This document shows, one piece after another, positions 1 to 43,434 of a DNA stretch of 43,434 nt; the stretch's first letter is position 1, and every line of letters begins with the position of its first letter. The notes below the pieces were generated by a model that saw only the letters and a list, made by a program, of their open reading frames with translations, was not told where the DNA came from and did not search any database. Both the position numbers and the translations under genes were made by a program. This stretch comes from a virus, in the IMG/VR virus record IMGVR_UViG_3300028025_004598, positions 1 through 43,434 of that record. One strand, 5' to 3'.

Positions 1-926
1 CTGCATAAATGTACACCGTGAAATGGGCACCATTTACAGTTATCGTTTACAGTGGGTTTATGTTCCACTTTTTTGTATCCACTCAAATCAAATGCTTCAT
101 TTATGAATGTATCGATTGATTGAGTGGCTTTGTTTAGTTTAACTTTACCAGATGGAGGTGAAAACGTTTGAATGCGACGAATAACGAAATCCTCGCTTTC
201 GAATAGTTTACGTTTAACAATGAAGAATTCCACCTCAATTTTGTCTATTGGATGATTGAACATTTCGGATATGAATTTTTTGTATAGGATGAGCTGGAAT
301 TGCTTGTTCTCGTCTTTTTTCTCCTTGTCTCGCCACCCATTACCCGACGTTTTGATATCGATGATTTTGATTGTATCTGTTGGTTCATGGTACATGACTA
401 CATCAAGGTAACCTTGATATACAACGTTAGGTAATGATGGGTTTTGTATTTTGGATACAGGTACCTCACATCCAACTAAATACCAACCACGTTTGGAGAA
501 ATGTTTGGATTTGTTTTTGGCGAAATCACGGATGATTTCGATACCGTCATCGAAAAATTCACGTAGTTGTTCAGGTGTGCAGAAGTGCTGGTTACCGTTT
601 TTCTTGTATTGCGTCTTGTATTCAGTGCGGAGTGCTTCCTCGAACATTTCTGATGTGTTTAAGCGGTCCGCTTCAGCAGCGCTTTGATCGTACATTACGG
701 TTAAATAGTGCTGGATTACTTCATGCACTGCAGTACCGAATACAGTATGAATGGTTGAGCTGAATTGCCTATGCCCTTCCACATAGTTTAACGACCATTT
801 CTTTCTACATTCATTGAACATGGATAACTGCGAGTACGAGATGAGTTTCTCGTTCGCCCAGTCCATGTCTTTCGGTTTGTATTTACGGATGTCCTGTACA
901 ATTTGGGGTAGTTTCTTTTTAGCCAT
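1..926 (-). CDS. RecB/Cas4-like PD-(D/E)XK nuclease, 3' end cut by window edge
   Basis: Translating from the ATG at 926 gives at least 308 residues, MAKKKLPQIVQDIRKY onward, still open at base 1. Visible nuclease elements are GYLDVV, then IIDIKTSG (the D-x-K part of the PD-(D/E)XK core), then a QLILYK segment. A Cys in NECRKKW near residue 40 and a C-terminal CKWCPFHGVHLC look like the four-Cys iron-sulfur site of Cas4/AddB-type exonucleases. The probable role is a single-strand or end-processing exonuclease in phage recombination or replication, fitting the adjacent clamp-loader operon. The start is preceded by GGTTATG and a promoter-like element at 931-942. Family is confident; specific role is inferred. 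Confidence 0.85.
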   Translation of the reverse strand, partial: MAKKKLPQIVQDIRKYKPKDMDWANEKLISYSQLSMFNECRKKWSLNYVEGHRQFSSTIHTVFGTAVHEVIQHYLTVMYDQSAAEADRLNTSEMFEEALRTEYKTQYKKNGNQHFCTPEQLREFFDDGIEIIRDFAKNKSKHFSKRGWYLVGCEVPVSKIQNPSLPNVVYQGYLDVVMYHEPTDTIKIIDIKTSGNGWRDKEKKDENKQFQLILYKKFISEMFNHPIDKIEVEFFIVKRKLFESEDFVIRRIQTFSPPSGKVKLNKATQSIDTFINEAFDLSGYKKVEHKPTVNDNCKWCPFHGVHLC

Positions 927-930
927 AACC

Positions 931-942
931 GGAATATACAAA
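931..942 (-). promoter_or_regulatory. putative early/middle promoter element (TTTGTATATTCC)
   Basis: The minus strand reads CTTTGTATATTCC directly behind the hairpin at 947-963 and 5 bases before the nuclease ATG. The same motif recurs before most operons in the window. Promoter function is inferred from position and repetition only. Confidence 0.5.
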
Positions 943-946
943 GAAA

Positions 947-963
947 GCCTGGCAGAGCCAAGC
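947..963 (-). terminator. hairpin between transcription units
   Basis: The minus strand GCTTGGCTCTGCCAGGC folds into a 7-bp stem with a TCT loop (one G-T pair), followed by TTTCTTTG. It lies just after the stop of the 78-residue gene and before the nuclease gene. Nearly identical hairpins occur at 3184-3200 and 11405-11421. Confidence 0.55.
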
Positions 964-990
964 TTTTTAAGTATTTTGTGTAGTACTGGA

Positions 991-1227
991 TTATTTAATT
1001 ATACCAGCACGTACTTGAAATAGTTTACGCATTTCGGCTAATTGTTCGGATTGACCAACAATAGAATCATATGATTCCATACCCAAACATTCCCCTTCAG
1101 TGCTTAAACTGGTTGCGCGTTCAGCAACATTGTGTAGGTCCATGTCCGTTTTTGCGTCTTCTCTAGCGTATTCTAATAGACGAATGAATAACGGAACGTC
1201 TACGGTGATTGTGTCTTTTGGGTTCAT
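991..1227 (-). CDS. small conserved phage protein, unknown function
   Basis: This is a 78-residue acidic, mostly helical protein beginning MNPKDTITVDVPLF. I do not recognise a family. Its C-terminus, EMRKLFQVRAGIIK, faintly resembles the LRMQ-LAGIITE motif of three other proteins in the window, and it has the same late-type promoter element upstream (1232-1250), so it may be a late or virion-associated product. That link is weak. It is last in its unit, ahead of the hairpin at 947-963. Confidence 0.6.
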   Translation of the reverse strand: MNPKDTITVDVPLFIRLLEYAREDAKTDMDLHNVAERATSLSTEGECLGMESYDSIVGQSEQLAEMRKLFQVRAGIIK

Positions 1228-1231
1228 GTGT

Positions 1232-1250
1232 GTTTATGTATAAATATTAA
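1232..1250 (-). promoter_or_regulatory. putative late promoter (TTAATATTTATACATAAAC)
   Basis: The minus strand carries TTAATATTTATACATAAAC just upstream of the 991-1227 gene. The 16-base core is identical to elements before the genes at 3229-4188 and 11445-11882. A late-promoter role is inferred. Confidence 0.5.
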
Positions 1251-1588
1251 CGGGAAATATATTCTTGCAACTTGCGTTCAAAGTCTCTCAATGCGCCCGC
1301 CATTTCGTATGATGGGATTTCAATTGCGAGTTGTTTCAGTTCAACTATGTCGCGCAGTAGTTCATTGTGGATAGATTCCATTTTTTGCAAATACAAGATA
1401 CCGTCCATTAATTCCTCACGCAAATGTGTGATGTAGTTTGGTAGGGTCAAGTCTTCGCGGTCTAGTCCAACACCATATTTTTCACGGCCGAATTGTGCAC
1501 GTTCGATAAATTTGTCTATTACTGAATCCACAACGTGGTCTGTGGTGGGGATGGTGCGGCTATTTTGTTTTTCGTGGTTTTCTTGCAT
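1247..1588 (-). CDS. MazG-like / dNTP diphosphohydrolase-like protein
   Basis: The 113-residue product has the segment FGREKYGVGLDREDLTLPN, then HLREELMDGILYLQKM, a pattern common in phage MazG-superfamily all-alpha NTP pyrophosphatases (EE and D residues for Mg). Such enzymes trim dNTPs and can bias pools during phage DNA synthesis. The N-terminal end overlaps the gp62 gene by 29 bases with no better internal start. A second, unrelated MazG-like gene lies at 12156-12713. Family assignment is moderate; substrate is unknown. Confidence 0.6.
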   Translation of the reverse strand: MQENHEKQNSRTIPTTDHVVDSVIDKFIERAQFGREKYGVGLDREDLTLPNYITHLREELMDGILYLQKMESIHNELLRDIVELKQLAIEIPSYEMAGALRDFERKLQEYISR

Positions 1589-1985
1589 TTTTTTCAGGTT
1601 TTGGGTTGTCTATGCCCATTTTTAATAGTGTCTCGGTTACGCCAGATTTGCCTAGCAATTCCATGTATTCAGCAGCATCGCTTAAACTACATTCGTAGTA
1701 GCGAGCGATATGCTCGGCTTCGGGTGTGGTGGATTTTTTAGTTTTACCAACCCATTTCAACCATACCTTACGTTTTGGGATTAAATTACAGTATGCAGTG
1801 TAAATGTATTTTTTTTGGTCGTGTGGGATTTTTTGAACGTAATTGGCTAGTTCGATATAGTCCATATTCATGGATATGAACTTGTGGATCATATATGGCT
1901 GGAAGACCAGCCAGTCCTCCTCACTGAATGTGGAGGCTGGTTGTTTCTTCACAGTGATTTGCTCGAGCCAATCGAATAGTGTCAT
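1560..1985 (-). CDS. 62: gp62-like clamp loader small subunit
   Basis: This 141-residue protein has the organisation of T4/cyanophage gp62: MTLFDWLEQI at the N-terminus, a middle block FQPYMIHKFISMNMDYIELAN, and KRKVWLKWVGK before a helical domain with EHIARYYECSLSDAAEYMELL. It is a non-ATPase subunit that joins the gp44 ATPase to load the gp45 clamp. Position supports this: gp44 is encoded just upstream at 2235-3152, with one small gene between. The lysine-rich tail (KPEKNARKPRKTK) is extra. Sequence conservation in this family is low, so context carries part of the call. Confidence 0.82.
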   Translation of the reverse strand: MTLFDWLEQITVKKQPASTFSEEDWLVFQPYMIHKFISMNMDYIELANYVQKIPHDQKKYIYTAYCNLIPKRKVWLKWVGKTKKSTTPEAEHIARYYECSLSDAAEYMELLGKSGVTETLLKMGIDNPKPEKNARKPRKTK

Positions 1986-1987
1986 GA

Positions 1988-2221
1988 TTACAAGGAATGT
2001 TCTTTGTATTCGTCACGCAATTCTTTTGGTAACGAGTCTAAAACGATTTTTTTAGATTCGATATCGTAAAATACTCCGATTGGAACCAAACCGTCTTCGT
2101 CTGACCCTAAGATAAATTTGGAAATTTTACGTAAAACGTAACCTTGTTGGAAGATAATACCTCCGTCAAAACCTTCAACTGCAGTTGAATTGGCTAAATC
2201 AATTTGTGGTTGTTGTTGCAT
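1988..2221 (-). CDS. small conserved phage protein between gp44 and gp62 genes
   Basis: The 77-residue product contains QGYVLRKISKFILGSDEDGLVPIGVFYDI. This resembles small T4-like marine phage proteins that usually carry zinc-ribbon cysteines around a VPIPVF-type segment, but no cysteines are present here. Function is unknown. It sits inside the clamp-loader operon, 2 bases before the gp62 ATG, so it is probably co-translated with gp62. Confidence 0.65.
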   Translation of the reverse strand: MQQQPQIDLANSTAVEGFDGGIIFQQGYVLRKISKFILGSDEDGLVPIGVFYDIESKKIVLDSLPKELRDEYKEHSL

Positions 2222-2234
2222 TATTTATTTGTGT

Positions 2235-3152
2235 TTATATGGTTTCTAAAATTTTAGCTATACATGCAAAGAAACATATTTCTTTGTCAATCACACTCGC
2301 ACTCTGGAATATATGGTCGTTTAGTGTGATAATCACGAGTCCTTCGTTTCCAGATGCATATTTCTCGATGTCTGTGTATAGTTTTTTGTATAAACTGTCA
2401 AAGTCACTCACATCGCTGTCCGCTACTAACTTACGGATTTCAGTGAATGTTTTTGAGTGTTTTTTGGATAGTAACTGAATTAAATTGTTTTCAGTGTCTG
2501 TGTCATTGGTTAATGTTTGAGACAGCGCAAGTTTATTGTCTATAACGTGCTTTTGTACGTTGTTAATAATACGACGTAAATCAGGATAGTACGCGTTTAT
2601 AATCGCAGCTACGTCGCTGATTTCGTACTGTATATTTTCAGTGTCGAGTATGTTTACTACGTGTTTGGCTACGTGTTTTTTGCTTGGGGGTTTCAAATTA
2701 TAATCCTCCAAACGTGAACGCAACGGTTCAATTAGACGTTCTGGATAATTACCGGTTAATATGAATCGTGTGTTTAAGCTATATGTTTCGATCATGTTTA
2801 GTAGCAACACTTGACCCGCTTGCAGGATATGAGTTGCTTCGTCTAGTATGACGATTTTGGGTGCGCTTTTGAATGACATTACGGATACGAATGGGAGGAT
2901 TTCGTTTTTGATGTCCTCGATACCACGTTTGTCTGTAGCGTTGATCATGATGTAGTCACAGTCAATGTTGCGAGCGATGATTTTCGCTAGGGTGGTTTTG
3001 CCGGATCCGGCTTTGCCAAAGAAACCCAACATAGGAATGTTATGTTGTTCGAGCCAACCCTCTACTTTTTGTTTAAGGTAATCATCACATACATAGCCCT
3101 CAAGTGTTGATGGCCTGTACTTCTCGTTCATTACATAGTGTTCTGTTTGCAT
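2235..3152 (-). CDS. 44: gp44-like sliding clamp loader ATPase
   Basis: This is a 305-residue AAA+ protein. It shows a Walker A motif GKAGSGKTT near residues 46-54, Walker B VILDEAT, sensor 1 LTGNYPE and an arginine-finger segment PLRSR. The opening NEKYRPSTLEGYV is typical of gp44/RFC small subunits. It hydrolyses ATP to open and place the gp45 clamp on primer-template DNA for gp43 polymerase. The operon continues to a small ORF and gp62. The start is preceded by AAAAATAAGTTATG, the usual initiation context in this genome. Confidence 0.95.
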   Translation of the reverse strand: MQTEHYVMNEKYRPSTLEGYVCDDYLKQKVEGWLEQHNIPMLGFFGKAGSGKTTLAKIIARNIDCDYIMINATDKRGIEDIKNEILPFVSVMSFKSAPKIVILDEATHILQAGQVLLLNMIETYSLNTRFILTGNYPERLIEPLRSRLEDYNLKPPSKKHVAKHVVNILDTENIQYEISDVAAIINAYYPDLRRIINNVQKHVIDNKLALSQTLTNDTDTENNLIQLLSKKHSKTFTEIRKLVADSDVSDFDSLYKKLYTDIEKYASGNEGLVIITLNDHIFQSASVIDKEICFFACIAKILETI

Positions 3153-3168
3153 AACTTATTTTTGAGTG

Positions 3169-3180
3169 GAATATACAAAG
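3169..3180 (-). promoter_or_regulatory. putative early/middle promoter for clamp-loader operon
   Basis: The minus strand reads CTTTGTATATTCC immediately behind the hairpin at 3184-3200 and about 20 bases before the gp44 start codon. It is the same element as at 931, 11389 and others. Confidence 0.5.
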
Positions 3181-3183
3181 AAA

Positions 3184-3200
3184 GCCTGGCTAAGCCAAGC
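3184..3200 (-). terminator. hairpin between transcription units
   Basis: The minus strand GCTTGGCTTAGCCAGGC forms a stem of 7 bp with a TTA loop, then TTTCTTTG. It follows the stop of the 319-residue gene. Probable terminator of that late unit. Confidence 0.55.
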
Positions 3201-3228
3201 TTCTTTGATTAAATATAGTAAGGGATGA

Positions 3229-4188
3229 TTACTCAGTAATAATACCAGCCAATTTTTGCATGCGCAAGAATTCCTCGTTTACTGTTGGTGTAGCTTTAAG
3301 TGCATACGGAGCAAACAATTTGATTAGGTCTAATTTTGCTTGCTGGTTTTTAACTTTGCTAATAACGATAACGTTGTTTGAATATTCGAAGTTTTTGTCG
3401 TATGTGTTTTTTAAACGCTGGATTAAACCGTTGATTTCAGCACGTTTACCTTTGATTTTAGCTGGATCCAATGTAACTTTAAATGATACAGTTGCCTCGG
3501 ATGGTTCTGCTTTAGTTACACCCGGTGTTTCAGTATCGGTTGGTTCGATTCTTACAACATGGTATTTAACTCCAGCATTGTCCATGATTGTTTTGACTAC
3601 TTTCTCAAGATATGCTTTAGTTGCAAATGGGCTGTCTTTTTGTGGGAATGTGATTTCGTCTCCGTTTACAATGTAGTGAACGCCTTCCTCCATTTTGCCA
3701 CTGTATTTTTTAAGGTTTGCAGGTGTTTTTAATGGGAAATAGTTTTTTCCAAATTTACCAACAATCATTTTAGGTAACGATTTACCGGATAATGTTTTCA
3801 AATATTCCTCGATAGTACCGTCGTTTCCTTCTGCTTGCCACGCTGCGTATCCTTTTTCTGCTTCTTTCAAACCAGCTTCGTATTCTTGAGGTTCACGAGC
3901 AGCAATGTCTGCTAACTTGTTTTCCTTGCCTTCATCGTCCAACCCATCCCAGTTTTTCCATGCCGCTCCTGCTTTTTGTGCTGGGATGGATGGGCCAAAT
4001 ACTTTCTTAATTGCTTCTGGGTCTCTCATGCTTTGTGCATAAGGGCCATAGTTGTCTATATTGTTTAGTGCGTCTATGGCTGCTTGAGTTTCAGTTGATT
4101 GGATTGTTAAGTCGTAACTGTTACGGCCTATGCCTTTCATTCCGTCTTCTTCTCCATCCATTTCGCGGATAATATCGAATAATTTCAT
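3229..4188 (-). CDS. probable head-associated protein ending in LRMQKLAGIITE
   Basis: The 319-residue protein starts MKLFDIIREMDGEEDG and ends NEEFLRMQKLAGIITE. The terminal motif is shared, at the N-terminus, with the proteins at 11445-11882 and 42651-43055. ITE fits the (L/I)-x-E cleavage consensus of T4-type prohead proteases, so these may be capsid-targeted or processed proteins; this is inference. The rest has no domain I recognise: an acidic, charged N-terminal half and a beta-rich region near residues 230-300. It has its own late-type promoter element and a hairpin after the stop. Confidence 0.7.
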   Translation of the reverse strand: MKLFDIIREMDGEEDGMKGIGRNSYDLTIQSTETQAAIDALNNIDNYGPYAQSMRDPEAIKKVFGPSIPAQKAGAAWKNWDGLDDEGKENKLADIAAREPQEYEAGLKEAEKGYAAWQAEGNDGTIEEYLKTLSGKSLPKMIVGKFGKNYFPLKTPANLKKYSGKMEEGVHYIVNGDEITFPQKDSPFATKAYLEKVVKTIMDNAGVKYHVVRIEPTDTETPGVTKAEPSEATVSFKVTLDPAKIKGKRAEINGLIQRLKNTYDKNFEYSNNVIVISKVKNQQAKLDLIKLFAPYALKATPTVNEEFLRMQKLAGIITE

Positions 4189-4200
4189 ATTTGTATGTAT

Positions 4201-4216
4201 GTTTATGTATAAATAT
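4201..4216 (-). promoter_or_regulatory. putative late promoter (ATATTTATACATAAAC)
   Basis: The minus strand ATATTTATACATAAAC lies about 15 bases before the ATG at 4188, after the terminator hairpin. It is identical over 16 bases to the element at 11899-11914. Confidence 0.55.
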
Positions 4217-4223
4217 ACAAAAT

Positions 4224-4248
4224 GGTGACGCTGTTAAATAGCGTCACC
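4224..4248 (-). terminator. strong intrinsic-type terminator overlapping a stop codon
   Basis: A perfect 9-bp stem (GGTGACGCT / AGCGTCACC) with a 7-base loop is followed by ATTTTG on the minus strand. The stop codon of the 87-residue gene (4234-4236) lies in the loop, so the last codons double as terminator. Confidence 0.75.
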
Positions 4249-4497
4249 GTATAAATTGTATCTTTTTACAGGTTCTGGTTCGATTGCTTTCTCCTCAGTT
4301 CGGATGACATATAGCTTACTGTCGAGTGGGGCTAAACGAAATTCAACTTGTTCTTGATTCTTGTCAAACCATGCCTCGAGTGTATCGGTTAATGATGGGT
4401 GTACCACTTTTTTAGTGTCGCCTACCAGTACCCATCTATCCGAAGGTGGAACCCGAGTAGCAATAAGTTCATTGTGTTCTATTATTTGTTTTTCCAT
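4234..4497 (-). CDS. hypothetical protein
   Basis: An 87-residue soluble protein, MEKQIIEHNELIATRVPP onward, with a central DTLEAWFDKNQEQVEFRLAP segment and no motif I recognise. The start overlaps the end of the HNH endonuclease gene by 16 bases, and the end lies inside a terminator hairpin. Its promoter may therefore be that of the endonuclease gene or further upstream. Confidence 0.6.
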   Translation of the reverse strand: MEKQIIEHNELIATRVPPSDRWVLVGDTKKVVHPSLTDTLEAWFDKNQEQVEFRLAPLDSKLYVIRTEEKAIEPEPVKRYNLYGDAI

Positions 4498-5420
4498 TGT
4501 AATCTATATTTTATATTTATATTTTCATCAGCATATTCCCACTTATAACCACCCGAGGTATGGCTAACTCCACGAAGAACATTAGAAATAGAATCGGGGA
4601 GAAATCCCATTTTTTTAGTTTGGGATAAAGAATCATATGTTGACAGTATATTTCCGTCTAAATCCAATTGGTGTATTTTTCTAAATTTAGGGGAAATGGG
4701 TTCATCAAATGGTTTGGATAATAGTTTATAAAACATATGATTAGATATATTGAGATCTTTCAAAGCATCTTTTTTTGTAGGGAATTCATTAATAACATCC
4801 CCATTATGGTCTATTTGAATTATCTCACACCCCTTCCATAAAGGATTAAATAATGGTGAATCTGGGGGAAGTTCAGTATAACTCCAAACATGTTTATATG
4901 ATGTTTTTTGATCACCTCTAGCACAAGATCCTATATTATCATTACATTCAGTCCAATGATTTTTATTATTAATATGCATTTCAGCTTCAACACAACTGTT
5001 CCAAAGTTTAACAAATTCACCTTTTATAGTATATTGATACACGGGAACTGAGTTATGTTCGGATATTTTGTTTTTATGTTGTTCACTGATTGTAAAGCTG
5101 CCTGTTTTTCTTTGGATAAATTCTAGTTTTATACGCTCATATTCTCTACTAGTAAAGTTATATGGATCTCTATGGTTCCATTTTTTCTTACCTATAGCCA
5201 TCAGCCACAATGCATACCACAATTTTTCTTGGTTTGGATATATCTCACATAGTAAACGATGACATAAAAAATGCTCACGAGCCGTCAATTCAACTATATT
5301 TTCTTTTACATCTTGACCACCAATACATTTAGGTGTAATATGATGTTTCTCACTATATCCTTCTAGATCGCGATTTTGAGCACGCTCAATAATGCTGTTA
5401 TATATTTTTGTATAATCCAT
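4482..5420 (-). CDS. HNH homing endonuclease with NUMOD-type DNA-binding repeats
   Basis: Starting at the ATG at 5420 gives 312 residues, MDYTKIYNSIIERAQ onward. The HNH core is EKHHITPKCIGG followed by ENIVELTAREHFLCH. Downstream are NUMOD1-like modules (YTIKGEFVKLWNSCVEAE; YDSLSQTKKMGFLPDSIS ending in GGYKWEY). This is a freestanding mobile endonuclease, inserted between the groEL gene and the 87-residue gene. I chose this start because the upstream AATATGTATAA element and hairpin are shared with the other endonuclease genes. An earlier in-frame ATG at 5459 would lie inside the hairpin. Confidence 0.85.
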   Translation of the reverse strand: MDYTKIYNSIIERAQNRDLEGYSEKHHITPKCIGGQDVKENIVELTAREHFLCHRLLCEIYPNQEKLWYALWLMAIGKKKWNHRDPYNFTSREYERIKLEFIQRKTGSFTISEQHKNKISEHNSVPVYQYTIKGEFVKLWNSCVEAEMHINNKNHWTECNDNIGSCARGDQKTSYKHVWSYTELPPDSPLFNPLWKGCEIIQIDHNGDVINEFPTKKDALKDLNISNHMFYKLLSKPFDEPISPKFRKIHQLDLDGNILSTYDSLSQTKKMGFLPDSISNVLRGVSHTSGGYKWEYADENINIKYRLQWKNK

Positions 5421-5425
5421 GTCGG

Positions 5426-5438
5426 TTATACATATTAC
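5426..5438 (-). promoter_or_regulatory. homing-endonuclease promoter element GTAATATGTATAA
   Basis: GTAATATGTATAA on the minus strand lies 6 bases before the start. The identical 13-mer precedes the endonuclease genes at 16591 and 24006, and a one-base variant precedes the one near 34828. Confidence 0.6.
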
Positions 5439-5465
5439 CCGGAGACACGTAAGTCGCACTCCGGG
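5438..5465 (-). terminator. hairpin after groEL, before HNH gene
   Basis: A 7-bp stem CCCGGAG / CTCCGGG encloses a 14-base loop, 12 bases after the groEL stop. It could end the groESL transcript or shield the endonuclease start from read-through transcripts. Confidence 0.5.
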
Positions 5466-5477
5466 TAAAATAATTCT

Positions 5478-7124
5478 TTACATCATCATTTGAGATGGAT
5501 CGTAGCCACCGTCTTCTTTCTTGTCTTCTGGCTTGTCTACGATAACACACTCGGTTAATAAAATTGTACCGGCAATGCTGGATGCATTTTTAAGGGCGCT
5601 GCATGTTACTTTGGTTGGGTCAAGTATACCTGCTTCCTTCATGTTTACGATTTCCTCAGTTTTGATGTTGAATCCAAACCATGGTTTAGTTCCAGCCTCA
5701 CCAGCTTTACCAATTTCCATGTTGATTGGGTAAATTTCAGCAGCATCATATCCTGCGTTGATTAAGATTTGCTCAAATGGTTTACCGCAAACTTTATATA
5801 CTAAACGTTTACCGAAATTAAAATCAGATCCGTCTGTACCGCGTTCAGTGATTGCTTCTCTAGCGTACAATAATGCTGTACCACCACCAGGAACAATACC
5901 GTCTTCCAAAGCACATTTAGTTGCATGCAATGCATCGTCAACACGGTCTTTCTTTTCCTTCATTTCCGTTTCAGTATTACCACCTACGTGTACTAAAGCA
6001 ACACCACCTACAAATTTAGCCAAACGTTCTTGCAACTTTTCAGTTTCAAATGGTGTTGTGGATTTATCGATTTGTGCTTCCAATTCTTCAACGCGTTTAG
6101 TGATTGCGTCTTCCGAACCTTGACCGTCAACGATTGTGGTTTGTTCTTTAGTTACAGTGATTGTACGTGCGTTTCCGAACCATTCGTCCTGGAATTTGTC
6201 CAGTTTCATACCTTTGTCTTTGTCGAATACAGTACCACCAGTTAATGTAGCGATGTCTTCTAGTATTAACTTTCTACGGTCGCCGAAGTCAGGTGCTTTA
6301 ACAGCAACTACTTTTAACGTACCACGCATTTTGTTTACAATTAATGTAGCTAATGCTTCACCGTCGATGTCTTCCGCAATGATAAGTAATGATTTTCCAG
6401 TACGAGCTACACCGTCTAAGATAGGTAGCAATTCTTTCACTTGTGTGAATCTATGGTCAGCGATTAATACCAATGCGTCAGTTAATACAGCTGACATATT
6501 GTTGTTGTTGGTAACGAAATATGGTGACTTGTAGCCACGGTCAAATTGCATACCTTCAACTACCTCTAAGTATGTTTCGCCAGTGCGAGATTCCTCAATG
6601 TGTACTACACCTTCACGGCCTACTTTCTCCATTGCGCGTGCAATTAATTTACCAGTTTCTGGGTCATTGTTTGCAGAGATAGATGCGATTTGCTCTAGCT
6701 GGTCTTCAGATGTGATTTTTTCGGATGAATGTTTAAGTGATTCGATTACTTGCTTAACTGCTGCATCGATTCCACGTTTGATTTCAACTGCGTTTCCGCC
6801 TTCATTTAAACGTTGCAAACCTTGCTTAACGATTTCACGAGCTAATAATGTTGATGTAGTTGTACCGTCACCTGCATTGTCTGCTGTTTTGATTGCGGCT
6901 TGCTTGATCATTTGCGCACCTAAGTTCTCAATTGGGTCTTCCAATTCCGAAATGTGTTTCGCGATGGATACACCGTCTTTTGTGGATACAGCTACTCCGT
7001 CATGGAAGTATACTGTGTTTCTACCTTGCGGACCTAAACTGGATACTACTGCGTCTGCTAATGTATCGATTCCGTTTGCTAATTTTTTACGTGCCTCGGC
7101 ACCTAGTTTGATTTGTTTGCTCAT
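5478..7124 (-). CDS. groEL: phage-encoded GroEL chaperonin
   Basis: The 548-residue length matches bacterial GroEL. The N-terminal equatorial domain has SLGPQGRNT, DGVSIAKHI and the ATPase segment GDGTTT at residues 85-90; the C-terminal part has VDDALHATKCALEDGIVPGGG. It should form a double ring that folds proteins with GroES, encoded 6 bases upstream. The C-terminus is GGYDPSQMMM, not the usual GGM repeat tail. Phage GroEL is uncommon; the pairing with GroES suggests a self-contained folding machine for capsid or other phage proteins. The start has the AAAGTTATATG context. Confidence 0.97.
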   Translation of the reverse strand: MSKQIKLGAEARKKLANGIDTLADAVVSSLGPQGRNTVYFHDGVAVSTKDGVSIAKHISELEDPIENLGAQMIKQAAIKTADNAGDGTTTSTLLAREIVKQGLQRLNEGGNAVEIKRGIDAAVKQVIESLKHSSEKITSEDQLEQIASISANNDPETGKLIARAMEKVGREGVVHIEESRTGETYLEVVEGMQFDRGYKSPYFVTNNNNMSAVLTDALVLIADHRFTQVKELLPILDGVARTGKSLLIIAEDIDGEALATLIVNKMRGTLKVVAVKAPDFGDRRKLILEDIATLTGGTVFDKDKGMKLDKFQDEWFGNARTITVTKEQTTIVDGQGSEDAITKRVEELEAQIDKSTTPFETEKLQERLAKFVGGVALVHVGGNTETEMKEKKDRVDDALHATKCALEDGIVPGGGTALLYAREAITERGTDGSDFNFGKRLVYKVCGKPFEQILINAGYDAAEIYPINMEIGKAGEAGTKPWFGFNIKTEEIVNMKEAGILDPTKVTCSALKNASSIAGTILLTECVIVDKPEDKKEDGGYDPSQMMM

Positions 7125-7130
7125 ATAACT

Positions 7131-7430
7131 TTATTTGATTTTGGATAGAACTGTTTTCTCGTTGCCAATGAAGTACTCGTCTCCATCGTGTTCAATTTTA
7201 GTGAATCCTTGTGTTGGTAAAATTACCACGTCGCCTACTTTTAGTACCGTTTCTACGAATGTTCCCGTTACGGTGTGCGAACCAGGTCCAACTGCTACTA
7301 CTGTTCCTTTTGGGTTTCTATCTTTACCAGCGTCTGGTACTACGATAGATCCATACATTGTTTCCTCTGTTTCTAGTGGTTTAACTATAACCGCGTCGAA
7401 TAGAGGTTCGAAAATTGTTTCGTTGCTCAT
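7131..7430 (-). CDS. groES: phage-encoded GroES co-chaperonin
   Basis: The 99-residue product begins with a PLFDAVIVKPL strand, has a mobile-loop region ETMYGSIVVPDAG (IVV corresponds to the GroEL-binding IVL tripeptide) followed by GTVVAVGPG, and ends with DEYFIGNEKTVLSKIK. It caps the GroEL ring. The stop is 6 bases before the groEL ATG, and the ATG overlaps the preceding gene's stop by ATGA, indicating tight co-expression. Confidence 0.95.
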   Translation of the reverse strand: MSNETIFEPLFDAVIVKPLETEETMYGSIVVPDAGKDRNPKGTVVAVGPGSHTVTGTFVETVLKVGDVVILPTQGFTKIEHDGDEYFIGNEKTVLSKIK

Positions 7431-7795
7431 ATTTCTACTTTGTTTAATAAATTATTGATTCCGTCTTTTACTACATTCCATGTGTCCATGTATTCCTTGA
7501 TGGATGAATAATGGCCTTTGTTTACATAGAATTTTTGTTTTGCGATCGCGTTTAACGCGTTTCTGAAGTTACTGTAGTAACCAATTACATTTTCGGTGTC
7601 TTTACCAGATGCAACAGCACCTCTAAATCCACGTTTAACGGTGGTTTTTTCAATTACAGTGAAGTTTGAACTGTCCTTTGAAATGTAAAATGGATCCATT
7701 GCAGGATCAGTAATGATGCACACGTTTGATTGAGTGTCTACAGTGTTTGTGTCGCGGGCCGGACGCCCTTTGCGTTTAGTTGTTGTTTCTACCAT
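7427..7795 (-). CDS. conserved phage protein upstream of groES, unknown function
   Basis: The 122-residue product has a basic N-terminus, TTKRKGRPARDT, that resembles an AT-hook core (GRP). A region with GYYSNFRNALNAIAKQKFY follows, a pattern seen in short phage proteins of unknown function. It overlaps groES by ATGA and is first in the groESL operon behind a promoter-like element. DNA binding is possible from the basic motif, but unproven. Confidence 0.65.
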   Translation of the reverse strand: MVETTTKRKGRPARDTNTVDTQSNVCIITDPAMDPFYISKDSSNFTVIEKTTVKRGFRGAVASGKDTENVIGYYSNFRNALNAIAKQKFYVNKGHYSSIKEYMDTWNVVKDGINNLLNKVEI

Positions 7796-7816
7796 AACTA
7801 TATTTTAAATTATAAC

Positions 7817-7828
7817 TGAATATACGAA
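7817..7828 (-). promoter_or_regulatory. putative early/middle promoter for groESL operon
   Basis: The minus strand TTTTCGTATATTCAG follows a TTGGC/GCCAA hairpin (about 7832-7848), 22 bases before the ATG at 7795. Member of the TTYGTATATTSA family. Confidence 0.5.
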
Positions 7829-7866
7829 AACTGATTGGCTAAGCCAAGTTTATTTGATTATACGTA

Positions 7867-8601
7867 TTAAAAGGATGTTTGTTCTTTACGGATTAAATAA
7901 TATTCGCTGGATGAATCCGATGTTTTGAATTCGAGTTTCATTAAACCGCGGTAACTAAGGTATAGTTTACCACTGTCCATGTCCTTGTTTGCGTTTAATA
8001 TGTTACGGAATGCATCCGAATTAAATGGTATAGATATGTCTACTGGGTTTATATCTGCGTATATTTGGTACGTGATTTTGTTGTTGTGGCCGTTCTCGTC
8101 GCCAAATGTAAATAGAATAACGTCATCGTCGTTTAAGTCTTTACCAGTGGATATTAACATATTGTTTACGTCGCCTAAAGCACCCTTTGCTTTTACTAGG
8201 TTCACGAGGTCTTCTTTCTCTAGGGTAGCTGTCGCGTCCCATTCTGGTGCGTTTACAGCACCAACTTTGCCTATGAGTAGCGGATCTGCTAGTGCATACG
8301 TTAAATTGAATGCATTGTCCGCAATGTGTAGTTTAGTGTATACGGATTTGTTTTTTTCCAGTGTGAGCATTAAGTCACCACCACATATGTTGATTAAACC
8401 GAGTAGTTTTTTCGTGTCGAATATAGCTAAATCACTGTCCTCAATGTCAATGTTGTTGTGTGTGACGCGGCCAATTACTTCCTTGCTTAGTGACATAAAG
8501 TCAATGGATAGTTGTTTGTCGCGGGTAACCCATTTGACTGATTCGATTTCGCCCAAATGGTATTTGTCTATAACGGATTTAAGTACTAACCTGTTGATCA
8601 T
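7867..8601 (-). CDS. 45: gp45-like sliding clamp
   Basis: The 244-residue length is close to T4 gp45 (228). The N-terminal MINRLVLKSVIDKYHLGEIESVKW and the internal duplicated beta pattern fit the trimeric T4-type processivity clamp. It tethers gp43 polymerase to DNA and, in T4, also acts as the mobile activator of late transcription. The gene sits directly upstream of groESL and downstream of the polymerase gene. The start has AAAGTTATATG. The call rests on overall pattern plus replisome context. Confidence 0.85.
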   Translation of the reverse strand: MINRLVLKSVIDKYHLGEIESVKWVTRDKQLSIDFMSLSKEVIGRVTHNNIDIEDSDLAIFDTKKLLGLINICGGDLMLTLEKNKSVYTKLHIADNAFNLTYALADPLLIGKVGAVNAPEWDATATLEKEDLVNLVKAKGALGDVNNMLISTGKDLNDDDVILFTFGDENGHNNKITYQIYADINPVDISIPFNSDAFRNILNANKDMDSGKLYLSYRGLMKLEFKTSDSSSEYYLIRKEQTSF

Positions 8602-8618
8602 ATAACTTTAATTTATAT

Positions 8619-8630
8619 TGAATATACGAA
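8619..8630 (-). promoter_or_regulatory. putative early/middle promoter for gp45
   Basis: The minus strand ATTTCGTATATTCAATATAAATT lies 18 bases before the clamp start; the downstream TATAAATT could serve as a -10-like box. Confidence 0.45.
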
Positions 8631-8646
8631 ATAAATAGTGTGTATC

Positions 8647-11373
8647 CTAGCCAAAGCTGAAGAAATCATCAATGAATGTATTGAGTTTTAGGTCCCAACC
8701 TATATCTGAATACAATGTTTGTAGTTTATTACGCATGATTGAATCGAATAGACCTTCACGGTCGATGTATTTGTTTATGATTTCAGTGATTTCTGGCATG
8801 TCGTTGTAGCCATTAAATCCAATTACCTCAATTTTGTATGGGTTTGGTTTAAGTTGTGCGTAGTACATTTTGTCCCCAAGCGAAAATTCAGGATATTTTG
8901 CGGATTGTTTCTTGAACCGAATGAAATCGTTTGCAATGATGGCTGCTTTAGTATTAACAGGACATTTTTTCTTAAGTGTCGAGAATAACTCACCTGGCAT
9001 GGGTGCACGCTCAATGTACTCGCCTAGTTTTTTAAGGCCGGTTGGTTTGAGTAGGTGCTTCCAGTCTATGGTGTTGAGTGATGCTTTAAATTCAAGTACG
9101 TCTTTGTCTATGTCTGCTTTAGATTTACCGAACAATATATCCTTAATTAATTTCTCGCCAAATTTACGGAATAGTGGGGGGAAATTGGATTTCATTAAAT
9201 CGAGTCCCTTCATTTCAAGTTCCTCAATTTCAATGCCCTCCTTGTTTACAATATACATTGCGTACCTACGTTTGCCTGACCAGTATGCTTTTTCCGCAAT
9301 TACTTCCTGTTTCAACTCGAAGTAGTGTTTGTCGCGCATGTTGAATAAATCCAAAGTCATACTGTTTAAGTTATTGTTTGCTTGGGACTGTAACTCGTCC
9401 GTTAGTAGCAGCAATTTCTCAATTTTTAACTTGCGATTGTTTATGTCCAGGTCTGGATTGCGATGCATAAGTAGATCGGTTAATTCCATGTATAGTGAAT
9501 CGGTATCGCTGGCTTTTACATACGGGTATAGCTCTTTCCCTACTTGGTCAGATATGTACTGGTTTACGAATATGATTGATTCCTGAGTTAATCTCTGGCC
9601 GCTGTTAGTTATCCCGGCTGAGCATATTTTAAATCCGTCAGTAAAACGCCATGAGTTAATGGCATACGTACCATAAAGTGCGTTTTGCAAGATTTTGAAT
9701 GCCATCTGGTACAGGTCGAATAGTTTATAGTCGTCCCACTTTTCACTTTTACCCGCGTCTTTTTTAAGTGCACGGTAGTGTTCACGTTTCAAGAACCAGT
9801 CCTCAAGTACCTCACACGCAATGCTTTTAATGTCGGTGCGGAAAAATGCACCACTTGCAGATATGGTCCAGTTGTTTTTCTCGATTAAATCGATTAATGA
9901 ACCAACAGCAATGCTAGCGCCTTTCAACTTGTACGTGTATTTGTCCAGTTTTTGTATTTTCACCAGTTCCTCCGGGTCACGCTGCTTAAGTTGCTCAAGT
10001 GAATTGTACTGTTCGTAATTGTTTACAGTTACAATGCGACCCATCAACGTTTCCACACCCAAATTTAACGATTTAATGATGGATGGATACAGTGAGGTAA
10101 AGTCAAGGTCGGATAGGTTTGAATACAAACCAGGTACTGGGTCCAACAGGTACCCACCAGCATATGAATCACTTTTACGTACTGAATGTATTTTACGTTG
10201 CATGTATGCTCCCGAAGTGGTCTGGATTATAGCCATGCTGCCCTCGATGCTGTGTATTTTACCCGAAATGGTTGGGGTGCCTCGCTGGTGTATAATTTCG
10301 TCGCCAACTTCAAATTCACGTATGGATGGATTAGTGGTGGTTGGTTTGTTTGGTGCAACTATACCCTTACGTTTCAAATAGGTCAATATAGCGCCCTCGT
10401 TTAGTGCAGTATTGTAGTATATTGATTCGTATGGTGTGTGACATATATGTGAAATTAATATGGTTAACTCGATGAATTTCAACTTGTCTTCCAACGCTTC
10501 CAGTATTTCAACATCGCGAATGTTGTAGTCTATGTATGTGTTTGGATCCTCACGGAACAATGTGTCCAGGTTACCGTTGTACTCAATTTTGCCTAGTTTA
10601 GCGTATTTGGTGCCTATGTCGCCCAATTTGTACGACGGTTCTTCCTTCATGATGTACTTCTTAAGTAGCAACATGAAGTCCAAACAGTTAACTAAACCAA
10701 TTTTAATTGGTGAGTTTGGGTTGTTTGGGTTCTCGTCGATTTTGCCAACTGGGGATAAACGATATACTTCGTCACCCAAACGTTTTTTAATACGGTAGTA
10801 TAGGTATGGCATATCGAAGAAATCACTATTGAATCCAACGCAAATGGTCGGGTCCATTTGTTCCCACTTGTTTAGGAATTTACGCAGCAACGTATTTTCG
10901 TCGATGCATGGTACAACTGACTTACCATCCGCAGATATTTCCTCGATTTGACTTTTCTTGTCCAAAATGAAACATGTCTTTTCCTTAGTGCTGGCATCAA
11001 TTAGAGCAATAGCGGTTATTTCCGCATTTGCTTCTCGTATGGTGGTTGGGTTAAGTGCGCCAATGATTTCAATCTCGATATCCAGGTATACCAGGTTGTG
11101 GTAGGATGGCATATCGTCTGTTTCGTAGTATAAATCACGCAACAATACAAGTTCCTTGTCAATATCGCGTTCGAGTATGCTAGGGTCTTTCCAGTCGTAT
11201 TTACCGTTAACAGGGGAACACTTGTCTCCAAATAGTGTAGTGTGTTCACCGTATTCGTCTAACTTGTATACAGTTGGACGGTACTGGAATTTGGATATGC
11301 CTGATTTGTCGTCGCGGAGGAAGTAATGGTATGCGTCTTCTCCGTTGCGTGAATAGTAAATACTTTGAAACAT
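8647..11373 (-). CDS. 43: family B DNA polymerase (gp43-like)
   Basis: The 908-residue protein is about the length of T4 gp43 (898). The 3'-5' exonuclease motifs are YLDIEIE, NSDFFDMPYL and YIDYNIRDVEILE. Polymerase motif A is DLDFTSLYPSIIKSL, motif B KILQNALYGTYAINSW, and motif C ASDTDSLYMEL. All catalytic Asp residues are present, so both proofreading and synthesis should work. It is the replicative polymerase, acting with gp45, gp44/62, gp41 and gp32 encoded in this window. No intein or intron is seen. The ATG at 11373 follows AAAATCAAGTTT. Confidence 0.97.
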   Translation of the reverse strand: MFQSIYYSRNGEDAYHYFLRDDKSGISKFQYRPTVYKLDEYGEHTTLFGDKCSPVNGKYDWKDPSILERDIDKELVLLRDLYYETDDMPSYHNLVYLDIEIEIIGALNPTTIREANAEITAIALIDASTKEKTCFILDKKSQIEEISADGKSVVPCIDENTLLRKFLNKWEQMDPTICVGFNSDFFDMPYLYYRIKKRLGDEVYRLSPVGKIDENPNNPNSPIKIGLVNCLDFMLLLKKYIMKEEPSYKLGDIGTKYAKLGKIEYNGNLDTLFREDPNTYIDYNIRDVEILEALEDKLKFIELTILISHICHTPYESIYYNTALNEGAILTYLKRKGIVAPNKPTTTNPSIREFEVGDEIIHQRGTPTISGKIHSIEGSMAIIQTTSGAYMQRKIHSVRKSDSYAGGYLLDPVPGLYSNLSDLDFTSLYPSIIKSLNLGVETLMGRIVTVNNYEQYNSLEQLKQRDPEELVKIQKLDKYTYKLKGASIAVGSLIDLIEKNNWTISASGAFFRTDIKSIACEVLEDWFLKREHYRALKKDAGKSEKWDDYKLFDLYQMAFKILQNALYGTYAINSWRFTDGFKICSAGITNSGQRLTQESIIFVNQYISDQVGKELYPYVKASDTDSLYMELTDLLMHRNPDLDINNRKLKIEKLLLLTDELQSQANNNLNSMTLDLFNMRDKHYFELKQEVIAEKAYWSGKRRYAMYIVNKEGIEIEELEMKGLDLMKSNFPPLFRKFGEKLIKDILFGKSKADIDKDVLEFKASLNTIDWKHLLKPTGLKKLGEYIERAPMPGELFSTLKKKCPVNTKAAIIANDFIRFKKQSAKYPEFSLGDKMYYAQLKPNPYKIEVIGFNGYNDMPEITEIINKYIDREGLFDSIMRNKLQTLYSDIGWDLKLNTFIDDFFSFG

Positions 11374-11388
11374 AAACTTGATTTTAGT

Positions 11389-11400
11389 GGAATATACAAA
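11389..11400 (-). promoter_or_regulatory. putative early/middle promoter for DNA polymerase
   Basis: The minus strand CTTTGTATATTCC lies directly behind the hairpin at 11405-11421 and 16 bases before the polymerase ATG. Confidence 0.5.
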
Positions 11401-11404
11401 GAAA

Positions 11405-11421
11405 GCCTGGCAGAGCCAAGC
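11405..11421 (-). terminator. hairpin between transcription units
   Basis: GCTTGGCTCTGCCAGGC on the minus strand, identical to the hairpin at 947-963, follows the stop of the 145-residue gene. Confidence 0.55.
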
Positions 11422-11444
11422 TTTAATGTGAGATTGTGGGGGTT

Positions 11445-11882
11445 TTATTGAGGTGTACCAAATTCATCTCTCAGTTCATCCTTTATCATCCCTACAGTAA
11501 CATCTTCAGGTCTTAAATTTTTAATTCCTGTTCTATATTTGTAAATGTGCATTTCTTCTTCATTGAAAGCAGATGTATAGTGAAAATATTCATCCAAATC
11601 CTCATCTATTTGTTCCTGTGAATACCCCATATCTTTTAGAAGAGATACATAAGCATAATAATCATGAACATATGGGGTATCCTTATCATCCTCATCATTC
11701 GGGAATATTAAGGTTCCTAGTGCTTTGTCATTATCATTGAATTGGACCTCATTCAACATTAATCTACTAGTAGCAGCCTTAAATTTGTTTTCTAAAATTG
11801 TAAATTTTTTCAATTTAGTTTTGTATTGACTTTCAGTGATTACACCAGCCAACATTTGCATTCTAAGTGTTTCTTTGTTCAT
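11445..11882 (-). CDS. probable head-associated protein with N-terminal LRMQMLAGVITE
   Basis: The 145-residue product opens MNKETLRMQMLAGVITESQYK; residues 6-17 match the motif at the C-terminus of the 3229-4188 protein and near the N-terminus of the 42651-43055 protein. The remainder is acidic (NDEDDKDTP, DEDLDEYFHY) with no recognised fold. An N-terminal position, with a possible prohead-protease site after VTE, suggests an internal or core protein. Expression is probably late, given the promoter element at 11899-11914. Confidence 0.7.
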   Translation of the reverse strand: MNKETLRMQMLAGVITESQYKTKLKKFTILENKFKAATSRLMLNEVQFNDNDKALGTLIFPNDEDDKDTPYVHDYYAYVSLLKDMGYSQEQIDEDLDEYFHYTSAFNEEEMHIYKYRTGIKNLRPEDVTVGMIKDELRDEFGTPQ

Positions 11883-11898
11883 ATTTGTATTGATTTAT

Positions 11899-11914
11899 GT
11901 TTATGTATAAATAT
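11899..11914 (-). promoter_or_regulatory. putative late promoter (ATATTTATACATAAAC)
   Basis: The 16-base minus-strand element is identical to that at 4201-4216, and is followed, as there, by ATACAAATATG at the start codon. Confidence 0.55.
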
Positions 11915-11915
11915 G

Positions 11916-12155
11916 TTACTTTTTAGTAGCTACTGTTTTTGCTTTAGGTGCTTCAACTGTTTCCTCAACTGTTTCAACTACCGCCTCTACTTTGGCTGGT
12001 GCAGGTTTCTCTGCTTTTTCGATTGTAGTTTTAACGTTTGCTAATACTGTTTCCAATTCGTCGATTAATGCGATGAATTCTGTGTATCTTACGTTTGGTT
12101 GAGACCATTCAGTTGTATGTCTCAAATCTGCTAAAATTTGTTGTGCTGTTCTCAT
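11916..12155 (-). CDS. small protein with Ala/Glu/Lys-rich tail
   Basis: The 79-residue protein has a helical N-terminal half, MRTAQQILADLRHTTEW onward, and a low-complexity C-terminal tail rich in VE, AP and KA repeats. No family is recognised. Its ATG abuts the stop of the MazG-like gene, so it is the last gene of the folE-mazG unit. Confidence 0.6.
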   Translation of the reverse strand: MRTAQQILADLRHTTEWSQPNVRYTEFIALIDELETVLANVKTTIEKAEKPAPAKVEAVVETVEETVEAPKAKTVATKK

Positions 12156-12713
12156 TTATTTTGTTTTTGTGTTAAATTTACTAAGTTCGTCTTGCGTGAA
12201 GAATTGCGTTAAGTCTGGCGAGAAATATTTTACATTTTTCATTACCTTCATATCATCACGATAAACCACATAACCTTCACCAACTTTTTTGTAGTGACAT
12301 GGGCGACCTTGTTGCTTAGAACGTACATTAACCGTTTCAATGGCATCTTCTTCGGTCATACATATTTTGGATAAATTGGAGGCTTGCACTTCTGCATAAC
12401 CTGCTTCAAATTTGTCCTTTAAACCGAATACTAACGCACCATTTCCAGTACATACATATGTGATGTCTAGTAACGCGTCAAATACACCCACGATATCGTT
12501 AGCAGCAACCGCTTCTTTTAATTCGTCTAGCTCCTCTTGAATAAAATCAACTACAAACTGAGCATCTGCTGCCTCAATGGTTGGGGTAGTTCGGTTTTGA
12601 TATGACTTACCCATCATGGTATTGAATTCTTCCACTTCACTGATGAATGGTACGTAATTTGATTTGAACATGTTTGTGGTGATGTCTGCTAATTTTTTGT
12701 ATATTGTTTTCAT
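12156..12713 (-). CDS. MazG/HisE-like nucleotide pyrophosphohydrolase
   Basis: The 185-residue product contains VDFIQEELDELKEAVAANDIVGVFDALLDITYV, the EExxE...D all-alpha NTP-pyrophosphatase Mg site, then a YEVQASNLSKI-like segment (here YAEVQASNLSKICMTEE). It probably removes pyrophosphate from particular NTPs or dNTPs. The start lies 3 bases after the folE stop, so a link to dGTP or deazapurine precursor control is possible but unproven. Confidence 0.8.
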   Translation of the reverse strand: MKTIYKKLADITTNMFKSNYVPFISEVEEFNTMMGKSYQNRTTPTIEAADAQFVVDFIQEELDELKEAVAANDIVGVFDALLDITYVCTGNGALVFGLKDKFEAGYAEVQASNLSKICMTEEDAIETVNVRSKQQGRPCHYKKVGEGYVVYRDDMKVMKNVKYFSPDLTQFFTQDELSKFNTKTK

Positions 12714-12715
12714 AA

Positions 12716-13429
12716 TTAGAATTTTAATTTGATCATTTCGATTACTTCCTGTTTTGCTGTTTTTGTATGGTTAGCGAACACACCAGATACTTCAGATGTA
12801 ACCATGGATGCACCGGAGTGCTTCACACCTCTACATTTTACACAATTATGTGTCGAGTCAATCATGACCATTACACCAATATTGCCTGAACAAATCTTGG
12901 ATATTGCGTTGTGGATGGCTACAGTTAACTGTTCTTGGATTGCTCCACGACGACCAAAATGCTCTACGATGCGGTTAAGTTTGGATAAACCAACTACACT
13001 ACCGTCTTTCCCGGGGATATATGCTATGTGTACTCTACCCTCAATTGTTTGGTGGTGGTGCGAACATTGGCTAGTTAATGGTATGTTTTTCTCTAACACG
13101 ATACCATTATATCCGTCGGATGGGAATGAAGTAACGTCTGACATTAATTCGTAGCGGCCTTTCCACAGGTCATTTACGTATGCTTTTGCTACACGACGAG
13201 GTGTATTGTCTGAATTCGGGTCGTCTTGCCAGTTACAGCCAAGTGCGGTTAAGAATTCACCGTAGTGGAATGTTGCTTTGTCAATGATTTGCAGTTTTTC
13301 TAAATCGTTTAATGAACGGTGCTCACCTTTAGCGATAAGTTCAGCTAAATAGGTAGATATACCGTTTGCGTGTCCTGCTGTTGCAATTTCGAGTTCCTCT
13401 ACTTTTACTTTCTTTTCTTTTCTACTCAT
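12716..13429 (-). CDS. folE: GTP cyclohydrolase I
   Basis: The 237-residue protein carries FolE signatures: CSHHHQTIEGRVHIAYIPG, SKLNRIVEHFGRRGAIQEQLT and HNCVKCRGVKHSGASMVTSE, giving the zinc-binding Cys/His set. It converts GTP to dihydroneopterin triphosphate, the first step toward 7-deazaguanine bases. QueD-family, QueE, QueC and DpdA-like genes follow the same strand between 14.0 and 20.4 kb, so it probably serves DNA modification and not folate synthesis. Confidence 0.96.
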   Translation of the reverse strand: MSRKEKKVKVEELEIATAGHANGISTYLAELIAKGEHRSLNDLEKLQIIDKATFHYGEFLTALGCNWQDDPNSDNTPRRVAKAYVNDLWKGRYELMSDVTSFPSDGYNGIVLEKNIPLTSQCSHHHQTIEGRVHIAYIPGKDGSVVGLSKLNRIVEHFGRRGAIQEQLTVAIHNAISKICSGNIGVMVMIDSTHNCVKCRGVKHSGASMVTSEVSGVFANHTKTAKQEVIEMIKLKF

Positions 13430-13446
13430 ATGTTTTTGTTTTTATG

Positions 13447-13458
13447 TGAATATACAAA
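13447..13458 (-). promoter_or_regulatory. putative promoter for folE unit
   Basis: The minus strand GTTTGTATATTCACAT follows an ACTTGG / CCAGGT hairpin. It lies between the phosphoribosyltransferase stop and folE. Confidence 0.45.
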
Positions 13459-13478
13459 CCTGGGTTGTGGTATCCAAG

Positions 13479-13982
13479 TTAAATTTTATAAATTGCGTCT
13501 AAATTACGACAATAGCCAGCTTCATTGTCCATACCGTAACCATATACCCATTCTTTCTTAACTTCAACACCATACATAAATGGATAGGTTGGTCGTTTAC
13601 AACGGTATCGTTTGAGTAAAGTAACCGCCGTTAATGACGCAGGATTATGCGATTTTAAGCGCTCATGAACTGCGTTCATAGTATTGCCTGAATCGAAGAA
13701 GTCATCAACTATATACACATGTTTTCCAGTTAAGTCTAACTCTATGTCCTTGATTATTTGCAACTCGGATTGTTCTTGTCCGGTGTATGACTTTACTCGC
13801 ATGAAATCACATTTAATGTTTAAATCGATGTTGCGTACTAGATCAGCGAAAAACATGAATCCGCCGTTTAACAGGCAAATCATTACCACATCACCTAGGT
13901 CTGGTTGGTGTTTTTTGGTGATGGTATTGCCTAGCCTACGGGCATTGTTTTTGATTTCGGTTTTGGTTATTAGTATGGACAT
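13479..13982 (-). CDS. purine phosphoribosyltransferase (HPRT-like)
   Basis: The 167-residue length fits the type I family. The PRPP-binding motif is VYIVDDFFDSGNTM near residues 90-103, preceded by VVMICLLNGGFMFFADLVR (PPi loop region); FMRVKSYTG matches the flexible-loop region of HPRTs. It would salvage hypoxanthine/guanine or a related base to the nucleotide. Within a deazaguanine cluster it might act on purine precursors, but plain salvage is the simpler view. Confidence 0.85.
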   Translation of the reverse strand: MSILITKTEIKNNARRLGNTITKKHQPDLGDVVMICLLNGGFMFFADLVRNIDLNIKCDFMRVKSYTGQEQSELQIIKDIELDLTGKHVYIVDDFFDSGNTMNAVHERLKSHNPASLTAVTLLKRYRCKRPTYPFMYGVEVKKEWVYGYGMDNEAGYCRNLDAIYKI

Positions 13983-14003
13983 GGTGGTGTGTATTTAGTT
14001 AAA

Positions 14004-14840
14004 TCAAACATAGCGGTTTTTTCCAAACATCATGATGTGTAAGCGAGGGCAAAATCTCCACCCACGTTTAAGTGCTTGTTCAGCTACCCAACCAGTTCTT
14101 GAGTTTAATGTGTTTACATCTACTCCCTCGGGCATTAAACATATATCTGATGGGCCAAATCCATCTAATTGGGATAATATGCTTTCGATTTCCTCGATGT
14201 CTTGTTCAGTAGCAACAACAAATTTCAATTGAAAGTCGCAATCATGATGATGTCTATCATTTATATATTGTTGCATTGCCTCAATATTGATACGATCACG
14301 TTCATGGCGTTCAGCCCATTTTTGCTTGTATTCTACGCCAGAATTTTTCAAATTGGCTACCCATGGTGTGGATGATGCTAACTTAGGTGACATGGACATC
14401 AAATTAGAATATTTTGAAATACGCTCATCATATATAGTAGCGTTTGTTTCGATGGTGATATGGTAAAATAAAGCGTTTAATTTTTGTACTAACTCAACCA
14501 ATGCGTCTGTTTGCATGGTAGGTTCACCACCTGAGATAACAACATGGTTAATGTTTTGGTCGCGTGTATTTTCTACTACGATTTTAACGATATCTTCAAC
14601 GTCCATTTGATTTTTTTCCGGGTTGTGGCTGGAATATGGTGTATCGCATAGTGAGCCGTTTCCGTCTAGCCCAACCCATGCACATCTCAAATTACATGCA
14701 GATGTACGAATGAACAGACATGCTGTTCCAGTTAATTTACCTTCACCTTGGAATGTACCACTGTACTGAAATCCAGTGGAGTCCTCGTTTAGTTTGCCTT
14801 TGATGGGGAATATACCCCCGTGTACTAAATTTAATTTCAT
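14004..14840 (-). CDS. queE: 7-carboxy-7-deazaguanine synthase QueE (radical SAM)
   Basis: The 278-residue protein has the QueE substrate loop GIFPIKGKLNEDSTGFQYSG and GTFQGEGKLTGTACLFIRT, an iron-sulfur Cys set C49, C53 and C65, ISGGEPTMQ for SAM binding and VSPKL-like MSPKLAS. It turns 6-carboxytetrahydropterin into 7-carboxy-7-deazaguanine. The Cys spacing is CX3CX11C, where the textbook pattern is CX3CX2C; some QueE proteins do have insertions here. Flanked by a thioredoxin and the phosphoribosyltransferase. Confidence 0.93.
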   Translation of the reverse strand: MKLNLVHGGIFPIKGKLNEDSTGFQYSGTFQGEGKLTGTACLFIRTSACNLRCAWVGLDGNGSLCDTPYSSHNPEKNQMDVEDIVKIVVENTRDQNINHVVISGGEPTMQTDALVELVQKLNALFYHITIETNATIYDERISKYSNLMSMSPKLASSTPWVANLKNSGVEYKQKWAERHERDRINIEAMQQYINDRHHHDCDFQLKFVVATEQDIEEIESILSQLDGFGPSDICLMPEGVDVNTLNSRTGWVAEQALKRGWRFCPRLHIMMFGKNRYV

Positions 14841-14867
14841 ATAACTATTTTTGGTTAAAGATACAAA

Positions 14868-14885
14868 TGGCTCCTTGCGGAGCCA
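14868..14885 (-). terminator. hairpin with GCAA tetraloop after thioredoxin gene
   Basis: A TGGCTCC / GGAGCCA 7-bp stem with a GNRA-type GCAA loop is followed by TTTGTATCTTTAACC on the minus strand. The same hairpin recurs at 28933-28950. Confidence 0.65.
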
Positions 14886-14891
14886 AATTTT

Positions 14892-15134
14892 TTAAGCAAG
14901 CATGCTCACTAATTGCCCTTCGGTTAATACACCGGATTTTTTATCAATGGCACGGCCATTTTCCACTACAACTACTGTAGGTACGGCACGAATGCCGTAT
15001 TCTGCTACGAGTTGTGGTTCTTGGTCGACATCAACGAATTTCACTGGGTATGATTGGCTGACACGGTCAACAGTGGGTCTAAATGATTTGCATGGGTTGC
15101 AAAATGTACCGTAAAAGTAAATTAATTGTTTCAT
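14892..15134 (-). CDS. thioredoxin-like protein
   Basis: From the ATG at 15134 the product is 80 residues: MKQLIYFYGTFCNPCKSF, with the CNPC redox motif at residues 12-15, VDVDQEPQLVAEYGIRAVPTVVV containing the cis-proline, and GVLTEGQLVSML. It is a short thioredoxin or glutaredoxin-like electron donor, perhaps for the NrdA/NrdB reductase. A longer reading frame to 15200 exists, but 15134 overlaps the stop of the upstream 37-residue ORF by ATGA, which favours this start. Confidence 0.88.
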   Translation of the reverse strand: MKQLIYFYGTFCNPCKSFRPTVDRVSQSYPVKFVDVDQEPQLVAEYGIRAVPTVVVVENGRAIDKKSGVLTEGQLVSMLA

Positions 15135-15244
15135 TTGATTGTGTATTTTACGATTAATGGTTGAGGGAACTCGGGATCCCACGAAGTGGTATAAGTCCAA
15201 GCTAGCTGAACGTTACCATATTGTCTAATTGTTGGGGTATCCAT
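15131..15244 (-). CDS. 37-residue small protein coupled to thioredoxin
   Basis: MDTPTIRQYGNVQLAWTYTT opens a short frame ending IVKYTIK. It starts 4 bases after the QueD-like stop and its TGA overlaps the thioredoxin ATG, so it fills the gap exactly. Function unknown; coding status inferred from the tight packing. Confidence 0.5.
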   Translation of the reverse strand: MDTPTIRQYGNVQLAWTYTTSWDPEFPQPLIVKYTIK

Positions 15245-15248
15245 GGGT

Positions 15249-15683
15249 TTAGTAATTAGTTACTTCTAATTTTACAAGATTTACTCTTCCTTCGGTTTCG
15301 TCGGTAATAAGCGTCTGGATTGTATTGAATAAATATTTCTCGATTCCCTCCTTAGTGGTTGAATCCATTAGTCGGAGTTGAATGGTGCCTTTACGGTTCA
15401 TGTCCTCAAATGTTTCTCTAAGTGGATCGTCATTTTGAATAAGACATGTATGGTCAAACAAATACGAAAAATAATCCTTTACACTCATTCCGGATATAGT
15501 TTGCTTGGAACGCTTCATCCAACCAAAATCAGCAACCCAGTTTCTATGGTCCAATTCACCTTCAAAGTGCATTCTGAATTTAATATCACATCCATGCAGT
15601 TGTTGTGTTTGGTCTGTTGCGGAATGGTTTCTATAACATGTAGAATAACCGTCCATTAATTTTGATGACTGGAATTTTTTCAT
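15249..15683 (-). CDS. QueD/PTPS-family protein, divergent active site
   Basis: The 144-residue protein belongs to the 6-pyruvoyl-tetrahydropterin synthase fold: QLHGCDIKFRMHFEGELD then NWVADFGWMK, YLFDHTCLI and a C-terminal VKLEVTNY. In QueD enzymes the metal site is LHGH preceded by a catalytic Cys; here H33 is replaced by C32 and the preceding residues are QTQQ, with no Cys. It may be a modified-function or structural partner of the QueD-like protein at 16642-17061. An endonuclease gene sits between the two. Confidence 0.78.
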   Translation of the reverse strand: MKKFQSSKLMDGYSTCYRNHSATDQTQQLHGCDIKFRMHFEGELDHRNWVADFGWMKRSKQTISGMSVKDYFSYLFDHTCLIQNDDPLRETFEDMNRKGTIQLRLMDSTTKEGIEKYLFNTIQTLITDETEGRVNLVKLEVTNY

Positions 15684-16591
15684 TTTTTATTGTTTATATG
15701 GATTTTCTTTATATGTTGATTAAATATACGACCTTCTATTTCGGTTAGGAAATTATCTAAATTAACTTTATATGAGTCTACAGGTTTTCTGTTTAACATA
15801 AAACTATCTTCAAATAGGAATAAACACTTAATGTTGTTGCTATTGTAAAATTCAATTTTTTCATTCATTCGTGATTTGTATGTGTTAATATTGGACATAC
15901 CAAATACCTCGATGAATGTTCTTGTTTTGGGTAAATAAAAATCGGGTGAATAGTTTTTACCATCGTAAGATAGACGAACATTTGAAAAATATTTAACACC
16001 AATTTCAAACATATGGTCAGCTAATTTTTCTTCCCACGTTGATAAAAATTTATCCCCACGGTCATTATAGTAAGCATTGTAGTCACCTGAATAAAATCGT
16101 TCTATTGAATGGTACTGAGCATATTCTTCCTTAGTGAGCAATTTTTTTCGTATATTTCTTATACTAATACCATCAACTCCTTTAATTAAACCCATTTGGT
16201 CATTACCTATACCCAATTTACTCCCATCCAGTACATCCTGAATATCAGTATCTGTTAGTTTGGATGAACTACATTTGGGAGTATTAAAATGATCAATTAT
16301 TAATATATCCTGGGTTTTATGGAGTAATTGGTCTAAGGTGTGATGAGAAACTCCTAGATGTTTGCTTATTTTATTTTTAGTACCGGTATATGGGAATAAG
16401 GGAAGTAATTCTTTTACCATACTCTCTAATTCTTTGTCAAGGGGTAAATTATTAGTACAATATTTATTTATTAACGTGCTAACGGAACTCCTATTTAAAC
16501 CTAACTGATCTGCCACCCAGTATTTTCCTTTAGTGGGGTTTTGATTATATAAGTCTAATATGAGTTGCTTATTCAATGTTTGTCTTGTCAT
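15680..16591 (-). CDS. Vsr-like (EDxHD/PD-(D/E)XK) homing endonuclease
   Basis: The 303-residue protein has N-terminal helix-turn-helix-like segments (VADQLGLNRSSVSTLINKY; ISKHLGVSHHTLDQLL) and a C-terminal nuclease: STWEEKLADHMFEIGVKYF, then YSPDFYLPKTRTFIEVFG. This matches the Vsr-like endonucleases found free in fractured phage genes. It lies between the two QueD-family genes and overlaps the ATG of the downstream one by 4 bases. Its own promoter element is at 16608-16620. Confidence 0.82.
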   Translation of the reverse strand: MTRQTLNKQLILDLYNQNPTKGKYWVADQLGLNRSSVSTLINKYCTNNLPLDKELESMVKELLPLFPYTGTKNKISKHLGVSHHTLDQLLHKTQDILIIDHFNTPKCSSSKLTDTDIQDVLDGSKLGIGNDQMGLIKGVDGISIRNIRKKLLTKEEYAQYHSIERFYSGDYNAYYNDRGDKFLSTWEEKLADHMFEIGVKYFSNVRLSYDGKNYSPDFYLPKTRTFIEVFGMSNINTYKSRMNEKIEFYNSNNIKCLFLFEDSFMLNRKPVDSYKVNLDNFLTEIEGRIFNQHIKKIHINNKK

Positions 16592-16607
16592 GGTGGATTA
16601 TGTTTTA

Positions 16608-16620
16608 TTATACATATTAC
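16608..16620 (-). promoter_or_regulatory. homing-endonuclease promoter element GTAATATGTATAA
   Basis: Exact copy of the 13-mer at 5426-5438 and 24020-24032, 17 bases before the endonuclease ATG. Confidence 0.6.
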
Positions 16621-16641
16621 CACCATGCATGTAAGTACAAT

Positions 16642-17061
16642 TTATATGTAAGCTACTCCACTGTTTTTTTCATGTTCCCATGTCTCTACCCGAACACATT
16701 TAATATCTAAATCAAATTGACTTAGTATAACATTGACGTTATCCAAAACATATTCCGAAAAACGCTCACACCCCACTTCTGGTATTGTTACTAGTGAAAT
16801 GGCTTTGTTTTGATCGAGTAGTTTAAATGTGTCTAGTTCAGGGTCATTTTCAGATACAAATGTTTTGTAGTTAAAATTAGATAGAAACCATTCATTAAGG
16901 TACAATTTTAATTCAGGATATGAATTAAATATACCATTGATGTCTTGGTCAAAATCCAACTCAAACCATACTTTATATGCGTGGGTAAACCTACAGTGTG
17001 TACCTTCAGCACGCCATTGTCTAAAACAAGATGTTAATTGTGGAGATGTAAATTGTGCCAT
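16642..17061 (-). CDS. queD: QueD-like 6-carboxytetrahydropterin synthase
   Basis: The 139-residue protein matches the QueD subfamily with SCFRQWRAEGTHCRFTHAYKVWFELDF near residues 11-37 and a C-terminal VETWEHEKNSGVAYI holding the conserved Glu. C23 sits four residues before H27, the spacing of the catalytic Cys and LHGH His in QueD. It would make 6-carboxytetrahydropterin from the FolE product. Of the two QueD-family genes here it looks the more canonical. Confidence 0.85.
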   Translation of the reverse strand: MAQFTSPQLTSCFRQWRAEGTHCRFTHAYKVWFELDFDQDINGIFNSYPELKLYLNEWFLSNFNYKTFVSENDPELDTFKLLDQNKAISLVTIPEVGCERFSEYVLDNVNVILSQFDLDIKCVRVETWEHEKNSGVAYI

Positions 17062-17064
17062 ATG

Positions 17065-17733
17065 CTATTGTTTAGATTTAAATATAATTTTAATTGAATT
17101 GGTTTGAAATGTTTGTTTTGGGTGAGTAACTGACCAGTTACTACAATCCCAAAATATTTTGGAATATACGGAAATAGTATCGCCAACAAAATATCCTGGT
17201 ATAGGTCCAGCAATTTTCTTGCTCCAAAGCATGCCTGGTTCAGGTTTATATTCGTCTGCTGGTTTGTACATGTCGCCACCAAAGTATTCTTTCAAGTATA
17301 TTCCGTATTTGGTGACCATGGGAACCATGGAGTTTTTGAATTGGTCCAGTGGCATCATGGTGTCTGCTACGGCAATTGGTTTACCGGATGGGAAATGGTA
17401 GCTCCCAAATGGTTGGTATAGTGGTAAAACGATACCTAAATCGCTTCCAAGTATACCTAGTACCCAGTATGAGCTACAGTCAAATTCTGCCTCAATTACC
17501 GACACACCATTGTATTTGTAGTGGTCTATTAATTCGGATGCCTCTACGTATAAGTCCACACGGTTTGAATTTGAATTGGAATCAATGGGTACTAAATAGT
17601 ACCCGTTGATGTCCTGTTCATATTTCATTGTTAATTTGGACTGTTTCCCATTTACGAATGGGTAAGGGTCGACTTCTACTTTCTTGCAACCCATGGTAGC
17701 TAATATAGCTACAACACAAAACCATACTTTCAT
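17065..17733 (-). CDS. predicted lipoprotein, unknown function
   Basis: The 222-residue product begins MKVWFCVVAILATMGCKKVE, a signal peptide with a plausible lipobox (ATMGC), so it should be lipidated at C16. The mature part is beta-rich and has no domain I know. It ends 3 bases before the QueD-like ATG. A phage-encoded lipoprotein can alter the host surface, for example as superinfection exclusion; that is conjecture here. Confidence 0.72.
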   Translation of the reverse strand: MKVWFCVVAILATMGCKKVEVDPYPFVNGKQSKLTMKYEQDINGYYLVPIDSNSNSNRVDLYVEASELIDHYKYNGVSVIEAEFDCSSYWVLGILGSDLGIVLPLYQPFGSYHFPSGKPIAVADTMMPLDQFKNSMVPMVTKYGIYLKEYFGGDMYKPADEYKPEPGMLWSKKIAGPIPGYFVGDTISVYSKIFWDCSNWSVTHPKQTFQTNSIKIIFKSKQ

Positions 17734-17782
17734 ACAACCTTTATTTTAAAGTAAAACCATTTCGTTTTACTTGCTTTATGCT

Positions 17783-17794
17783 GGAATATACGAA
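17783..17794 (-). promoter_or_regulatory. putative early/middle promoter element
   Basis: The minus strand ATTCGTATATTCCAGC lies about 50 bases before the lipoprotein start, after the small membrane-protein gene. Confidence 0.4.
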
Positions 17795-17805
17795 TGGATG
17801 TTTGG

Positions 17806-17961
17806 CTAGACAAGTTCCTCTGCAATTCCTATTAATTCAGATACTATTAATGCCGCTGTTGCATATGTTAGTGAGAATGGGATAAATGTGTATCCGATGA
17901 TGCGTACTCCGGATTTCACGAAGCTAACTAGTTGGTGTAATTTTGGATCTGGGTGTTTCAT
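17806..17961 (-). CDS. 51-residue membrane protein
   Basis: MKHPDPKLHQLVSFVKSGVR begins the frame, followed by one hydrophobic span, IIGYTFIPFSLTYATAALIV, and an acidic end SELIGIAEELV. It starts 4 bases after the HEXXH protein stop. I recall very similar short proteins in other phages but know no function. Confidence 0.7.
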   Translation of the reverse strand: MKHPDPKLHQLVSFVKSGVRIIGYTFIPFSLTYATAALIVSELIGIAEELV

Positions 17962-17964
17962 TGT

Positions 17965-18288
17965 TTATATATGTTTAGTGAAGTTAAATATTGGTCGATT
18001 GGTTAAATAGTGTGGGTTGTCCTGGTTCCTATATGCTTCTCGCTCAAATGATATGCTCCAGTAGCCTTTGGTGTAGTATTCAACTAAATACCAAATATAA
18101 AATGGCAAAATTAACATTTCTATTTGCTGTCTCAAATGTATACGTTCATGGTTGATTAGTTGAGGTGTTACGGTTGCATCTTTTGATACAAAAATAAATG
18201 GGTAAAATGCTAGTGCAGTTATATGTTTACCCATTTTTCCTAAAAATAAACCAAAAATAAACAACATTGTGTTACTTCGGACAATCAT
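17965..18288 (-). CDS. small membrane-associated HEXXH protein
   Basis: The 107-residue product has a hydrophobic N-terminus, then NHERIHLRQQIEMLILPFYIWYLVEY and SFEREAYRNQDN. HERIH is an HEXXH zinc motif and the downstream SFEREAY Glu may be the third ligand, so a zincin-like metallopeptidase at the membrane is possible. Similar proteins are widespread in flavobacteria without assigned function. Located just downstream of queC. Confidence 0.68.
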   Translation of the reverse strand: MIVRSNTMLFIFGLFLGKMGKHITALAFYPFIFVSKDATVTPQLINHERIHLRQQIEMLILPFYIWYLVEYYTKGYWSISFEREAYRNQDNPHYLTNRPIFNFTKHI

Positions 18289-18299
18289 GTATTGTATGT

Positions 18300-19007
18300 T
18301 TAGTAATTGTATCTAGTTTTGAACTCGTCCCACCCTTTTGCTCTCAATTCACATGCTGGGCAGAATGGGTCTTCTGGTGTGCCTTGCTCTGAGCTGAATC
18401 CCCACTCGTGTTGGTATGTTCTTTCTCCATTGTAGCATGTGTGGGACAATGAAATTACGTCGTCTAAACATCCCTCGTCTAATGCTAATTTGAATGTATC
18501 TGCTTTGTCTAAGTACATTAATGGTGTTTCGATGGATAAACCAGATGCTTTTTCTCCAAATACACCCAAGTTCATTGTTTCAAGCAATGAATCAACGAAA
18601 TCACGTCTGCAATCAGGGTAACCGCTATAGTCAGTTTGACAAACTCCCGTCACTAACGCATCCGTATTAGTTTTTAACGCATAAACATATGCATTGTACA
18701 GAAATATACCGTTTCTACCCGGTACAAACGAGGATGGTAAACCATACTTATTGATTTGGGATACATCACCATTGGATGTAAGTGCACTTTCTGCTAAGTA
18801 ACCCAACGATTGGTCTAAATTAACCACAACTTGTTTTACTCCGGTTTTTTCCAATATTTTAATGGATTGTTCAACCTCGATTGAATGTTTTTGCCCATAC
18901 TGGAATGTAATGGCTTCTACGGTTTCGTATCTGTTTAATGCCCAGTATAGGCATGTAGTAGAATCTTGTCCACCCGAAAATACTACAATTGCTTTTCCTT
19001 TTTTCAT
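18300..19007 (-). CDS. queC: 7-cyano-7-deazaguanine (preQ0) synthase QueC
   Basis: The 235-residue protein has the PP-loop VVFSGGQDSTTCLYW at residues 8-22 and LVTGVCQTDYSGYPDCR, typical of QueC. It makes preQ0 from 7-carboxy-7-deazaguanine with ATP and ammonia. The zinc region has C191, C216 and C219 with an expanded 24-residue gap, so one of the usual four cysteines appears to be missing; H200 could substitute. It overlaps the next upstream gene by ATGA. Confidence 0.95.
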   Translation of the reverse strand: MKKGKAIVVFSGGQDSTTCLYWALNRYETVEAITFQYGQKHSIEVEQSIKILEKTGVKQVVVNLDQSLGYLAESALTSNGDVSQINKYGLPSSFVPGRNGIFLYNAYVYALKTNTDALVTGVCQTDYSGYPDCRRDFVDSLLETMNLGVFGEKASGLSIETPLMYLDKADTFKLALDEGCLDDVISLSHTCYNGERTYQHEWGFSSEQGTPEDPFCPACELRAKGWDEFKTRYNY

Positions 19008-19285
19008 AATTTATCTGATATTTGTTGCAATATACACATTTCTTCCTCGCTTAAACGGAAGCGAACCATAGGATCGGTTAGTTTGTTTATGATTTTGATG
19101 TATTCGAGATCACCCATGGACATGCGAGAGTCATTAATTAAATGTGACATTTTAATATAGTCACCGTTTTGCAACCACTCCACTACCTCGTTTATTTCGT
19201 GTGTGGAGCATGCGTCTAAAAATTCATCTACGTCAATTTCAACATCAACGTCTACAAATTGGCTGTATTTAGTTAATTCTGGCAT
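19004..19285 (-). CDS. small acidic protein, unknown
   Basis: 93 residues with an acidic stretch FVDVDVEIDVDEFLDAC and helical C-terminal half ending LQQISDKL. No family is recognised. It overlaps queC by 4 bases and lies between DpdA-like and QueC genes, so it may be co-expressed with the modification pathway. Confidence 0.6.
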   Translation of the reverse strand: MPELTKYSQFVDVDVEIDVDEFLDACSTHEINEVVEWLQNGDYIKMSHLINDSRMSMGDLEYIKIINKLTDPMVRFRLSEEEMCILQQISDKL

Positions 19286-19289
19286 GGCT

Positions 19290-19547
19290 CTATTTGTTTA
19301 ATGAATAATAGTCTTGTAAATCACCTAACGTAGCATCGTCCATTGGGTCTGGTTCAGCAAAAAATGCGTCCAAGAAGTCCTTCGGGTACAAAAATACCAT
19401 ACCGGTATAGTTTGGGTTAGATACAGGACGTTGTTTTGGGTAAATTTTGCTTTTGTAAGCCGCTGCCGCTACTTTTTTTCCTAATTCAGGTCCAGCTGCT
19501 TTTCCTAAATAGTCATACAATGACAAAAATGTTTCTCTTGGTTCCAT
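19290..19547 (-). CDS. small conserved hypothetical protein
   Basis: 85 residues, MEPRETFLSLYDYLGKAAGPELGKKV with a motif-like AYKSKIYPKQRPVSNPNYTG. I do not recognise it. The ATG has the AAAAGTTATG context, and a promoter-like element precedes it. It lies 4 bases before the next gene. Confidence 0.6.
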   Translation of the reverse strand: MEPRETFLSLYDYLGKAAGPELGKKVAAAAYKSKIYPKQRPVSNPNYTGMVFLYPKDFLDAFFAEPDPMDDATLGDLQDYYSLNK

Positions 19548-19572
19548 AACTTTTATTGTTTTTAAATATGAT

Positions 19573-19584
19573 TGAATATACGAA
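19573..19584 (-). promoter_or_regulatory. putative early/middle promoter for queC unit
   Basis: The minus strand AATTCGTATATTCAATC directly follows a TTGGAT / ATCCAA hairpin, after the DpdA-like gene stop. Confidence 0.5.
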
Positions 19585-19604
19585 TTGGATTTGAGGTATC
19601 CAAA

Positions 19605-20399
19605 TTAAAGTCCATTAATTGAACGAAATTTCATTACATTGTATTCAACTAAATGAATATTGATGTCCTCAAGTGGTATGTCCTGGTAGTTGTTCATGTT
19701 TGCTTTTGGTTTACGATATACACCGGATTCATCGTATACAGTACCATCTAACGCAGCCATAATTGGGTTTGATGTATCCAGTGACTCGATGAATGGCATG
19801 TCTTTGTATAGCGAGAATTCAGCTGGCCATGCCGTACCAAGTAAATGTACACGGTCACTACCCAACAATATACCTTCTTCGTACATGCGGGAAATGGCAA
19901 TGAAACGGCCTATTGCTTTACCAAAGTCTGGATTTAATGCAGGGCATAACTCGTTGTAGTATGATGCACCGTACGAAAATGCGAATTTCTTGTAGCCTAA
20001 ATCACGGTATGCTTGTACACACAACATAGCCTCATGTAGCGATTTTGCTTGGATTACTGCTGTTTTAGTGGTTGTCTCGGGTACTGCTATGTTTGACCAT
20101 CGTCTCGCGTTTACAACGGAGGTATCGTAGTCTTCCCACGCGTCTGGGACGAAGAATGTAGATGGCTCTAGTATGTTCACCCATTTAGTGAGTAATTCAT
20201 CGGATACACTGGCGCCAAGTTCGTGCAATGAATTGTCGAGGTATATTTCGATGCTGTCTGCTTTACATTGCATGAAGTGCTCACGATATTGCTCGTTTTG
20301 CTCCATTAGGTGGGGGAGGCAGTACTGATAGTCGTTAAATTTTAAACTATTACCCAACAGGCAAAATGGGGTTTCATGACTTACAATAATTTTTTTCAT
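19605..20399 (-). CDS. dpdA: DpdA-like DNA deazaguanine transglycosylase
   Basis: The 264-residue protein has features of the tRNA-guanine transglycosylase superfamily branch that acts on phage DNA: IEIYLDNSLHELG, FVPDAWEDYDTS, VQAYRDLGYKKFAFSYG and RVHLLGTAWPAEF followed by SLDTSNPIMAALDG, where the Asp would be the nucleophile. It should exchange guanine in DNA for a 7-deazaguanine base, most simply preQ0 since no QueF or amidotransferase gene is visible. It is shorter than tRNA TGT enzymes (about 375 residues). Overlaps the upstream outer-membrane gene by ATGA. Confidence 0.82.
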   Translation of the reverse strand: MKKIIVSHETPFCLLGNSLKFNDYQYCLPHLMEQNEQYREHFMQCKADSIEIYLDNSLHELGASVSDELLTKWVNILEPSTFFVPDAWEDYDTSVVNARRWSNIAVPETTTKTAVIQAKSLHEAMLCVQAYRDLGYKKFAFSYGASYYNELCPALNPDFGKAIGRFIAISRMYEEGILLGSDRVHLLGTAWPAEFSLYKDMPFIESLDTSNPIMAALDGTVYDESGVYRKPKANMNNYQDIPLEDINIHLVEYNVMKFRSINGL

Positions 20400-21058
20400 A
20401 TAACTTTGGATTTAATATTAATGTTTACGGTTAAACTAATTGTGTGTATTAATTTGGTGGTGCTTGTACTCCTGAAATTTACGACATCTACTACGGAAAG
20501 CCCAATTTTTTTACCACGAAATAAATTTACTTTGGTATATCCAGTGATTATGATATCGTGTATGTTTGTGACGTTGGGTTGAATATAGTATTCCAATGCC
20601 AACCATTTGTATGTTGCTTTGGCTCGCACCGAGTGCCTAAATACATTTAGTGTGGGTTGGGTTACATAAATGGTTTGTGCATATATTACGCCATACGAAA
20701 CCGAAGTGTTTTCCCACCAGTGCACATAGCCTACACCAATAGAATTGTCGTAGGTGATTTTACGTGTGAGTGAATGGGTGAACATGTACAGGCAGAACCA
20801 TTTACCGTGGGTGAGGTTGGTTTTGCTGGATATTTCCTCAGCTACTTTCTTGTCTACCCACGATACGGAATAGTTAGTGAGGTTGGATAGTGTATATGTT
20901 TTGTATTTGAGTGAATTGTCGCCGTTGGCAGTGAAATTGATTTGTTTTGTGTTGCTTACAGCACTACCGCCAATGGAATTGGACGATATTTGCTCTAGCG
21001 TGTCCTGACTGTATATGGGTGTGGCGAGTAAGAGTAGTGCAAATACAATATTTTTCAT
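20396..21058 (-). CDS. predicted outer-membrane beta-barrel protein
   Basis: Starting at 21058 gives 220 residues beginning MKNIVFALLLLATPIYSQ, a clear Sec signal peptide. The body has alternating aromatic beta strands (WFCLYMFTHSLTRKITYDNSIGVGYVHWW), resembling DUF481-type outer-membrane proteins. A longer frame to 21085 has no added signal. Overlaps the dpdA-like ATG. Possible role in altering host surface receptors; inferred only. Confidence 0.7.
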   Translation of the reverse strand: MKNIVFALLLLATPIYSQDTLEQISSNSIGGSAVSNTKQINFTANGDNSLKYKTYTLSNLTNYSVSWVDKKVAEEISSKTNLTHGKWFCLYMFTHSLTRKITYDNSIGVGYVHWWENTSVSYGVIYAQTIYVTQPTLNVFRHSVRAKATYKWLALEYYIQPNVTNIHDIIITGYTKVNLFRGKKIGLSVVDVVNFRSTSTTKLIHTISLTVNINIKSKVI

Positions 21059-21076
21059 ATGGTATGAACATACAAA

Positions 21077-21093
21077 GGCTCCCAAAGGGAGCC
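21077..21093 (-). terminator. hairpin GGCTCCC-TTT-GGGAGCC
   Basis: A 7-bp perfect stem with a TTT loop, followed on the minus strand by TTTGTATGTTCATACC, separates the 82-residue gene from the barrel gene. The tail also resembles the TTTGTATATTC promoter element. Confidence 0.65.
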
Positions 21094-21100
21094 AAGTATT

Positions 21101-21349
21101 TTAATTTAATGCGTAATTGTAGTTTGAATGTTCTGCTGTTGCATATTCCACTTCACGGAAGCGCATAGCATCGTATCCAACCCAACGCATACCCCACTTG
21201 GTGGTGCCTTCGTTTACTGCGCCTTTAAGTATGTATACTCGCTGATCTAACGCGTTCATGTATTCGTGTTCAACTTCGTATTCAGTGTCGAATACAACAT
21301 ATGCACCTTCAGGTAGATTTGTGTCGTTGACACATATTACTTGTTTCAT
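21101..21349 (-). CDS. small hypothetical protein after lytic transglycosylase
   Basis: 82 residues from the ATG at 21349 (MKQVICVNDTNLPEGAY); this start makes an ATGA overlap with the transglycosylase stop, where the in-frame ATG at 21355 does not. A small beta domain with EYEVEHEYMNALDQRVYILKG. Function unknown. Confidence 0.62.
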   Translation of the reverse strand: MKQVICVNDTNLPEGAYVVFDTEYEVEHEYMNALDQRVYILKGAVNEGTTKWGMRWVGYDAMRFREVEYATAEHSNYNYALN

Positions 21350-21879
21350 TTCCAATTGATTTGATGGTTATATACTTGTACTGCGTATCCATTGATGCAT
21401 GGGTAGCCACAATTGTATGCGCCAAATGTGGTTTTCCAGTCACCATACAAATTGTGTAGTTTACGCAGTAATTTCATTGACGTCATTACGTTGTATTCAA
21501 TGTCGTTGCGTAACTTGGATACACTAACTGTTTCGTGGTTGATATATCTTGCGGTTGCCTGCATAACTTGCATTGGCCCCACTGCACCGGCGCTAGATGT
21601 AAGTGCTGGATTGTATCTCCAGTGGAATGGTCCTTTGTATCCGGTTTCATGCGATGCAATACCGTACGCGAATCGTTTTGGTATGTTAAATGAATCCGCA
21701 TATTTCTCAATGTAGTAGTACATTTGCAAACATGGCGGGTCAGTTCTGTTTACTGGTGAGCGCAATGGTGGTAGCTCCAGTACGTTTGGGTCCTTTACGG
21801 GTACCGGGGCCGGTTCCTTAAATGCTACCAACGCCACTAAAACAATAGCGGCGGCTAGTAAGAATCTTAATTGGTTCAT
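21346..21879 (-). CDS. lytic transglycosylase (SLT domain)
   Basis: The 177-residue protein has an N-terminal membrane anchor or signal (FLLAAAIVLVALVAF), a proline-rich linker and an SLT domain: FAYGIASHETGY with the catalytic Glu, SSAGAVGPMQVMQATARYI, and GDWKTTFGAYNCG. It cuts peptidoglycan in the periplasm, for lysis or DNA entry. It overlaps both neighbours by 4 bases. Confidence 0.9.
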   Translation of the reverse strand: MNQLRFLLAAAIVLVALVAFKEPAPVPVKDPNVLELPPLRSPVNRTDPPCLQMYYYIEKYADSFNIPKRFAYGIASHETGYKGPFHWRYNPALTSSAGAVGPMQVMQATARYINHETVSVSKLRNDIEYNVMTSMKLLRKLHNLYGDWKTTFGAYNCGYPCINGYAVQVYNHQINWK

Positions 21880-22211
21880 GGCTGTGTAGCGTTTTGGTAA
21901 ATTCTGTACGAGTACATTTTAAATATACACATACCTACTGAATCGGAATATACTTGGTATTTACCGGATTTCTTGTTGATTAGTAGCAATTCGTTGTGTT
22001 CGTCCACAGCAATGGATATATCTTTGGTTGAACGCATACTACGGTATGGATTGTCGCGATATATATTTTTCGACATGTTTGTGTTTACCTCGATTTTATG
22101 TGTGTATTTACCCACAAAGTATCCTACTACTAATGCGGCTGCAATTATTACGTACTGCATAACTTTGTGTAACGTTGGTACAACGTTTTCTTTGCTTAAA
22201 ACTGATTTCAT
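21876..22211 (-). CDS. single-pass membrane protein
   Basis: 111 residues; one membrane span near residues 20-36 (YVIIAAALVVGYFVGKY), the rest soluble with no recognised domain. Overlaps the transglycosylase ATG by 4 bases, so possibly works with it at the envelope. Confidence 0.65.
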   Translation of the reverse strand: MKSVLSKENVVPTLHKVMQYVIIAAALVVGYFVGKYTHKIEVNTNMSKNIYRDNPYRSMRSTKDISIAVDEHNELLLINKKSGKYQVYSDSVGMCIFKMYSYRIYQNATQP

Positions 22212-22225
22212 GGTATATTGATTTA

Positions 22226-22606
22226 TTAGTTACTGGATATATTTCCAAAGGTCATGATCATGTGTGATTGTGGTACAAATTCACTCCATATGCCTTTGTA
22301 TGTTACTGCGCGTACCGGGCGATTGTCTATCCACACGTATTCTTGTCCGTCTTTGCATCGTGGTTTGTCCATGATTAAATTGTGGAATTTGAATTGGTGG
22401 TCGTGTAGCCATTGCGTGGTTACTGCGCGGTCTTTTTCTTCACGTGCAGTGAAGAATACGATTGTGTTGCCTTTGTCAAACCAACCATTAATGTGTTCTA
22501 CGGCACCGTCATATGGCTTAGCGGTTGCAAATAAATGCGCGTCTTCGTTGCGGATATCGTCGCATATTGTTCCGTCAATGTCGATAAGGAGTATTTTGTT
22601 GTTCAT
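22226..22606 (-). CDS. HAD-superfamily phosphatase-like protein
   Basis: 126 residues with motif I LLIDIDGTICDD near residues 5-16, motif II FFTAREEKDR and a later VWIDNRPVRAVTY. Such small phage HAD proteins may act as nucleotide or polynucleotide 3'-phosphatases. Substrate is unknown. Confidence 0.82.
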   Translation of the reverse strand: MNNKILLIDIDGTICDDIRNEDAHLFATAKPYDGAVEHINGWFDKGNTIVFFTAREEKDRAVTTQWLHDHQFKFHNLIMDKPRCKDGQEYVWIDNRPVRAVTYKGIWSEFVPQSHMIMTFGNISSN

Positions 22607-22706
22607 ATATGTTAGTTTGGGTGTCTAATTATATAACCGGCCATATATTCCGCCAATACTATTTGCATGAGTTCCATATGAATTTTGTGTTTACGTATAC
22701 ATATTT

Positions 22707-22988
22707 CTACTTTGTAGTTTTGTTTGGGCAGCCTAACGCCCCAAAATTATCTAGTGATACACCACATATACATTTGCGCGATAGTACGTCGAATTCGCAG
22801 TTTTTGTACGACGATTTCTTGTTTTGAAGGTAAACATATACTTCAGTGTCGATGGGTGACATCTGTTTGTCTGGATATACAGTGTGGGATATGCGTAGTT
22901 GTTTGGATGGTTTCGGTTTTGTGACTTTACACAAAAATCCATTGTGGCGCATGAATAATAGCACACGTGTTTTTAGATTGCGTTTCAT
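22707..22988 (-). CDS. small basic Cys-containing hypothetical protein
   Basis: 93 residues with a basic N-terminus and a C-terminal cysteine cluster (NCEFDVLSRKCICG, GCPNKTTK) that could bind a metal. No family recognised. The stretch 22607-22706 after it contains only a 21-codon frame starting MELMQIV, which I do not trust as a gene. Confidence 0.55.
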   Translation of the reverse strand: MKRNLKTRVLLFMRHNGFLCKVTKPKPSKQLRISHTVYPDKQMSPIDTEVYVYLQNKKSSYKNCEFDVLSRKCICGVSLDNFGALGCPNKTTK

Positions 22989-23016
22989 AACCTTAATTGT
23001 TAATTATTAATATACT

Positions 23017-23028
23017 GGAATATACGAA
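23017..23028 (-). promoter_or_regulatory. putative early/middle promoter element
   Basis: The minus strand ATTCGTATATTCCAGT lies about 29 bases before the ATG at 22988. Confidence 0.4.
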
Positions 23029-23047
23029 TGAATATCCAAATAGCCAA

Positions 23048-23203
23048 CTACCCTTTCAATAGTTCGCGGGTATCTTTTTCAGGTGTGTCTTCCTCAGTTG
23101 GTAGTGTTGGTGTTTTGAACACGACATATGCAATGTAAATTCCCGAAGCAATGAACGTTAACATAAATATTAGTGCGATAGATAAAATGAATAGTACGAG
23201 CAT
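23048..23203 (-). CDS. 51-residue single-pass membrane protein
   Basis: MLVLFILSIALIFMLTFIAS begins a hydrophobic N-terminus followed by a charged tail TEEDTPEKDTRELLKG. Good composition for a small membrane protein. It is the first coding gene after the RNA array terminator. Confidence 0.6.
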   Translation of the reverse strand: MLVLFILSIALIFMLTFIASGIYIAYVVFKTPTLPTEEDTPEKDTRELLKG

Positions 23204-23239
23204 AACAATATAAATTTAAAGTGTAAAACCCAACCAAAA

Positions 23240-23255
23240 CCCACACGTCTGTGGG
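23240..23255 (-). terminator. intrinsic terminator of the tRNA/tmRNA array
   Basis: CCCACA-GACG-TGTGGG on the minus strand is followed by TTTTGG, a classic rho-independent layout, after the last RNA of the array. Confidence 0.8.
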
Positions 23256-23440
23256 TATGGGTGGGGGTGTTGCTGGTTATACAATGGTTGCTCGAGCGAC
23301 ACATTGCTTTCCCATGCAGCGGGATGTCCAGTGGGCAGTTCTGATGGTTTGAGCACTGGAGCTATTCCTACCGATGCTATCGACAGGGGGTAAAAGGCAC
23401 ACCCTGGTACGCTGTTCAAGTGGGTAGCGTGGTGTGTACT
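23256..23440 (-). ncRNA. structured RNA of unknown function at the end of the array
   Basis: Between tRNA-Thr and the terminator lies about 185 bases rich in complementary segments: CACACC/GGTGTG enclosing ACGCT/AGCGT, then CCAGTG/CACTGG, then CAATG/CATTG around GCTCGAGC. A 67-codon frame crosses it, but its composition (proline, histidine, no initiation context) does not look coding. It could be an RNA gene or long trailer. Confidence 0.4.
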
Positions 23441-23444
23441 ATTG

Positions 23445-23517
23445 AGCCTCTGGCCGGCTATGATCCAGCGACCTTTTGATTACAAATCAAATGCTCTACC
23501 AACTGAGCTACAGAGGC
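23445..23517 (-). tRNA. tRNA-Thr (anticodon TGT)
   Basis: Acceptor GCCTCTG/CAGAGGC, D arm GCTC...GAGC, anticodon stem TTTGA/TCAAA with loop TTTGTAA. The T stem GCTGG/CCGGC pairs, but the T loop is ATCATAG, not TTCRANN, which is unusual. CCA is not encoded. Confidence 0.85.
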
Positions 23518-23604
23518 AATTTGGGTAGGATCAGACGCGTTCTTCCTACCGAGACCTCGTCGTTGTGGTATGTTTCAACCCAGAGCGTACCGAGACACTA
23601 GGTA

Positions 23605-24006
23605 TTAAACGTTGTAATGTTTAGCATGTTCTATTCGATGGCAATTAGAACACAATACTTCACATTTTGCTATTTCGTTCATTATTACATCTTTATTTTT
23701 TAACACAGGATTAATGGATGCAAAATGAAATGATTTAGTCGATGGATCTATATGGTGGAAATCTAATGCAGCAGGATGGGCAAATCCACATCTATTGCAA
23801 CTTAGTGTTTTCTTAAAGTCGTAGAACCATTTCTTATTTTCTAAACCACGCCATATATAGTAATCTTTATTATTAGCATAATGTATTTTTTTGTCTGAGG
23901 ATTGACATGCTTTACACCATGATGACAAACCACTGACTTTGTTTTTGCGATTTTTATAGAAGTCACTAGCTTCTTTTTCTTGTTTACACTTCGAACATGT
24001 TCTCAT
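23605..24006 (-). CDS. HNH endonuclease inserted in the tRNA array
   Basis: From the ATG at 24006 the product is 133 residues: an N-terminal zinc-ribbon CSKCKQEKEASDFYKN with WCKACQ, then the HNH core CNRCGF, LDFHHIDPSTK and KCEVLCSNCHRIEH. It is a mobile endonuclease lying between tRNA-Ser and tRNA-Thr. An ATG at 24027 is part of the GTAATATGTATAA promoter element, so I reject it as start. Confidence 0.85.
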   Translation of the reverse strand: MRTCSKCKQEKEASDFYKNRKNKVSGLSSWCKACQSSDKKIHYANNKDYYIWRGLENKKWFYDFKKTLSCNRCGFAHPAALDFHHIDPSTKSFHFASINPVLKNKDVIMNEIAKCEVLCSNCHRIEHAKHYNV

Positions 24007-24019
24007 AATATATATTTTA

Positions 24020-24032
24020 TTATACATATTAC
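24020..24032 (-). promoter_or_regulatory. homing-endonuclease promoter element GTAATATGTATAA
   Basis: Exact 13-base match to the elements at 5426-5438 and 16608-16620, 13 bases before the chosen ATG. Confidence 0.6.
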
Positions 24033-24057
24033 GAGAGTTCGGAAGGGTGCGACCCAG

Positions 24058-24142
24058 CGGAAAAGATGCGATTCGAACGCATGGTACTTTTCAGTACGAC
24101 GGTTTTCAAGACCGTTGGTTTAAACCACTCACCCACTTTTCC
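24058..24142 (-). tRNA. tRNA-Ser (anticodon TGA)
   Basis: Acceptor GGAAAAG/CTTTTCC with discriminator G, anticodon stem ACGGT/ACCGT with loop CTTGAAA, a long variable arm GTACTGAAAAGTAC, and T arm ATGCG-TTCGAAT-CGCAT. All class II tRNA-Ser features are present; 85 bases. It begins immediately after the tmRNA coding piece. Confidence 0.93.
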
Positions 24143-24294
24143 AGTTCCCATTTAACTAAGCCAAATGGGATAAATGCTTTGAGTAAAACTACCTACTAGG
24201 CAGCAATGCTCATATGGTTTTGGTTGCCGTTTAAAGCGTTAAATAACTCTCAGTATACCGTACCTCATATGCAGTCAAAGCCAAATACACGCCC
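24143..24294 (-). ncRNA. ssrA: tmRNA coding piece (5' half) of a circularly permuted tmRNA
   Basis: The RNA begins GGGCGTG, followed by TATTTGGCTTTGA, equivalent to ATTCTGGATTCGA of E. coli tmRNA, then CTGCATAT (24274-24267). GGGCGTG pairs with CACGTCC of the acceptor piece, including G3-U70, and CTGCATAT is the exact complement of ATATGCAG there (helix P2). The tag frame runs 24228-24199: GGC resume codon, GNQNHMSIAA, then TAG TAG, inside a CTGCC/GGTAG hairpin as in helix P5. A TCCCATTT/AAATGGGA hairpin (24146-24170) ends the piece next to tRNA-Ser. 3' boundary is inferred. Confidence 0.86.
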
Positions 24295-24317
24295 ATATAT
24301 GATGTATTGTCGGTTTG
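24295..24317 (-). other. intervening segment of the permuted tmRNA gene
   Basis: These 23 bases separate the CCA of the acceptor piece from the first G of the coding piece. In known permuted tmRNA genes such a segment is removed by tRNA-processing enzymes, leaving two RNAs held by base pairing. Confidence 0.7.
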
Positions 24318-24384
24318 TGGTGGACGTGCTGGGTGTCGAACCCAGGTCCTGCATATTTTCCAGTGTACCTCACTGAATTATTCG
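24318..24384 (-). ncRNA. ssrA: tmRNA acceptor piece (3' half), lies upstream of coding piece
   Basis: The 3' end reads GGAC, T arm CTGGG-TTCGACA-CCCAG (24345-24329), CACGTCC (24328-24322), discriminator A and encoded CCA (24320-24318), the typical tmRNA 3' domain. No 5' acceptor strand lies before it; the matching GGGCGTG is found downstream at 24294. Upstream of the P2 strand ATATGCAG is a CAGTG-AGGTA-CACTG hairpin (24375-24361). The 5' boundary is set at the end of the tRNA-Met-like gene and is inferred. Confidence 0.86.
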
Positions 24385-24458
24385 TAGCAACGCTTCGGAA
24401 TCGAACCGAATTTGGTTGGCTTATGAGACCAATGAGATACCTTACCTCCCGCCTGCTA
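24385..24458 (-). tRNA. tRNA-Met-like (anticodon CAT) with irregular acceptor stem
   Basis: The anticodon stem TTGGT/GCCAA holds loop CTCATAA, and the T arm TTCGG-TTCGATT-CCGAA is perfect. Position 27 is reached exactly 26 bases from TAGCAGG. The acceptor pairs only as TAGCA/TGCTA plus GC/GC around an internal loop, so the gene is either atypical or decaying. CAT could also be Ile2 after lysidine modification. Confidence 0.65.
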
Positions 24459-24630
24459 TGTGTATGTTTTGCTGAGAGCACCACTAAAACATACAAACTT
24501 GTGCCAACATACGATTTGGAGCCGAGTGTGCGGCGACCGGGTTATCCCAATCCATTTACTCACATAAAGTGACGGCCTTGCGCTGCTTACGTTCCCGTGT
24601 ACTTTGGGCTAATATTTTCCTGTCTTTTCA
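24459..24630 (-). ncRNA. structured leader or RNA of unknown function
   Basis: Between the AlaRS-like gene and tRNA-Met lie hairpins: GATTGGG-ATAA-CCCGGTC, GCCG-CACACT-CGGC and a perfect 10-bp stem TGTATGTTTT/AAAACATACA around a 15-base loop. A CTCCAAA segment resembles a tRNA-Trp anticodon loop, but no complete tRNA folds. Treated as an unassigned transcribed RNA. Confidence 0.4.
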
Positions 24631-24642
24631 GTCAATATACGA
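24631..24642 (-). promoter_or_regulatory. putative promoter of the tRNA/tmRNA array
   Basis: The minus strand TCGTATATTGACTG, a TTYGTATATTSA-family element, lies at the head of the RNA array, after the AlaRS-like stop. Confidence 0.45.
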
Positions 24643-24668
24643 CATACATATGTGGGGGTCACGTTTTT

Positions 24669-25511
24669 TTACAGGAGATCTAAATCTACTCCGTGAGTAT
24701 CAAACCACCATTCCTTCGGCATGTCTGGATGTTTAACTACTAACCGTTCGTAACGTACCTTTGCTTTGTTTTGACGCTCCACTTCTTGTGTGAAGTATGG
24801 GTGTTCCATAGTACCACCCTGTACATACAGTTCGCGTAGCAATTTACGCAAAATATATCCTTGCTTTTGTGGTCCAGGTTTGTAGCCCGAGTCGATGATG
24901 CGTTCGATTGTTTCTCGCAGCGTATCCAGCGCGGACTTTACTTGTTCGCCATTCGCCATGAGCTCAAGGCGTTCCATGCCGAATCCAACGTCTATGAATT
25001 GATCTAACGTGTTCACTATGTTGCCTATTTCCACTCCGTTCACATAGAATTCAGTACAGTAACCACCCATTTCACCATCCGACCAGATACATTCCTCGTC
25101 TGTGGTGATGTTTAGGTGAGGGTACGCTTCGTACATGTGTTTCCACTCGTTTAGTTTGTCTGGGTGTATGGTGATTGTGTCTACTTTGATTTCGAGTGTG
25201 GATTCGATGAATCGCATCCAAAAGTGAACCGCTTGTTGCATGGTTAGCTCGCCAAATGAAAATAAACCGAGCATATTGAAGTGTAGCAAGTGTGTACCGT
25301 CGCCTATTTCCTCAATGTCCTGCAAACGAATACACGATTGTATGTTTGCGATTGTAGTGTTGTCCGGGTTTTTAAATTTGTGCTTGAATTGCTGCATACC
25401 CGCAGGACAAAACAAGGTAGTATCGTCGTATGGATTTACCTTGTTGTCGTGCTGAAACGGAATGGAATATGACTCGCAGTATTGTTGATATAGTGTGCGG
25501 ATGTCTTTCAT
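24669..25511 (-). CDS. alaS: compact alanyl-tRNA synthetase-like protein
   Basis: The 280-residue class II synthetase matches the AlaRS N-terminal half. It has LFCPAGMQQFKHKF at 33-46, motif 2 QSCIRLQDIEEIG with R62 followed by HFNMLGLFSFGE, SDGEMGGYCTEF at 144-155, and motif 3 DVGFGMERLE at 174-183. A helical part GYILRKLLREL (218-228) and DTHGVDLDLL (271-280) resemble GYVLRRIIRRA and DTYGFPVDLT of the tRNA-recognition region. Bacterial AlaRS is about 875 residues; editing and C-Ala domains are absent. Being adjacent to tRNA-Ala and tmRNA, it probably charges one or both. Confidence 0.83.
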   Translation of the reverse strand: MKDIRTLYQQYCESYSIPFQHDNKVNPYDDTTLFCPAGMQQFKHKFKNPDNTTIANIQSCIRLQDIEEIGDGTHLLHFNMLGLFSFGELTMQQAVHFWMRFIESTLEIKVDTITIHPDKLNEWKHMYEAYPHLNITTDEECIWSDGEMGGYCTEFYVNGVEIGNIVNTLDQFIDVGFGMERLELMANGEQVKSALDTLRETIERIIDSGYKPGPQKQGYILRKLLRELYVQGGTMEHPYFTQEVERQNKAKVRYERLVVKHPDMPKEWWFDTHGVDLDLL

Positions 25512-25516
25512 TGCGT

Positions 25517-25660
25517 CTATTTGTTTTGCGTGCGTAGGATTTCGTCTAGTGAAATTTTACTTTCGTGTACGATGCGTTTTTTAACTGGTTGCGGGCGTTT
25601 AACTGACGCTAACCATCCTTGCATGCATTCCGCTCTTTGTTTTGCTGTGTTTTTTGACAT
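25517..25660 (-). CDS. 47-residue basic protein upstream of AlaRS-like gene
   Basis: MSKNTAKQRAECMQGWLASV begins a Lys/Arg-rich frame ending RTQNK. It ends 5 bases before the AlaRS-like ATG, so it is probably in the same unit. It is not SmpB (too short, no matching motif). RNA binding is possible from charge only. Confidence 0.55.
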   Translation of the reverse strand: MSKNTAKQRAECMQGWLASVKRPQPVKKRIVHESKISLDEILRTQNK

Positions 25661-25686
25661 GTTTATATATATTTTTATGTTTGGTT

Positions 25687-25698
25687 AAATATACAAAT
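25687..25698 (-). promoter_or_regulatory. putative promoter for AlaRS unit
   Basis: The minus strand ATTTGTATATTTAACC follows a GTGTAT-ACC-ATACAC hairpin, about 27 bases before the 47-residue gene. Confidence 0.45.
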
Positions 25699-25722
25699 AG
25701 TGTGTATGGTATACACGTATTT

Positions 25723-26334
25723 TTAAAAGGTAAGTGCTAAATTGAAGCCCAAACGTTTGTTTATGTCCTGGATTGTAGTTTCAGTGCAAACTGGGTCAAT
25801 TGTGTTTGTGAATACTAGTGCATGTACTACTGTATGTGTACGTAAATTGTATACTACTTTCCAGCATTTAGTGGGTATACGCATTTTTGCTTTAACGGTG
25901 GTTGTTTCCCATATACCACCACATATCACTAGCAGTGAATCGGTTTGTGATTCGTGGCGTATTTTGGTTTCCCACTGTTTCCACACACCACGATTGAGTG
26001 CAGTGGTTTGGGGTAAACAATTGTACAGCCTAAATGTTTCGTCGGATAAATGGCAATCGTACGCGAAGTCTTCCGCGTTTGCTAAATGTCCACGGTCGTA
26101 GCCTGAATGGCTATATTCGTGGTTGAGTAGTGGTAGTTTGGTTGGGTTTGTCCATCGGTCGCTGCGTTTACAGTCTCCCCCGCCTTTGTATATGACGTAT
26201 TTTACGTATACCGGTTGCTTGAGTTTTTTACTGATGTATGACTTGTAGTGTGGGGTGGAAATGATTGTGTCAATGGTTTGGCTGAATAGCGCAGATGTAA
26301 CTAGTAGCAGTATAGCTAGTATTGTGTGTTTCAT
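25723..26334 (-). CDS. secreted DNA/RNA non-specific endonuclease
   Basis: 203 residues with a signal peptide MKHTILAILLLVTSALFSQ. The beta-beta-alpha-metal active site is YDRGHLANAEDF (DRGH at 80-83) with ALNRGVWKQWE supplying the metal-binding Asn. It resembles NucA/Serratia-type nucleases, exported to periplasm or medium. It could degrade host or competing DNA at the envelope; this is inferred. Confidence 0.88.
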   Translation of the reverse strand: MKHTILAILLLVTSALFSQTIDTIISTPHYKSYISKKLKQPVYVKYVIYKGGGDCKRSDRWTNPTKLPLLNHEYSHSGYDRGHLANAEDFAYDCHLSDETFRLYNCLPQTTALNRGVWKQWETKIRHESQTDSLLVICGGIWETTTVKAKMRIPTKCWKVVYNLRTHTVVHALVFTNTIDPVCTETTIQDINKRLGFNLALTF

Positions 26335-26358
26335 ATGTGGATGGTGGTAAAGTTAAAG

Positions 26359-26382
26359 GAACCCACTGCTAAGAGTGGGTTC
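26359..26382 (-). terminator. terminator after tRNA-Ala
   Basis: A perfect 9-bp stem GAACCCACT / AGTGGGTTC with a 6-base loop is followed by CTTTAACTTT on the minus strand, 4 bases after the tRNA. Confidence 0.7.
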
Positions 26383-26386
26383 GAAG

Positions 26387-26460
26387 TGGAGAATGCCAGA
26401 GTCAAACTGGCGACCTCTACATTGCAAGTGTAGCGCTCTAATCAACTGAGCTAATCCCCC
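26387..26460 (-). tRNA. tRNA-Ala (anticodon TGC)
   Basis: Acceptor GGGGGAT/ATTCTCC contains the G3-U70 alanine identity pair and discriminator A. D arm GCTC/GAGC, anticodon stem CTACA/TGTAG with loop CTTGCAA, T arm GCCAG-TTTGACT-CTGGC. CCA is not encoded. The cognate synthetase-like gene lies 0.9 kb downstream. Confidence 0.95.
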
Positions 26461-26486
26461 ATTTATATCAATACATATGTGGTGAC

Positions 26487-26801
26487 CTATTCAAAGTCGA
26501 TTTCTACTGGATGAATTACCACCTTCCCATTTACTAAATGCACTAACGGTTTGCCGTTCCAACCCACATTTTGCAGGAACTCAGCATTTACAAATTCGTC
26601 GATGGTTTCAATGTAACATTGACCATACGCACAAGATATTTGCTCGTACAGTTCCTCCATTACTTTCGGGTCGATTTCAATGATACCGTCGATTCTAGTG
26701 ACAGCCATTTGCTCAGCATTAGCTAGTACGCATGAATTGTCTGCGGATAAAATGTATGGTTCGTTTTCGAGGTAAACCATGTTTGCTCGGGTTAAGTTCA
26801 T
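26487..26801 (-). CDS. hypothetical protein
   Basis: 104 residues, acidic, with no recognised motif; ends VNGKVVIHPVEIDFE. Overlaps the next upstream gene by 4 bases (ATGA), so it is the last coding gene before tRNA-Ala. Confidence 0.6.
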   Translation of the reverse strand: MNLTRANMVYLENEPYILSADNSCVLANAEQMAVTRIDGIIEIDPKVMEELYEQISCAYGQCYIETIDEFVNAEFLQNVGWNGKPLVHLVNGKVVIHPVEIDFE

Positions 26802-27052
26802 TTGAGTGATTTGTTTAGTATGTTTGTGATTGCGTCTACGTGTTCGGGGAATACCTTGTGTATATTCACTACAGCACTACCCGCCTTCTTAAATATTATG
26901 GAATAACGGAAAAATGGAAATTGCTCGTGCAGTTTGGTGAATTCTTTGTCCAAACATGCAATGGCACCAGGCTCGTCTATGGTCATGCCCGGGAATGGGC
27001 TGATGAGTTGCCATTTCCACTTTTCGTTAAATTCATCCAATGTCATATCCAC
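26798..27052 (-). CDS. hypothetical protein
   Basis: 84 residues, MDMTLDEFNEKWKWQLISPF, a small alpha/beta protein of unknown family. It overlaps the metallophosphoesterase stop by 10 bases. Confidence 0.6.
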   Translation of the reverse strand: MDMTLDEFNEKWKWQLISPFPGMTIDEPGAIACLDKEFTKLHEQFPFFRYSIIFKKAGSAVVNIHKVFPEHVDAITNILNKSLK

Positions 27053-27759
27053 ACAATTTCGTTTGTGATGTGGTCCCAGTCAAATGTGAATGGTTTGTTT
27101 GCGTAATTGTATCGCTCGTTTAGTACCGATGCGTTAAAGTGGTGGGTATGTCCGTCGAAATAATGGCCATTTCCACTGTGGATGTGACCCGAAACATGTA
27201 TTTTTGGTCGAATTACATCGATACGCTCGCGCAATAGTTCGCAGCCTAAATGCGTATCGCGACGGTACTGGGTTGTATCGTTGTATCCCCATGCCGGGCC
27301 GTGAGTGATTAGTATGTGTGTGTTGTCTGGTATGACTGCCCATTTTTCGGCTAGTTCCGGACCATTGCGCGGAAGGTTGAAAGCCCAATCGAAGAAAGCC
27401 GGCTGCCACGGCGAACCATAAATGCGAATATTGTTTTCGGGTTCATCGCCATTGTGACCATCCTCGTACAACACACAAGTGTCGTCCTCAAGGTAGTCGA
27501 TGGTTTTGTATCCGGTTAATATGCCGCGCATGGTTTCCGGTTCGTTTTGCATAACGCGATCGTGGTTACCAGCGATGAATATTTTTGTTTCGTATGTGGT
27601 TATGGCGTCGAACCAGTCGAAGAATTGACGTGCTTCGGTTTGGCTATAACCATCGGTCATGAAATCGCCCGCGTGAATTAATATGTCGCCGCCAGGTAAA
27701 TCACCGTTTAACTGGTTATGTTTTGCGTGAGTGTCAGATATAAGTGTAACTCGTTTCAT
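27043..27759 (-). CDS. calcineurin-like metallophosphoesterase
   Basis: 238 residues with all family blocks: LISDTHAKH, HAGDFMTDG, IAGNHDRVM, LITHGPAWGYND and VSGHIHSGNGHYFDG. It hydrolyses phosphoesters with two metals; the substrate is unknown. A phage role in nucleotide or RNA-end repair is possible. Separate operon with AAATATACG upstream element near 27775. Confidence 0.92.
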   Translation of the reverse strand: MKRVTLISDTHAKHNQLNGDLPGGDILIHAGDFMTDGYSQTEARQFFDWFDAITTYETKIFIAGNHDRVMQNEPETMRGILTGYKTIDYLEDDTCVLYEDGHNGDEPENNIRIYGSPWQPAFFDWAFNLPRNGPELAEKWAVIPDNTHILITHGPAWGYNDTTQYRRDTHLGCELLRERIDVIRPKIHVSGHIHSGNGHYFDGHTHHFNASVLNERYNYANKPFTFDWDHITNEIVWI

Positions 27760-27786
27760 ATGTTTCTAAATATGTTTAAATATACG

Positions 27787-28365
27787 CTAATCCCACAGCT
27801 TCTCCAAGTTTCTTTCCAACATTTTAAACAATATACGTTTACAACGTTCTTCATTGTAGTGCGATATAGCGAACGCAAGGTCTTTTCTGTCGCTTGGGTC
27901 GAAGTTAATGCCGGTATTAATTTTACCCGCAAGTATTTGCTTGTATACGCGAGAATATTTCGCGAAGTACGGATCGAAATCCTCGGATGTAACGTGAATT
28001 TCAAGTTGTTTGTAGTCTGGTTTGTCGTCTATGTCGATGAATTCCCACTCCGTCTCGTGGTGGTCCATGTATTCAATGCCGTAGTAGCCATCACGATTGC
28101 GCTCAATTAGTTTGGCCATGGTTCGAGCACGGTCAACGTATGCTTGTGAGTTTACGAATGTGTTACGTTTAGCCAAATATTTAGCTTGTTGCTCGAGTTT
28201 GAACTGGATTACATCGTATGTAAATGAATGATCCCAGTCGCGGTCGCGCCATACAAGGGGGAACCATTTGATTAAATTACGCATGCTAGTGCCTATGTTG
28301 CGTACGTAGCTTGATAGGCCGAAGTATTTGATGTCGGCTACGAATCGTTTAAATGGGTTACTCAT
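27787..28365 (-). CDS. conserved phage protein, unknown function
   Basis: 192 residues; the segment KWFPLVWRDRDWDHSFTYDVIQF is one I recall from many phage proteins without known role. The C-terminal half is rich in charged helices. Overlaps the preceding gene by ATGA. Confidence 0.72.
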   Translation of the reverse strand: MSNPFKRFVADIKYFGLSSYVRNIGTSMRNLIKWFPLVWRDRDWDHSFTYDVIQFKLEQQAKYLAKRNTFVNSQAYVDRARTMAKLIERNRDGYYGIEYMDHHETEWEFIDIDDKPDYKQLEIHVTSEDFDPYFAKYSRVYKQILAGKINTGINFDPSDRKDLAFAISHYNEERCKRILFKMLERNLEKLWD

Positions 28366-28868
28366 ATGCTTTGTTTTTTTGGTCTGCCGCGACGTTCCAC
28401 TTTGGTCGTGCGGGATGGATATATTTTTTGTATGTAAATATACAACTCCTCTAGTGTACCGCCAAATATTTCTACTTCTTGGTAGTATTGCTCTTTGGTT
28501 ATGGCGAATTCACGGGTGAAATTCTTGCATATGTTGTGCAGCATTTCTTCCTCGTGTACGCGGAAGTCTTCCCACAGGCGTTTACGGCGGGCGAAGTCTA
28601 CTGCGTGTTTTTCCAGTAGTTTTACCATGTCGCCGCTACATTCGCTGTATTTTTGGTTGATTTCGTGTTCGCACAGGTGTGCTTGCCAAAAGTAATGGCT
28701 GAATTCAAATTCACCATTGCGTATGCGTTGCAGGAATGTGGCACCCTTTGGTAGTGGTGGATATTTTGTGTCAAATCGTCTCCACCATCTGAATTGGTTG
28801 TATTTGATGGGGGTGAGTTTTGATATGTGTGTATTGATGGTTTTGAGTGGGTGTGTTGTATATAGCAT
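28362..28868 (-). CDS. phage protein with C-terminal AT-hook-like motif
   Basis: From the ATG at 28868 (context CAAGGTTATG) the product is 168 residues, aromatic-rich and helical, ending RRGRPKKQSI, an AT-hook-like RGRPKK. A longer frame to 28931 would run through the promoter element, so I reject it. DNA binding is plausible, function unknown. Confidence 0.65.
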   Translation of the reverse strand: MLYTTHPLKTINTHISKLTPIKYNQFRWWRRFDTKYPPLPKGATFLQRIRNGEFEFSHYFWQAHLCEHEINQKYSECSGDMVKLLEKHAVDFARRKRLWEDFRVHEEEMLHNICKNFTREFAITKEQYYQEVEIFGGTLEELYIYIQKIYPSRTTKVERRGRPKKQSI

Positions 28869-28883
28869 AACCTTGATTTTTAG

Positions 28884-28895
28884 TGGAATATACGA
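28884..28895 (-). promoter_or_regulatory. putative early/middle promoter element
   Basis: The minus strand GTTCGTATATTCCAC lies 16 bases before the ATG at 28868. Confidence 0.45.
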
Positions 28896-28932
28896 ACATA
28901 AGGTGAGGATACCAAGTATTTTTAAACACAAA

Positions 28933-28950
28933 TGGCTCCTTGCGGAGCCA
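28933..28950 (-). terminator. hairpin with GCAA tetraloop
   Basis: TGGCTCC-GCAA-GGAGCCA followed by TTTGTG on the minus strand; an exact copy of the hairpin at 14868-14885. Confidence 0.65.
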
Positions 28951-28969
28951 AATGTTGATGGGAAATCTA

Positions 28970-29041
28970 CTATGAATTGGTGGGTTTACCGATAACTGTA
29001 TTACCCGTGATTTTAACTTGGCTTCGTATTGTTTTAGACAT
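28970..29041 (-). CDS. 23-residue possible micropeptide
   Basis: ATG at 29041 opens MSKTIRSQVKITGNTVIGKP and stops at 28970, filling the gap between the 240-residue gene and a terminator hairpin. Coding is possible but unproven at this size. Confidence 0.3.
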   Translation of the reverse strand: MSKTIRSQVKITGNTVIGKPTNS

Positions 29042-29054
29042 ATGCGTTTATATA

Positions 29055-29777
29055 TTAATTGTACTGGATGGTTTTGAATTTACCGTTCATGGATTCAAAT
29101 GAACGGATTCCGTCTTTTGGTATGAGTGAAACTGATACACTAATTAGTTCATATACAGCTAATGTGCGCTGGAAATTTGTGGTGTGGAATGAACTTGCAA
29201 ATATTGCGTCTATTCTCGAGTTAATGGATGCGCGTGTTTCGCTACGCCATTTCTCAAATAGCTCCACAACATATTCTGCGTCTTTTTTGCTTAGGCCACG
29301 GTCGATTAAATGACGCTCGCCTTTTAAACAGTAATTGTCTACAATGCTGTTTAGTGTTTTACGGATGATTTGTTTTAATTCGTCGCGGGATGTTTCGCCT
29401 TGCTTGTGTTGTGCGGAAATAATGGTGATGAGTTGTTTCATGTTTAAATGTATTTCCTCGAGCATAATGTTAAGGAAATCATGAAATACGCGTGTTTTGG
29501 TTTCACCACCGTCTTCTTCGTCGAAGTCATGGTGTTTGATTGCGGCCCTAACTTCAAATATAACGCTGAATACATCGTGGTACATTAAGTCCTCAAAGCG
29601 GTAGTTGCCGTTGAGTATGTCTCGGTTGATTTCGCGTTTGGTTTTGTATTGCTGTATTTTTTTGCTAATTGCGTCTTTGTAGAAGTATGACACAATGAGT
29701 AGTACCATCACGATGAATGTGAGGACCGGTGGTAAACTGCTAAATTTGCTTACGAATGAGGTAAATAGGTTGTCCAT
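29055..29777 (-). CDS. membrane-anchored helical protein
   Basis: 240 residues: a span VLTFIVMVLLIVSYFY near residues 18-33, then long charged helices. No enzymatic motif. Function unknown; cytoplasmic body expected. Preceded by a late-type TTTATGTATAAAAC stretch near 29803-29816. Confidence 0.65.
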   Translation of the reverse strand: MDNLFTSFVSKFSSLPPVLTFIVMVLLIVSYFYKDAISKKIQQYKTKREINRDILNGNYRFEDLMYHDVFSVIFEVRAAIKHHDFDEEDGGETKTRVFHDFLNIMLEEIHLNMKQLITIISAQHKQGETSRDELKQIIRKTLNSIVDNYCLKGERHLIDRGLSKKDAEYVVELFEKWRSETRASINSRIDAIFASSFHTTNFQRTLAVYELISVSVSLIPKDGIRSFESMNGKFKTIQYN

Positions 29778-29838
29778 TTAAATTAAATTGTTAATGTTTT
29801 ATACATAAACAAAACGGTCCATATTTCCATATGGTTAT

Positions 29839-29852
29839 GCTTATACATATAC
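29839..29852 (-). promoter_or_regulatory. possible late-type promoter (GTATATGTATAAGC)
   Basis: The minus strand GTATATGTATAAGC between the two membrane-protein genes resembles the ATATKTATAA core of late-type elements. Weak on its own. Confidence 0.35.
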
Positions 29853-29859
29853 ACTAACT

Positions 29860-30816
29860 TTAGTACGTTATGGAATTGTCGTCGTCATTGAACAATATCC
29901 TTTTCACCTGCGTGGCAGTGGTGGATTCTACGGCGGGTTCCGCAGGTTTAACTACCTCTGGTTGCACTGGGTTTGTATCAGTGGTTGGTTTGATTTCACC
30001 ATATATGTTTATTTTTGGTCGATTCGCCTCAAATGCTTGGTTAGTGGCTACCACTAGCATGATTGCTAACGGATCAAATACAAATATGAGCATAAGTATG
30101 AATACGTTCGCGATGCTTTTCATGTCCCACCCCGTCAATTCGTGTATGTACTTGATTACGCCCAATTCGCTTGATGTGTTTTCAGTGTTTTCCAAATCCA
30201 ACACGTGTATATCCAGTGCGGTAATGGAATCGTTTAACGCGTCGATTTTACGGGTGAGTTCGGTTCGGGTTTGAGATGTTTCACGCAATTGTGACTCGTA
30301 TGCTTTACGGTTACCTGCGCTTTCAGTGTTGATAACAGCGCCGGTCTTTCTGTCTACATGGGATAATGTGGTTTTGGTTGATAACGCGTCTCTAAGCGCA
30401 GATATGTCTTTGTCTAGCGCGTGTTTTTCCTGCATGTGTTCCTGCTTGATGTCCTCGTAGCGTTGCTTCTTCATGTTTACGCTATTGATTACGCGTGTAC
30501 CTACTTCAAGTTTGGATATGTTTTGCTGGAATCCACCACTAAGTAGCCCATATATACCCAGTGAGGTGATTAATGACAGTACAACTACTGCTGCAACTAA
30601 ATATACTTTCAGCATAGTGTATATTTTTCTCCACGAGTTGTGTAGGTACGTGGCTATGGATATTTTGGATATTTCCAAGAATGCACCCATGACTATAACG
30701 GGGATGGCTACACTTGAGAATACAATGGATAAACCAACTACACTATAGTATGCTGCGGTTGCGGATAAACCTAATGCGCAAAATAGCAATAGGTACGGTA
30801 AATATGTTTGTTTCAT
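29860..30816 (-). CDS. multi-pass membrane protein with coiled coil
   Basis: 318 residues: three N-terminal membrane spans (about 7-25, 30-50, 70-92), a long coiled coil (about 105-215, many E/K/D), a fourth span FILMLIFVFDPLAIMLVVAT and a Pro/Thr-rich cytoplasmic tail. I recall phage membrane proteins with the same plan, including LEISK and FVFDPLAI segments. Function unknown. Confidence 0.75.
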   Translation of the reverse strand: MKQTYLPYLLLFCALGLSATAAYYSVVGLSIVFSSVAIPVIVMGAFLEISKISIATYLHNSWRKIYTMLKVYLVAAVVVLSLITSLGIYGLLSGGFQQNISKLEVGTRVINSVNMKKQRYEDIKQEHMQEKHALDKDISALRDALSTKTTLSHVDRKTGAVINTESAGNRKAYESQLRETSQTRTELTRKIDALNDSITALDIHVLDLENTENTSSELGVIKYIHELTGWDMKSIANVFILMLIFVFDPLAIMLVVATNQAFEANRPKINIYGEIKPTTDTNPVQPEVVKPAEPAVESTTATQVKRILFNDDDNSITY

Positions 30817-30833
30817 GGCGTTAAATGTACAAA

Positions 30834-30850
30834 GGCTCCCAACGGGAGCC
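30834..30850 (-). terminator. hairpin GGCTCCC-GTT-GGGAGCC
   Basis: A 7-bp perfect stem followed by TTTGTACATTTAA on the minus strand; follows the L,D-transpeptidase-like gene. Confidence 0.65.
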
Positions 30851-30871
30851 TAGTATTTGGATTAAGTATGG

Positions 30872-31456
30872 TTAAAATTCACTAAGCAGTACATAACTTA
30901 CACGTGGTTGCGATTTGAGTAGATCAATCCACTGAAGGTGTTCCTGTTTGTTGTTCACAACCTGGCACCCCGCTGACCACTCGCCAATGTTTTCTTGGAC
31001 GCCACGGAAGAGGTTATTGTACGTTGCTGCGTGAAAATTAATGCCGTATAACCCGGTGATTGGCGCGCCAATTTCCTCTGCTTTCCCGTCTTTGTCGCCA
31101 TCGCGATATACGGTAATTGGTGCAACTTGTTTAAGTGCTGGCATTTTACCCATGTGCAGGCCATAAGACCATACATCGTAGTACCATGAATTGGATTTAA
31201 CTACGGCTGCACCTGCTTTGTTGTATTTTAAGAATCCACCCTGCAACACAGGTGCACCTGGGTTGGTGGTGCCTGTTGTTACGTGAAGGAATTTTTCGCC
31301 TTCAAATAGGTAAAATTTGTCGTCGAATTTGTTAGTTGCGTCCTCGGCTGAACGAATACCAACTATGTATTTTGATTTTGGTATGGATTTGAATGACGGT
31401 AATGATTTAATACGGTCCAGTATTTGTTTGTCTGTGTAGCTACGTACGTTACTCAT
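30872..31456 (-). CDS. L,D-transpeptidase-like (YkuD-type) protein, possible endolysin
   Basis: 194 residues; the region YGINFHAATYN and, about 20 residues on, EWSAGCQVVNN resembles the His and S-x-GC active site of the YkuD fold. Paired by ATGA overlap with a holin-like gene, which suggests a cell-wall enzyme used in lysis. No signal peptide, so it would depend on a holin. Transpeptidase versus hydrolase activity cannot be told. Confidence 0.72.
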   Translation of the reverse strand: MSNVRSYTDKQILDRIKSLPSFKSIPKSKYIVGIRSAEDATNKFDDKFYLFEGEKFLHVTTGTTNPGAPVLQGGFLKYNKAGAAVVKSNSWYYDVWSYGLHMGKMPALKQVAPITVYRDGDKDGKAEEIGAPITGLYGINFHAATYNNLFRGVQENIGEWSAGCQVVNNKQEHLQWIDLLKSQPRVSYVLLSEF

Positions 31457-31656
31457 ATTTGTTCAGGTTGTTCAGTGAATAAATTAGTGATTACTTTGCC
31501 TAATACACCACATATAAGTGCGGTATACGCAATATATTTGTTGTCGTTGGCGATAGCGAATCCAGTGATGGTAGTGCTGGCTCCCAGCAACGCATCACCT
31601 AGTTTACGCATTTTCATGGGTGTTGGTGCCCAATAGTTGTTCATTAATTGTTTCAT
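31453..31656 (-). CDS. holin-like small membrane protein
   Basis: 67 residues with two hydrophobic segments (LLGASTTITGFAIAN and YTALICGVLGKVITNLF) joined by NDNKY and a charged end. The layout and its overlap with the cell-wall enzyme gene fit a class II holin; no sequence-family proof. Confidence 0.6.
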   Translation of the reverse strand: MKQLMNNYWAPTPMKMRKLGDALLGASTTITGFAIANDNKYIAYTALICGVLGKVITNLFTEQPEQI

Positions 31657-31690
31657 GATGTAGTATTTGGGAATAAATATACAGAGAGAA

Positions 31691-31712
31691 AGCCACCTTT
31701 TAAGGGGTGGCT
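31691..31712 (-). terminator. terminator after tail-companion gene
   Basis: AGCCACC / GGTGGCT on the minus strand, loop CCTTAAAA, followed by TTCTCTCTGTATATTT, between the 72-residue gene and the holin-like gene. Confidence 0.65.
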
Positions 31713-31735
31713 ATTCAATGGGAAATTAGTGTGGA

Positions 31736-31954
31736 TTAAAATGGTAATTCACTTACAACTGGGTTGTAAGGTATAAGTGGTAAATCGTGGATCCACTCGT
31801 TTGCACCTTGATGTGTGCATCCGTTTACTTCCTCAACTGAGATGAACCAATTTCCGTCTGCATCTTGCGTAGGGTTAAAGTATTGAACACCGTCCCAAGT
31901 TTGACCTACCAATAGGTCTTTTTGTGTTTCTGTTAATTTGTATACGTTTTCCAT
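31736..31954 (-). CDS. small protein following tail gene
   Basis: 72 residues containing YFNPTQDADGNWFISVEEVNGC, a pattern common in small phage proteins next to tail-fiber genes. May be an accessory or virion protein. Function unknown. Confidence 0.6.
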   Translation of the reverse strand: MENVYKLTETQKDLLVGQTWDGVQYFNPTQDADGNWFISVEEVNGCTHQGANEWIHDLPLIPYNPVVSELPF

Positions 31955-31974
31955 GTGTTTTAAAATTTATAAAA

Positions 31975-32793
31975 TTATACTGCTCTAACTCCTCCTAATG
32001 CAACTTGGTATGCTTGTACTGCTGTGTAGAAGTTAGCTGCTTCTGCGTCTGTTAAACCGTCACCGATAGACGCGAATGCACACTCTTTGTTCGAGTAAGA
32101 CACATAAGCCCCGTTATCTGACAAAGCACCCAAAGGTATTGCATTTGTTGATAAACCAGTAGATACACGTCCAAATGCTGTTTTTGTGTTATTAACAAAC
32201 ACAGACTCGCTATTACTAGCAATCCTATTTAACATAAAGAAAACACTCGCAGAAGTCATCAATAGTGAACTTTCTGTAACTCCAGCATTTCTGTTTACTC
32301 TAAAATAACTTTTTCCATCAGTAAGTTTGATTGCCGCATATAAATTAGCTTGGGGAGTTGTTTGGTAAACTCCAAAATCTATCCCATTGTTTGTTGTGTT
32401 AGTTCTTGAATAGTAACTAATATGAGTACTATCTTGTAATAATGAAGTTGAAGGAGTCAATTTAGTATTAGCATATGAATTCCCGTTTGGTTGGTAACCA
32501 TTTGGCCCGTGTGTACCACCACCATTAAATGTTAAGTAGAACGCAGGATCTACTGCTCTCGGATCCTTAAGATTGAATCGGTGTTGAGCTGCTGTACCAC
32601 CCACAAATGGATAAATAGCCTTCATTTTAGTCCAAATGTTAGCCGATTTCAGCGCTTTAACTAAAGTATCAATTGCTGATTGTTGAGTTGGGTTAGTGAT
32701 TGTAGCCGCAGTAATGAATGCTAAAGCATCTGCATCAGGACCTGCGGGTGCAGTATTTGCTGCTCGCCATCCAACTTGTCCGTAAATGTTCAT
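31975..32793 (-). CDS. tail or receptor-binding-type protein
   Basis: 272 residues. The N-terminal third has LVKALKSANIWTKMKAIYPF and FNLKDPRAVDPAFYLTFNGG, a block that I recall in tail adhesin-like proteins of Bacteroidetes phages; the rest is Ser/Thr/Asn-rich and beta-like, as in lectin-like domains. The end DGLTDAEAANFYTAVQAYQ is also typical of such proteins. A late-type promoter element precedes it. Confidence 0.72.
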   Translation of the reverse strand: MNIYGQVGWRAANTAPAGPDADALAFITAATITNPTQQSAIDTLVKALKSANIWTKMKAIYPFVGGTAAQHRFNLKDPRAVDPAFYLTFNGGGTHGPNGYQPNGNSYANTKLTPSTSLLQDSTHISYYSRTNTTNNGIDFGVYQTTPQANLYAAIKLTDGKSYFRVNRNAGVTESSLLMTSASVFFMLNRIASNSESVFVNNTKTAFGRVSTGLSTNAIPLGALSDNGAYVSYSNKECAFASIGDGLTDAEAANFYTAVQAYQVALGGVRAV

Positions 32794-32817
32794 AAATTAA
32801 ATGTTTTAAAGTTATTA

Positions 32818-32832
32818 CCATTATACATATGG
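32818..32832 (-). promoter_or_regulatory. putative late promoter for tail gene (CCATATGTATAATGG)
   Basis: The minus strand CCATATGTATAATGG, 25 bases before the tail gene ATG, shares ATATGTATAA with the endonuclease promoters. Confidence 0.5.
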
Positions 32833-32895
32833 TACAAGGGCAAAAAAATAGCTACCTGTTCCCAGATAGCTAAATTATTTTTCAATGTATATTGC

Positions 32896-33927
32896 TTATG
32901 CGTGACAGCTAATGCATTCATTGTCAGTAGTGATACTATCACCACGTAACGAGCTTTCACTACGCATGTAGTACAAACATTTGATGCCCTCACGCCACGC
33001 TAACTTATGCACATCGCTAATTACCTTTGGTGGTGTGTTTGGATCGAACATAAGATTAAGTGAAATGGCTTGGTCAACGTATTTTTGACGTATACCGTTT
33101 TGCCTAACGATTTCGAATGGGTTGATTTCCTTGAACGTCAAGAACACCTCCTTTTCCTCGTCCGACAATATATAGTCTGGTAGGTTAAGTACACTTCCTT
33201 TGTCTTCCTGTATTTGTTTCCAAACGCTGTCGATGTTGTAGCCTTTCGCCTCCAACACGCGCTCGAGTACCGGGTTTTTCTTGATGAATGTGCCCTTTGC
33301 TGTTTTTAAATTGAATATGTTTGCTGGGATTGGCTCAATTGATGCCGATACACCACCTGAAATGTTTGCGTTTGATACCGTTGGTGCTACAGCACAATGG
33401 TGTGTGTGACGCAACCCTGTTCCTTTACACCATTCCGGTTCGCCATATAGTTCGGCTTGTTCTTTGGATGCGCGTAGCGCACCTTTTTCAATTTTGTCGA
33501 ACATTAAACGTGTGTATGAATTGGCTTGTAGTCCGGCAAATGGAATGTTGTGTTCTTGTAGGAACGTGTGCCATCCCAATACGCCAATACCAATTGCTCT
33601 ACCTTTTACTGCGGAACGGTATGTGTTTTCTAGTAGTTTCACGTTTTTTGAACGGTCGATGAATTCTTGCAATACACCTTCCAAGAACCAACATGCTAGT
33701 TCAGGTAGATCCATTCCGTTTGCGAATTTATAGTCGTTCCACTCGTCCCAACGAGCCAAGTTAAGTGACGATAAACAGCAAATGAATGAGTGGAGTTCAT
33801 CTGTATACAATGAAATTTCTGAACAGTTATGTACTACAGCGCCATTTGCATAGAAGTTGTGGTTGTCTTGTACCGTTACATCGTATACCGGTTTTGTTGT
33901 GTTTACTTTTGTAATTTTTAATGCCAT
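32896..33927 (-). CDS. nrdA: ribonucleotide reductase NrdA C-terminal part fused to split-intein C half
   Basis: 343 residues. The first 34 are an intein C-terminal half: VYDVTVQDNHNFYANG (block F) and VVHN (block G), then Cys as +1 extein residue. The extein continues CSEISL and CCLSSLNLARW, carrying active-site residues, and ends ECISCHA, the C-terminal redox Cys pair. The Cys +1 corresponds to the radical Cys of N-x-C-x-E (E. coli Cys439). Trans-splicing with the product of 35187-36299 would give a 575-residue class I subunit without an ATP cone. Confidence 0.93.
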   Translation of the reverse strand: MALKITKVNTTKPVYDVTVQDNHNFYANGAVVHNCSEISLYTDELHSFICCLSSLNLARWDEWNDYKFANGMDLPELACWFLEGVLQEFIDRSKNVKLLENTYRSAVKGRAIGIGVLGWHTFLQEHNIPFAGLQANSYTRLMFDKIEKGALRASKEQAELYGEPEWCKGTGLRHTHHCAVAPTVSNANISGGVSASIEPIPANIFNLKTAKGTFIKKNPVLERVLEAKGYNIDSVWKQIQEDKGSVLNLPDYILSDEEKEVFLTFKEINPFEIVRQNGIRQKYVDQAISLNLMFDPNTPPKVISDVHKLAWREGIKCLYYMRSESSLRGDSITTDNECISCHA

Positions 33928-33930
33928 AAT

Positions 33931-34731
33931 TTATTGTGTTTTAAATTTCCATGTATAACCATAAATGGTTGTGTATTTTCCTTTGGCGCATTGCCCTATC
34001 GCCGCTCCTGTTTTTTTACCCAAAGCACGACCTGCTTCTGTTGTGCTGGCGAATTCTTGGATGAATATACCATCTTTACTGTACTGAAGCACGGGTTTGT
34101 TGTTTTTTCCCAAATTGTTCAACCGTGCCTTTTCTTTTGATTCGGTTGAATGTACTTTTCCTTTCATGGGCGATACTCTGCCTTTGTGTCCCTTCGACTT
34201 ACCAACATGGGATTCGCCTATTTTCCTATTGTGTTCATCACTGCGTGGTGGTTTTGGTTTTTGATTAGCTAAACTAATTTTCTGCTTAATTTCATCGGTC
34301 ATGAAATCATCCCGAGGTACACCCCTGTTTGAATGTACTTTTGTATGTTTCTTGCCAATTTTACCTTCAGACATACGACGTTTGGTTTCTTCACTTTTTG
34401 GACCAGACCCATGGTCATATAAATCGCAAAATAATGCTGTTTCCCACCCAAATTCTTCTATGTGCTGTAATTTGTAATGTAATTCACGTTCCATCAGCAT
34501 GTCTATTTCACATGTTTCCAACAAATAAAATGTATGGTTTTCAAACCCATATTTGTTGAATGATCTGTGTATTTTGGGTTGACTCTTAGTGTGACCATTT
34601 TTGTATATGTTCATCCTAGATTGCATATGTTGTGATTTACCAATGTACACCTTTCCACTAGGGGATACAATTTTATATATCCCGGATATCTCTTCCTTTT
34701 GATTCGCGATACTTTCGTTTAAGTTTTTCAT
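33931..34731 (-). CDS. GIY-YIG homing endonuclease with NUMOD3/NUMOD1 modules
   Basis: From the ATG at 34731 the product is 266 residues. The nuclease domain is SGIYKIVSPSGKVYIGKS followed by RSFNKYGFENHTFYLLETC and MERELHYKLQHIEEFG. Several NUMOD3-like stretches (RRMSEGKIGKKHTKVHS; RKIGESHVGKSKGHKG) and a terminal NUMOD1-like FIQEFASTTEAGRALGK follow. It lies freestanding between the two nrdA halves. It overlaps the short frame at 34673-34828 that may be its displaced N-terminus. Confidence 0.88.
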   Translation of the reverse strand: MKNLNESIANQKEEISGIYKIVSPSGKVYIGKSQHMQSRMNIYKNGHTKSQPKIHRSFNKYGFENHTFYLLETCEIDMLMERELHYKLQHIEEFGWETALFCDLYDHGSGPKSEETKRRMSEGKIGKKHTKVHSNRGVPRDDFMTDEIKQKISLANQKPKPPRSDEHNRKIGESHVGKSKGHKGRVSPMKGKVHSTESKEKARLNNLGKNNKPVLQYSKDGIFIQEFASTTEAGRALGKKTGAAIGQCAKGKYTTIYGYTWKFKTQ

Positions 34732-34828
34732 CGATTGCTTGTTTATTTGCCCAGTAGTATTTTTTACTGTATTCTCGTTGGGCGAGAACACGTTCTTCTT
34801 CTGTTTGGTATTTTTTAATACGTCCCAT
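34673..34828 (-). pseudogene. N-terminal segment of the GIY-YIG gene in another frame
   Basis: ATG at 34828 opens MGRIKKYQTEEERVLAQREY, then KKYYWANKQAID and a stop at 34673. This charged helical N-terminus is typical for phage GIY-YIG endonucleases. It overlaps the nuclease frame by 59 bases; switching frames near the TCAAAAGGAAGAG run would yield one protein. A frameshift mutation, programmed shift or real overlapping small gene are all possible. Confidence 0.55.
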
Positions 34829-34833
34829 ATCGG

Positions 34834-34846
34834 TTATAAATATTAC
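34834..34846 (-). promoter_or_regulatory. homing-endonuclease promoter element GTAATATTTATAA
   Basis: One-base variant of the 13-mer at the other three endonuclease genes. It supports 34828 as the original start of this gene. Confidence 0.6.
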
Positions 34847-34882
34847 AGGCCTAAGAACAAGTCGCAGAAAAACAAAAGTATT

Positions 34883-35203
34883 TTACAACATTTGCTGCTT
34901 CAAGTTGGATATTTCTTGGTTATATAAATTAATAAATTGTTCGTTCGATTCAATTATGGATGTGGAATCGGTTAACACATTGTATTCTATTTCGTGACAC
35001 ACAGTATTATTACTCACGCCTATAAACCATATATTTTCCCAGTTACTCTGGATGAATACTAATAGGTTGGGGTCGTTAGGTGAAATGAAGAAATAATCTC
35101 CTACTTCAAGGTTGCGAGTGGATAGGTCTTTGTGTAGACCCATAAATCGCCCGCGAGAGGTAGGGATTTTTTCAGTGTAGTGTTGTTTAGTATACAAGCT
35201 CAT
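34883..35203 (-). CDS. hypothetical protein between nrdA halves
   Basis: 106 residues, MSLYTKQHYTEKIPTSRGRF with a beta-rich middle VGDYFFISPNDPNLLVFIQ. No family recognised. Overlaps the end of the NrdA N-half by 17 bases. It may be cargo that came with the intein-endonuclease insertion. Confidence 0.6.
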   Translation of the reverse strand: MSLYTKQHYTEKIPTSRGRFMGLHKDLSTRNLEVGDYFFISPNDPNLLVFIQSNWENIWFIGVSNNTVCHEIEYNVLTDSTSIIESNEQFINLYNQEISNLKQQML

Positions 35204-36299
35204 CTTCTTCAGTTAAATGTTGTGCCTCAACCCAACCACGGTTTTTAGTTAAGATTTTATGCTCAGGTGTACATTGCAATTTAAATCCAGTTGACTCGTC
35301 CTCGATTTCCAACAATTCTGCGTCTGGGTGGGTCAAGCCAAAATTAGTTACTAGTTTAAATTCTTGTGCATTGGTGTCAGTATTGTAACTCAAAATGTAC
35401 ACTTCTGGGTTGGTATGTAAATGGTATTCCAGGTTGTGTATCTCTATGTCTTGAATGGTGTCGCCAGTTTTGATAGTGATTTTAGTATCGCCAGTCACAC
35501 ATATATTGGTCATTGACACGTTCAAATTGAAATTCTTATATGCTTGCGGGTTTGCATTGTTTACATTGTCCTCAAACATAAGATATGGTTCACCGGTTTC
35601 AAGGCGTGTTTTTAGTATCTCGCCCCAAATTTTCTGTGCGTGTGGATCTTTCGCCTCAACTCGGTTCATGAATGAATCGTCAATTACAACACATTGGTGC
35701 AAATTCAGACATTGTCTATTTACGTCTCCTTTTGGTCGTCTAATGCCAAGAAATTCCTCGATGTCTGGGTGGTTAACTGAAAGGTTAACTGATGCAGCAC
35801 CACGTCTAACGGAACCCTGGTTTGTTGCTAGGATGGTAGAATCAAATATCTTGCACCACGGAACAACACCCTCGCTCACACCGTTGCCGGATATTTCTTT
35901 ACCACGTCCTCTGATGCGGGATACACCAATACCAACACCACCACCGGAAGCACCCAAACGCATTAATTCAGCGTTAGCTAATGCGATACCGTCAATGGAA
36001 TCATGTGTATCAATACCGAAGCATGAAATAGGCATTCCGCGTTCCGTACCTAAATTGGATAGCACTGGTGATGCAAGGCAAAGCCAATTTTTCTCCATTG
36101 CTTCGTAGAAGTATTGCTGCAAGTCCTTACGTTTAAGGCGGCGAGATGCTGCTTTAGATACACGTGTGAATGCTTTGAATACATTTTCGTGTGGCAGTAA
36201 GTAGCCTTGTGAAATGGTGGCCATACCAATTTGATCGAGCCACGCCGGGTAGTCTTTGCCTTTCACCCAGTTTGATGTATCTACGTTTATTTTGCTCAT
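35187..36299 (-). CDS. nrdA: ribonucleotide reductase NrdA N-terminal part fused to split-intein N half
   Basis: 370 residues. Residues 1-266 are NrdA: LASPVLSNLGTERGMPISCFG with redox C93, LGASGGGVGIGVSRIRG, GSVRRGAASVNLSVNHPDIEEFL. After VSMTNI the intein begins, CVTGDTKITIK (block A), and 104 residues on it stops after CTPEHKILTKNRGWVEAQHL (block B with TxxH). There is no endonuclease domain inside, so this is a true split. The partner lies at 32896-33927. No ATP cone is present. Confidence 0.94.
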   Translation of the reverse strand: MSKINVDTSNWVKGKDYPAWLDQIGMATISQGYLLPHENVFKAFTRVSKAASRRLKRKDLQQYFYEAMEKNWLCLASPVLSNLGTERGMPISCFGIDTHDSIDGIALANAELMRLGASGGGVGIGVSRIRGRGKEISGNGVSEGVVPWCKIFDSTILATNQGSVRRGAASVNLSVNHPDIEEFLGIRRPKGDVNRQCLNLHQCVVIDDSFMNRVEAKDPHAQKIWGEILKTRLETGEPYLMFEDNVNNANPQAYKNFNLNVSMTNICVTGDTKITIKTGDTIQDIEIHNLEYHLHTNPEVYILSYNTDTNAQEFKLVTNFGLTHPDAELLEIEDESTGFKLQCTPEHKILTKNRGWVEAQHLTEEDELVY

Positions 36300-36574
36300 A
36301 TATGTTTGTTTTGTTTTTGAAGTTCTAGCAAATTCTTTAGTACGAATGAAATACTGCTTGCTTGGTTTTTTAATGTCCTTAACCTTTGTTGAGGGTCTTC
36401 ACCATCATATTCTCCTATATTTTCTATATTACGTATCAATATGTTGGATGATTGATAAAGGTTAGAGAAATCGTCTTCAATTCCCTCCCAATTTATTTGA
36501 GACATCATTGTTCTGATATTTTTAATATAGGTTGATGCTAGGACCTCAGCTATTAATTTACTTAATTTTTCCAT
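36296..36574 (-). CDS. small helical hypothetical protein
   Basis: 92 residues, all-helical, opening MEKLSKLIAEVLASTYIKNI. Overlaps nrdA by ATGA and lies between nrdB and nrdA, so it is co-expressed with the reductase. Function unknown. Confidence 0.6.
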   Translation of the reverse strand: MEKLSKLIAEVLASTYIKNIRTMMSQINWEGIEDDFSNLYQSSNILIRNIENIGEYDGEDPQQRLRTLKNQASSISFVLKNLLELQKQNKHI

Positions 36575-36680
36575 ATTGTTTCAATCGTTTTTTAGCTCGG
36601 TCAATACTTTGTTGAATGAACTGGATGTCTTTATCTATTGCTGCTAGTTCAGCCTCGGTTAATTGTTTTTTTGGTTTCAT
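36558..36680 (-). CDS. 40-residue charged protein between nrdB and nrdA
   Basis: MKPKKQLTEAELAAIDKDIQ begins a basic helical frame ending KRLKQYGKIK. It overlaps the 92-residue gene by 17 bases and fills the remaining gap to nrdB. Probably real because of the packing. Confidence 0.5.
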   Translation of the reverse strand: MKPKKQLTEAELAAIDKDIQFIQQSIDRAKKRLKQYGKIK

Positions 36681-36701
36681 GTTTATTTTGTTTTTGCTTA
36701 A

Positions 36702-37655
36702 TTATAAGTCGCTCCAATCTGCGGTAGATTTGGCATATGCCGTTGGTCTTTGCGCAAAGAAATCTTGCTGCTCAACACCACTGGTTAAGTGGCCGAACCA
36801 TTCCATTTGTTTCAACAGGTTTGGATTAATGTCGTTGTATAGTGGTTTAAACCCAAGTTCAATTAGTTTTTGGTTGGCGCGTTCCTTGATGAAATTTTTC
36901 AATTGTGAAGTCGATAGCCCTTCGATATCGCCCATTTCAAATGCTTTGTCGATGAAATCGAATTCCAATTGCACAGACGCACTACAAGCATCATATATTG
37001 CTTGGGATAGTTCTGGTGTGTTCAAATGCTCGTTTTCCTCAATTAGTGTTCTGAATAACCAACATCCCGCTTGTGAGTGTAACGATTCATCACGCACAGA
37101 CCATGCTACTATTTGCCCTGTTCCTTTCATTAAATTACGCAATTGGAACGACATGAGCACGGCAAATGATGAGAATAAATTTACTCCCTCAGTAAACGCC
37201 GAAAATACAGCCAATGACACGGCTTTATCGTGTAACGTTTCACCAGATGTTTCAACTAAATGGTCAATTTTGTTTTTTGCTGTTTCGTCTTCCAAGAACG
37301 CGGAGAAATCGTCTAAACCAAGTTCCTCGTTTAGGCGTGCGTAAGCCTTTGCATGAATTGACTCGAAGTCAGCGAATGCTCTAGCCATGGACTGGATTTC
37401 AAATACAGGAAACCATAGCGATACTTTGGTTGACCAGTAATCGTTTACGCATGTTTCAGTTTGTGCGAATGATTTTAATATGTTGCCCAGCAAATTTTTC
37501 TCACTTTCAGTTAGTTTACCATGCCAATCAGCTAAATCAGATGCTAATGGTACCTCGCTCGCTAACCAGTGTGCGGAGTGTTGTTTTTCGAAATAGTCGT
37601 CTGCTATTTGGTATTCAAATGGTTTGTAATGTAAACGTGGTTCTGTTAATGCCAT
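36702..37655 (-). CDS. nrdB: ribonucleotide reductase small subunit NrdB
   Basis: 317 residues. Diiron ligands are visible: DFESIHAKAYARL (E, H and the radical Tyr at the ExxHxxxY spacing), FSAFTEGVNLF (Glu) and RDESLHSQAG (E and H). It generates the Tyr radical for the NrdA partner encoded just downstream. No intein is seen. The C-terminal end AKSTADWSDL should contact NrdA. Confidence 0.95.
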   Translation of the reverse strand: MALTEPRLHYKPFEYQIADDYFEKQHSAHWLASEVPLASDLADWHGKLTESEKNLLGNILKSFAQTETCVNDYWSTKVSLWFPVFEIQSMARAFADFESIHAKAYARLNEELGLDDFSAFLEDETAKNKIDHLVETSGETLHDKAVSLAVFSAFTEGVNLFSSFAVLMSFQLRNLMKGTGQIVAWSVRDESLHSQAGCWLFRTLIEENEHLNTPELSQAIYDACSASVQLEFDFIDKAFEMGDIEGLSTSQLKNFIKERANQKLIELGFKPLYNDINPNLLKQMEWFGHLTSGVEQQDFFAQRPTAYAKSTADWSDL

Positions 37656-37659
37656 AATT

Positions 37660-38178
37660 TTATATATGTTTAGTTATGTAGTATGTGCTGCCTTCTTGAG
37701 ACATAACATATTTTGATTTTGCTAATTTGTTGTACATATTTTTAAAGTAACTTAGTCGATCGCTTTCTAACCCGTCACCAGCATATGGTCTGAATTCAAT
37801 GCCATTGAGGGTATCGTTTTCTAATGCGGGTACAACGTATTTCTCTAGTACCTCACGCACGAATAATGCTTTTTGCAATCGGTCCGTCGATTCCCATGTG
37901 TACATCGCTTCTTCACTATTTGCAGATAAATTGCCAAATTTTAACTCCCACATATCCGAATTCGATTTGTACAATAAACGAACTTCAAATTGGGAAGCCA
38001 AATCACTTCCAACAGGAATAAAAGTTACCATGCCTGGGGCCGATTTAACTTGTATACCCCATTGCGTGATTTCGTTTAGTATGTAGTGTTCAGTAGCAGC
38101 CACTTGCTCGTCTATGCTTGAATAGTGGTTGCACTGGGTTTGGTATACTCTGGCTATTAGTGTGGATAGCGATTCCAT
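37660..38178 (-). CDS. conserved T4-like phage protein, unknown function
   Basis: 172 residues. The C-terminal block EFRPYAGDGLESDRLSYFKN followed by NKLAKSKYVMSQEGSTYYIT recurs in T4-like phages as I remember it, without known function. It lies between gp41 and nrdB, with 2-4 base gaps. Confidence 0.7.
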   Translation of the reverse strand: MESLSTLIARVYQTQCNHYSSIDEQVAATEHYILNEITQWGIQVKSAPGMVTFIPVGSDLASQFEVRLLYKSNSDMWELKFGNLSANSEEAMYTWESTDRLQKALFVREVLEKYVVPALENDTLNGIEFRPYAGDGLESDRLSYFKNMYNKLAKSKYVMSQEGSTYYITKHI

Positions 38179-38180
38179 GT

Positions 38181-39545
38181 TTATGTGTTTAGTTCAAAAA
38201 ATTTCTCACGAAGTAATTGCTTGTCCAAATTGTCGAAGTCCTCAAATTTACGGTTTTGTCTAGCTGGTACCGTATCTGCTTCCTCATCGTATGCATCCCC
38301 AATTACTATGTGTCCTGTTTTAGTGTTAATGTCAACTTCGTAAGTCATACCGTCGCCACCATATCTGTTTTTCATGATGTGTAGTCGTCCAGTACCGTTT
38401 ACTTTGTCTTCTTTCTTTCTTGATAGCGACATACATAAGTCGGCTACGGCCATTTTTGCATAACTACCTGCGGCTTTGTCGCCTTCAATAACGCTATCTT
38501 TTGCACCAGCTCTGTTCACCTGCGACACCGACCAAATAGGTATGTTCATTTGGCGAGCAAGGCCTTTTGCGCTAGTATAAATATCGTCTATTTCGCCTTT
38601 AGTGTCTGTGTTTCGTTTTTTACTTGCAAGTAGATCTAAGTAGTCAATGATGATTAAGTCTGGCTCAATGCCCATTTCCCTTACTTTATTGATGTGTGAC
38701 TCAATAGTGGACATGGTTGTTTTACCCATTGCAAATTCACGAATGATTAATTCACCAGGTAGTTGTGAGGTGATTTCCTCCACTTTTTCCTTGTGTTTGT
38801 CTAATTGGTCAACATCAACGCCAGTGAAGAACGCATCGTAACGTCTACCGGTATATGCTTCGCTTAGTTCCAGTGTGTAGTGGATAACGTTGTATCCCAT
38901 TTTAACGGCCAATCCACCCATGGCTACTAATGTCCACGATTTACCACCACCAGGACCACCAAATATAAGTCCTAAATCGCCGTTACCAATACCACCCTGG
39001 ATTAATTCGTTGATTTGTTCCCATGGTGTAGGTACAGTTTTTCTGTGGTCTTCACGGTATCTCGATTCAGTGTCGCGTTTGTATTCGTGGCCGATGTTCT
39101 TGTCTTGTCCGGCTTTCATTGCGGATTCAATCATGTACTTGATTGATTCGTAGTCACCAGCTTTAAGTAAATCTACACTGGATAGCAATGCTTTTTTAAG
39201 TTGCTGGTTTTTGCAGAATGTGCTGAATTCTTCCTGTACATACGGCAAATCGGATACATCTGTTTTGTATGCTTCACGAAGTTGTTCGCGGATGGATACT
39301 TTAAGTACATCGTTGTCGAGTTTCTTCATTTCCACTTTCAACATGTCCATTGATATAGTTGTGTGATACTTGCCGTAGTAGCCCAATATTTCACCAATGA
39401 TCCATTTGTGTGCCGGGTTGCTAAAGTGTTCTTCGGTAAGCACATCGTGGATGTTTTGCAAGAATTCTTTGTGGTTGAGTAACGACGAAATAACTTTCAT
39501 TTGAAAGGGAACGCCATATTCTTCCATTGATTGGAGTGCTGCCAT
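38181..39545 (-). CDS. 41: replicative DNA helicase (gp41/DnaB-like)
   Basis: 454 residues with RecA-type ATPase: Walker A FGGPGGGKSWTLVAMGG, Walker B DLIIIDYLDLLASKK, then IPIWSVSQVNRAG. The N-terminal helical domain, MAALQSMEEYGVPFQMKVIS, fits gp41/DnaB. It unwinds DNA at the fork in a hexamer. The length is close to T4 gp41 (475). Confidence 0.94.
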   Translation of the reverse strand: MAALQSMEEYGVPFQMKVISSLLNHKEFLQNIHDVLTEEHFSNPAHKWIIGEILGYYGKYHTTISMDMLKVEMKKLDNDVLKVSIREQLREAYKTDVSDLPYVQEEFSTFCKNQQLKKALLSSVDLLKAGDYESIKYMIESAMKAGQDKNIGHEYKRDTESRYREDHRKTVPTPWEQINELIQGGIGNGDLGLIFGGPGGGKSWTLVAMGGLAVKMGYNVIHYTLELSEAYTGRRYDAFFTGVDVDQLDKHKEKVEEITSQLPGELIIREFAMGKTTMSTIESHINKVREMGIEPDLIIIDYLDLLASKKRNTDTKGEIDDIYTSAKGLARQMNIPIWSVSQVNRAGAKDSVIEGDKAAGSYAKMAVADLCMSLSRKKEDKVNGTGRLHIMKNRYGGDGMTYEVDINTKTGHIVIGDAYDEEADTVPARQNRKFEDFDNLDKQLLREKFFELNT

Positions 39546-39567
39546 ATTATATAACTTTTATTTGTAT

Positions 39568-39580
39568 TAAATGTACGAAT
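39568..39580 (-). promoter_or_regulatory. putative early/middle promoter for helicase unit
   Basis: The minus strand ATTCGTACATTTAATAC, a close variant of the TTYGTATATTSA element, lies 23 bases before the helicase start. Confidence 0.4.
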
Positions 39581-39583
39581 GAT

Positions 39584-40609
39584 TTATTGGTTGTCCAACA
39601 AATCTTTAAATGTATCTTGTATCCAGTAGTCTACATTTCTAATTAAACCGCCCAACTGGTCCTCGTGGTACATTTCCACGAATGCCTCAGGGTGAAATTC
39701 AAGTGGTGTGTTCTGGATTAAATTGTCAACGTCGCGTTTGTCTTGATCGGTCATCATGGGATTGGATAAGTCCATGATTTTGTATTTGTTTTCAAGTAGT
39801 TCTACATCGTGTAGCACTCTTGCGTATATTACGTGTTCTTTAATGTTGCGCTCACTGATTTCAAGTATGTCTTCAAATGTGAGTGGGTGTGAACTTAGTT
39901 CGGGGAATAACTTGAATAGTTTCCCAGCACCAAGTCCTTTGATGCCCGGTAATGCATCCGAGGCATCACCTAGTAGTGTCTTGTATAGTATGAAGTTATG
40001 CGGGTCAAGGTTGAATTTTTCACGTACCGTTTCCTCAGTATAGAATTCACGTTCAATTGGACGATAAACGATTACTTGGCGCGTAATCAGCTGTAAATAG
40101 TCTTTGTCGCTGGATACTATGAATACACGATCGTTCTCGTGTTTAGGCAATGTACCTGACAGATATGCGATAACATCATCTGCCTCAACATTACCCAAGG
40201 TAATGGTTTTAACCGGGAGTGTTTTTAAGTATTGGATGATGCGAACGATTTGGCCGATTTTTGCTTCGTCTTCCTCGTCGATATTGTCAAATAACTCGTG
40301 TTTGGTTACACGGGTAACATTTCTCCCCGACTTGTATTCGGGAATAATGTTTTTACGGGATGTGGATGAACCAATACCATCAAATACCATGATGATTTGT
40401 GTTGGTTGTATTTGGCGTATTAACGCGCCCAATGAGCGGAAAAAACCACCTAACCCGCCGATATGGACTCCGTTTGAATTAACTGCGTTTATGGCGCTGA
40501 AATTGCGGAAGAACAGATTTAATGAATCTATTAGCATGTAGCGTTCGTAAGTTGGTGTTTCCTGGTTTTCCTGGATATTGTCAAGTAGGTTAAGTAGATT
40601 TTTCTTCAT
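39584..40609 (-). CDS. rnh: 5'-3' exonuclease of the T4 RNase H/FEN family
   Basis: 341 residues. Metal-binding Asp motifs are visible: MLIDSLNLFFRNF, IIMVFDGIGSS with KNIIPEYKSGR, GNVEADDVIAYLS and VSSDKDYLQLI. A helix-hairpin-helix GDASDALPGIKGLGAGKL follows. It removes RNA primers and 5' flaps on the lagging strand. Longer than T4 RNase H (305). Confidence 0.93.
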   Translation of the reverse strand: MKKNLLNLLDNIQENQETPTYERYMLIDSLNLFFRNFSAINAVNSNGVHIGGLGGFFRSLGALIRQIQPTQIIMVFDGIGSSTSRKNIIPEYKSGRNVTRVTKHELFDNIDEEDEAKIGQIVRIIQYLKTLPVKTITLGNVEADDVIAYLSGTLPKHENDRVFIVSSDKDYLQLITRQVIVYRPIEREFYTEETVREKFNLDPHNFILYKTLLGDASDALPGIKGLGAGKLFKLFPELSSHPLTFEDILEISERNIKEHVIYARVLHDVELLENKYKIMDLSNPMMTDQDKRDVDNLIQNTPLEFHPEAFVEMYHEDQLGGLIRNVDYWIQDTFKDLLDNQ

Positions 40610-40620
40610 CGGTTGGTTAA

Positions 40621-41715
40621 TTAAATTATTGCGTCAATTTCGTCTGGTGTAGGGTAACTGTCCTGTTTTTCTCCCCATTCTGAATCGTCTGTGTCGATAC
40701 CATATGTTCCAGCACCCAAAATGTCCACCCATTCGTGCGAATGTTCTTCTTTGTATTTTTTGATTGCGTTCGGGTCGTCCTTAATGAAACCGTGTGTGGT
40801 TGAAATAATGGTACCAGTTGTGGTAATACCGTTGATGTGGTTTTTATCACATGCAATTTTAGTACGCAACGCGAATTCTACTTTTTTCTTGTCTTTGGTT
40901 GCGTTGATTTTTGATGTACCGGCATTGGTAATATTACCAAATGTTAAACATAACGATGCATCGTAGTAAAACGTATCCCCTCCTTTATTGGTCATACGAG
41001 GTTGAGACATTGGTGTTAATGCTGGAGCTACACCTGTTTTGTTGATGATTAAGAATGTATTGGTGTATTTGGATGATTCCTTACGCGACAATACAATTTG
41101 TTGGTTAATGAAATTACCAAATTGCGTAGCGATAGCTCCACTGTTCCACATAGGGTTGTTTGTGCCTTTCTCAATGCTCATGTCGCAAGCAATAGATCCA
41201 ACTGAATCCCACAAGAACAATAAGTCGTATGGTAAGTTGCCTTTTTTCTGCTCGTTTAATAAGTCGATCATGAATGTAGCAATATCCTCAATTGAATTTA
41301 ATGTGCTACGGTCGCGGTAAATGAAGAATCCAGTGTGGTCAGTGATTTCGCCAGTTGATTCGTCAATAACGTCCTCCATTTCGAAGCCCATTGTTCGCCA
41401 ATGCTTGAAGTCATGCTTCATTTCCGTGATGATTAACACGGGTAACACACCCATTTTTTGTGCATTCACAGCTAATTCGATTGATGTAGTACTTTTTCCA
41501 GTATTTGAACGGCCTCGCACCATCATGATGTGCCCCATAGGACAACCAGGAATGGATAACGCGTCTTGCAGGGCGGGAGAAAAAGGAATCCAACGTTGTT
41601 CCTTGAACTTTACGTTGGATGCCAATCCTTTACTCTGCTTAAATTTGTCTAGACTGAAATTTGCTTTGATTGCTTGGTCAGCAGCTGCTGACAGTGATTG
41701 TCTTCCTTTAGCCAT
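40621..41715 (-). CDS. uvsX: UvsX/RecA-like recombinase
   Basis: 364 residues. Walker A is MVRGRSNTGKSTTSIEL, Walker B LLFLWDSVGSI, with loop-like segments PMSQPRMTNKGG and an acidic tail. The length is near T4 UvsX (391). It forms filaments on ssDNA for recombination-dependent replication, together with gp32 encoded just upstream. The ATG has AAAATAAAGTTATG. Confidence 0.94.
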   Translation of the reverse strand: MAKGRQSLSAAADQAIKANFSLDKFKQSKGLASNVKFKEQRWIPFSPALQDALSIPGCPMGHIMMVRGRSNTGKSTTSIELAVNAQKMGVLPVLIITEMKHDFKHWRTMGFEMEDVIDESTGEITDHTGFFIYRDRSTLNSIEDIATFMIDLLNEQKKGNLPYDLLFLWDSVGSIACDMSIEKGTNNPMWNSGAIATQFGNFINQQIVLSRKESSKYTNTFLIINKTGVAPALTPMSQPRMTNKGGDTFYYDASLCLTFGNITNAGTSKINATKDKKKVEFALRTKIACDKNHINGITTTGTIISTTHGFIKDDPNAIKKYKEEHSHEWVDILGAGTYGIDTDDSEWGEKQDSYPTPDEIDAII

Positions 41716-41751
41716 AACTTTATTTTAAGTAGTAAATAATTTGTGTACGAA

Positions 41752-42576
41752 TTAGAACGGCATATCGTCGTCATCGTCCTCAAACAACTCGTCGAATTTG
41801 TCCGCTTTCGTTGTTTTTGCTGCAGGTTTAGTAGATACGCTGTAATTAGATTTAGGTGCGGCTTTTTGCTCGTCTGGGAATACTAAACTGTCCTCGTCTT
41901 CCTCACCTACAGGTGCTAACCATTCTTGCAACGCTGCTTTGATGTCGTCAAATGGCAATGGTTTGTATGTGTCTAACGGGTTTGTTTGTTCTTCTAGTAA
42001 ACGCTCAACTACAGCATCGTCATCGTATAACGGTGATGTTTTAATTGCAACTGAAATAGTTGTTTTGTTGTATGCAGTACCAGTGGATTCAGGTCCTACA
42101 GTAGTTAGTTTAATGTCTCTACCTACCATGATGTCTGTGAAGTCACCTACTTCTTCGTCAGCTGCTAATTGCAGGAACGCTTCGTAAATTTCCTTACCAA
42201 ATTCCCACATTTTAACACCGTCCTCTTCTGCACCACGTACAACTACAGGTACTTGGATACGAACTTTAGGGTCAAGTTTTTTGGCTAACTTCCAGTTTTC
42301 TTTGTCGTTAGTACCACGCAATTGTTTTGCGAATTCAGCGATAGGATCTTTTTCACCCCAGTTTAATGGTGAAGCGATTACTTTTTTACTACCGATATTG
42401 TAGTAGAATTTCAACTCAGTGAATGGATTTTCCTTGTTGAATTTAAATGGTACTACACGAACTGTTTGTTTACCAACTGTTGGTTTGAATTTGTCCGGGT
42501 ACTTCACATCACTCTTCTTAGAGGATTGTGGATTTTGCATTGCTTCTAACTTGCGTTTGATTGCGTCAATGTTCAT
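41752..42576 (-). CDS. 32: gp32-like single-stranded DNA-binding protein
   Basis: 274 residues: N-terminal MNIDAIKRKLEAMQNPQSSK basic helix for cooperative binding, core with QTVRVVPFKFNKENPFTELKFYYN, KVIASPLNWGEKDPI, and an acidic C-terminus LFEDDDDDMPF that docks partner proteins. The usual Cys/His zinc site of T4 gp32 is not obvious. It coats ssDNA at forks and coordinates UvsX and gp41. Confidence 0.92.
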   Translation of the reverse strand: MNIDAIKRKLEAMQNPQSSKKSDVKYPDKFKPTVGKQTVRVVPFKFNKENPFTELKFYYNIGSKKVIASPLNWGEKDPIAEFAKQLRGTNDKENWKLAKKLDPKVRIQVPVVVRGAEEDGVKMWEFGKEIYEAFLQLAADEEVGDFTDIMVGRDIKLTTVGPESTGTAYNKTTISVAIKTSPLYDDDAVVERLLEEQTNPLDTYKPLPFDDIKAALQEWLAPVGEEDEDSLVFPDEQKAAPKSNYSVSTKPAAKTTKADKFDELFEDDDDDMPF

Positions 42577-42603
42577 ATATAACTTATTTATTTGTTTACA
42601 ACT

Positions 42604-42615
42604 TGAATATACGGA
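42604..42615 (-). promoter_or_regulatory. putative early/middle promoter for gp32
   Basis: The minus strand GGTTCCGTATATTCAAG is 28 bases before the gp32 ATG, after the stop of the preceding gene and a GCTTGGCTCCCC stretch. Confidence 0.45.
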
Positions 42616-42650
42616 ACCTTTATTGGGGAGCCAAGCATTTGTTTAAATGC

Positions 42651-43055
42651 TTACATCCATTCGCCTTGAGTATCTATAGTGTATAGCACTAATTTAGATG
42701 TTCCTGGTACTTTAGCGTCATTGTTGATTGGTGCCTGAGCGTCTAGCTCTTGTTTAAGTGACTCTACTTCAGATGAACTTAACCGGTGGTCTACTGGGTA
42801 CATTGCTGTTGTTCTAGTATCAATTTGGTTTGATTTGTTGTAGATTAATTGGTTTTCGGTTTGGTATGAGTATTGGTATATGTACTTTGGGTTGTCTTTG
42901 GAACATGAACCTAATGATAACGCTACGGATAATGCAGCTCCAAGTATAACTTTGTGAACACCAGATTTTAATTTACTCATGGCGTCTTTAAACATACCTT
43001 CAGTGATGATTCCAGCCAATAATTGCATCCTAAGTTCTTCTTCAGTATAAATCAT
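42651..43055 (-). CDS. protein with LRMQLLAGIITE motif and lipobox-like segment
   Basis: 134 residues, opening MIYTEEELRMQLLAGIITEG, the head motif also seen at 3229-4188 and 11445-11882. Directly after it is a hydrophobic stretch VILGAALSVALSLGSCSKD that looks like a signal peptide and lipobox, then a soluble tail. If the motif is cleaved, the remainder would start close to a lipoprotein-type signal. Function unknown. Confidence 0.68.
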   Translation of the reverse strand: MIYTEEELRMQLLAGIITEGMFKDAMSKLKSGVHKVILGAALSVALSLGSCSKDNPKYIYQYSYQTENQLIYNKSNQIDTRTTAMYPVDHRLSSSEVESLKQELDAQAPINNDAKVPGTSKLVLYTIDTQGEWM

Positions 43056-43434
43056 ATTTCAATTATTTTGTATATGCGCGTTTGGAGTGTTTTGATTTGC
43101 CCCTCTTGCGTTAACAATATGCTGTTTTTGTAGTGTTGCCAGTCAATTGGGAATTTTGGGTCAACTACACCACCGTTTAAACGTTTAATTAGTTCGTTTA
43201 ATGAGTTAATGGTGTACAAGACATTGAATTCTTTCTTGCGGTGCACTAAAATTGTATTTTCTGGTATGTCTGTTACATTGCCTTGGTCAATGTTGTATGT
43301 TACCACATATTCGTTGTTGCTTTTAATGTGCAAAACGAACATTTTGTTGTATAGTATGCTGTACTTGTTTGAAAGACCACCAATTAGGTTGTCTAGGTCA
43401 CCGAGTGTGGTGAAAGTACATAGTAAACGATTGT
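43052..43434 (-). CDS. conserved T4-like phage protein, 5' end outside window
   Basis: The frame is open to base 43434; visible residues begin NRLLCTFTTLGDLDNLIGGL, and include YNKMFVLHIKSNNEYVVTYN, QGNVTDIPENTILVHRKKEF and LNGGVVDPKFPIDW. The ATG at 43342 is internal. I recall a conserved phage protein with this sequence style next to replication genes, but know no function. Overlaps the next gene by ATGA. Confidence 0.72.
   Translation of the reverse strand, partial: NRLLCTFTTLGDLDNLIGGLSNKYSILYNKMFVLHIKSNNEYVVTYNIDQGNVTDIPENTILVHRKKEFNVLYTINSLNELIKRLNGGVVDPKFPIDWQHYKNSILLTQEGQIKTLQTRIYKIIEI

Follow-up and report, generated by a model that had tools for sequence, protein, structure and literature searches.

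In Campylobacter firehammerviruses dG is completely replaced (PMC10273834), and in Escherichia phage CAjan approximately 32% of G is replaced (PMC6884629). The latter paper also cites a report in which Campylobacter phages are described as highly modified with dADG.

The locus analysed here was compared with these systems. It lies in a 43-kb, possibly incomplete virus record from IMG/VR, the whole of which is referred to below as the window; absences apply to the window alone.

Organization of the modification locus

An earlier note on this DNA had placed FolE, two QueD-family proteins, QueE, QueC and a DpdA-like transglycosylase on one strand. All of these were present, as judged from Pfam and PHROG matches, and all of the named genes of the cluster are situated on the minus strand, about where that note had put them. 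The genes are listed below.

12156..12713, minus strand: MazG-like nucleotide pyrophosphohydrolase (PF01503, 1.9e-9; at the same place in several relatives)
12716..13429, minus strand: FolE, GTP cyclohydrolase I (PF01227, 7.7e-43; PDB FolE, 1e-30)
13479..13982, minus strand: hypoxanthine-guanine phosphoribosyltransferase, HGPRT (PF00156, 1.2e-20; TIGR01203; PDB HPRTs)
14004..14840, minus strand: QueE, radical SAM 7-carboxy-7-deazaguanine synthase (phrog_2076, 2.3e-48)
14892..15200, minus strand: thioredoxin-like protein (PF00085, 6.9e-17; in the same operon in relatives)
15249..15683, minus strand: QueD1, 144 aa (phrog_2389, 3.5e-23)
15680..16591, minus strand: putative homing endonuclease, between the QueDs (phrog_9019, Holliday junction resolvase, 2.2e-9; phrog_945, endonuclease, 2.1e-4)
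16642..17061, minus strand: QueD2, 139 aa (phrog_2389, 1.6e-23)
17806..17961, minus strand: orf51, conserved small protein (at the same place in most relatives, 50-76% identity)
18300..19007, minus strand: QueC, canonical type (PF06508, 7.1e-61, 205.8 bits; TIGR00364, 199.1 bits, cut-off 150.3)
19290..19547, minus strand: orf85, small protein conserved beside dpdA (3′ of dpdA in most relatives)
19605..20399, minus strand: DpdA-like DNA guanine transglycosylase, 264 aa (phrog_19058, 1.2e-32; AlphaFold2 and Foldseek)

Three members of the cluster, the HGPRT (13479-13982), the putative homing endonuclease between the QueDs and the thioredoxin-like gene, were missing from the earlier note. In one related contig (locus L054) orf85 is fused to QueD, as seen by eye in the ORF.

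The cluster genes recur, with their order largely kept, in dozens of further IMG/VR contigs, so the cluster is real and chance is excluded. The block is a predicted DNA-modification operon of a tailed phage, the host group of which is probably Bacteroidota. The virus probably swaps a modified guanine into its own DNA, hiding it from bacterial defences.

The DpdA-like transglycosylase

The DpdA-like protein matched no Pfam family above its cut-off, and the family libraries alone gave no support for its assignment. Its AlphaFold2 model (pLDDT 95.7), however, has a confident TGT fold, with the TIM barrel of that family; the top Foldseek matches were TGTs, with E values from 5e-8, and DpdA (7ui4) was also matched. 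The fold search thus confirms the assignment of the earlier note and rules out the concern that, with no Pfam family at cut-off, the call was wishful.

Residues D55, D86, Q117, H185, L187, G188 and D208 are invariant in the alignment. Three of these, D55, D86 and D208, are the predicted catalytic aspartates, their assignment to TGT residues resting on motif order. Asp208, the candidate nucleophile, does not vary across the 30 aligned sequences and is also kept in Campylobacter, Flavobacterium, Chryseobacterium and Cellulophaga homologues; the loss of the nucleophile, which the earlier note had named as evidence that would count against its proposal, was therefore not observed. As modelled, the protein is a putative DNA guanine base-exchange enzyme, and the proposed 7-deazaguanine DNA-modification pathway is well supported by the gene set, the TGT fold and the invariant Asp.

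The named relatives of this protein are those of Campylobacter firehammerviruses and of Flavobacterium phage immuto, with 32-33% identity to firehammervirus DpdA over 99% of its length. We take the firehammervirus-type DpdA to be the subfamily labelled DpdA3, that of complete replacement. Replacement of only part of the dG, as first suggested for this DNA, fits CAjan-like phages, but the window DpdA groups with the fully replacing firehammerviruses, so complete replacement appears at least as likely as partial replacement. With this placement, the predicted loss of dG is no longer partial but possibly complete, a difference of consequence for sequencing, cloning and resistance to restriction.

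Identity of the modified base

QueF was found neither in the 43-kb window nor in any of nine related contigs from IMG/VR, of which one spans 268 kb. A Pfam scan of the window proteins, all but some small ORFs, detected no amidotransferase or ArcS-like domain, and the absence of all three, as noted earlier, holds for the scanned proteins. Within the fragment, the combination of DpdA with FolE, QueD, QueE and QueC, without an amidotransferase, would agree with the pattern of dPreQ0 phages (group 2, Hutinet 2019).

Two types of QueC were observed: a canonical type in the window and in four related loci (L007, L112, L117 and L168), and a longer, divergent type in most others. The window QueC has three of the four zinc cysteines and 57% identity to the QueC of phiSM. 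Reading the base from the QueC type or the DpdA pocket was considered and rejected, as no clear change in DpdA matched the QueC type. The view that dPreQ0 is the simplest product is weakened by firehammervirus CP220, in which QueC is likewise present and QueF absent, yet such phages carry dADG, the base reportedly found in Campylobacter phages. From the sequence, the base is predicted to be either dPreQ0 or dADG.

Complementary losses in the QueD pair

Relatives carry one QueD; a pair occurs in the window and in each of two further phage contigs (L112 and L051). These three pairs, all in fragmentary contigs from genomes that might encode a third, intact QueD elsewhere, are the only ones among the IMG/VR matches listed. 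No further doublets were found among the listed matches of two IMG/VR profile scans, a phage collection (one place per record) and a GTDB scan, and in view of the extent of these scans the rarity of doublets is a statement on the sampled data.

Both QueD-family proteins described earlier are present, but they are not ordinary QueDs, as their catalytic residues have been lost in a complementary manner. In the alignment and census, QueD2 keeps Cys23, His22, His27 and the C-terminal Glu129, and has lost RNWVxDFG and the Asp of LDHT (FNYK instead). QueD1 keeps RNWVADFG and Asp77-His78, whereas its catalytic Cys and C-terminal Glu have been lost. The motif CxxxHGH with the catalytic Cys occurs in neither protein; QueD2 has CRFTHAY (the Cys and first His, without HGH), and the motif of single phage QueDs is CxxLHGY. 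The Cys/Asp-His triad is likewise complete in neither and is split between the two. In the census, the catalytic Cys and the Asp-His pair are both retained in every one of the 155 distinct single QueDs, whereas the Cys is missing from 3/3 QueD1 proteins and the Asp from 3/3 QueD2 proteins (window and the two other contigs). The L051 pair is milder: the C-terminal Glu persists in its QueD1, and its QueD2 has lost the Asp but not the His of the Asp-His pair. Among 34 near-invariant positions, which are not mutually independent, QueD1 has lost 11 and QueD2 16, with one lost in both versus 5.2 expected (P 0.0026).

Only chance matches were obtained when the PDB was searched by sequence with QueD2, and a fold search was therefore needed. 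The AlphaFold2 model of QueD2 (pLDDT 95.0) has the PTPS/QueD fold and matches E. coli QueD (4ntm, E value 3.4e-5). Each paralogue forms one clade in the tree (99/98 and 100/100), and the QueD2 stem branch is long (1.17 changes per column). Both proteins are under purifying selection: pN/pS is 0.32 and 0.35 for the pair and 0.35 for DpdA (window versus L112), with dS saturated or high.

A hairpin (-16.2 kcal/mol, z -2.76) is predicted to contain the start of the endonuclease gene. L112 has this gene at 69% identity, and it is missing between the QueDs of L051.

Three other accounts of the pair were rejected. Sequencing error is ruled out by the same pattern in three independent contigs, and a PTPS-II or PTPS-III paralogue by mismatched signature motifs (PMC5041015; alignment). 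A search with phiST gp40, which looked PTPS-like by eye, matched no window protein, so QueD2 is not considered its homologue.

Each site of PTPS, a related enzyme, is situated between three neighbouring monomers, and its triad is intersubunit (PMC7546909). This sharing of the triad favours an obligate QueD1/QueD2 complex, which seems the best explanation of the pair. QueD2 would supply the metal-site histidines, the catalytic Cys and the substrate-anchoring Glu, and the Asp-His pair would come from QueD1, on the other side of the subunit interface. A literature search found no heteromeric QueD, and to our knowledge there is no earlier natural split-site heteromer of PTPS/QueD enzymes.

Decay of the pair seems unlikely: queD would have been duplicated, perhaps via the endonuclease gene, with both copies losing function while the intermediate comes from a host QueD or from a further copy in the phage. 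The lack in each protein of residues invariant in all single QueDs agrees with decay, as does the endonuclease gene between the QueDs in 2/3 cases, but three divergent phages have kept both frames open, the pN/pS resembles that of DpdA, the losses avoid overlap and the L051 pair has no endonuclease between. Alternatively, one QueD might be a catalyst whose chemistry has changed, and its paralogue might act as regulator or as partner of another protein, with no shared active site. The long stem branch of QueD2 and its loss of the RNWVxDFG segment are in keeping with this, and binding to other proteins is known for T-fold enzymes (PMC7546909, on GCH1); such a division is nevertheless doubtful, as the lost residues partition along catalytic groups and the window retains no single intact QueD for the pathway step. 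On balance we lean towards an obligate heteromeric QueD with the triad divided by reciprocal loss, in an operon that would also recycle the guanine displaced by DpdA. If true, this is a clean natural example of complementary losses along a subunit interface converting a homomeric enzyme into an obligate heteromer, with single-gene relatives available for comparison.

The phosphoribosyltransferase and the purpose of the pathway

The HGPRT matched TIGR01203 with 143.1 bits (6.5e-42), just below the cut-off of 150, and PDB HPRTs with E values to 9.4e-29; it contains the PRPP loop VDDFFDSGNT. In related loci HGPRT and XGPRT types alternate, the two never being seen together, and in other phages FolE carries a fused XGPRT-like domain and lies next to dpdA. 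The HGPRT perhaps recycles guanine released by DpdA; it may convert the displaced guanine to GMP, and hence GTP for FolE. Counting against recycling, 24/56 related loci have no phosphoribosyltransferase in the DNA examined, and CP220 has no PF00156 gene. The link, if true, would explain how phages cope with the guanine set free when most or all of their G is exchanged.

The place of the phosphoribosyltransferase in the operon and the ribonucleotide reductase genes present in the window would also suit a nucleotide route, in which preQ0 is converted by this enzyme to a nucleotide, reduced and then inserted into DNA by the polymerase, a route taken by other phages with full substitution. Reportedly, however, dADG phosphates were not seen in Campylobacter phage infections, which counts against such a route. 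A TGT-fold DpdA with intact aspartates is present, and dpdA is essential for DNA modification in CAjan (PMC6884629); the nucleotide route is thus considered very improbable. It is scarcely credible that the pathway raises host tRNA queuosine, phage DNA not being its target. The TGT fold is compatible with that role, which was raised in PMC6884629 for phages without DpdA, but the DpdA-like protein is a short TGT homologue with named relatives in phages with modified DNA (PMC10273834), and viruses lacked QueA, QueG and QueH genes in PMC6884629.

Taken together, the best explanation, to which we assign a probability of roughly 0.6, is a deazaguanine operon with a firehammervirus/immuto-type DpdA, a split heteromeric QueD and possible recycling by HGPRT. 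FolE, the two-protein QueD, QueE and QueC would convert GTP to a 7-deazaguanine base (preQ0 or ADG). DpdA would then insert this base into the phage DNA in exchange for guanine, of which most or even all may be replaced.

Comparison with known systems

The firehammervirus system (CP220 group) resembles that of the window in its DpdA subfamily (32-33% identity) and, in CP220, in having QueC and QueD-like genes without QueF. In contrast to the operon of the window, the modification genes of CP220 are scattered, with one QueD annotated in the stretches read and no PF00156 gene. Flavobacterium phage immuto has QueD, QueE, a phosphoribosyltransferase, FolE, MazG and DpdA clustered as in the window (identities of 33% for DpdA and 46% for QueD1), but differs in its single QueD, QueF, formyltransferase-like gene, XGPRT-type enzyme and divergent QueC without the zinc cysteines. 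CAjan (dPreQ0, DpdA1) also has FolE, QueD, QueE, QueC and the transglycosylase together, although its DpdA belongs to another subfamily, its QueD is single, it has no PF00156 gene and only approximately 32% of its G is replaced (PMC6884629). E. coli QueD and PTPS-I share the fold of QueD2, and their main catalytic elements are present when QueD1 and QueD2 are pooled; in the window, these elements are divided over two paralogues.

Gene content and order

Within the window, a single virus record of 43,434 bases, the genes with matches in family searches lie on the minus strand. They include those for a family B DNA polymerase, a gp32-like protein, DnaB, a RecA-like protein, ribonucleotide reductase and GroEL. 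For several genes of the cluster, the closest named relatives come from phages of Flavobacterium, Chryseobacterium and Cellulophaga, so the host is likely a member of the Bacteroidota.

It is apparent that the 7-deazaguanine gene cluster described in the earlier note is present. On the minus strand, its order is DpdA, orf85, orf93, QueC, orf107, orf51 and a 222-aa possible lipoprotein, then QueD2, a putative homing endonuclease, QueD1, a thioredoxin-like protein (Trx), QueE, HGPRT, FolE and MazG. A scan of IMG/VR with the window DpdA as query returned 42 contigs. In relatives with long enough flanks (DpdA identity 39–73%), the order DpdA-orf85-QueC-orf51-Trx-QueD-QueE-phosphoribosyltransferase-FolE, sometimes followed by MazG, was largely retained. 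Judged by gene order, the block is a conserved operon. The pathway itself is of an already known kind, and the earlier note was largely right about it.

Gene swapping is visible among the related operons: the window shares 96% identity with phage contig L007 in QueC but only 31% in QueE, whereas with contig L008 the values are 95% for QueE and only 31% for QueC. In another contig, QueD and an orf85-like domain are fused in one ORF (L054:6001-6765), which links orf85, the small protein encoded next to dpdA, to the deazaguanine pathway. A thymidylate-kinase-like P-loop gene, possibly representing a nucleotide step, was observed beside the DpdA gene in CP220 (L003:9819-10361) and near that of immuto (L002:10478-11002).

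DpdA and the modified base

Family libraries gave weak support for the window DpdA. AlphaFold2, given 30 aligned sequences, produced a model with a mean pLDDT of 95.7, whose best 50 PDB matches (E values 5e-8 to 2e-6) were tRNA-guanine transglycosylases (TGTs) and the bacterial DNA preQ0 insertase DpdA (7ui4). Among the residues that never vary across those 30 sequences and in four named phages are D55, D86, Q117, H185, L187, G188 and D208; by our reading, their order fits the TGT motifs. The earlier note would have taken lack of the nucleophile Asp in the DpdA-like protein as refuting the modification pathway; no such lack is seen in the alignment, in which D208, within the motif SLDTSNP, is the candidate nucleophile.

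This DpdA has its best named relatives in phage immuto and in the firehammerviruses of Campylobacter, in which dG is completely replaced (PMC10273834). Its subfamily was reportedly named DpdA3 by Cui et al. in 2023 and linked to complete replacement. In CAjan, approximately 32% of G is replaced (PMC6884629). Hutinet et al. grouped the Campylobacter phages as being without DpdA and noted heavy dADG (PMC6884629); the homologue found in CP220 makes a good candidate for that enzyme.

The window QueC belongs to the canonical type: it is 57% identical to its counterpart in Cellulophaga phage phiSM and has three zinc cysteines out of four. Neither the window nor any of nine related contigs contains a QueF. 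The gene set fits both dPreQ0, called the simplest product in the earlier note, and dADG; the odds are put at slightly under even for dPreQ0 and somewhat lower for dADG.

Most relatives (L248, L008, L009 and most DpdA loci from the IMG/VR scan) have a divergent QueC of ~270–315 aa instead of the canonical one, and the immuto QueC has none of the zinc-site cysteines. The cluster cysteines of QueE (14004-14840) are unusually spaced, Cx3Cx13C in the window and Cx3Cx7C in many relatives; in L051 and L112 the third Cys is absent within the 28 residues shown.

A complementary pair of QueD proteins

What is new in this pathway is a paired, complementary QueD. Relatives have a single QueD of ~154 aa, and the window has two, separated by the putative endonuclease gene:

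15249-15683, minus strand: QueD1, 144 aa
16642-17061, minus strand: QueD2, 139 aa

In alignments, QueD1 keeps RNWVADFG and FDHT; it lacks the catalytic Cys together with the surrounding THC motif, and also the protein end carrying the conserved Glu. QueD2 keeps SCFRQWRAEGTHC, the next His and VETWEHEKNSG; it lacks RNWVxDFG, and FNYK replaces LDHT. The pair also occurs in two other phage contigs: in L112 it is accompanied by the same endonuclease (69% identity), and in L051 the endonuclease is absent and the stop and start codons overlap. Among 161 distinct QueD proteins from the gathered loci, all six that deviate belong to the three pairs; Cys and Asp-His are retained in all 155 from single-QueD loci, including that of L081, which was flagged by the motif search but reads TACKFLHG, with the Cys in place.

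There are 34 positions at which 95% or more of the single QueDs agree; of these, QueD1 has lost 11 and QueD2 16, with one in common (5.2 expected, P 0.0026). The QueD1 losses are on the Cys/metal/anchor side (Q, W, A, H, C, Y and the C-terminal E and N); those of QueD2 are on the other (D, N, W, D, G, D, H and others). A tree built from 56 QueDs places all three QueD1s in a single clade (99/98), nested among the single QueDs, and all three QueD2s in another (100/100) with a long stem; the pair was thus probably inherited after a single event. For the window compared with L112, pN/pS was 0.32 for QueD1, 0.35 for QueD2 and 0.35 for DpdA, values used only as a comparison against DpdA since dS was saturated or high; the codon-position pattern was alike in all three. 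The QueD2 model (pLDDT 95.0) still has the PTPS fold, and its best matches include QueD structures.

According to Ploom (1999), one PTPS subunit reportedly gives Cys and the anchoring Glu and its neighbour Asp-His, a division that the QueD1 and QueD2 losses follow. PTPS has six active sites, each between three adjacent monomers, and the title of the classic paper names an intersubunit catalytic triad (PMC7546909); the nucleophile is Cys (PMC2229834). The simplest reading of the losses is a mixed complex, in which QueD2 would be the Cys/metal subunit and QueD1 the Asp-His subunit. A literature search found no report of a heteromeric QueD.

Phosphoribosyltransferases and guanine

The gene situated between queE and folE encodes a hypoxanthine-guanine phosphoribosyltransferase (HGPRT). 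DpdA, QueE and FolE are present together at 56 related loci; of these, 21 have the HGPRT type, 11 the XGPRT type of immuto, none both and 24 neither within the available DNA; CP220 also lacks such a gene. The XGPRT type matched 35 records in a cultured-phage collection; in several of them the matching part is the N-terminal third of a FolE of ~300 aa, whose gene adjoins queD and lies near dpdA and queC. In DpdA-bearing siphophages, these are:

L265:1498-2397, FolE with an unannotated N-terminal XGPRT-like domain, ~115 aa
L266:1489-2373, the same
L267:2471-3361, the same

The fused domain falls below the Pfam cut-off; it aligns with XGPRTs and keeps the RGG and VDDxxDxG motifs. Each DpdA base swap frees one guanine. 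It is hypothesized from gene content that the operon phosphoribosyltransferase recycles it: guanine would pass to GMP and then GTP for FolE, closing the cycle. No paper joining phosphoribosyltransferase, DpdA and guanine was found in a literature search.

Other elements in the window

Further features were observed:

32896-36299, minus strand: large subunit of ribonucleotide reductase, divided over two ORFs that each hold half of an intein splicing domain, with an ORF for a GIY-YIG endonuclease between them
24196-24374, minus strand: permuted (two-piece) tmRNA gene (RF04321, 66.8 bits, cut-off 47)
24669-25511, minus strand: alanyl-tRNA synthetase-like fragment, 280 aa (PF01411)
23445-23517, 24058-24142 and 26387-26460: tRNAs near the tmRNA gene, including a tRNA-Ala

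The reductase ORFs look like a split intein. The tmRNA (tag GNQNHMSIAA), synthetase-like fragment and tRNA-Ala may together form a trans-translation module carried by the phage.

A predicted hairpin (16588-16641, minus strand; -16.2 kcal/mol, z -2.76), with a TATAATA-like sequence in its loop, contains the start codon of the putative homing endonuclease. This arrangement recalls those T4 endonuclease genes that have their start concealed in early transcripts.

Follow-up and report, generated by a model that had tools for sequence, protein, structure and literature searches.

A 280-residue alanyl-tRNA synthetase homologue without editing and C-Ala domains in large phages and on Rhizobium plasmids

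Alanyl-tRNA synthetase (AlaRS) confuses serine with alanine, a weakness said to be the reason why it needs editing. The textbook example of an operational RNA code is the way in which this enzyme recognises one acceptor-stem base pair. The locus described here raises the question whether an AlaRS of only 280 residues, devoid of any domain for proofreading, can be a charging enzyme, and for which RNAs. The window analysed is an entire virus record (IMG/VR record IMGVR_UViG_3300028025_004598; 43,434 bases), in which an earlier note had placed, at 24669-25511, an AlaRS of 280 residues lacking the editing and C-Ala domains. These coordinates are correct and the strand is minus: an open reading frame with an ATG start encodes 280 residues there, and on the plus strand this region has stops throughout. 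Other reading frames of the window resemble those of a large T4-like phage, including DNA polymerase, clamp, RecA/UvsX, helicase, pieces of ribonucleotide reductase, GroEL and queuosine-type genes, as judged by eye from the translations and not by a family search.

Domain architecture and conserved residues

The window protein is recognised by the Pfam family PF01411 (tRNA-synt_2c; E-value 4.5e-20, 72.1 bits, cut-off 30.3) and by PDB sequences of AlaRS (4.6e-10). It also matches the NCBIfam model alaS (TIGR00344; 5.1e-21, 74.6 bits), as do five other members of the family (76.3-84.4 bits), in all cases far under the cut-off of 457, so that annotation pipelines can miss proteins of this kind. 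A SerRS profile gave no match at E 0.01, whereas AlaRS profiles match. An AlphaFold2 model built from a 33-row alignment (mean pLDDT 91.9, pTM 0.85) has AlaRS crystal structures at the top ranks in Foldseek (1.5e-14), and with VIA-align it superimposes on residues 1-411 of E. coli AlaRS (Z 23.7, rmsd 3.8, 278 residues). AlaRS entries score Z 23.9-19.1 in this comparison, and the best other family is GlyRS alpha with Z 15.3. Amino acid:carrier protein ligases, which we take to have a SerRS-like fold without a tRNA-binding domain, are absent among the structural matches listed.

Residues were compared in an alignment of 34 rows, made up of the window plus 33 loci out of 58 collected (55 viral, two from genomes, and the phage record LR745206); the other 25 are near-duplicates, copies at contig ends, broken copies and a few that were not chosen. 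PF01411 is matched in all 34 members and the editing domain PF07973 (tRNA_SAD) in none, and there are two weak stray matches to other Pfam families. The editing domain was also not found anywhere in 35 virus records, including the window, that were scanned for it; such records may be fragments, and this limits every absence stated here for the family.

The protein is thus an AlaRS catalytic core (class II; residues 1-190, approximately) followed by remnant tRNA-recognition helices (about 194-280), from which the editing and C-Ala domains have been lost, and the domain assignment given in the earlier note is borne out by the Pfam, PDB sequence and fold matches. Its description as a catalytic core with a shortened tRNA-recognition part is also right. 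The mini-AlaRS ends at a position corresponding to about residue 411 of the 876 of E. coli AlaRS, close to where the tRNA-recognition domain finishes and before C-Ala, and in the alignment about 130 residues internal to the E. coli ligase half are deleted. The deletions comprise the greater part of the hairpin that joins the pocket Asn to the pocket Asp, and the central portion of the tRNA-recognition domain; with about 85 residues left after the catalytic core, this domain is not intact. In addition, the motif-2 loop falls short of its E. coli counterpart by four residues, and in the alignment the stretch with the 'route separator' glycine and GGPPG are absent.

Ten residues, R62, D65, F78, M80, W143, N164, V166, D174, G176 and R181, are invariant in the 34 aligned members and are kept in four further copies from Rhizobium plasmids. 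R62 and F78 belong to motif 2 and R181 to motif 3, and W143, N164, V166, D174 and G176 line the alanine site. The labels W170, N212 and G237 for the Trp, Asn and Gly of this site, as well as the roles of D65 and M80, are presumed here. A loss of ATP- or alanine-binding residues, which had been named beforehand as evidence against the assignment, did not occur, since all 34 members retain every residue that was checked. PMC12143591 names Arg68 and Phe89 (motif 2), Arg232 (motif 3), Val204 and Asp225 (Asp235 in E. coli) as residues in contact with ATP and alanine; they fall on R62, F78, R181, V166 and D174 in our own reading of the alignment. As far as residues can show, the active site is intact.

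The wall of the alanine pocket is of interest with respect to serine. In the AlaRS of Methylomonas the position of the L219M exchange lies six residues before the pocket Asp, as described in PMC12143591. The hairpin at this site is about 13 residues shorter in the mini-AlaRS family, and the equivalent place, set by counting residues, is occupied by Pro in 18, Thr in 15 and Cys in one of the 34 members. Serine rejection of the Methylomonas L219M type stays a guess for the mini-AlaRS, because the position was matched by counting along a hairpin of different length.

For the residues that read the G3:U70 base pair we use what we take to be their E. coli numbers, N303 (in PSNENRGY) and D400 (in LYDTYG); the identity of the residues was confirmed. 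According to PMC10036535, these readers in AlaRS are an Asn and an Asp. At the N303 place the 34 members have Asn (19), Pro (8), His (6) or Gly (1), and at the D400 place Asp (25), Glu (4), Asn (3) or Ser (2); the window protein has Pro (P214) and Asp (D271), respectively. The six members with His at N303 (L079, L080, L081, L084, L086 and L094) have Asn, Glu or Ser at D400. Among these rows, which are related, the two readers seem to change together. The AlaRS of Tupanvirus (TuAlaRS) likewise has proline at the N303 equivalent and yet charges G3:U70 RNA specifically; it functions without either reader, and charges tRNA-Ala and a microhelix to similar levels, as described in PMC10036535. Loss of N303 therefore need not argue against function, and TuAlaRS shows that a mini-AlaRS can work without C-Ala.

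Distribution, phylogeny and selection

A first scan detected the family in six IMG/VR contigs and a profile-guided scan in 55, with identities of 45-95% and contigs of up to 508 kb; some of the 55 are near-duplicates, and a few are partial or broken. Only one of 50,697 named phage records, LR745206 (634,780 bp), clearly holds a member, as found by three queries, and the other matches (24-38% identity) are to what looks like ordinary AlaRS. A scan of genomes gave two Rhizobiales genomes with a family member, a low number that is probably due to the narrow search patterns. In plasmid records, 89 of 116 matches carry the family at 60-80% identity and 90 of the 116 are from Rhizobium, where the copies are often named 'alanine--tRNA ligase-related protein' in RefSeq. 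The idea of a phage-only family was rejected once these plasmid copies appeared.

Family tree analysis with 43 rows places the mini-AlaRS proteins in one clade (support 100/100), at 2.9 changes per column from four full-length AlaRS. The comparison with full AlaRS that the earlier note had suggested therefore yields a separate clade, relative to these four sequences. TuAlaRS is not in the tree; profile E-values are 7.6e-24 to 7.4e-20 for bacterial, 2.9e-19 to 2.8e-18 for human and 3e-8 for archaeal AlaRS. The six Rhizobium rows form one clade (100/100) inside an unresolved fan of phage branches, and transfer between phage and Rhizobium may have gone either way; one of the six, L399, is broken and sits on a very long branch.

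The family is under purifying selection. The window gene and that of its relative L002 (93% identical) give a dN/dS of 0.045, and the phage pairs above 80% identity with computable dS give values of 0.028-0.082, except for L086/L094 (0.49), a pair with almost no differences; dS was saturated in most pairs. The Rhizobium copies are under looser selection than the phage copies (0.13-0.22). A chance reading frame is excluded by the relatives in 55 IMG/VR contigs together with the dN/dS of 0.045. Broken copies exist (L092, L098 and L399), and in L096 a frame of 105 residues (1780-2097) holds the start and the end of a mini-AlaRS with the middle absent, by natural deletion or assembly error.

Genomic context and RNA companions

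In the window, the mini-AlaRS gene lies in a tRNA island on the minus strand. Upstream of it is a tRNA-Ala (UGC; 26386-26460) with G3:U70 and A73; past it follow a permuted, two-piece tmRNA (24196-24374; 66.8 bits, cut-off 47), a tRNA-Ser (UGA; 24057-24142), which is the next gene after the tmRNA, and a tRNA-Thr (UGU; 23444-23517). The acceptor of the tmRNA (5' GGGCGTG, 3' CACGTCC-A-CCA) also has G3:U70 and A73, and its predicted tag is GNQNHMSIAA. Between tRNA-Ala and mini-AlaRS a frame on the same strand (25723-26334) belongs to the DNA/RNA non-specific nuclease family and has a signal-like N-terminus.

Elsewhere in the family, 20 loci have any tRNA in the stretch, and in nine of the 18 measured for distance the nearest one lies at most 600 nt from the mini-AlaRS gene. 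The 508-kb phage G014 has, in this order, SerRS (440 bits), a tRNA array including tRNA-Ala, a GlyRS-like frame of 266 residues, mini-AlaRS and TyrRS (280 bits), all within 12.5 kb and with other frames interspersed. In LR745206 a GlyRS-like frame directly precedes mini-AlaRS, and tRNA-Gly and tRNA-Ala directly follow. These GlyRS-like frames may represent a second shrunken synthetase, as they have about 246-266 residues, score far under the GlyRS cut-off and directly precede mini-AlaRS in two huge phages (L007, 19208-19948; L056, 9146-9946). A homologue of the tRNA-His guanylyltransferase Thg1 (L007 in LR745206, 21388-22227) stands beside the mini-synthetases, and in G030 a similarly sized class II synthetase core (47757-48230) is found some kb away from mini-AlaRS. 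Some 20 related T4-like contigs have the gene in a replication module instead, near exonuclease, UvsX and helicase genes (named by eye), mostly with no tRNAs close by.

The Rhizobium copies have other neighbours. In four annotated plasmid stretches the gene is amid transporter and sugar genes, and no carrier-protein gene is listed beside it; a RES/Xre toxin-antitoxin pair adjoins it in two of these four (L395-L398). A scan of seven Rhizobiales stretches showed no tRNA gene in any of them. Elsewhere in their genomes, the L097 and L098 hosts have full-size open frames with an editing domain.

Of 13 family records, scanned in full or over part of their length, eight have a tRNA-Ala, which was not found in G004, G024, G025, G030 and G031; it is present in none of three control records, too few to claim enrichment. 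Leaving out repeats within a record, 17 of 18 tRNA-Ala rows with UGC, GGC or CGC anticodons have G3:U70 and A73, and the eighteenth (G014) gave no clean fold in a simple stem finder. Three rows called 'Ala(AGC)' have U3:A70 and a length of about 88 nt, which makes their assignment to tRNA-Ala doubtful.

A tmRNA is a less common companion. Of the 57 virus records (55 IMG/VR contigs, LR745206 and the window), 35 were scanned for tmRNA and PF07973, and eight have a tmRNA over the cut-off (G000, G002, G014, G016, G028, its near-duplicate G029, G030 and G031). As 402 of 18,146 phages have a tmRNA (PMC9004378), this gave a first impression of enrichment, which was gone when compared per base with 49 controls: 1.96 per Mb in family records and 2.16 per Mb in controls. 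The controls are 26 records with relatives of the window DNA polymerase and 23 with UvsX relatives of at least 20 kb, all free of mini-AlaRS by the family profile; their contigs are shorter, the screen for absence of mini-AlaRS ran without a positive control, and by record four of 49 have a tmRNA over the cut-off (Fisher p 0.11). Of the link to tmRNA suggested earlier there remains the adjacent permuted tmRNA, which is real and has G3:U70; a special association does not follow from these rates. Permuted tmRNAs in phages were already known (PMC9004378). Further phage tmRNAs, one-piece and permuted, were noted at L143 (6103-6434), L148 (16709-17201), L304 (556-948) and L388 (3785-4199); they have unusual predicted tags, one of which ends in LEIA and one of which has 28 residues.

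Proposed function and comparison with known systems

We propose that the gene probably encodes a catalytically competent, editing-free minimal AlaRS of a large T4-like phage, which charges acceptor stems with G3:U70. Homology and conservation suggest that alanine and ATP would be converted to Ala-AMP in a normal class II AlaRS site, and that alanine would then be passed to the CCA end of an acceptor stem bearing G3:U70. The loop equivalent to N303 and the helix equivalent to D400 would hold this stem, instead of C-Ala gripping the tRNA at its elbow. Minihelix-like substrates, as had been suggested for the protein, are plausible, since only catalysis and acceptor-stem contact are left; the special tie to tmRNA that went with this suggestion is not upheld. 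The putative substrates would be the phage tRNA-Ala, the phage tmRNA where present, and those of the host as well, and the gain would be that alanine charging continues under phage control during infection. Features that weigh against the proposal are the shorter motif-2 loop, the missing 'route separator' stretch, the variation at the N303 and D400 places, the low alaS score, the records in which no tRNA-Ala was found, and the copies that lie in replication modules or, on Rhizobium plasmids, away from tRNA genes. Having no proofreading of its own, the enzyme may leave misloaded Ser or Gly to host editing, or misloading may be prevented by the altered pocket wall.

The permuted tmRNA beside the gene could also suggest an alanine ligase dedicated to phage tmRNA, which would sustain ribosome rescue in infection and would have shed its grip on full tRNAs. 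Both the window and L002 have a tmRNA on the same strand, about 300 nt past the mini-AlaRS gene, tmRNA and tRNA-Ala share G3:U70, and eight records have a tmRNA. We regard this reading as quite unlikely, as L001, with a protein 95% identical, has no tmRNA at that spot, the per-base rate equals that of the controls, and 27 of the 35 records (many of them fragments), including the 635-kb LR745206, have none. Reduction of the tRNA-binding parts would also fit a repurposed AlaRS paralogue, an option raised in the earlier note, that transfers alanine (or lactate) to a carrier protein, peptide, lipid or protein lysine; AlaRS paralogues of such kind are listed in PMC9437257, and AlaRS can serve as a lactyltransferase according to PMC12143591. 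This applies above all to the Rhizobium branch, with its transport and sugar genes, no tRNA gene nearby and, for L097 and L098, full-size frames with an editing domain in the host. The parts that were kept, however, are the very helices carrying the acceptor-stem readers, many phage copies are within islands of tRNA and synthetase genes, and the annotated plasmid copies have no carrier-protein gene beside them, all of which makes repurposing rather unlikely.

Phages remodel host translation, and a compact gene such as this one might encode a decoy or inhibitor that blocks translation in the host by binding its tRNA-Ala or by pairing with its AlaRS, the active site being kept for binding. This is very unlikely, since residues for catalysis and not only for binding are invariant in all 34 members, which a decoy would not need, and the companions are ordinary-looking tRNAs and synthetases. 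Hardly tenable is a decaying, functionless fragment of a captured host alaS: broken copies such as L098, L399 and L092 would fit, but the dN/dS values of 0.03-0.08 in phages and 0.13-0.22 in Rhizobium, and a length of about 280 residues kept across a very diverse clade, speak against it and contradict it for the phage family.

Starting again from the minimal AlaRS charging G3:U70 stems, a wider picture can be offered tentatively, as possible rather than probable. Large phages and rhizobial plasmids may share an old family of 280-residue AlaRS, the smallest natural alanine chargers, which would read the acceptor-stem code with two residual contacts and reject serine at activation by means of a rebuilt hairpin behind the alanine pocket, making the editing domain unneeded; in some phages it may form a self-contained module for alanine together with a tRNA-Ala and a tmRNA of the phage itself. 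We know of no natural alanine-charging enzyme smaller than 280 residues. A natural, selected and editing-free AlaRS of this size, its active site intact, offers a direct test of the least protein needed for reading G3:U70, and of whether AlaRS can dispense with proofreading. With it, alanine would join the charging reactions potentially taken over by large phages. Synthetases in huge phages are known (PMC7162821); that survey confirmed them with TIGRFAM HMMs, and the word 'alanyl' does not occur in its main text.

Among known systems, full-length bacterial AlaRS (alaS; 876 residues in E. coli) shares the catalytic core, the motifs, the alanine pocket and DTxG at the D400 position with the mini-AlaRS, which differs in lacking editing and C-Ala domains, GGPPG and about 130 residues of the ligase half, and in its shorter motif-2 loop. 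AlaX proteins (PF07973) are also an AlaRS fragment encoded as a separate gene, but consist of the editing part alone, whereas mini-AlaRS is the opposite half. The AlaRS alpha subunit of Nanoarchaeum equitans acts together with a beta subunit carrying the remaining parts, including the editing domain, as described in PMC10036535, whereas no PF07973 was found in the phage records searched. R. etli p42b WP_073990415.1 and like Rhizobium proteins belong to the same family, with the same catalytic residues in four copies; unlike the window gene, they are plasmid-borne, outside a tRNA island, have Asn at N303 and are under looser selection. Searches of the open-access literature gave no publication describing a mini-AlaRS of phages or of Rhizobium. 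Close in kind is TuAlaRS, by which a mini-AlaRS as such is already published (PMC10036535). It is likewise virus-encoded, without editing or C-Ala domain, with motifs 1-3 kept and with proline at N303 as in the window protein. In contrast, TuAlaRS has 461 residues, an intact tRNA-recognition domain and a descent near the AlaRS of its host according to PMC10036535, while the present family has about 280 residues, has lost much of that domain, scores best with bacterial AlaRS, and is found in phages and on Rhizobium plasmids. What is new, as far as the open-access literature tells, is the size of 280 residues, the reduction of tRNA recognition, the phage and plasmid family, and its tRNA-island context.
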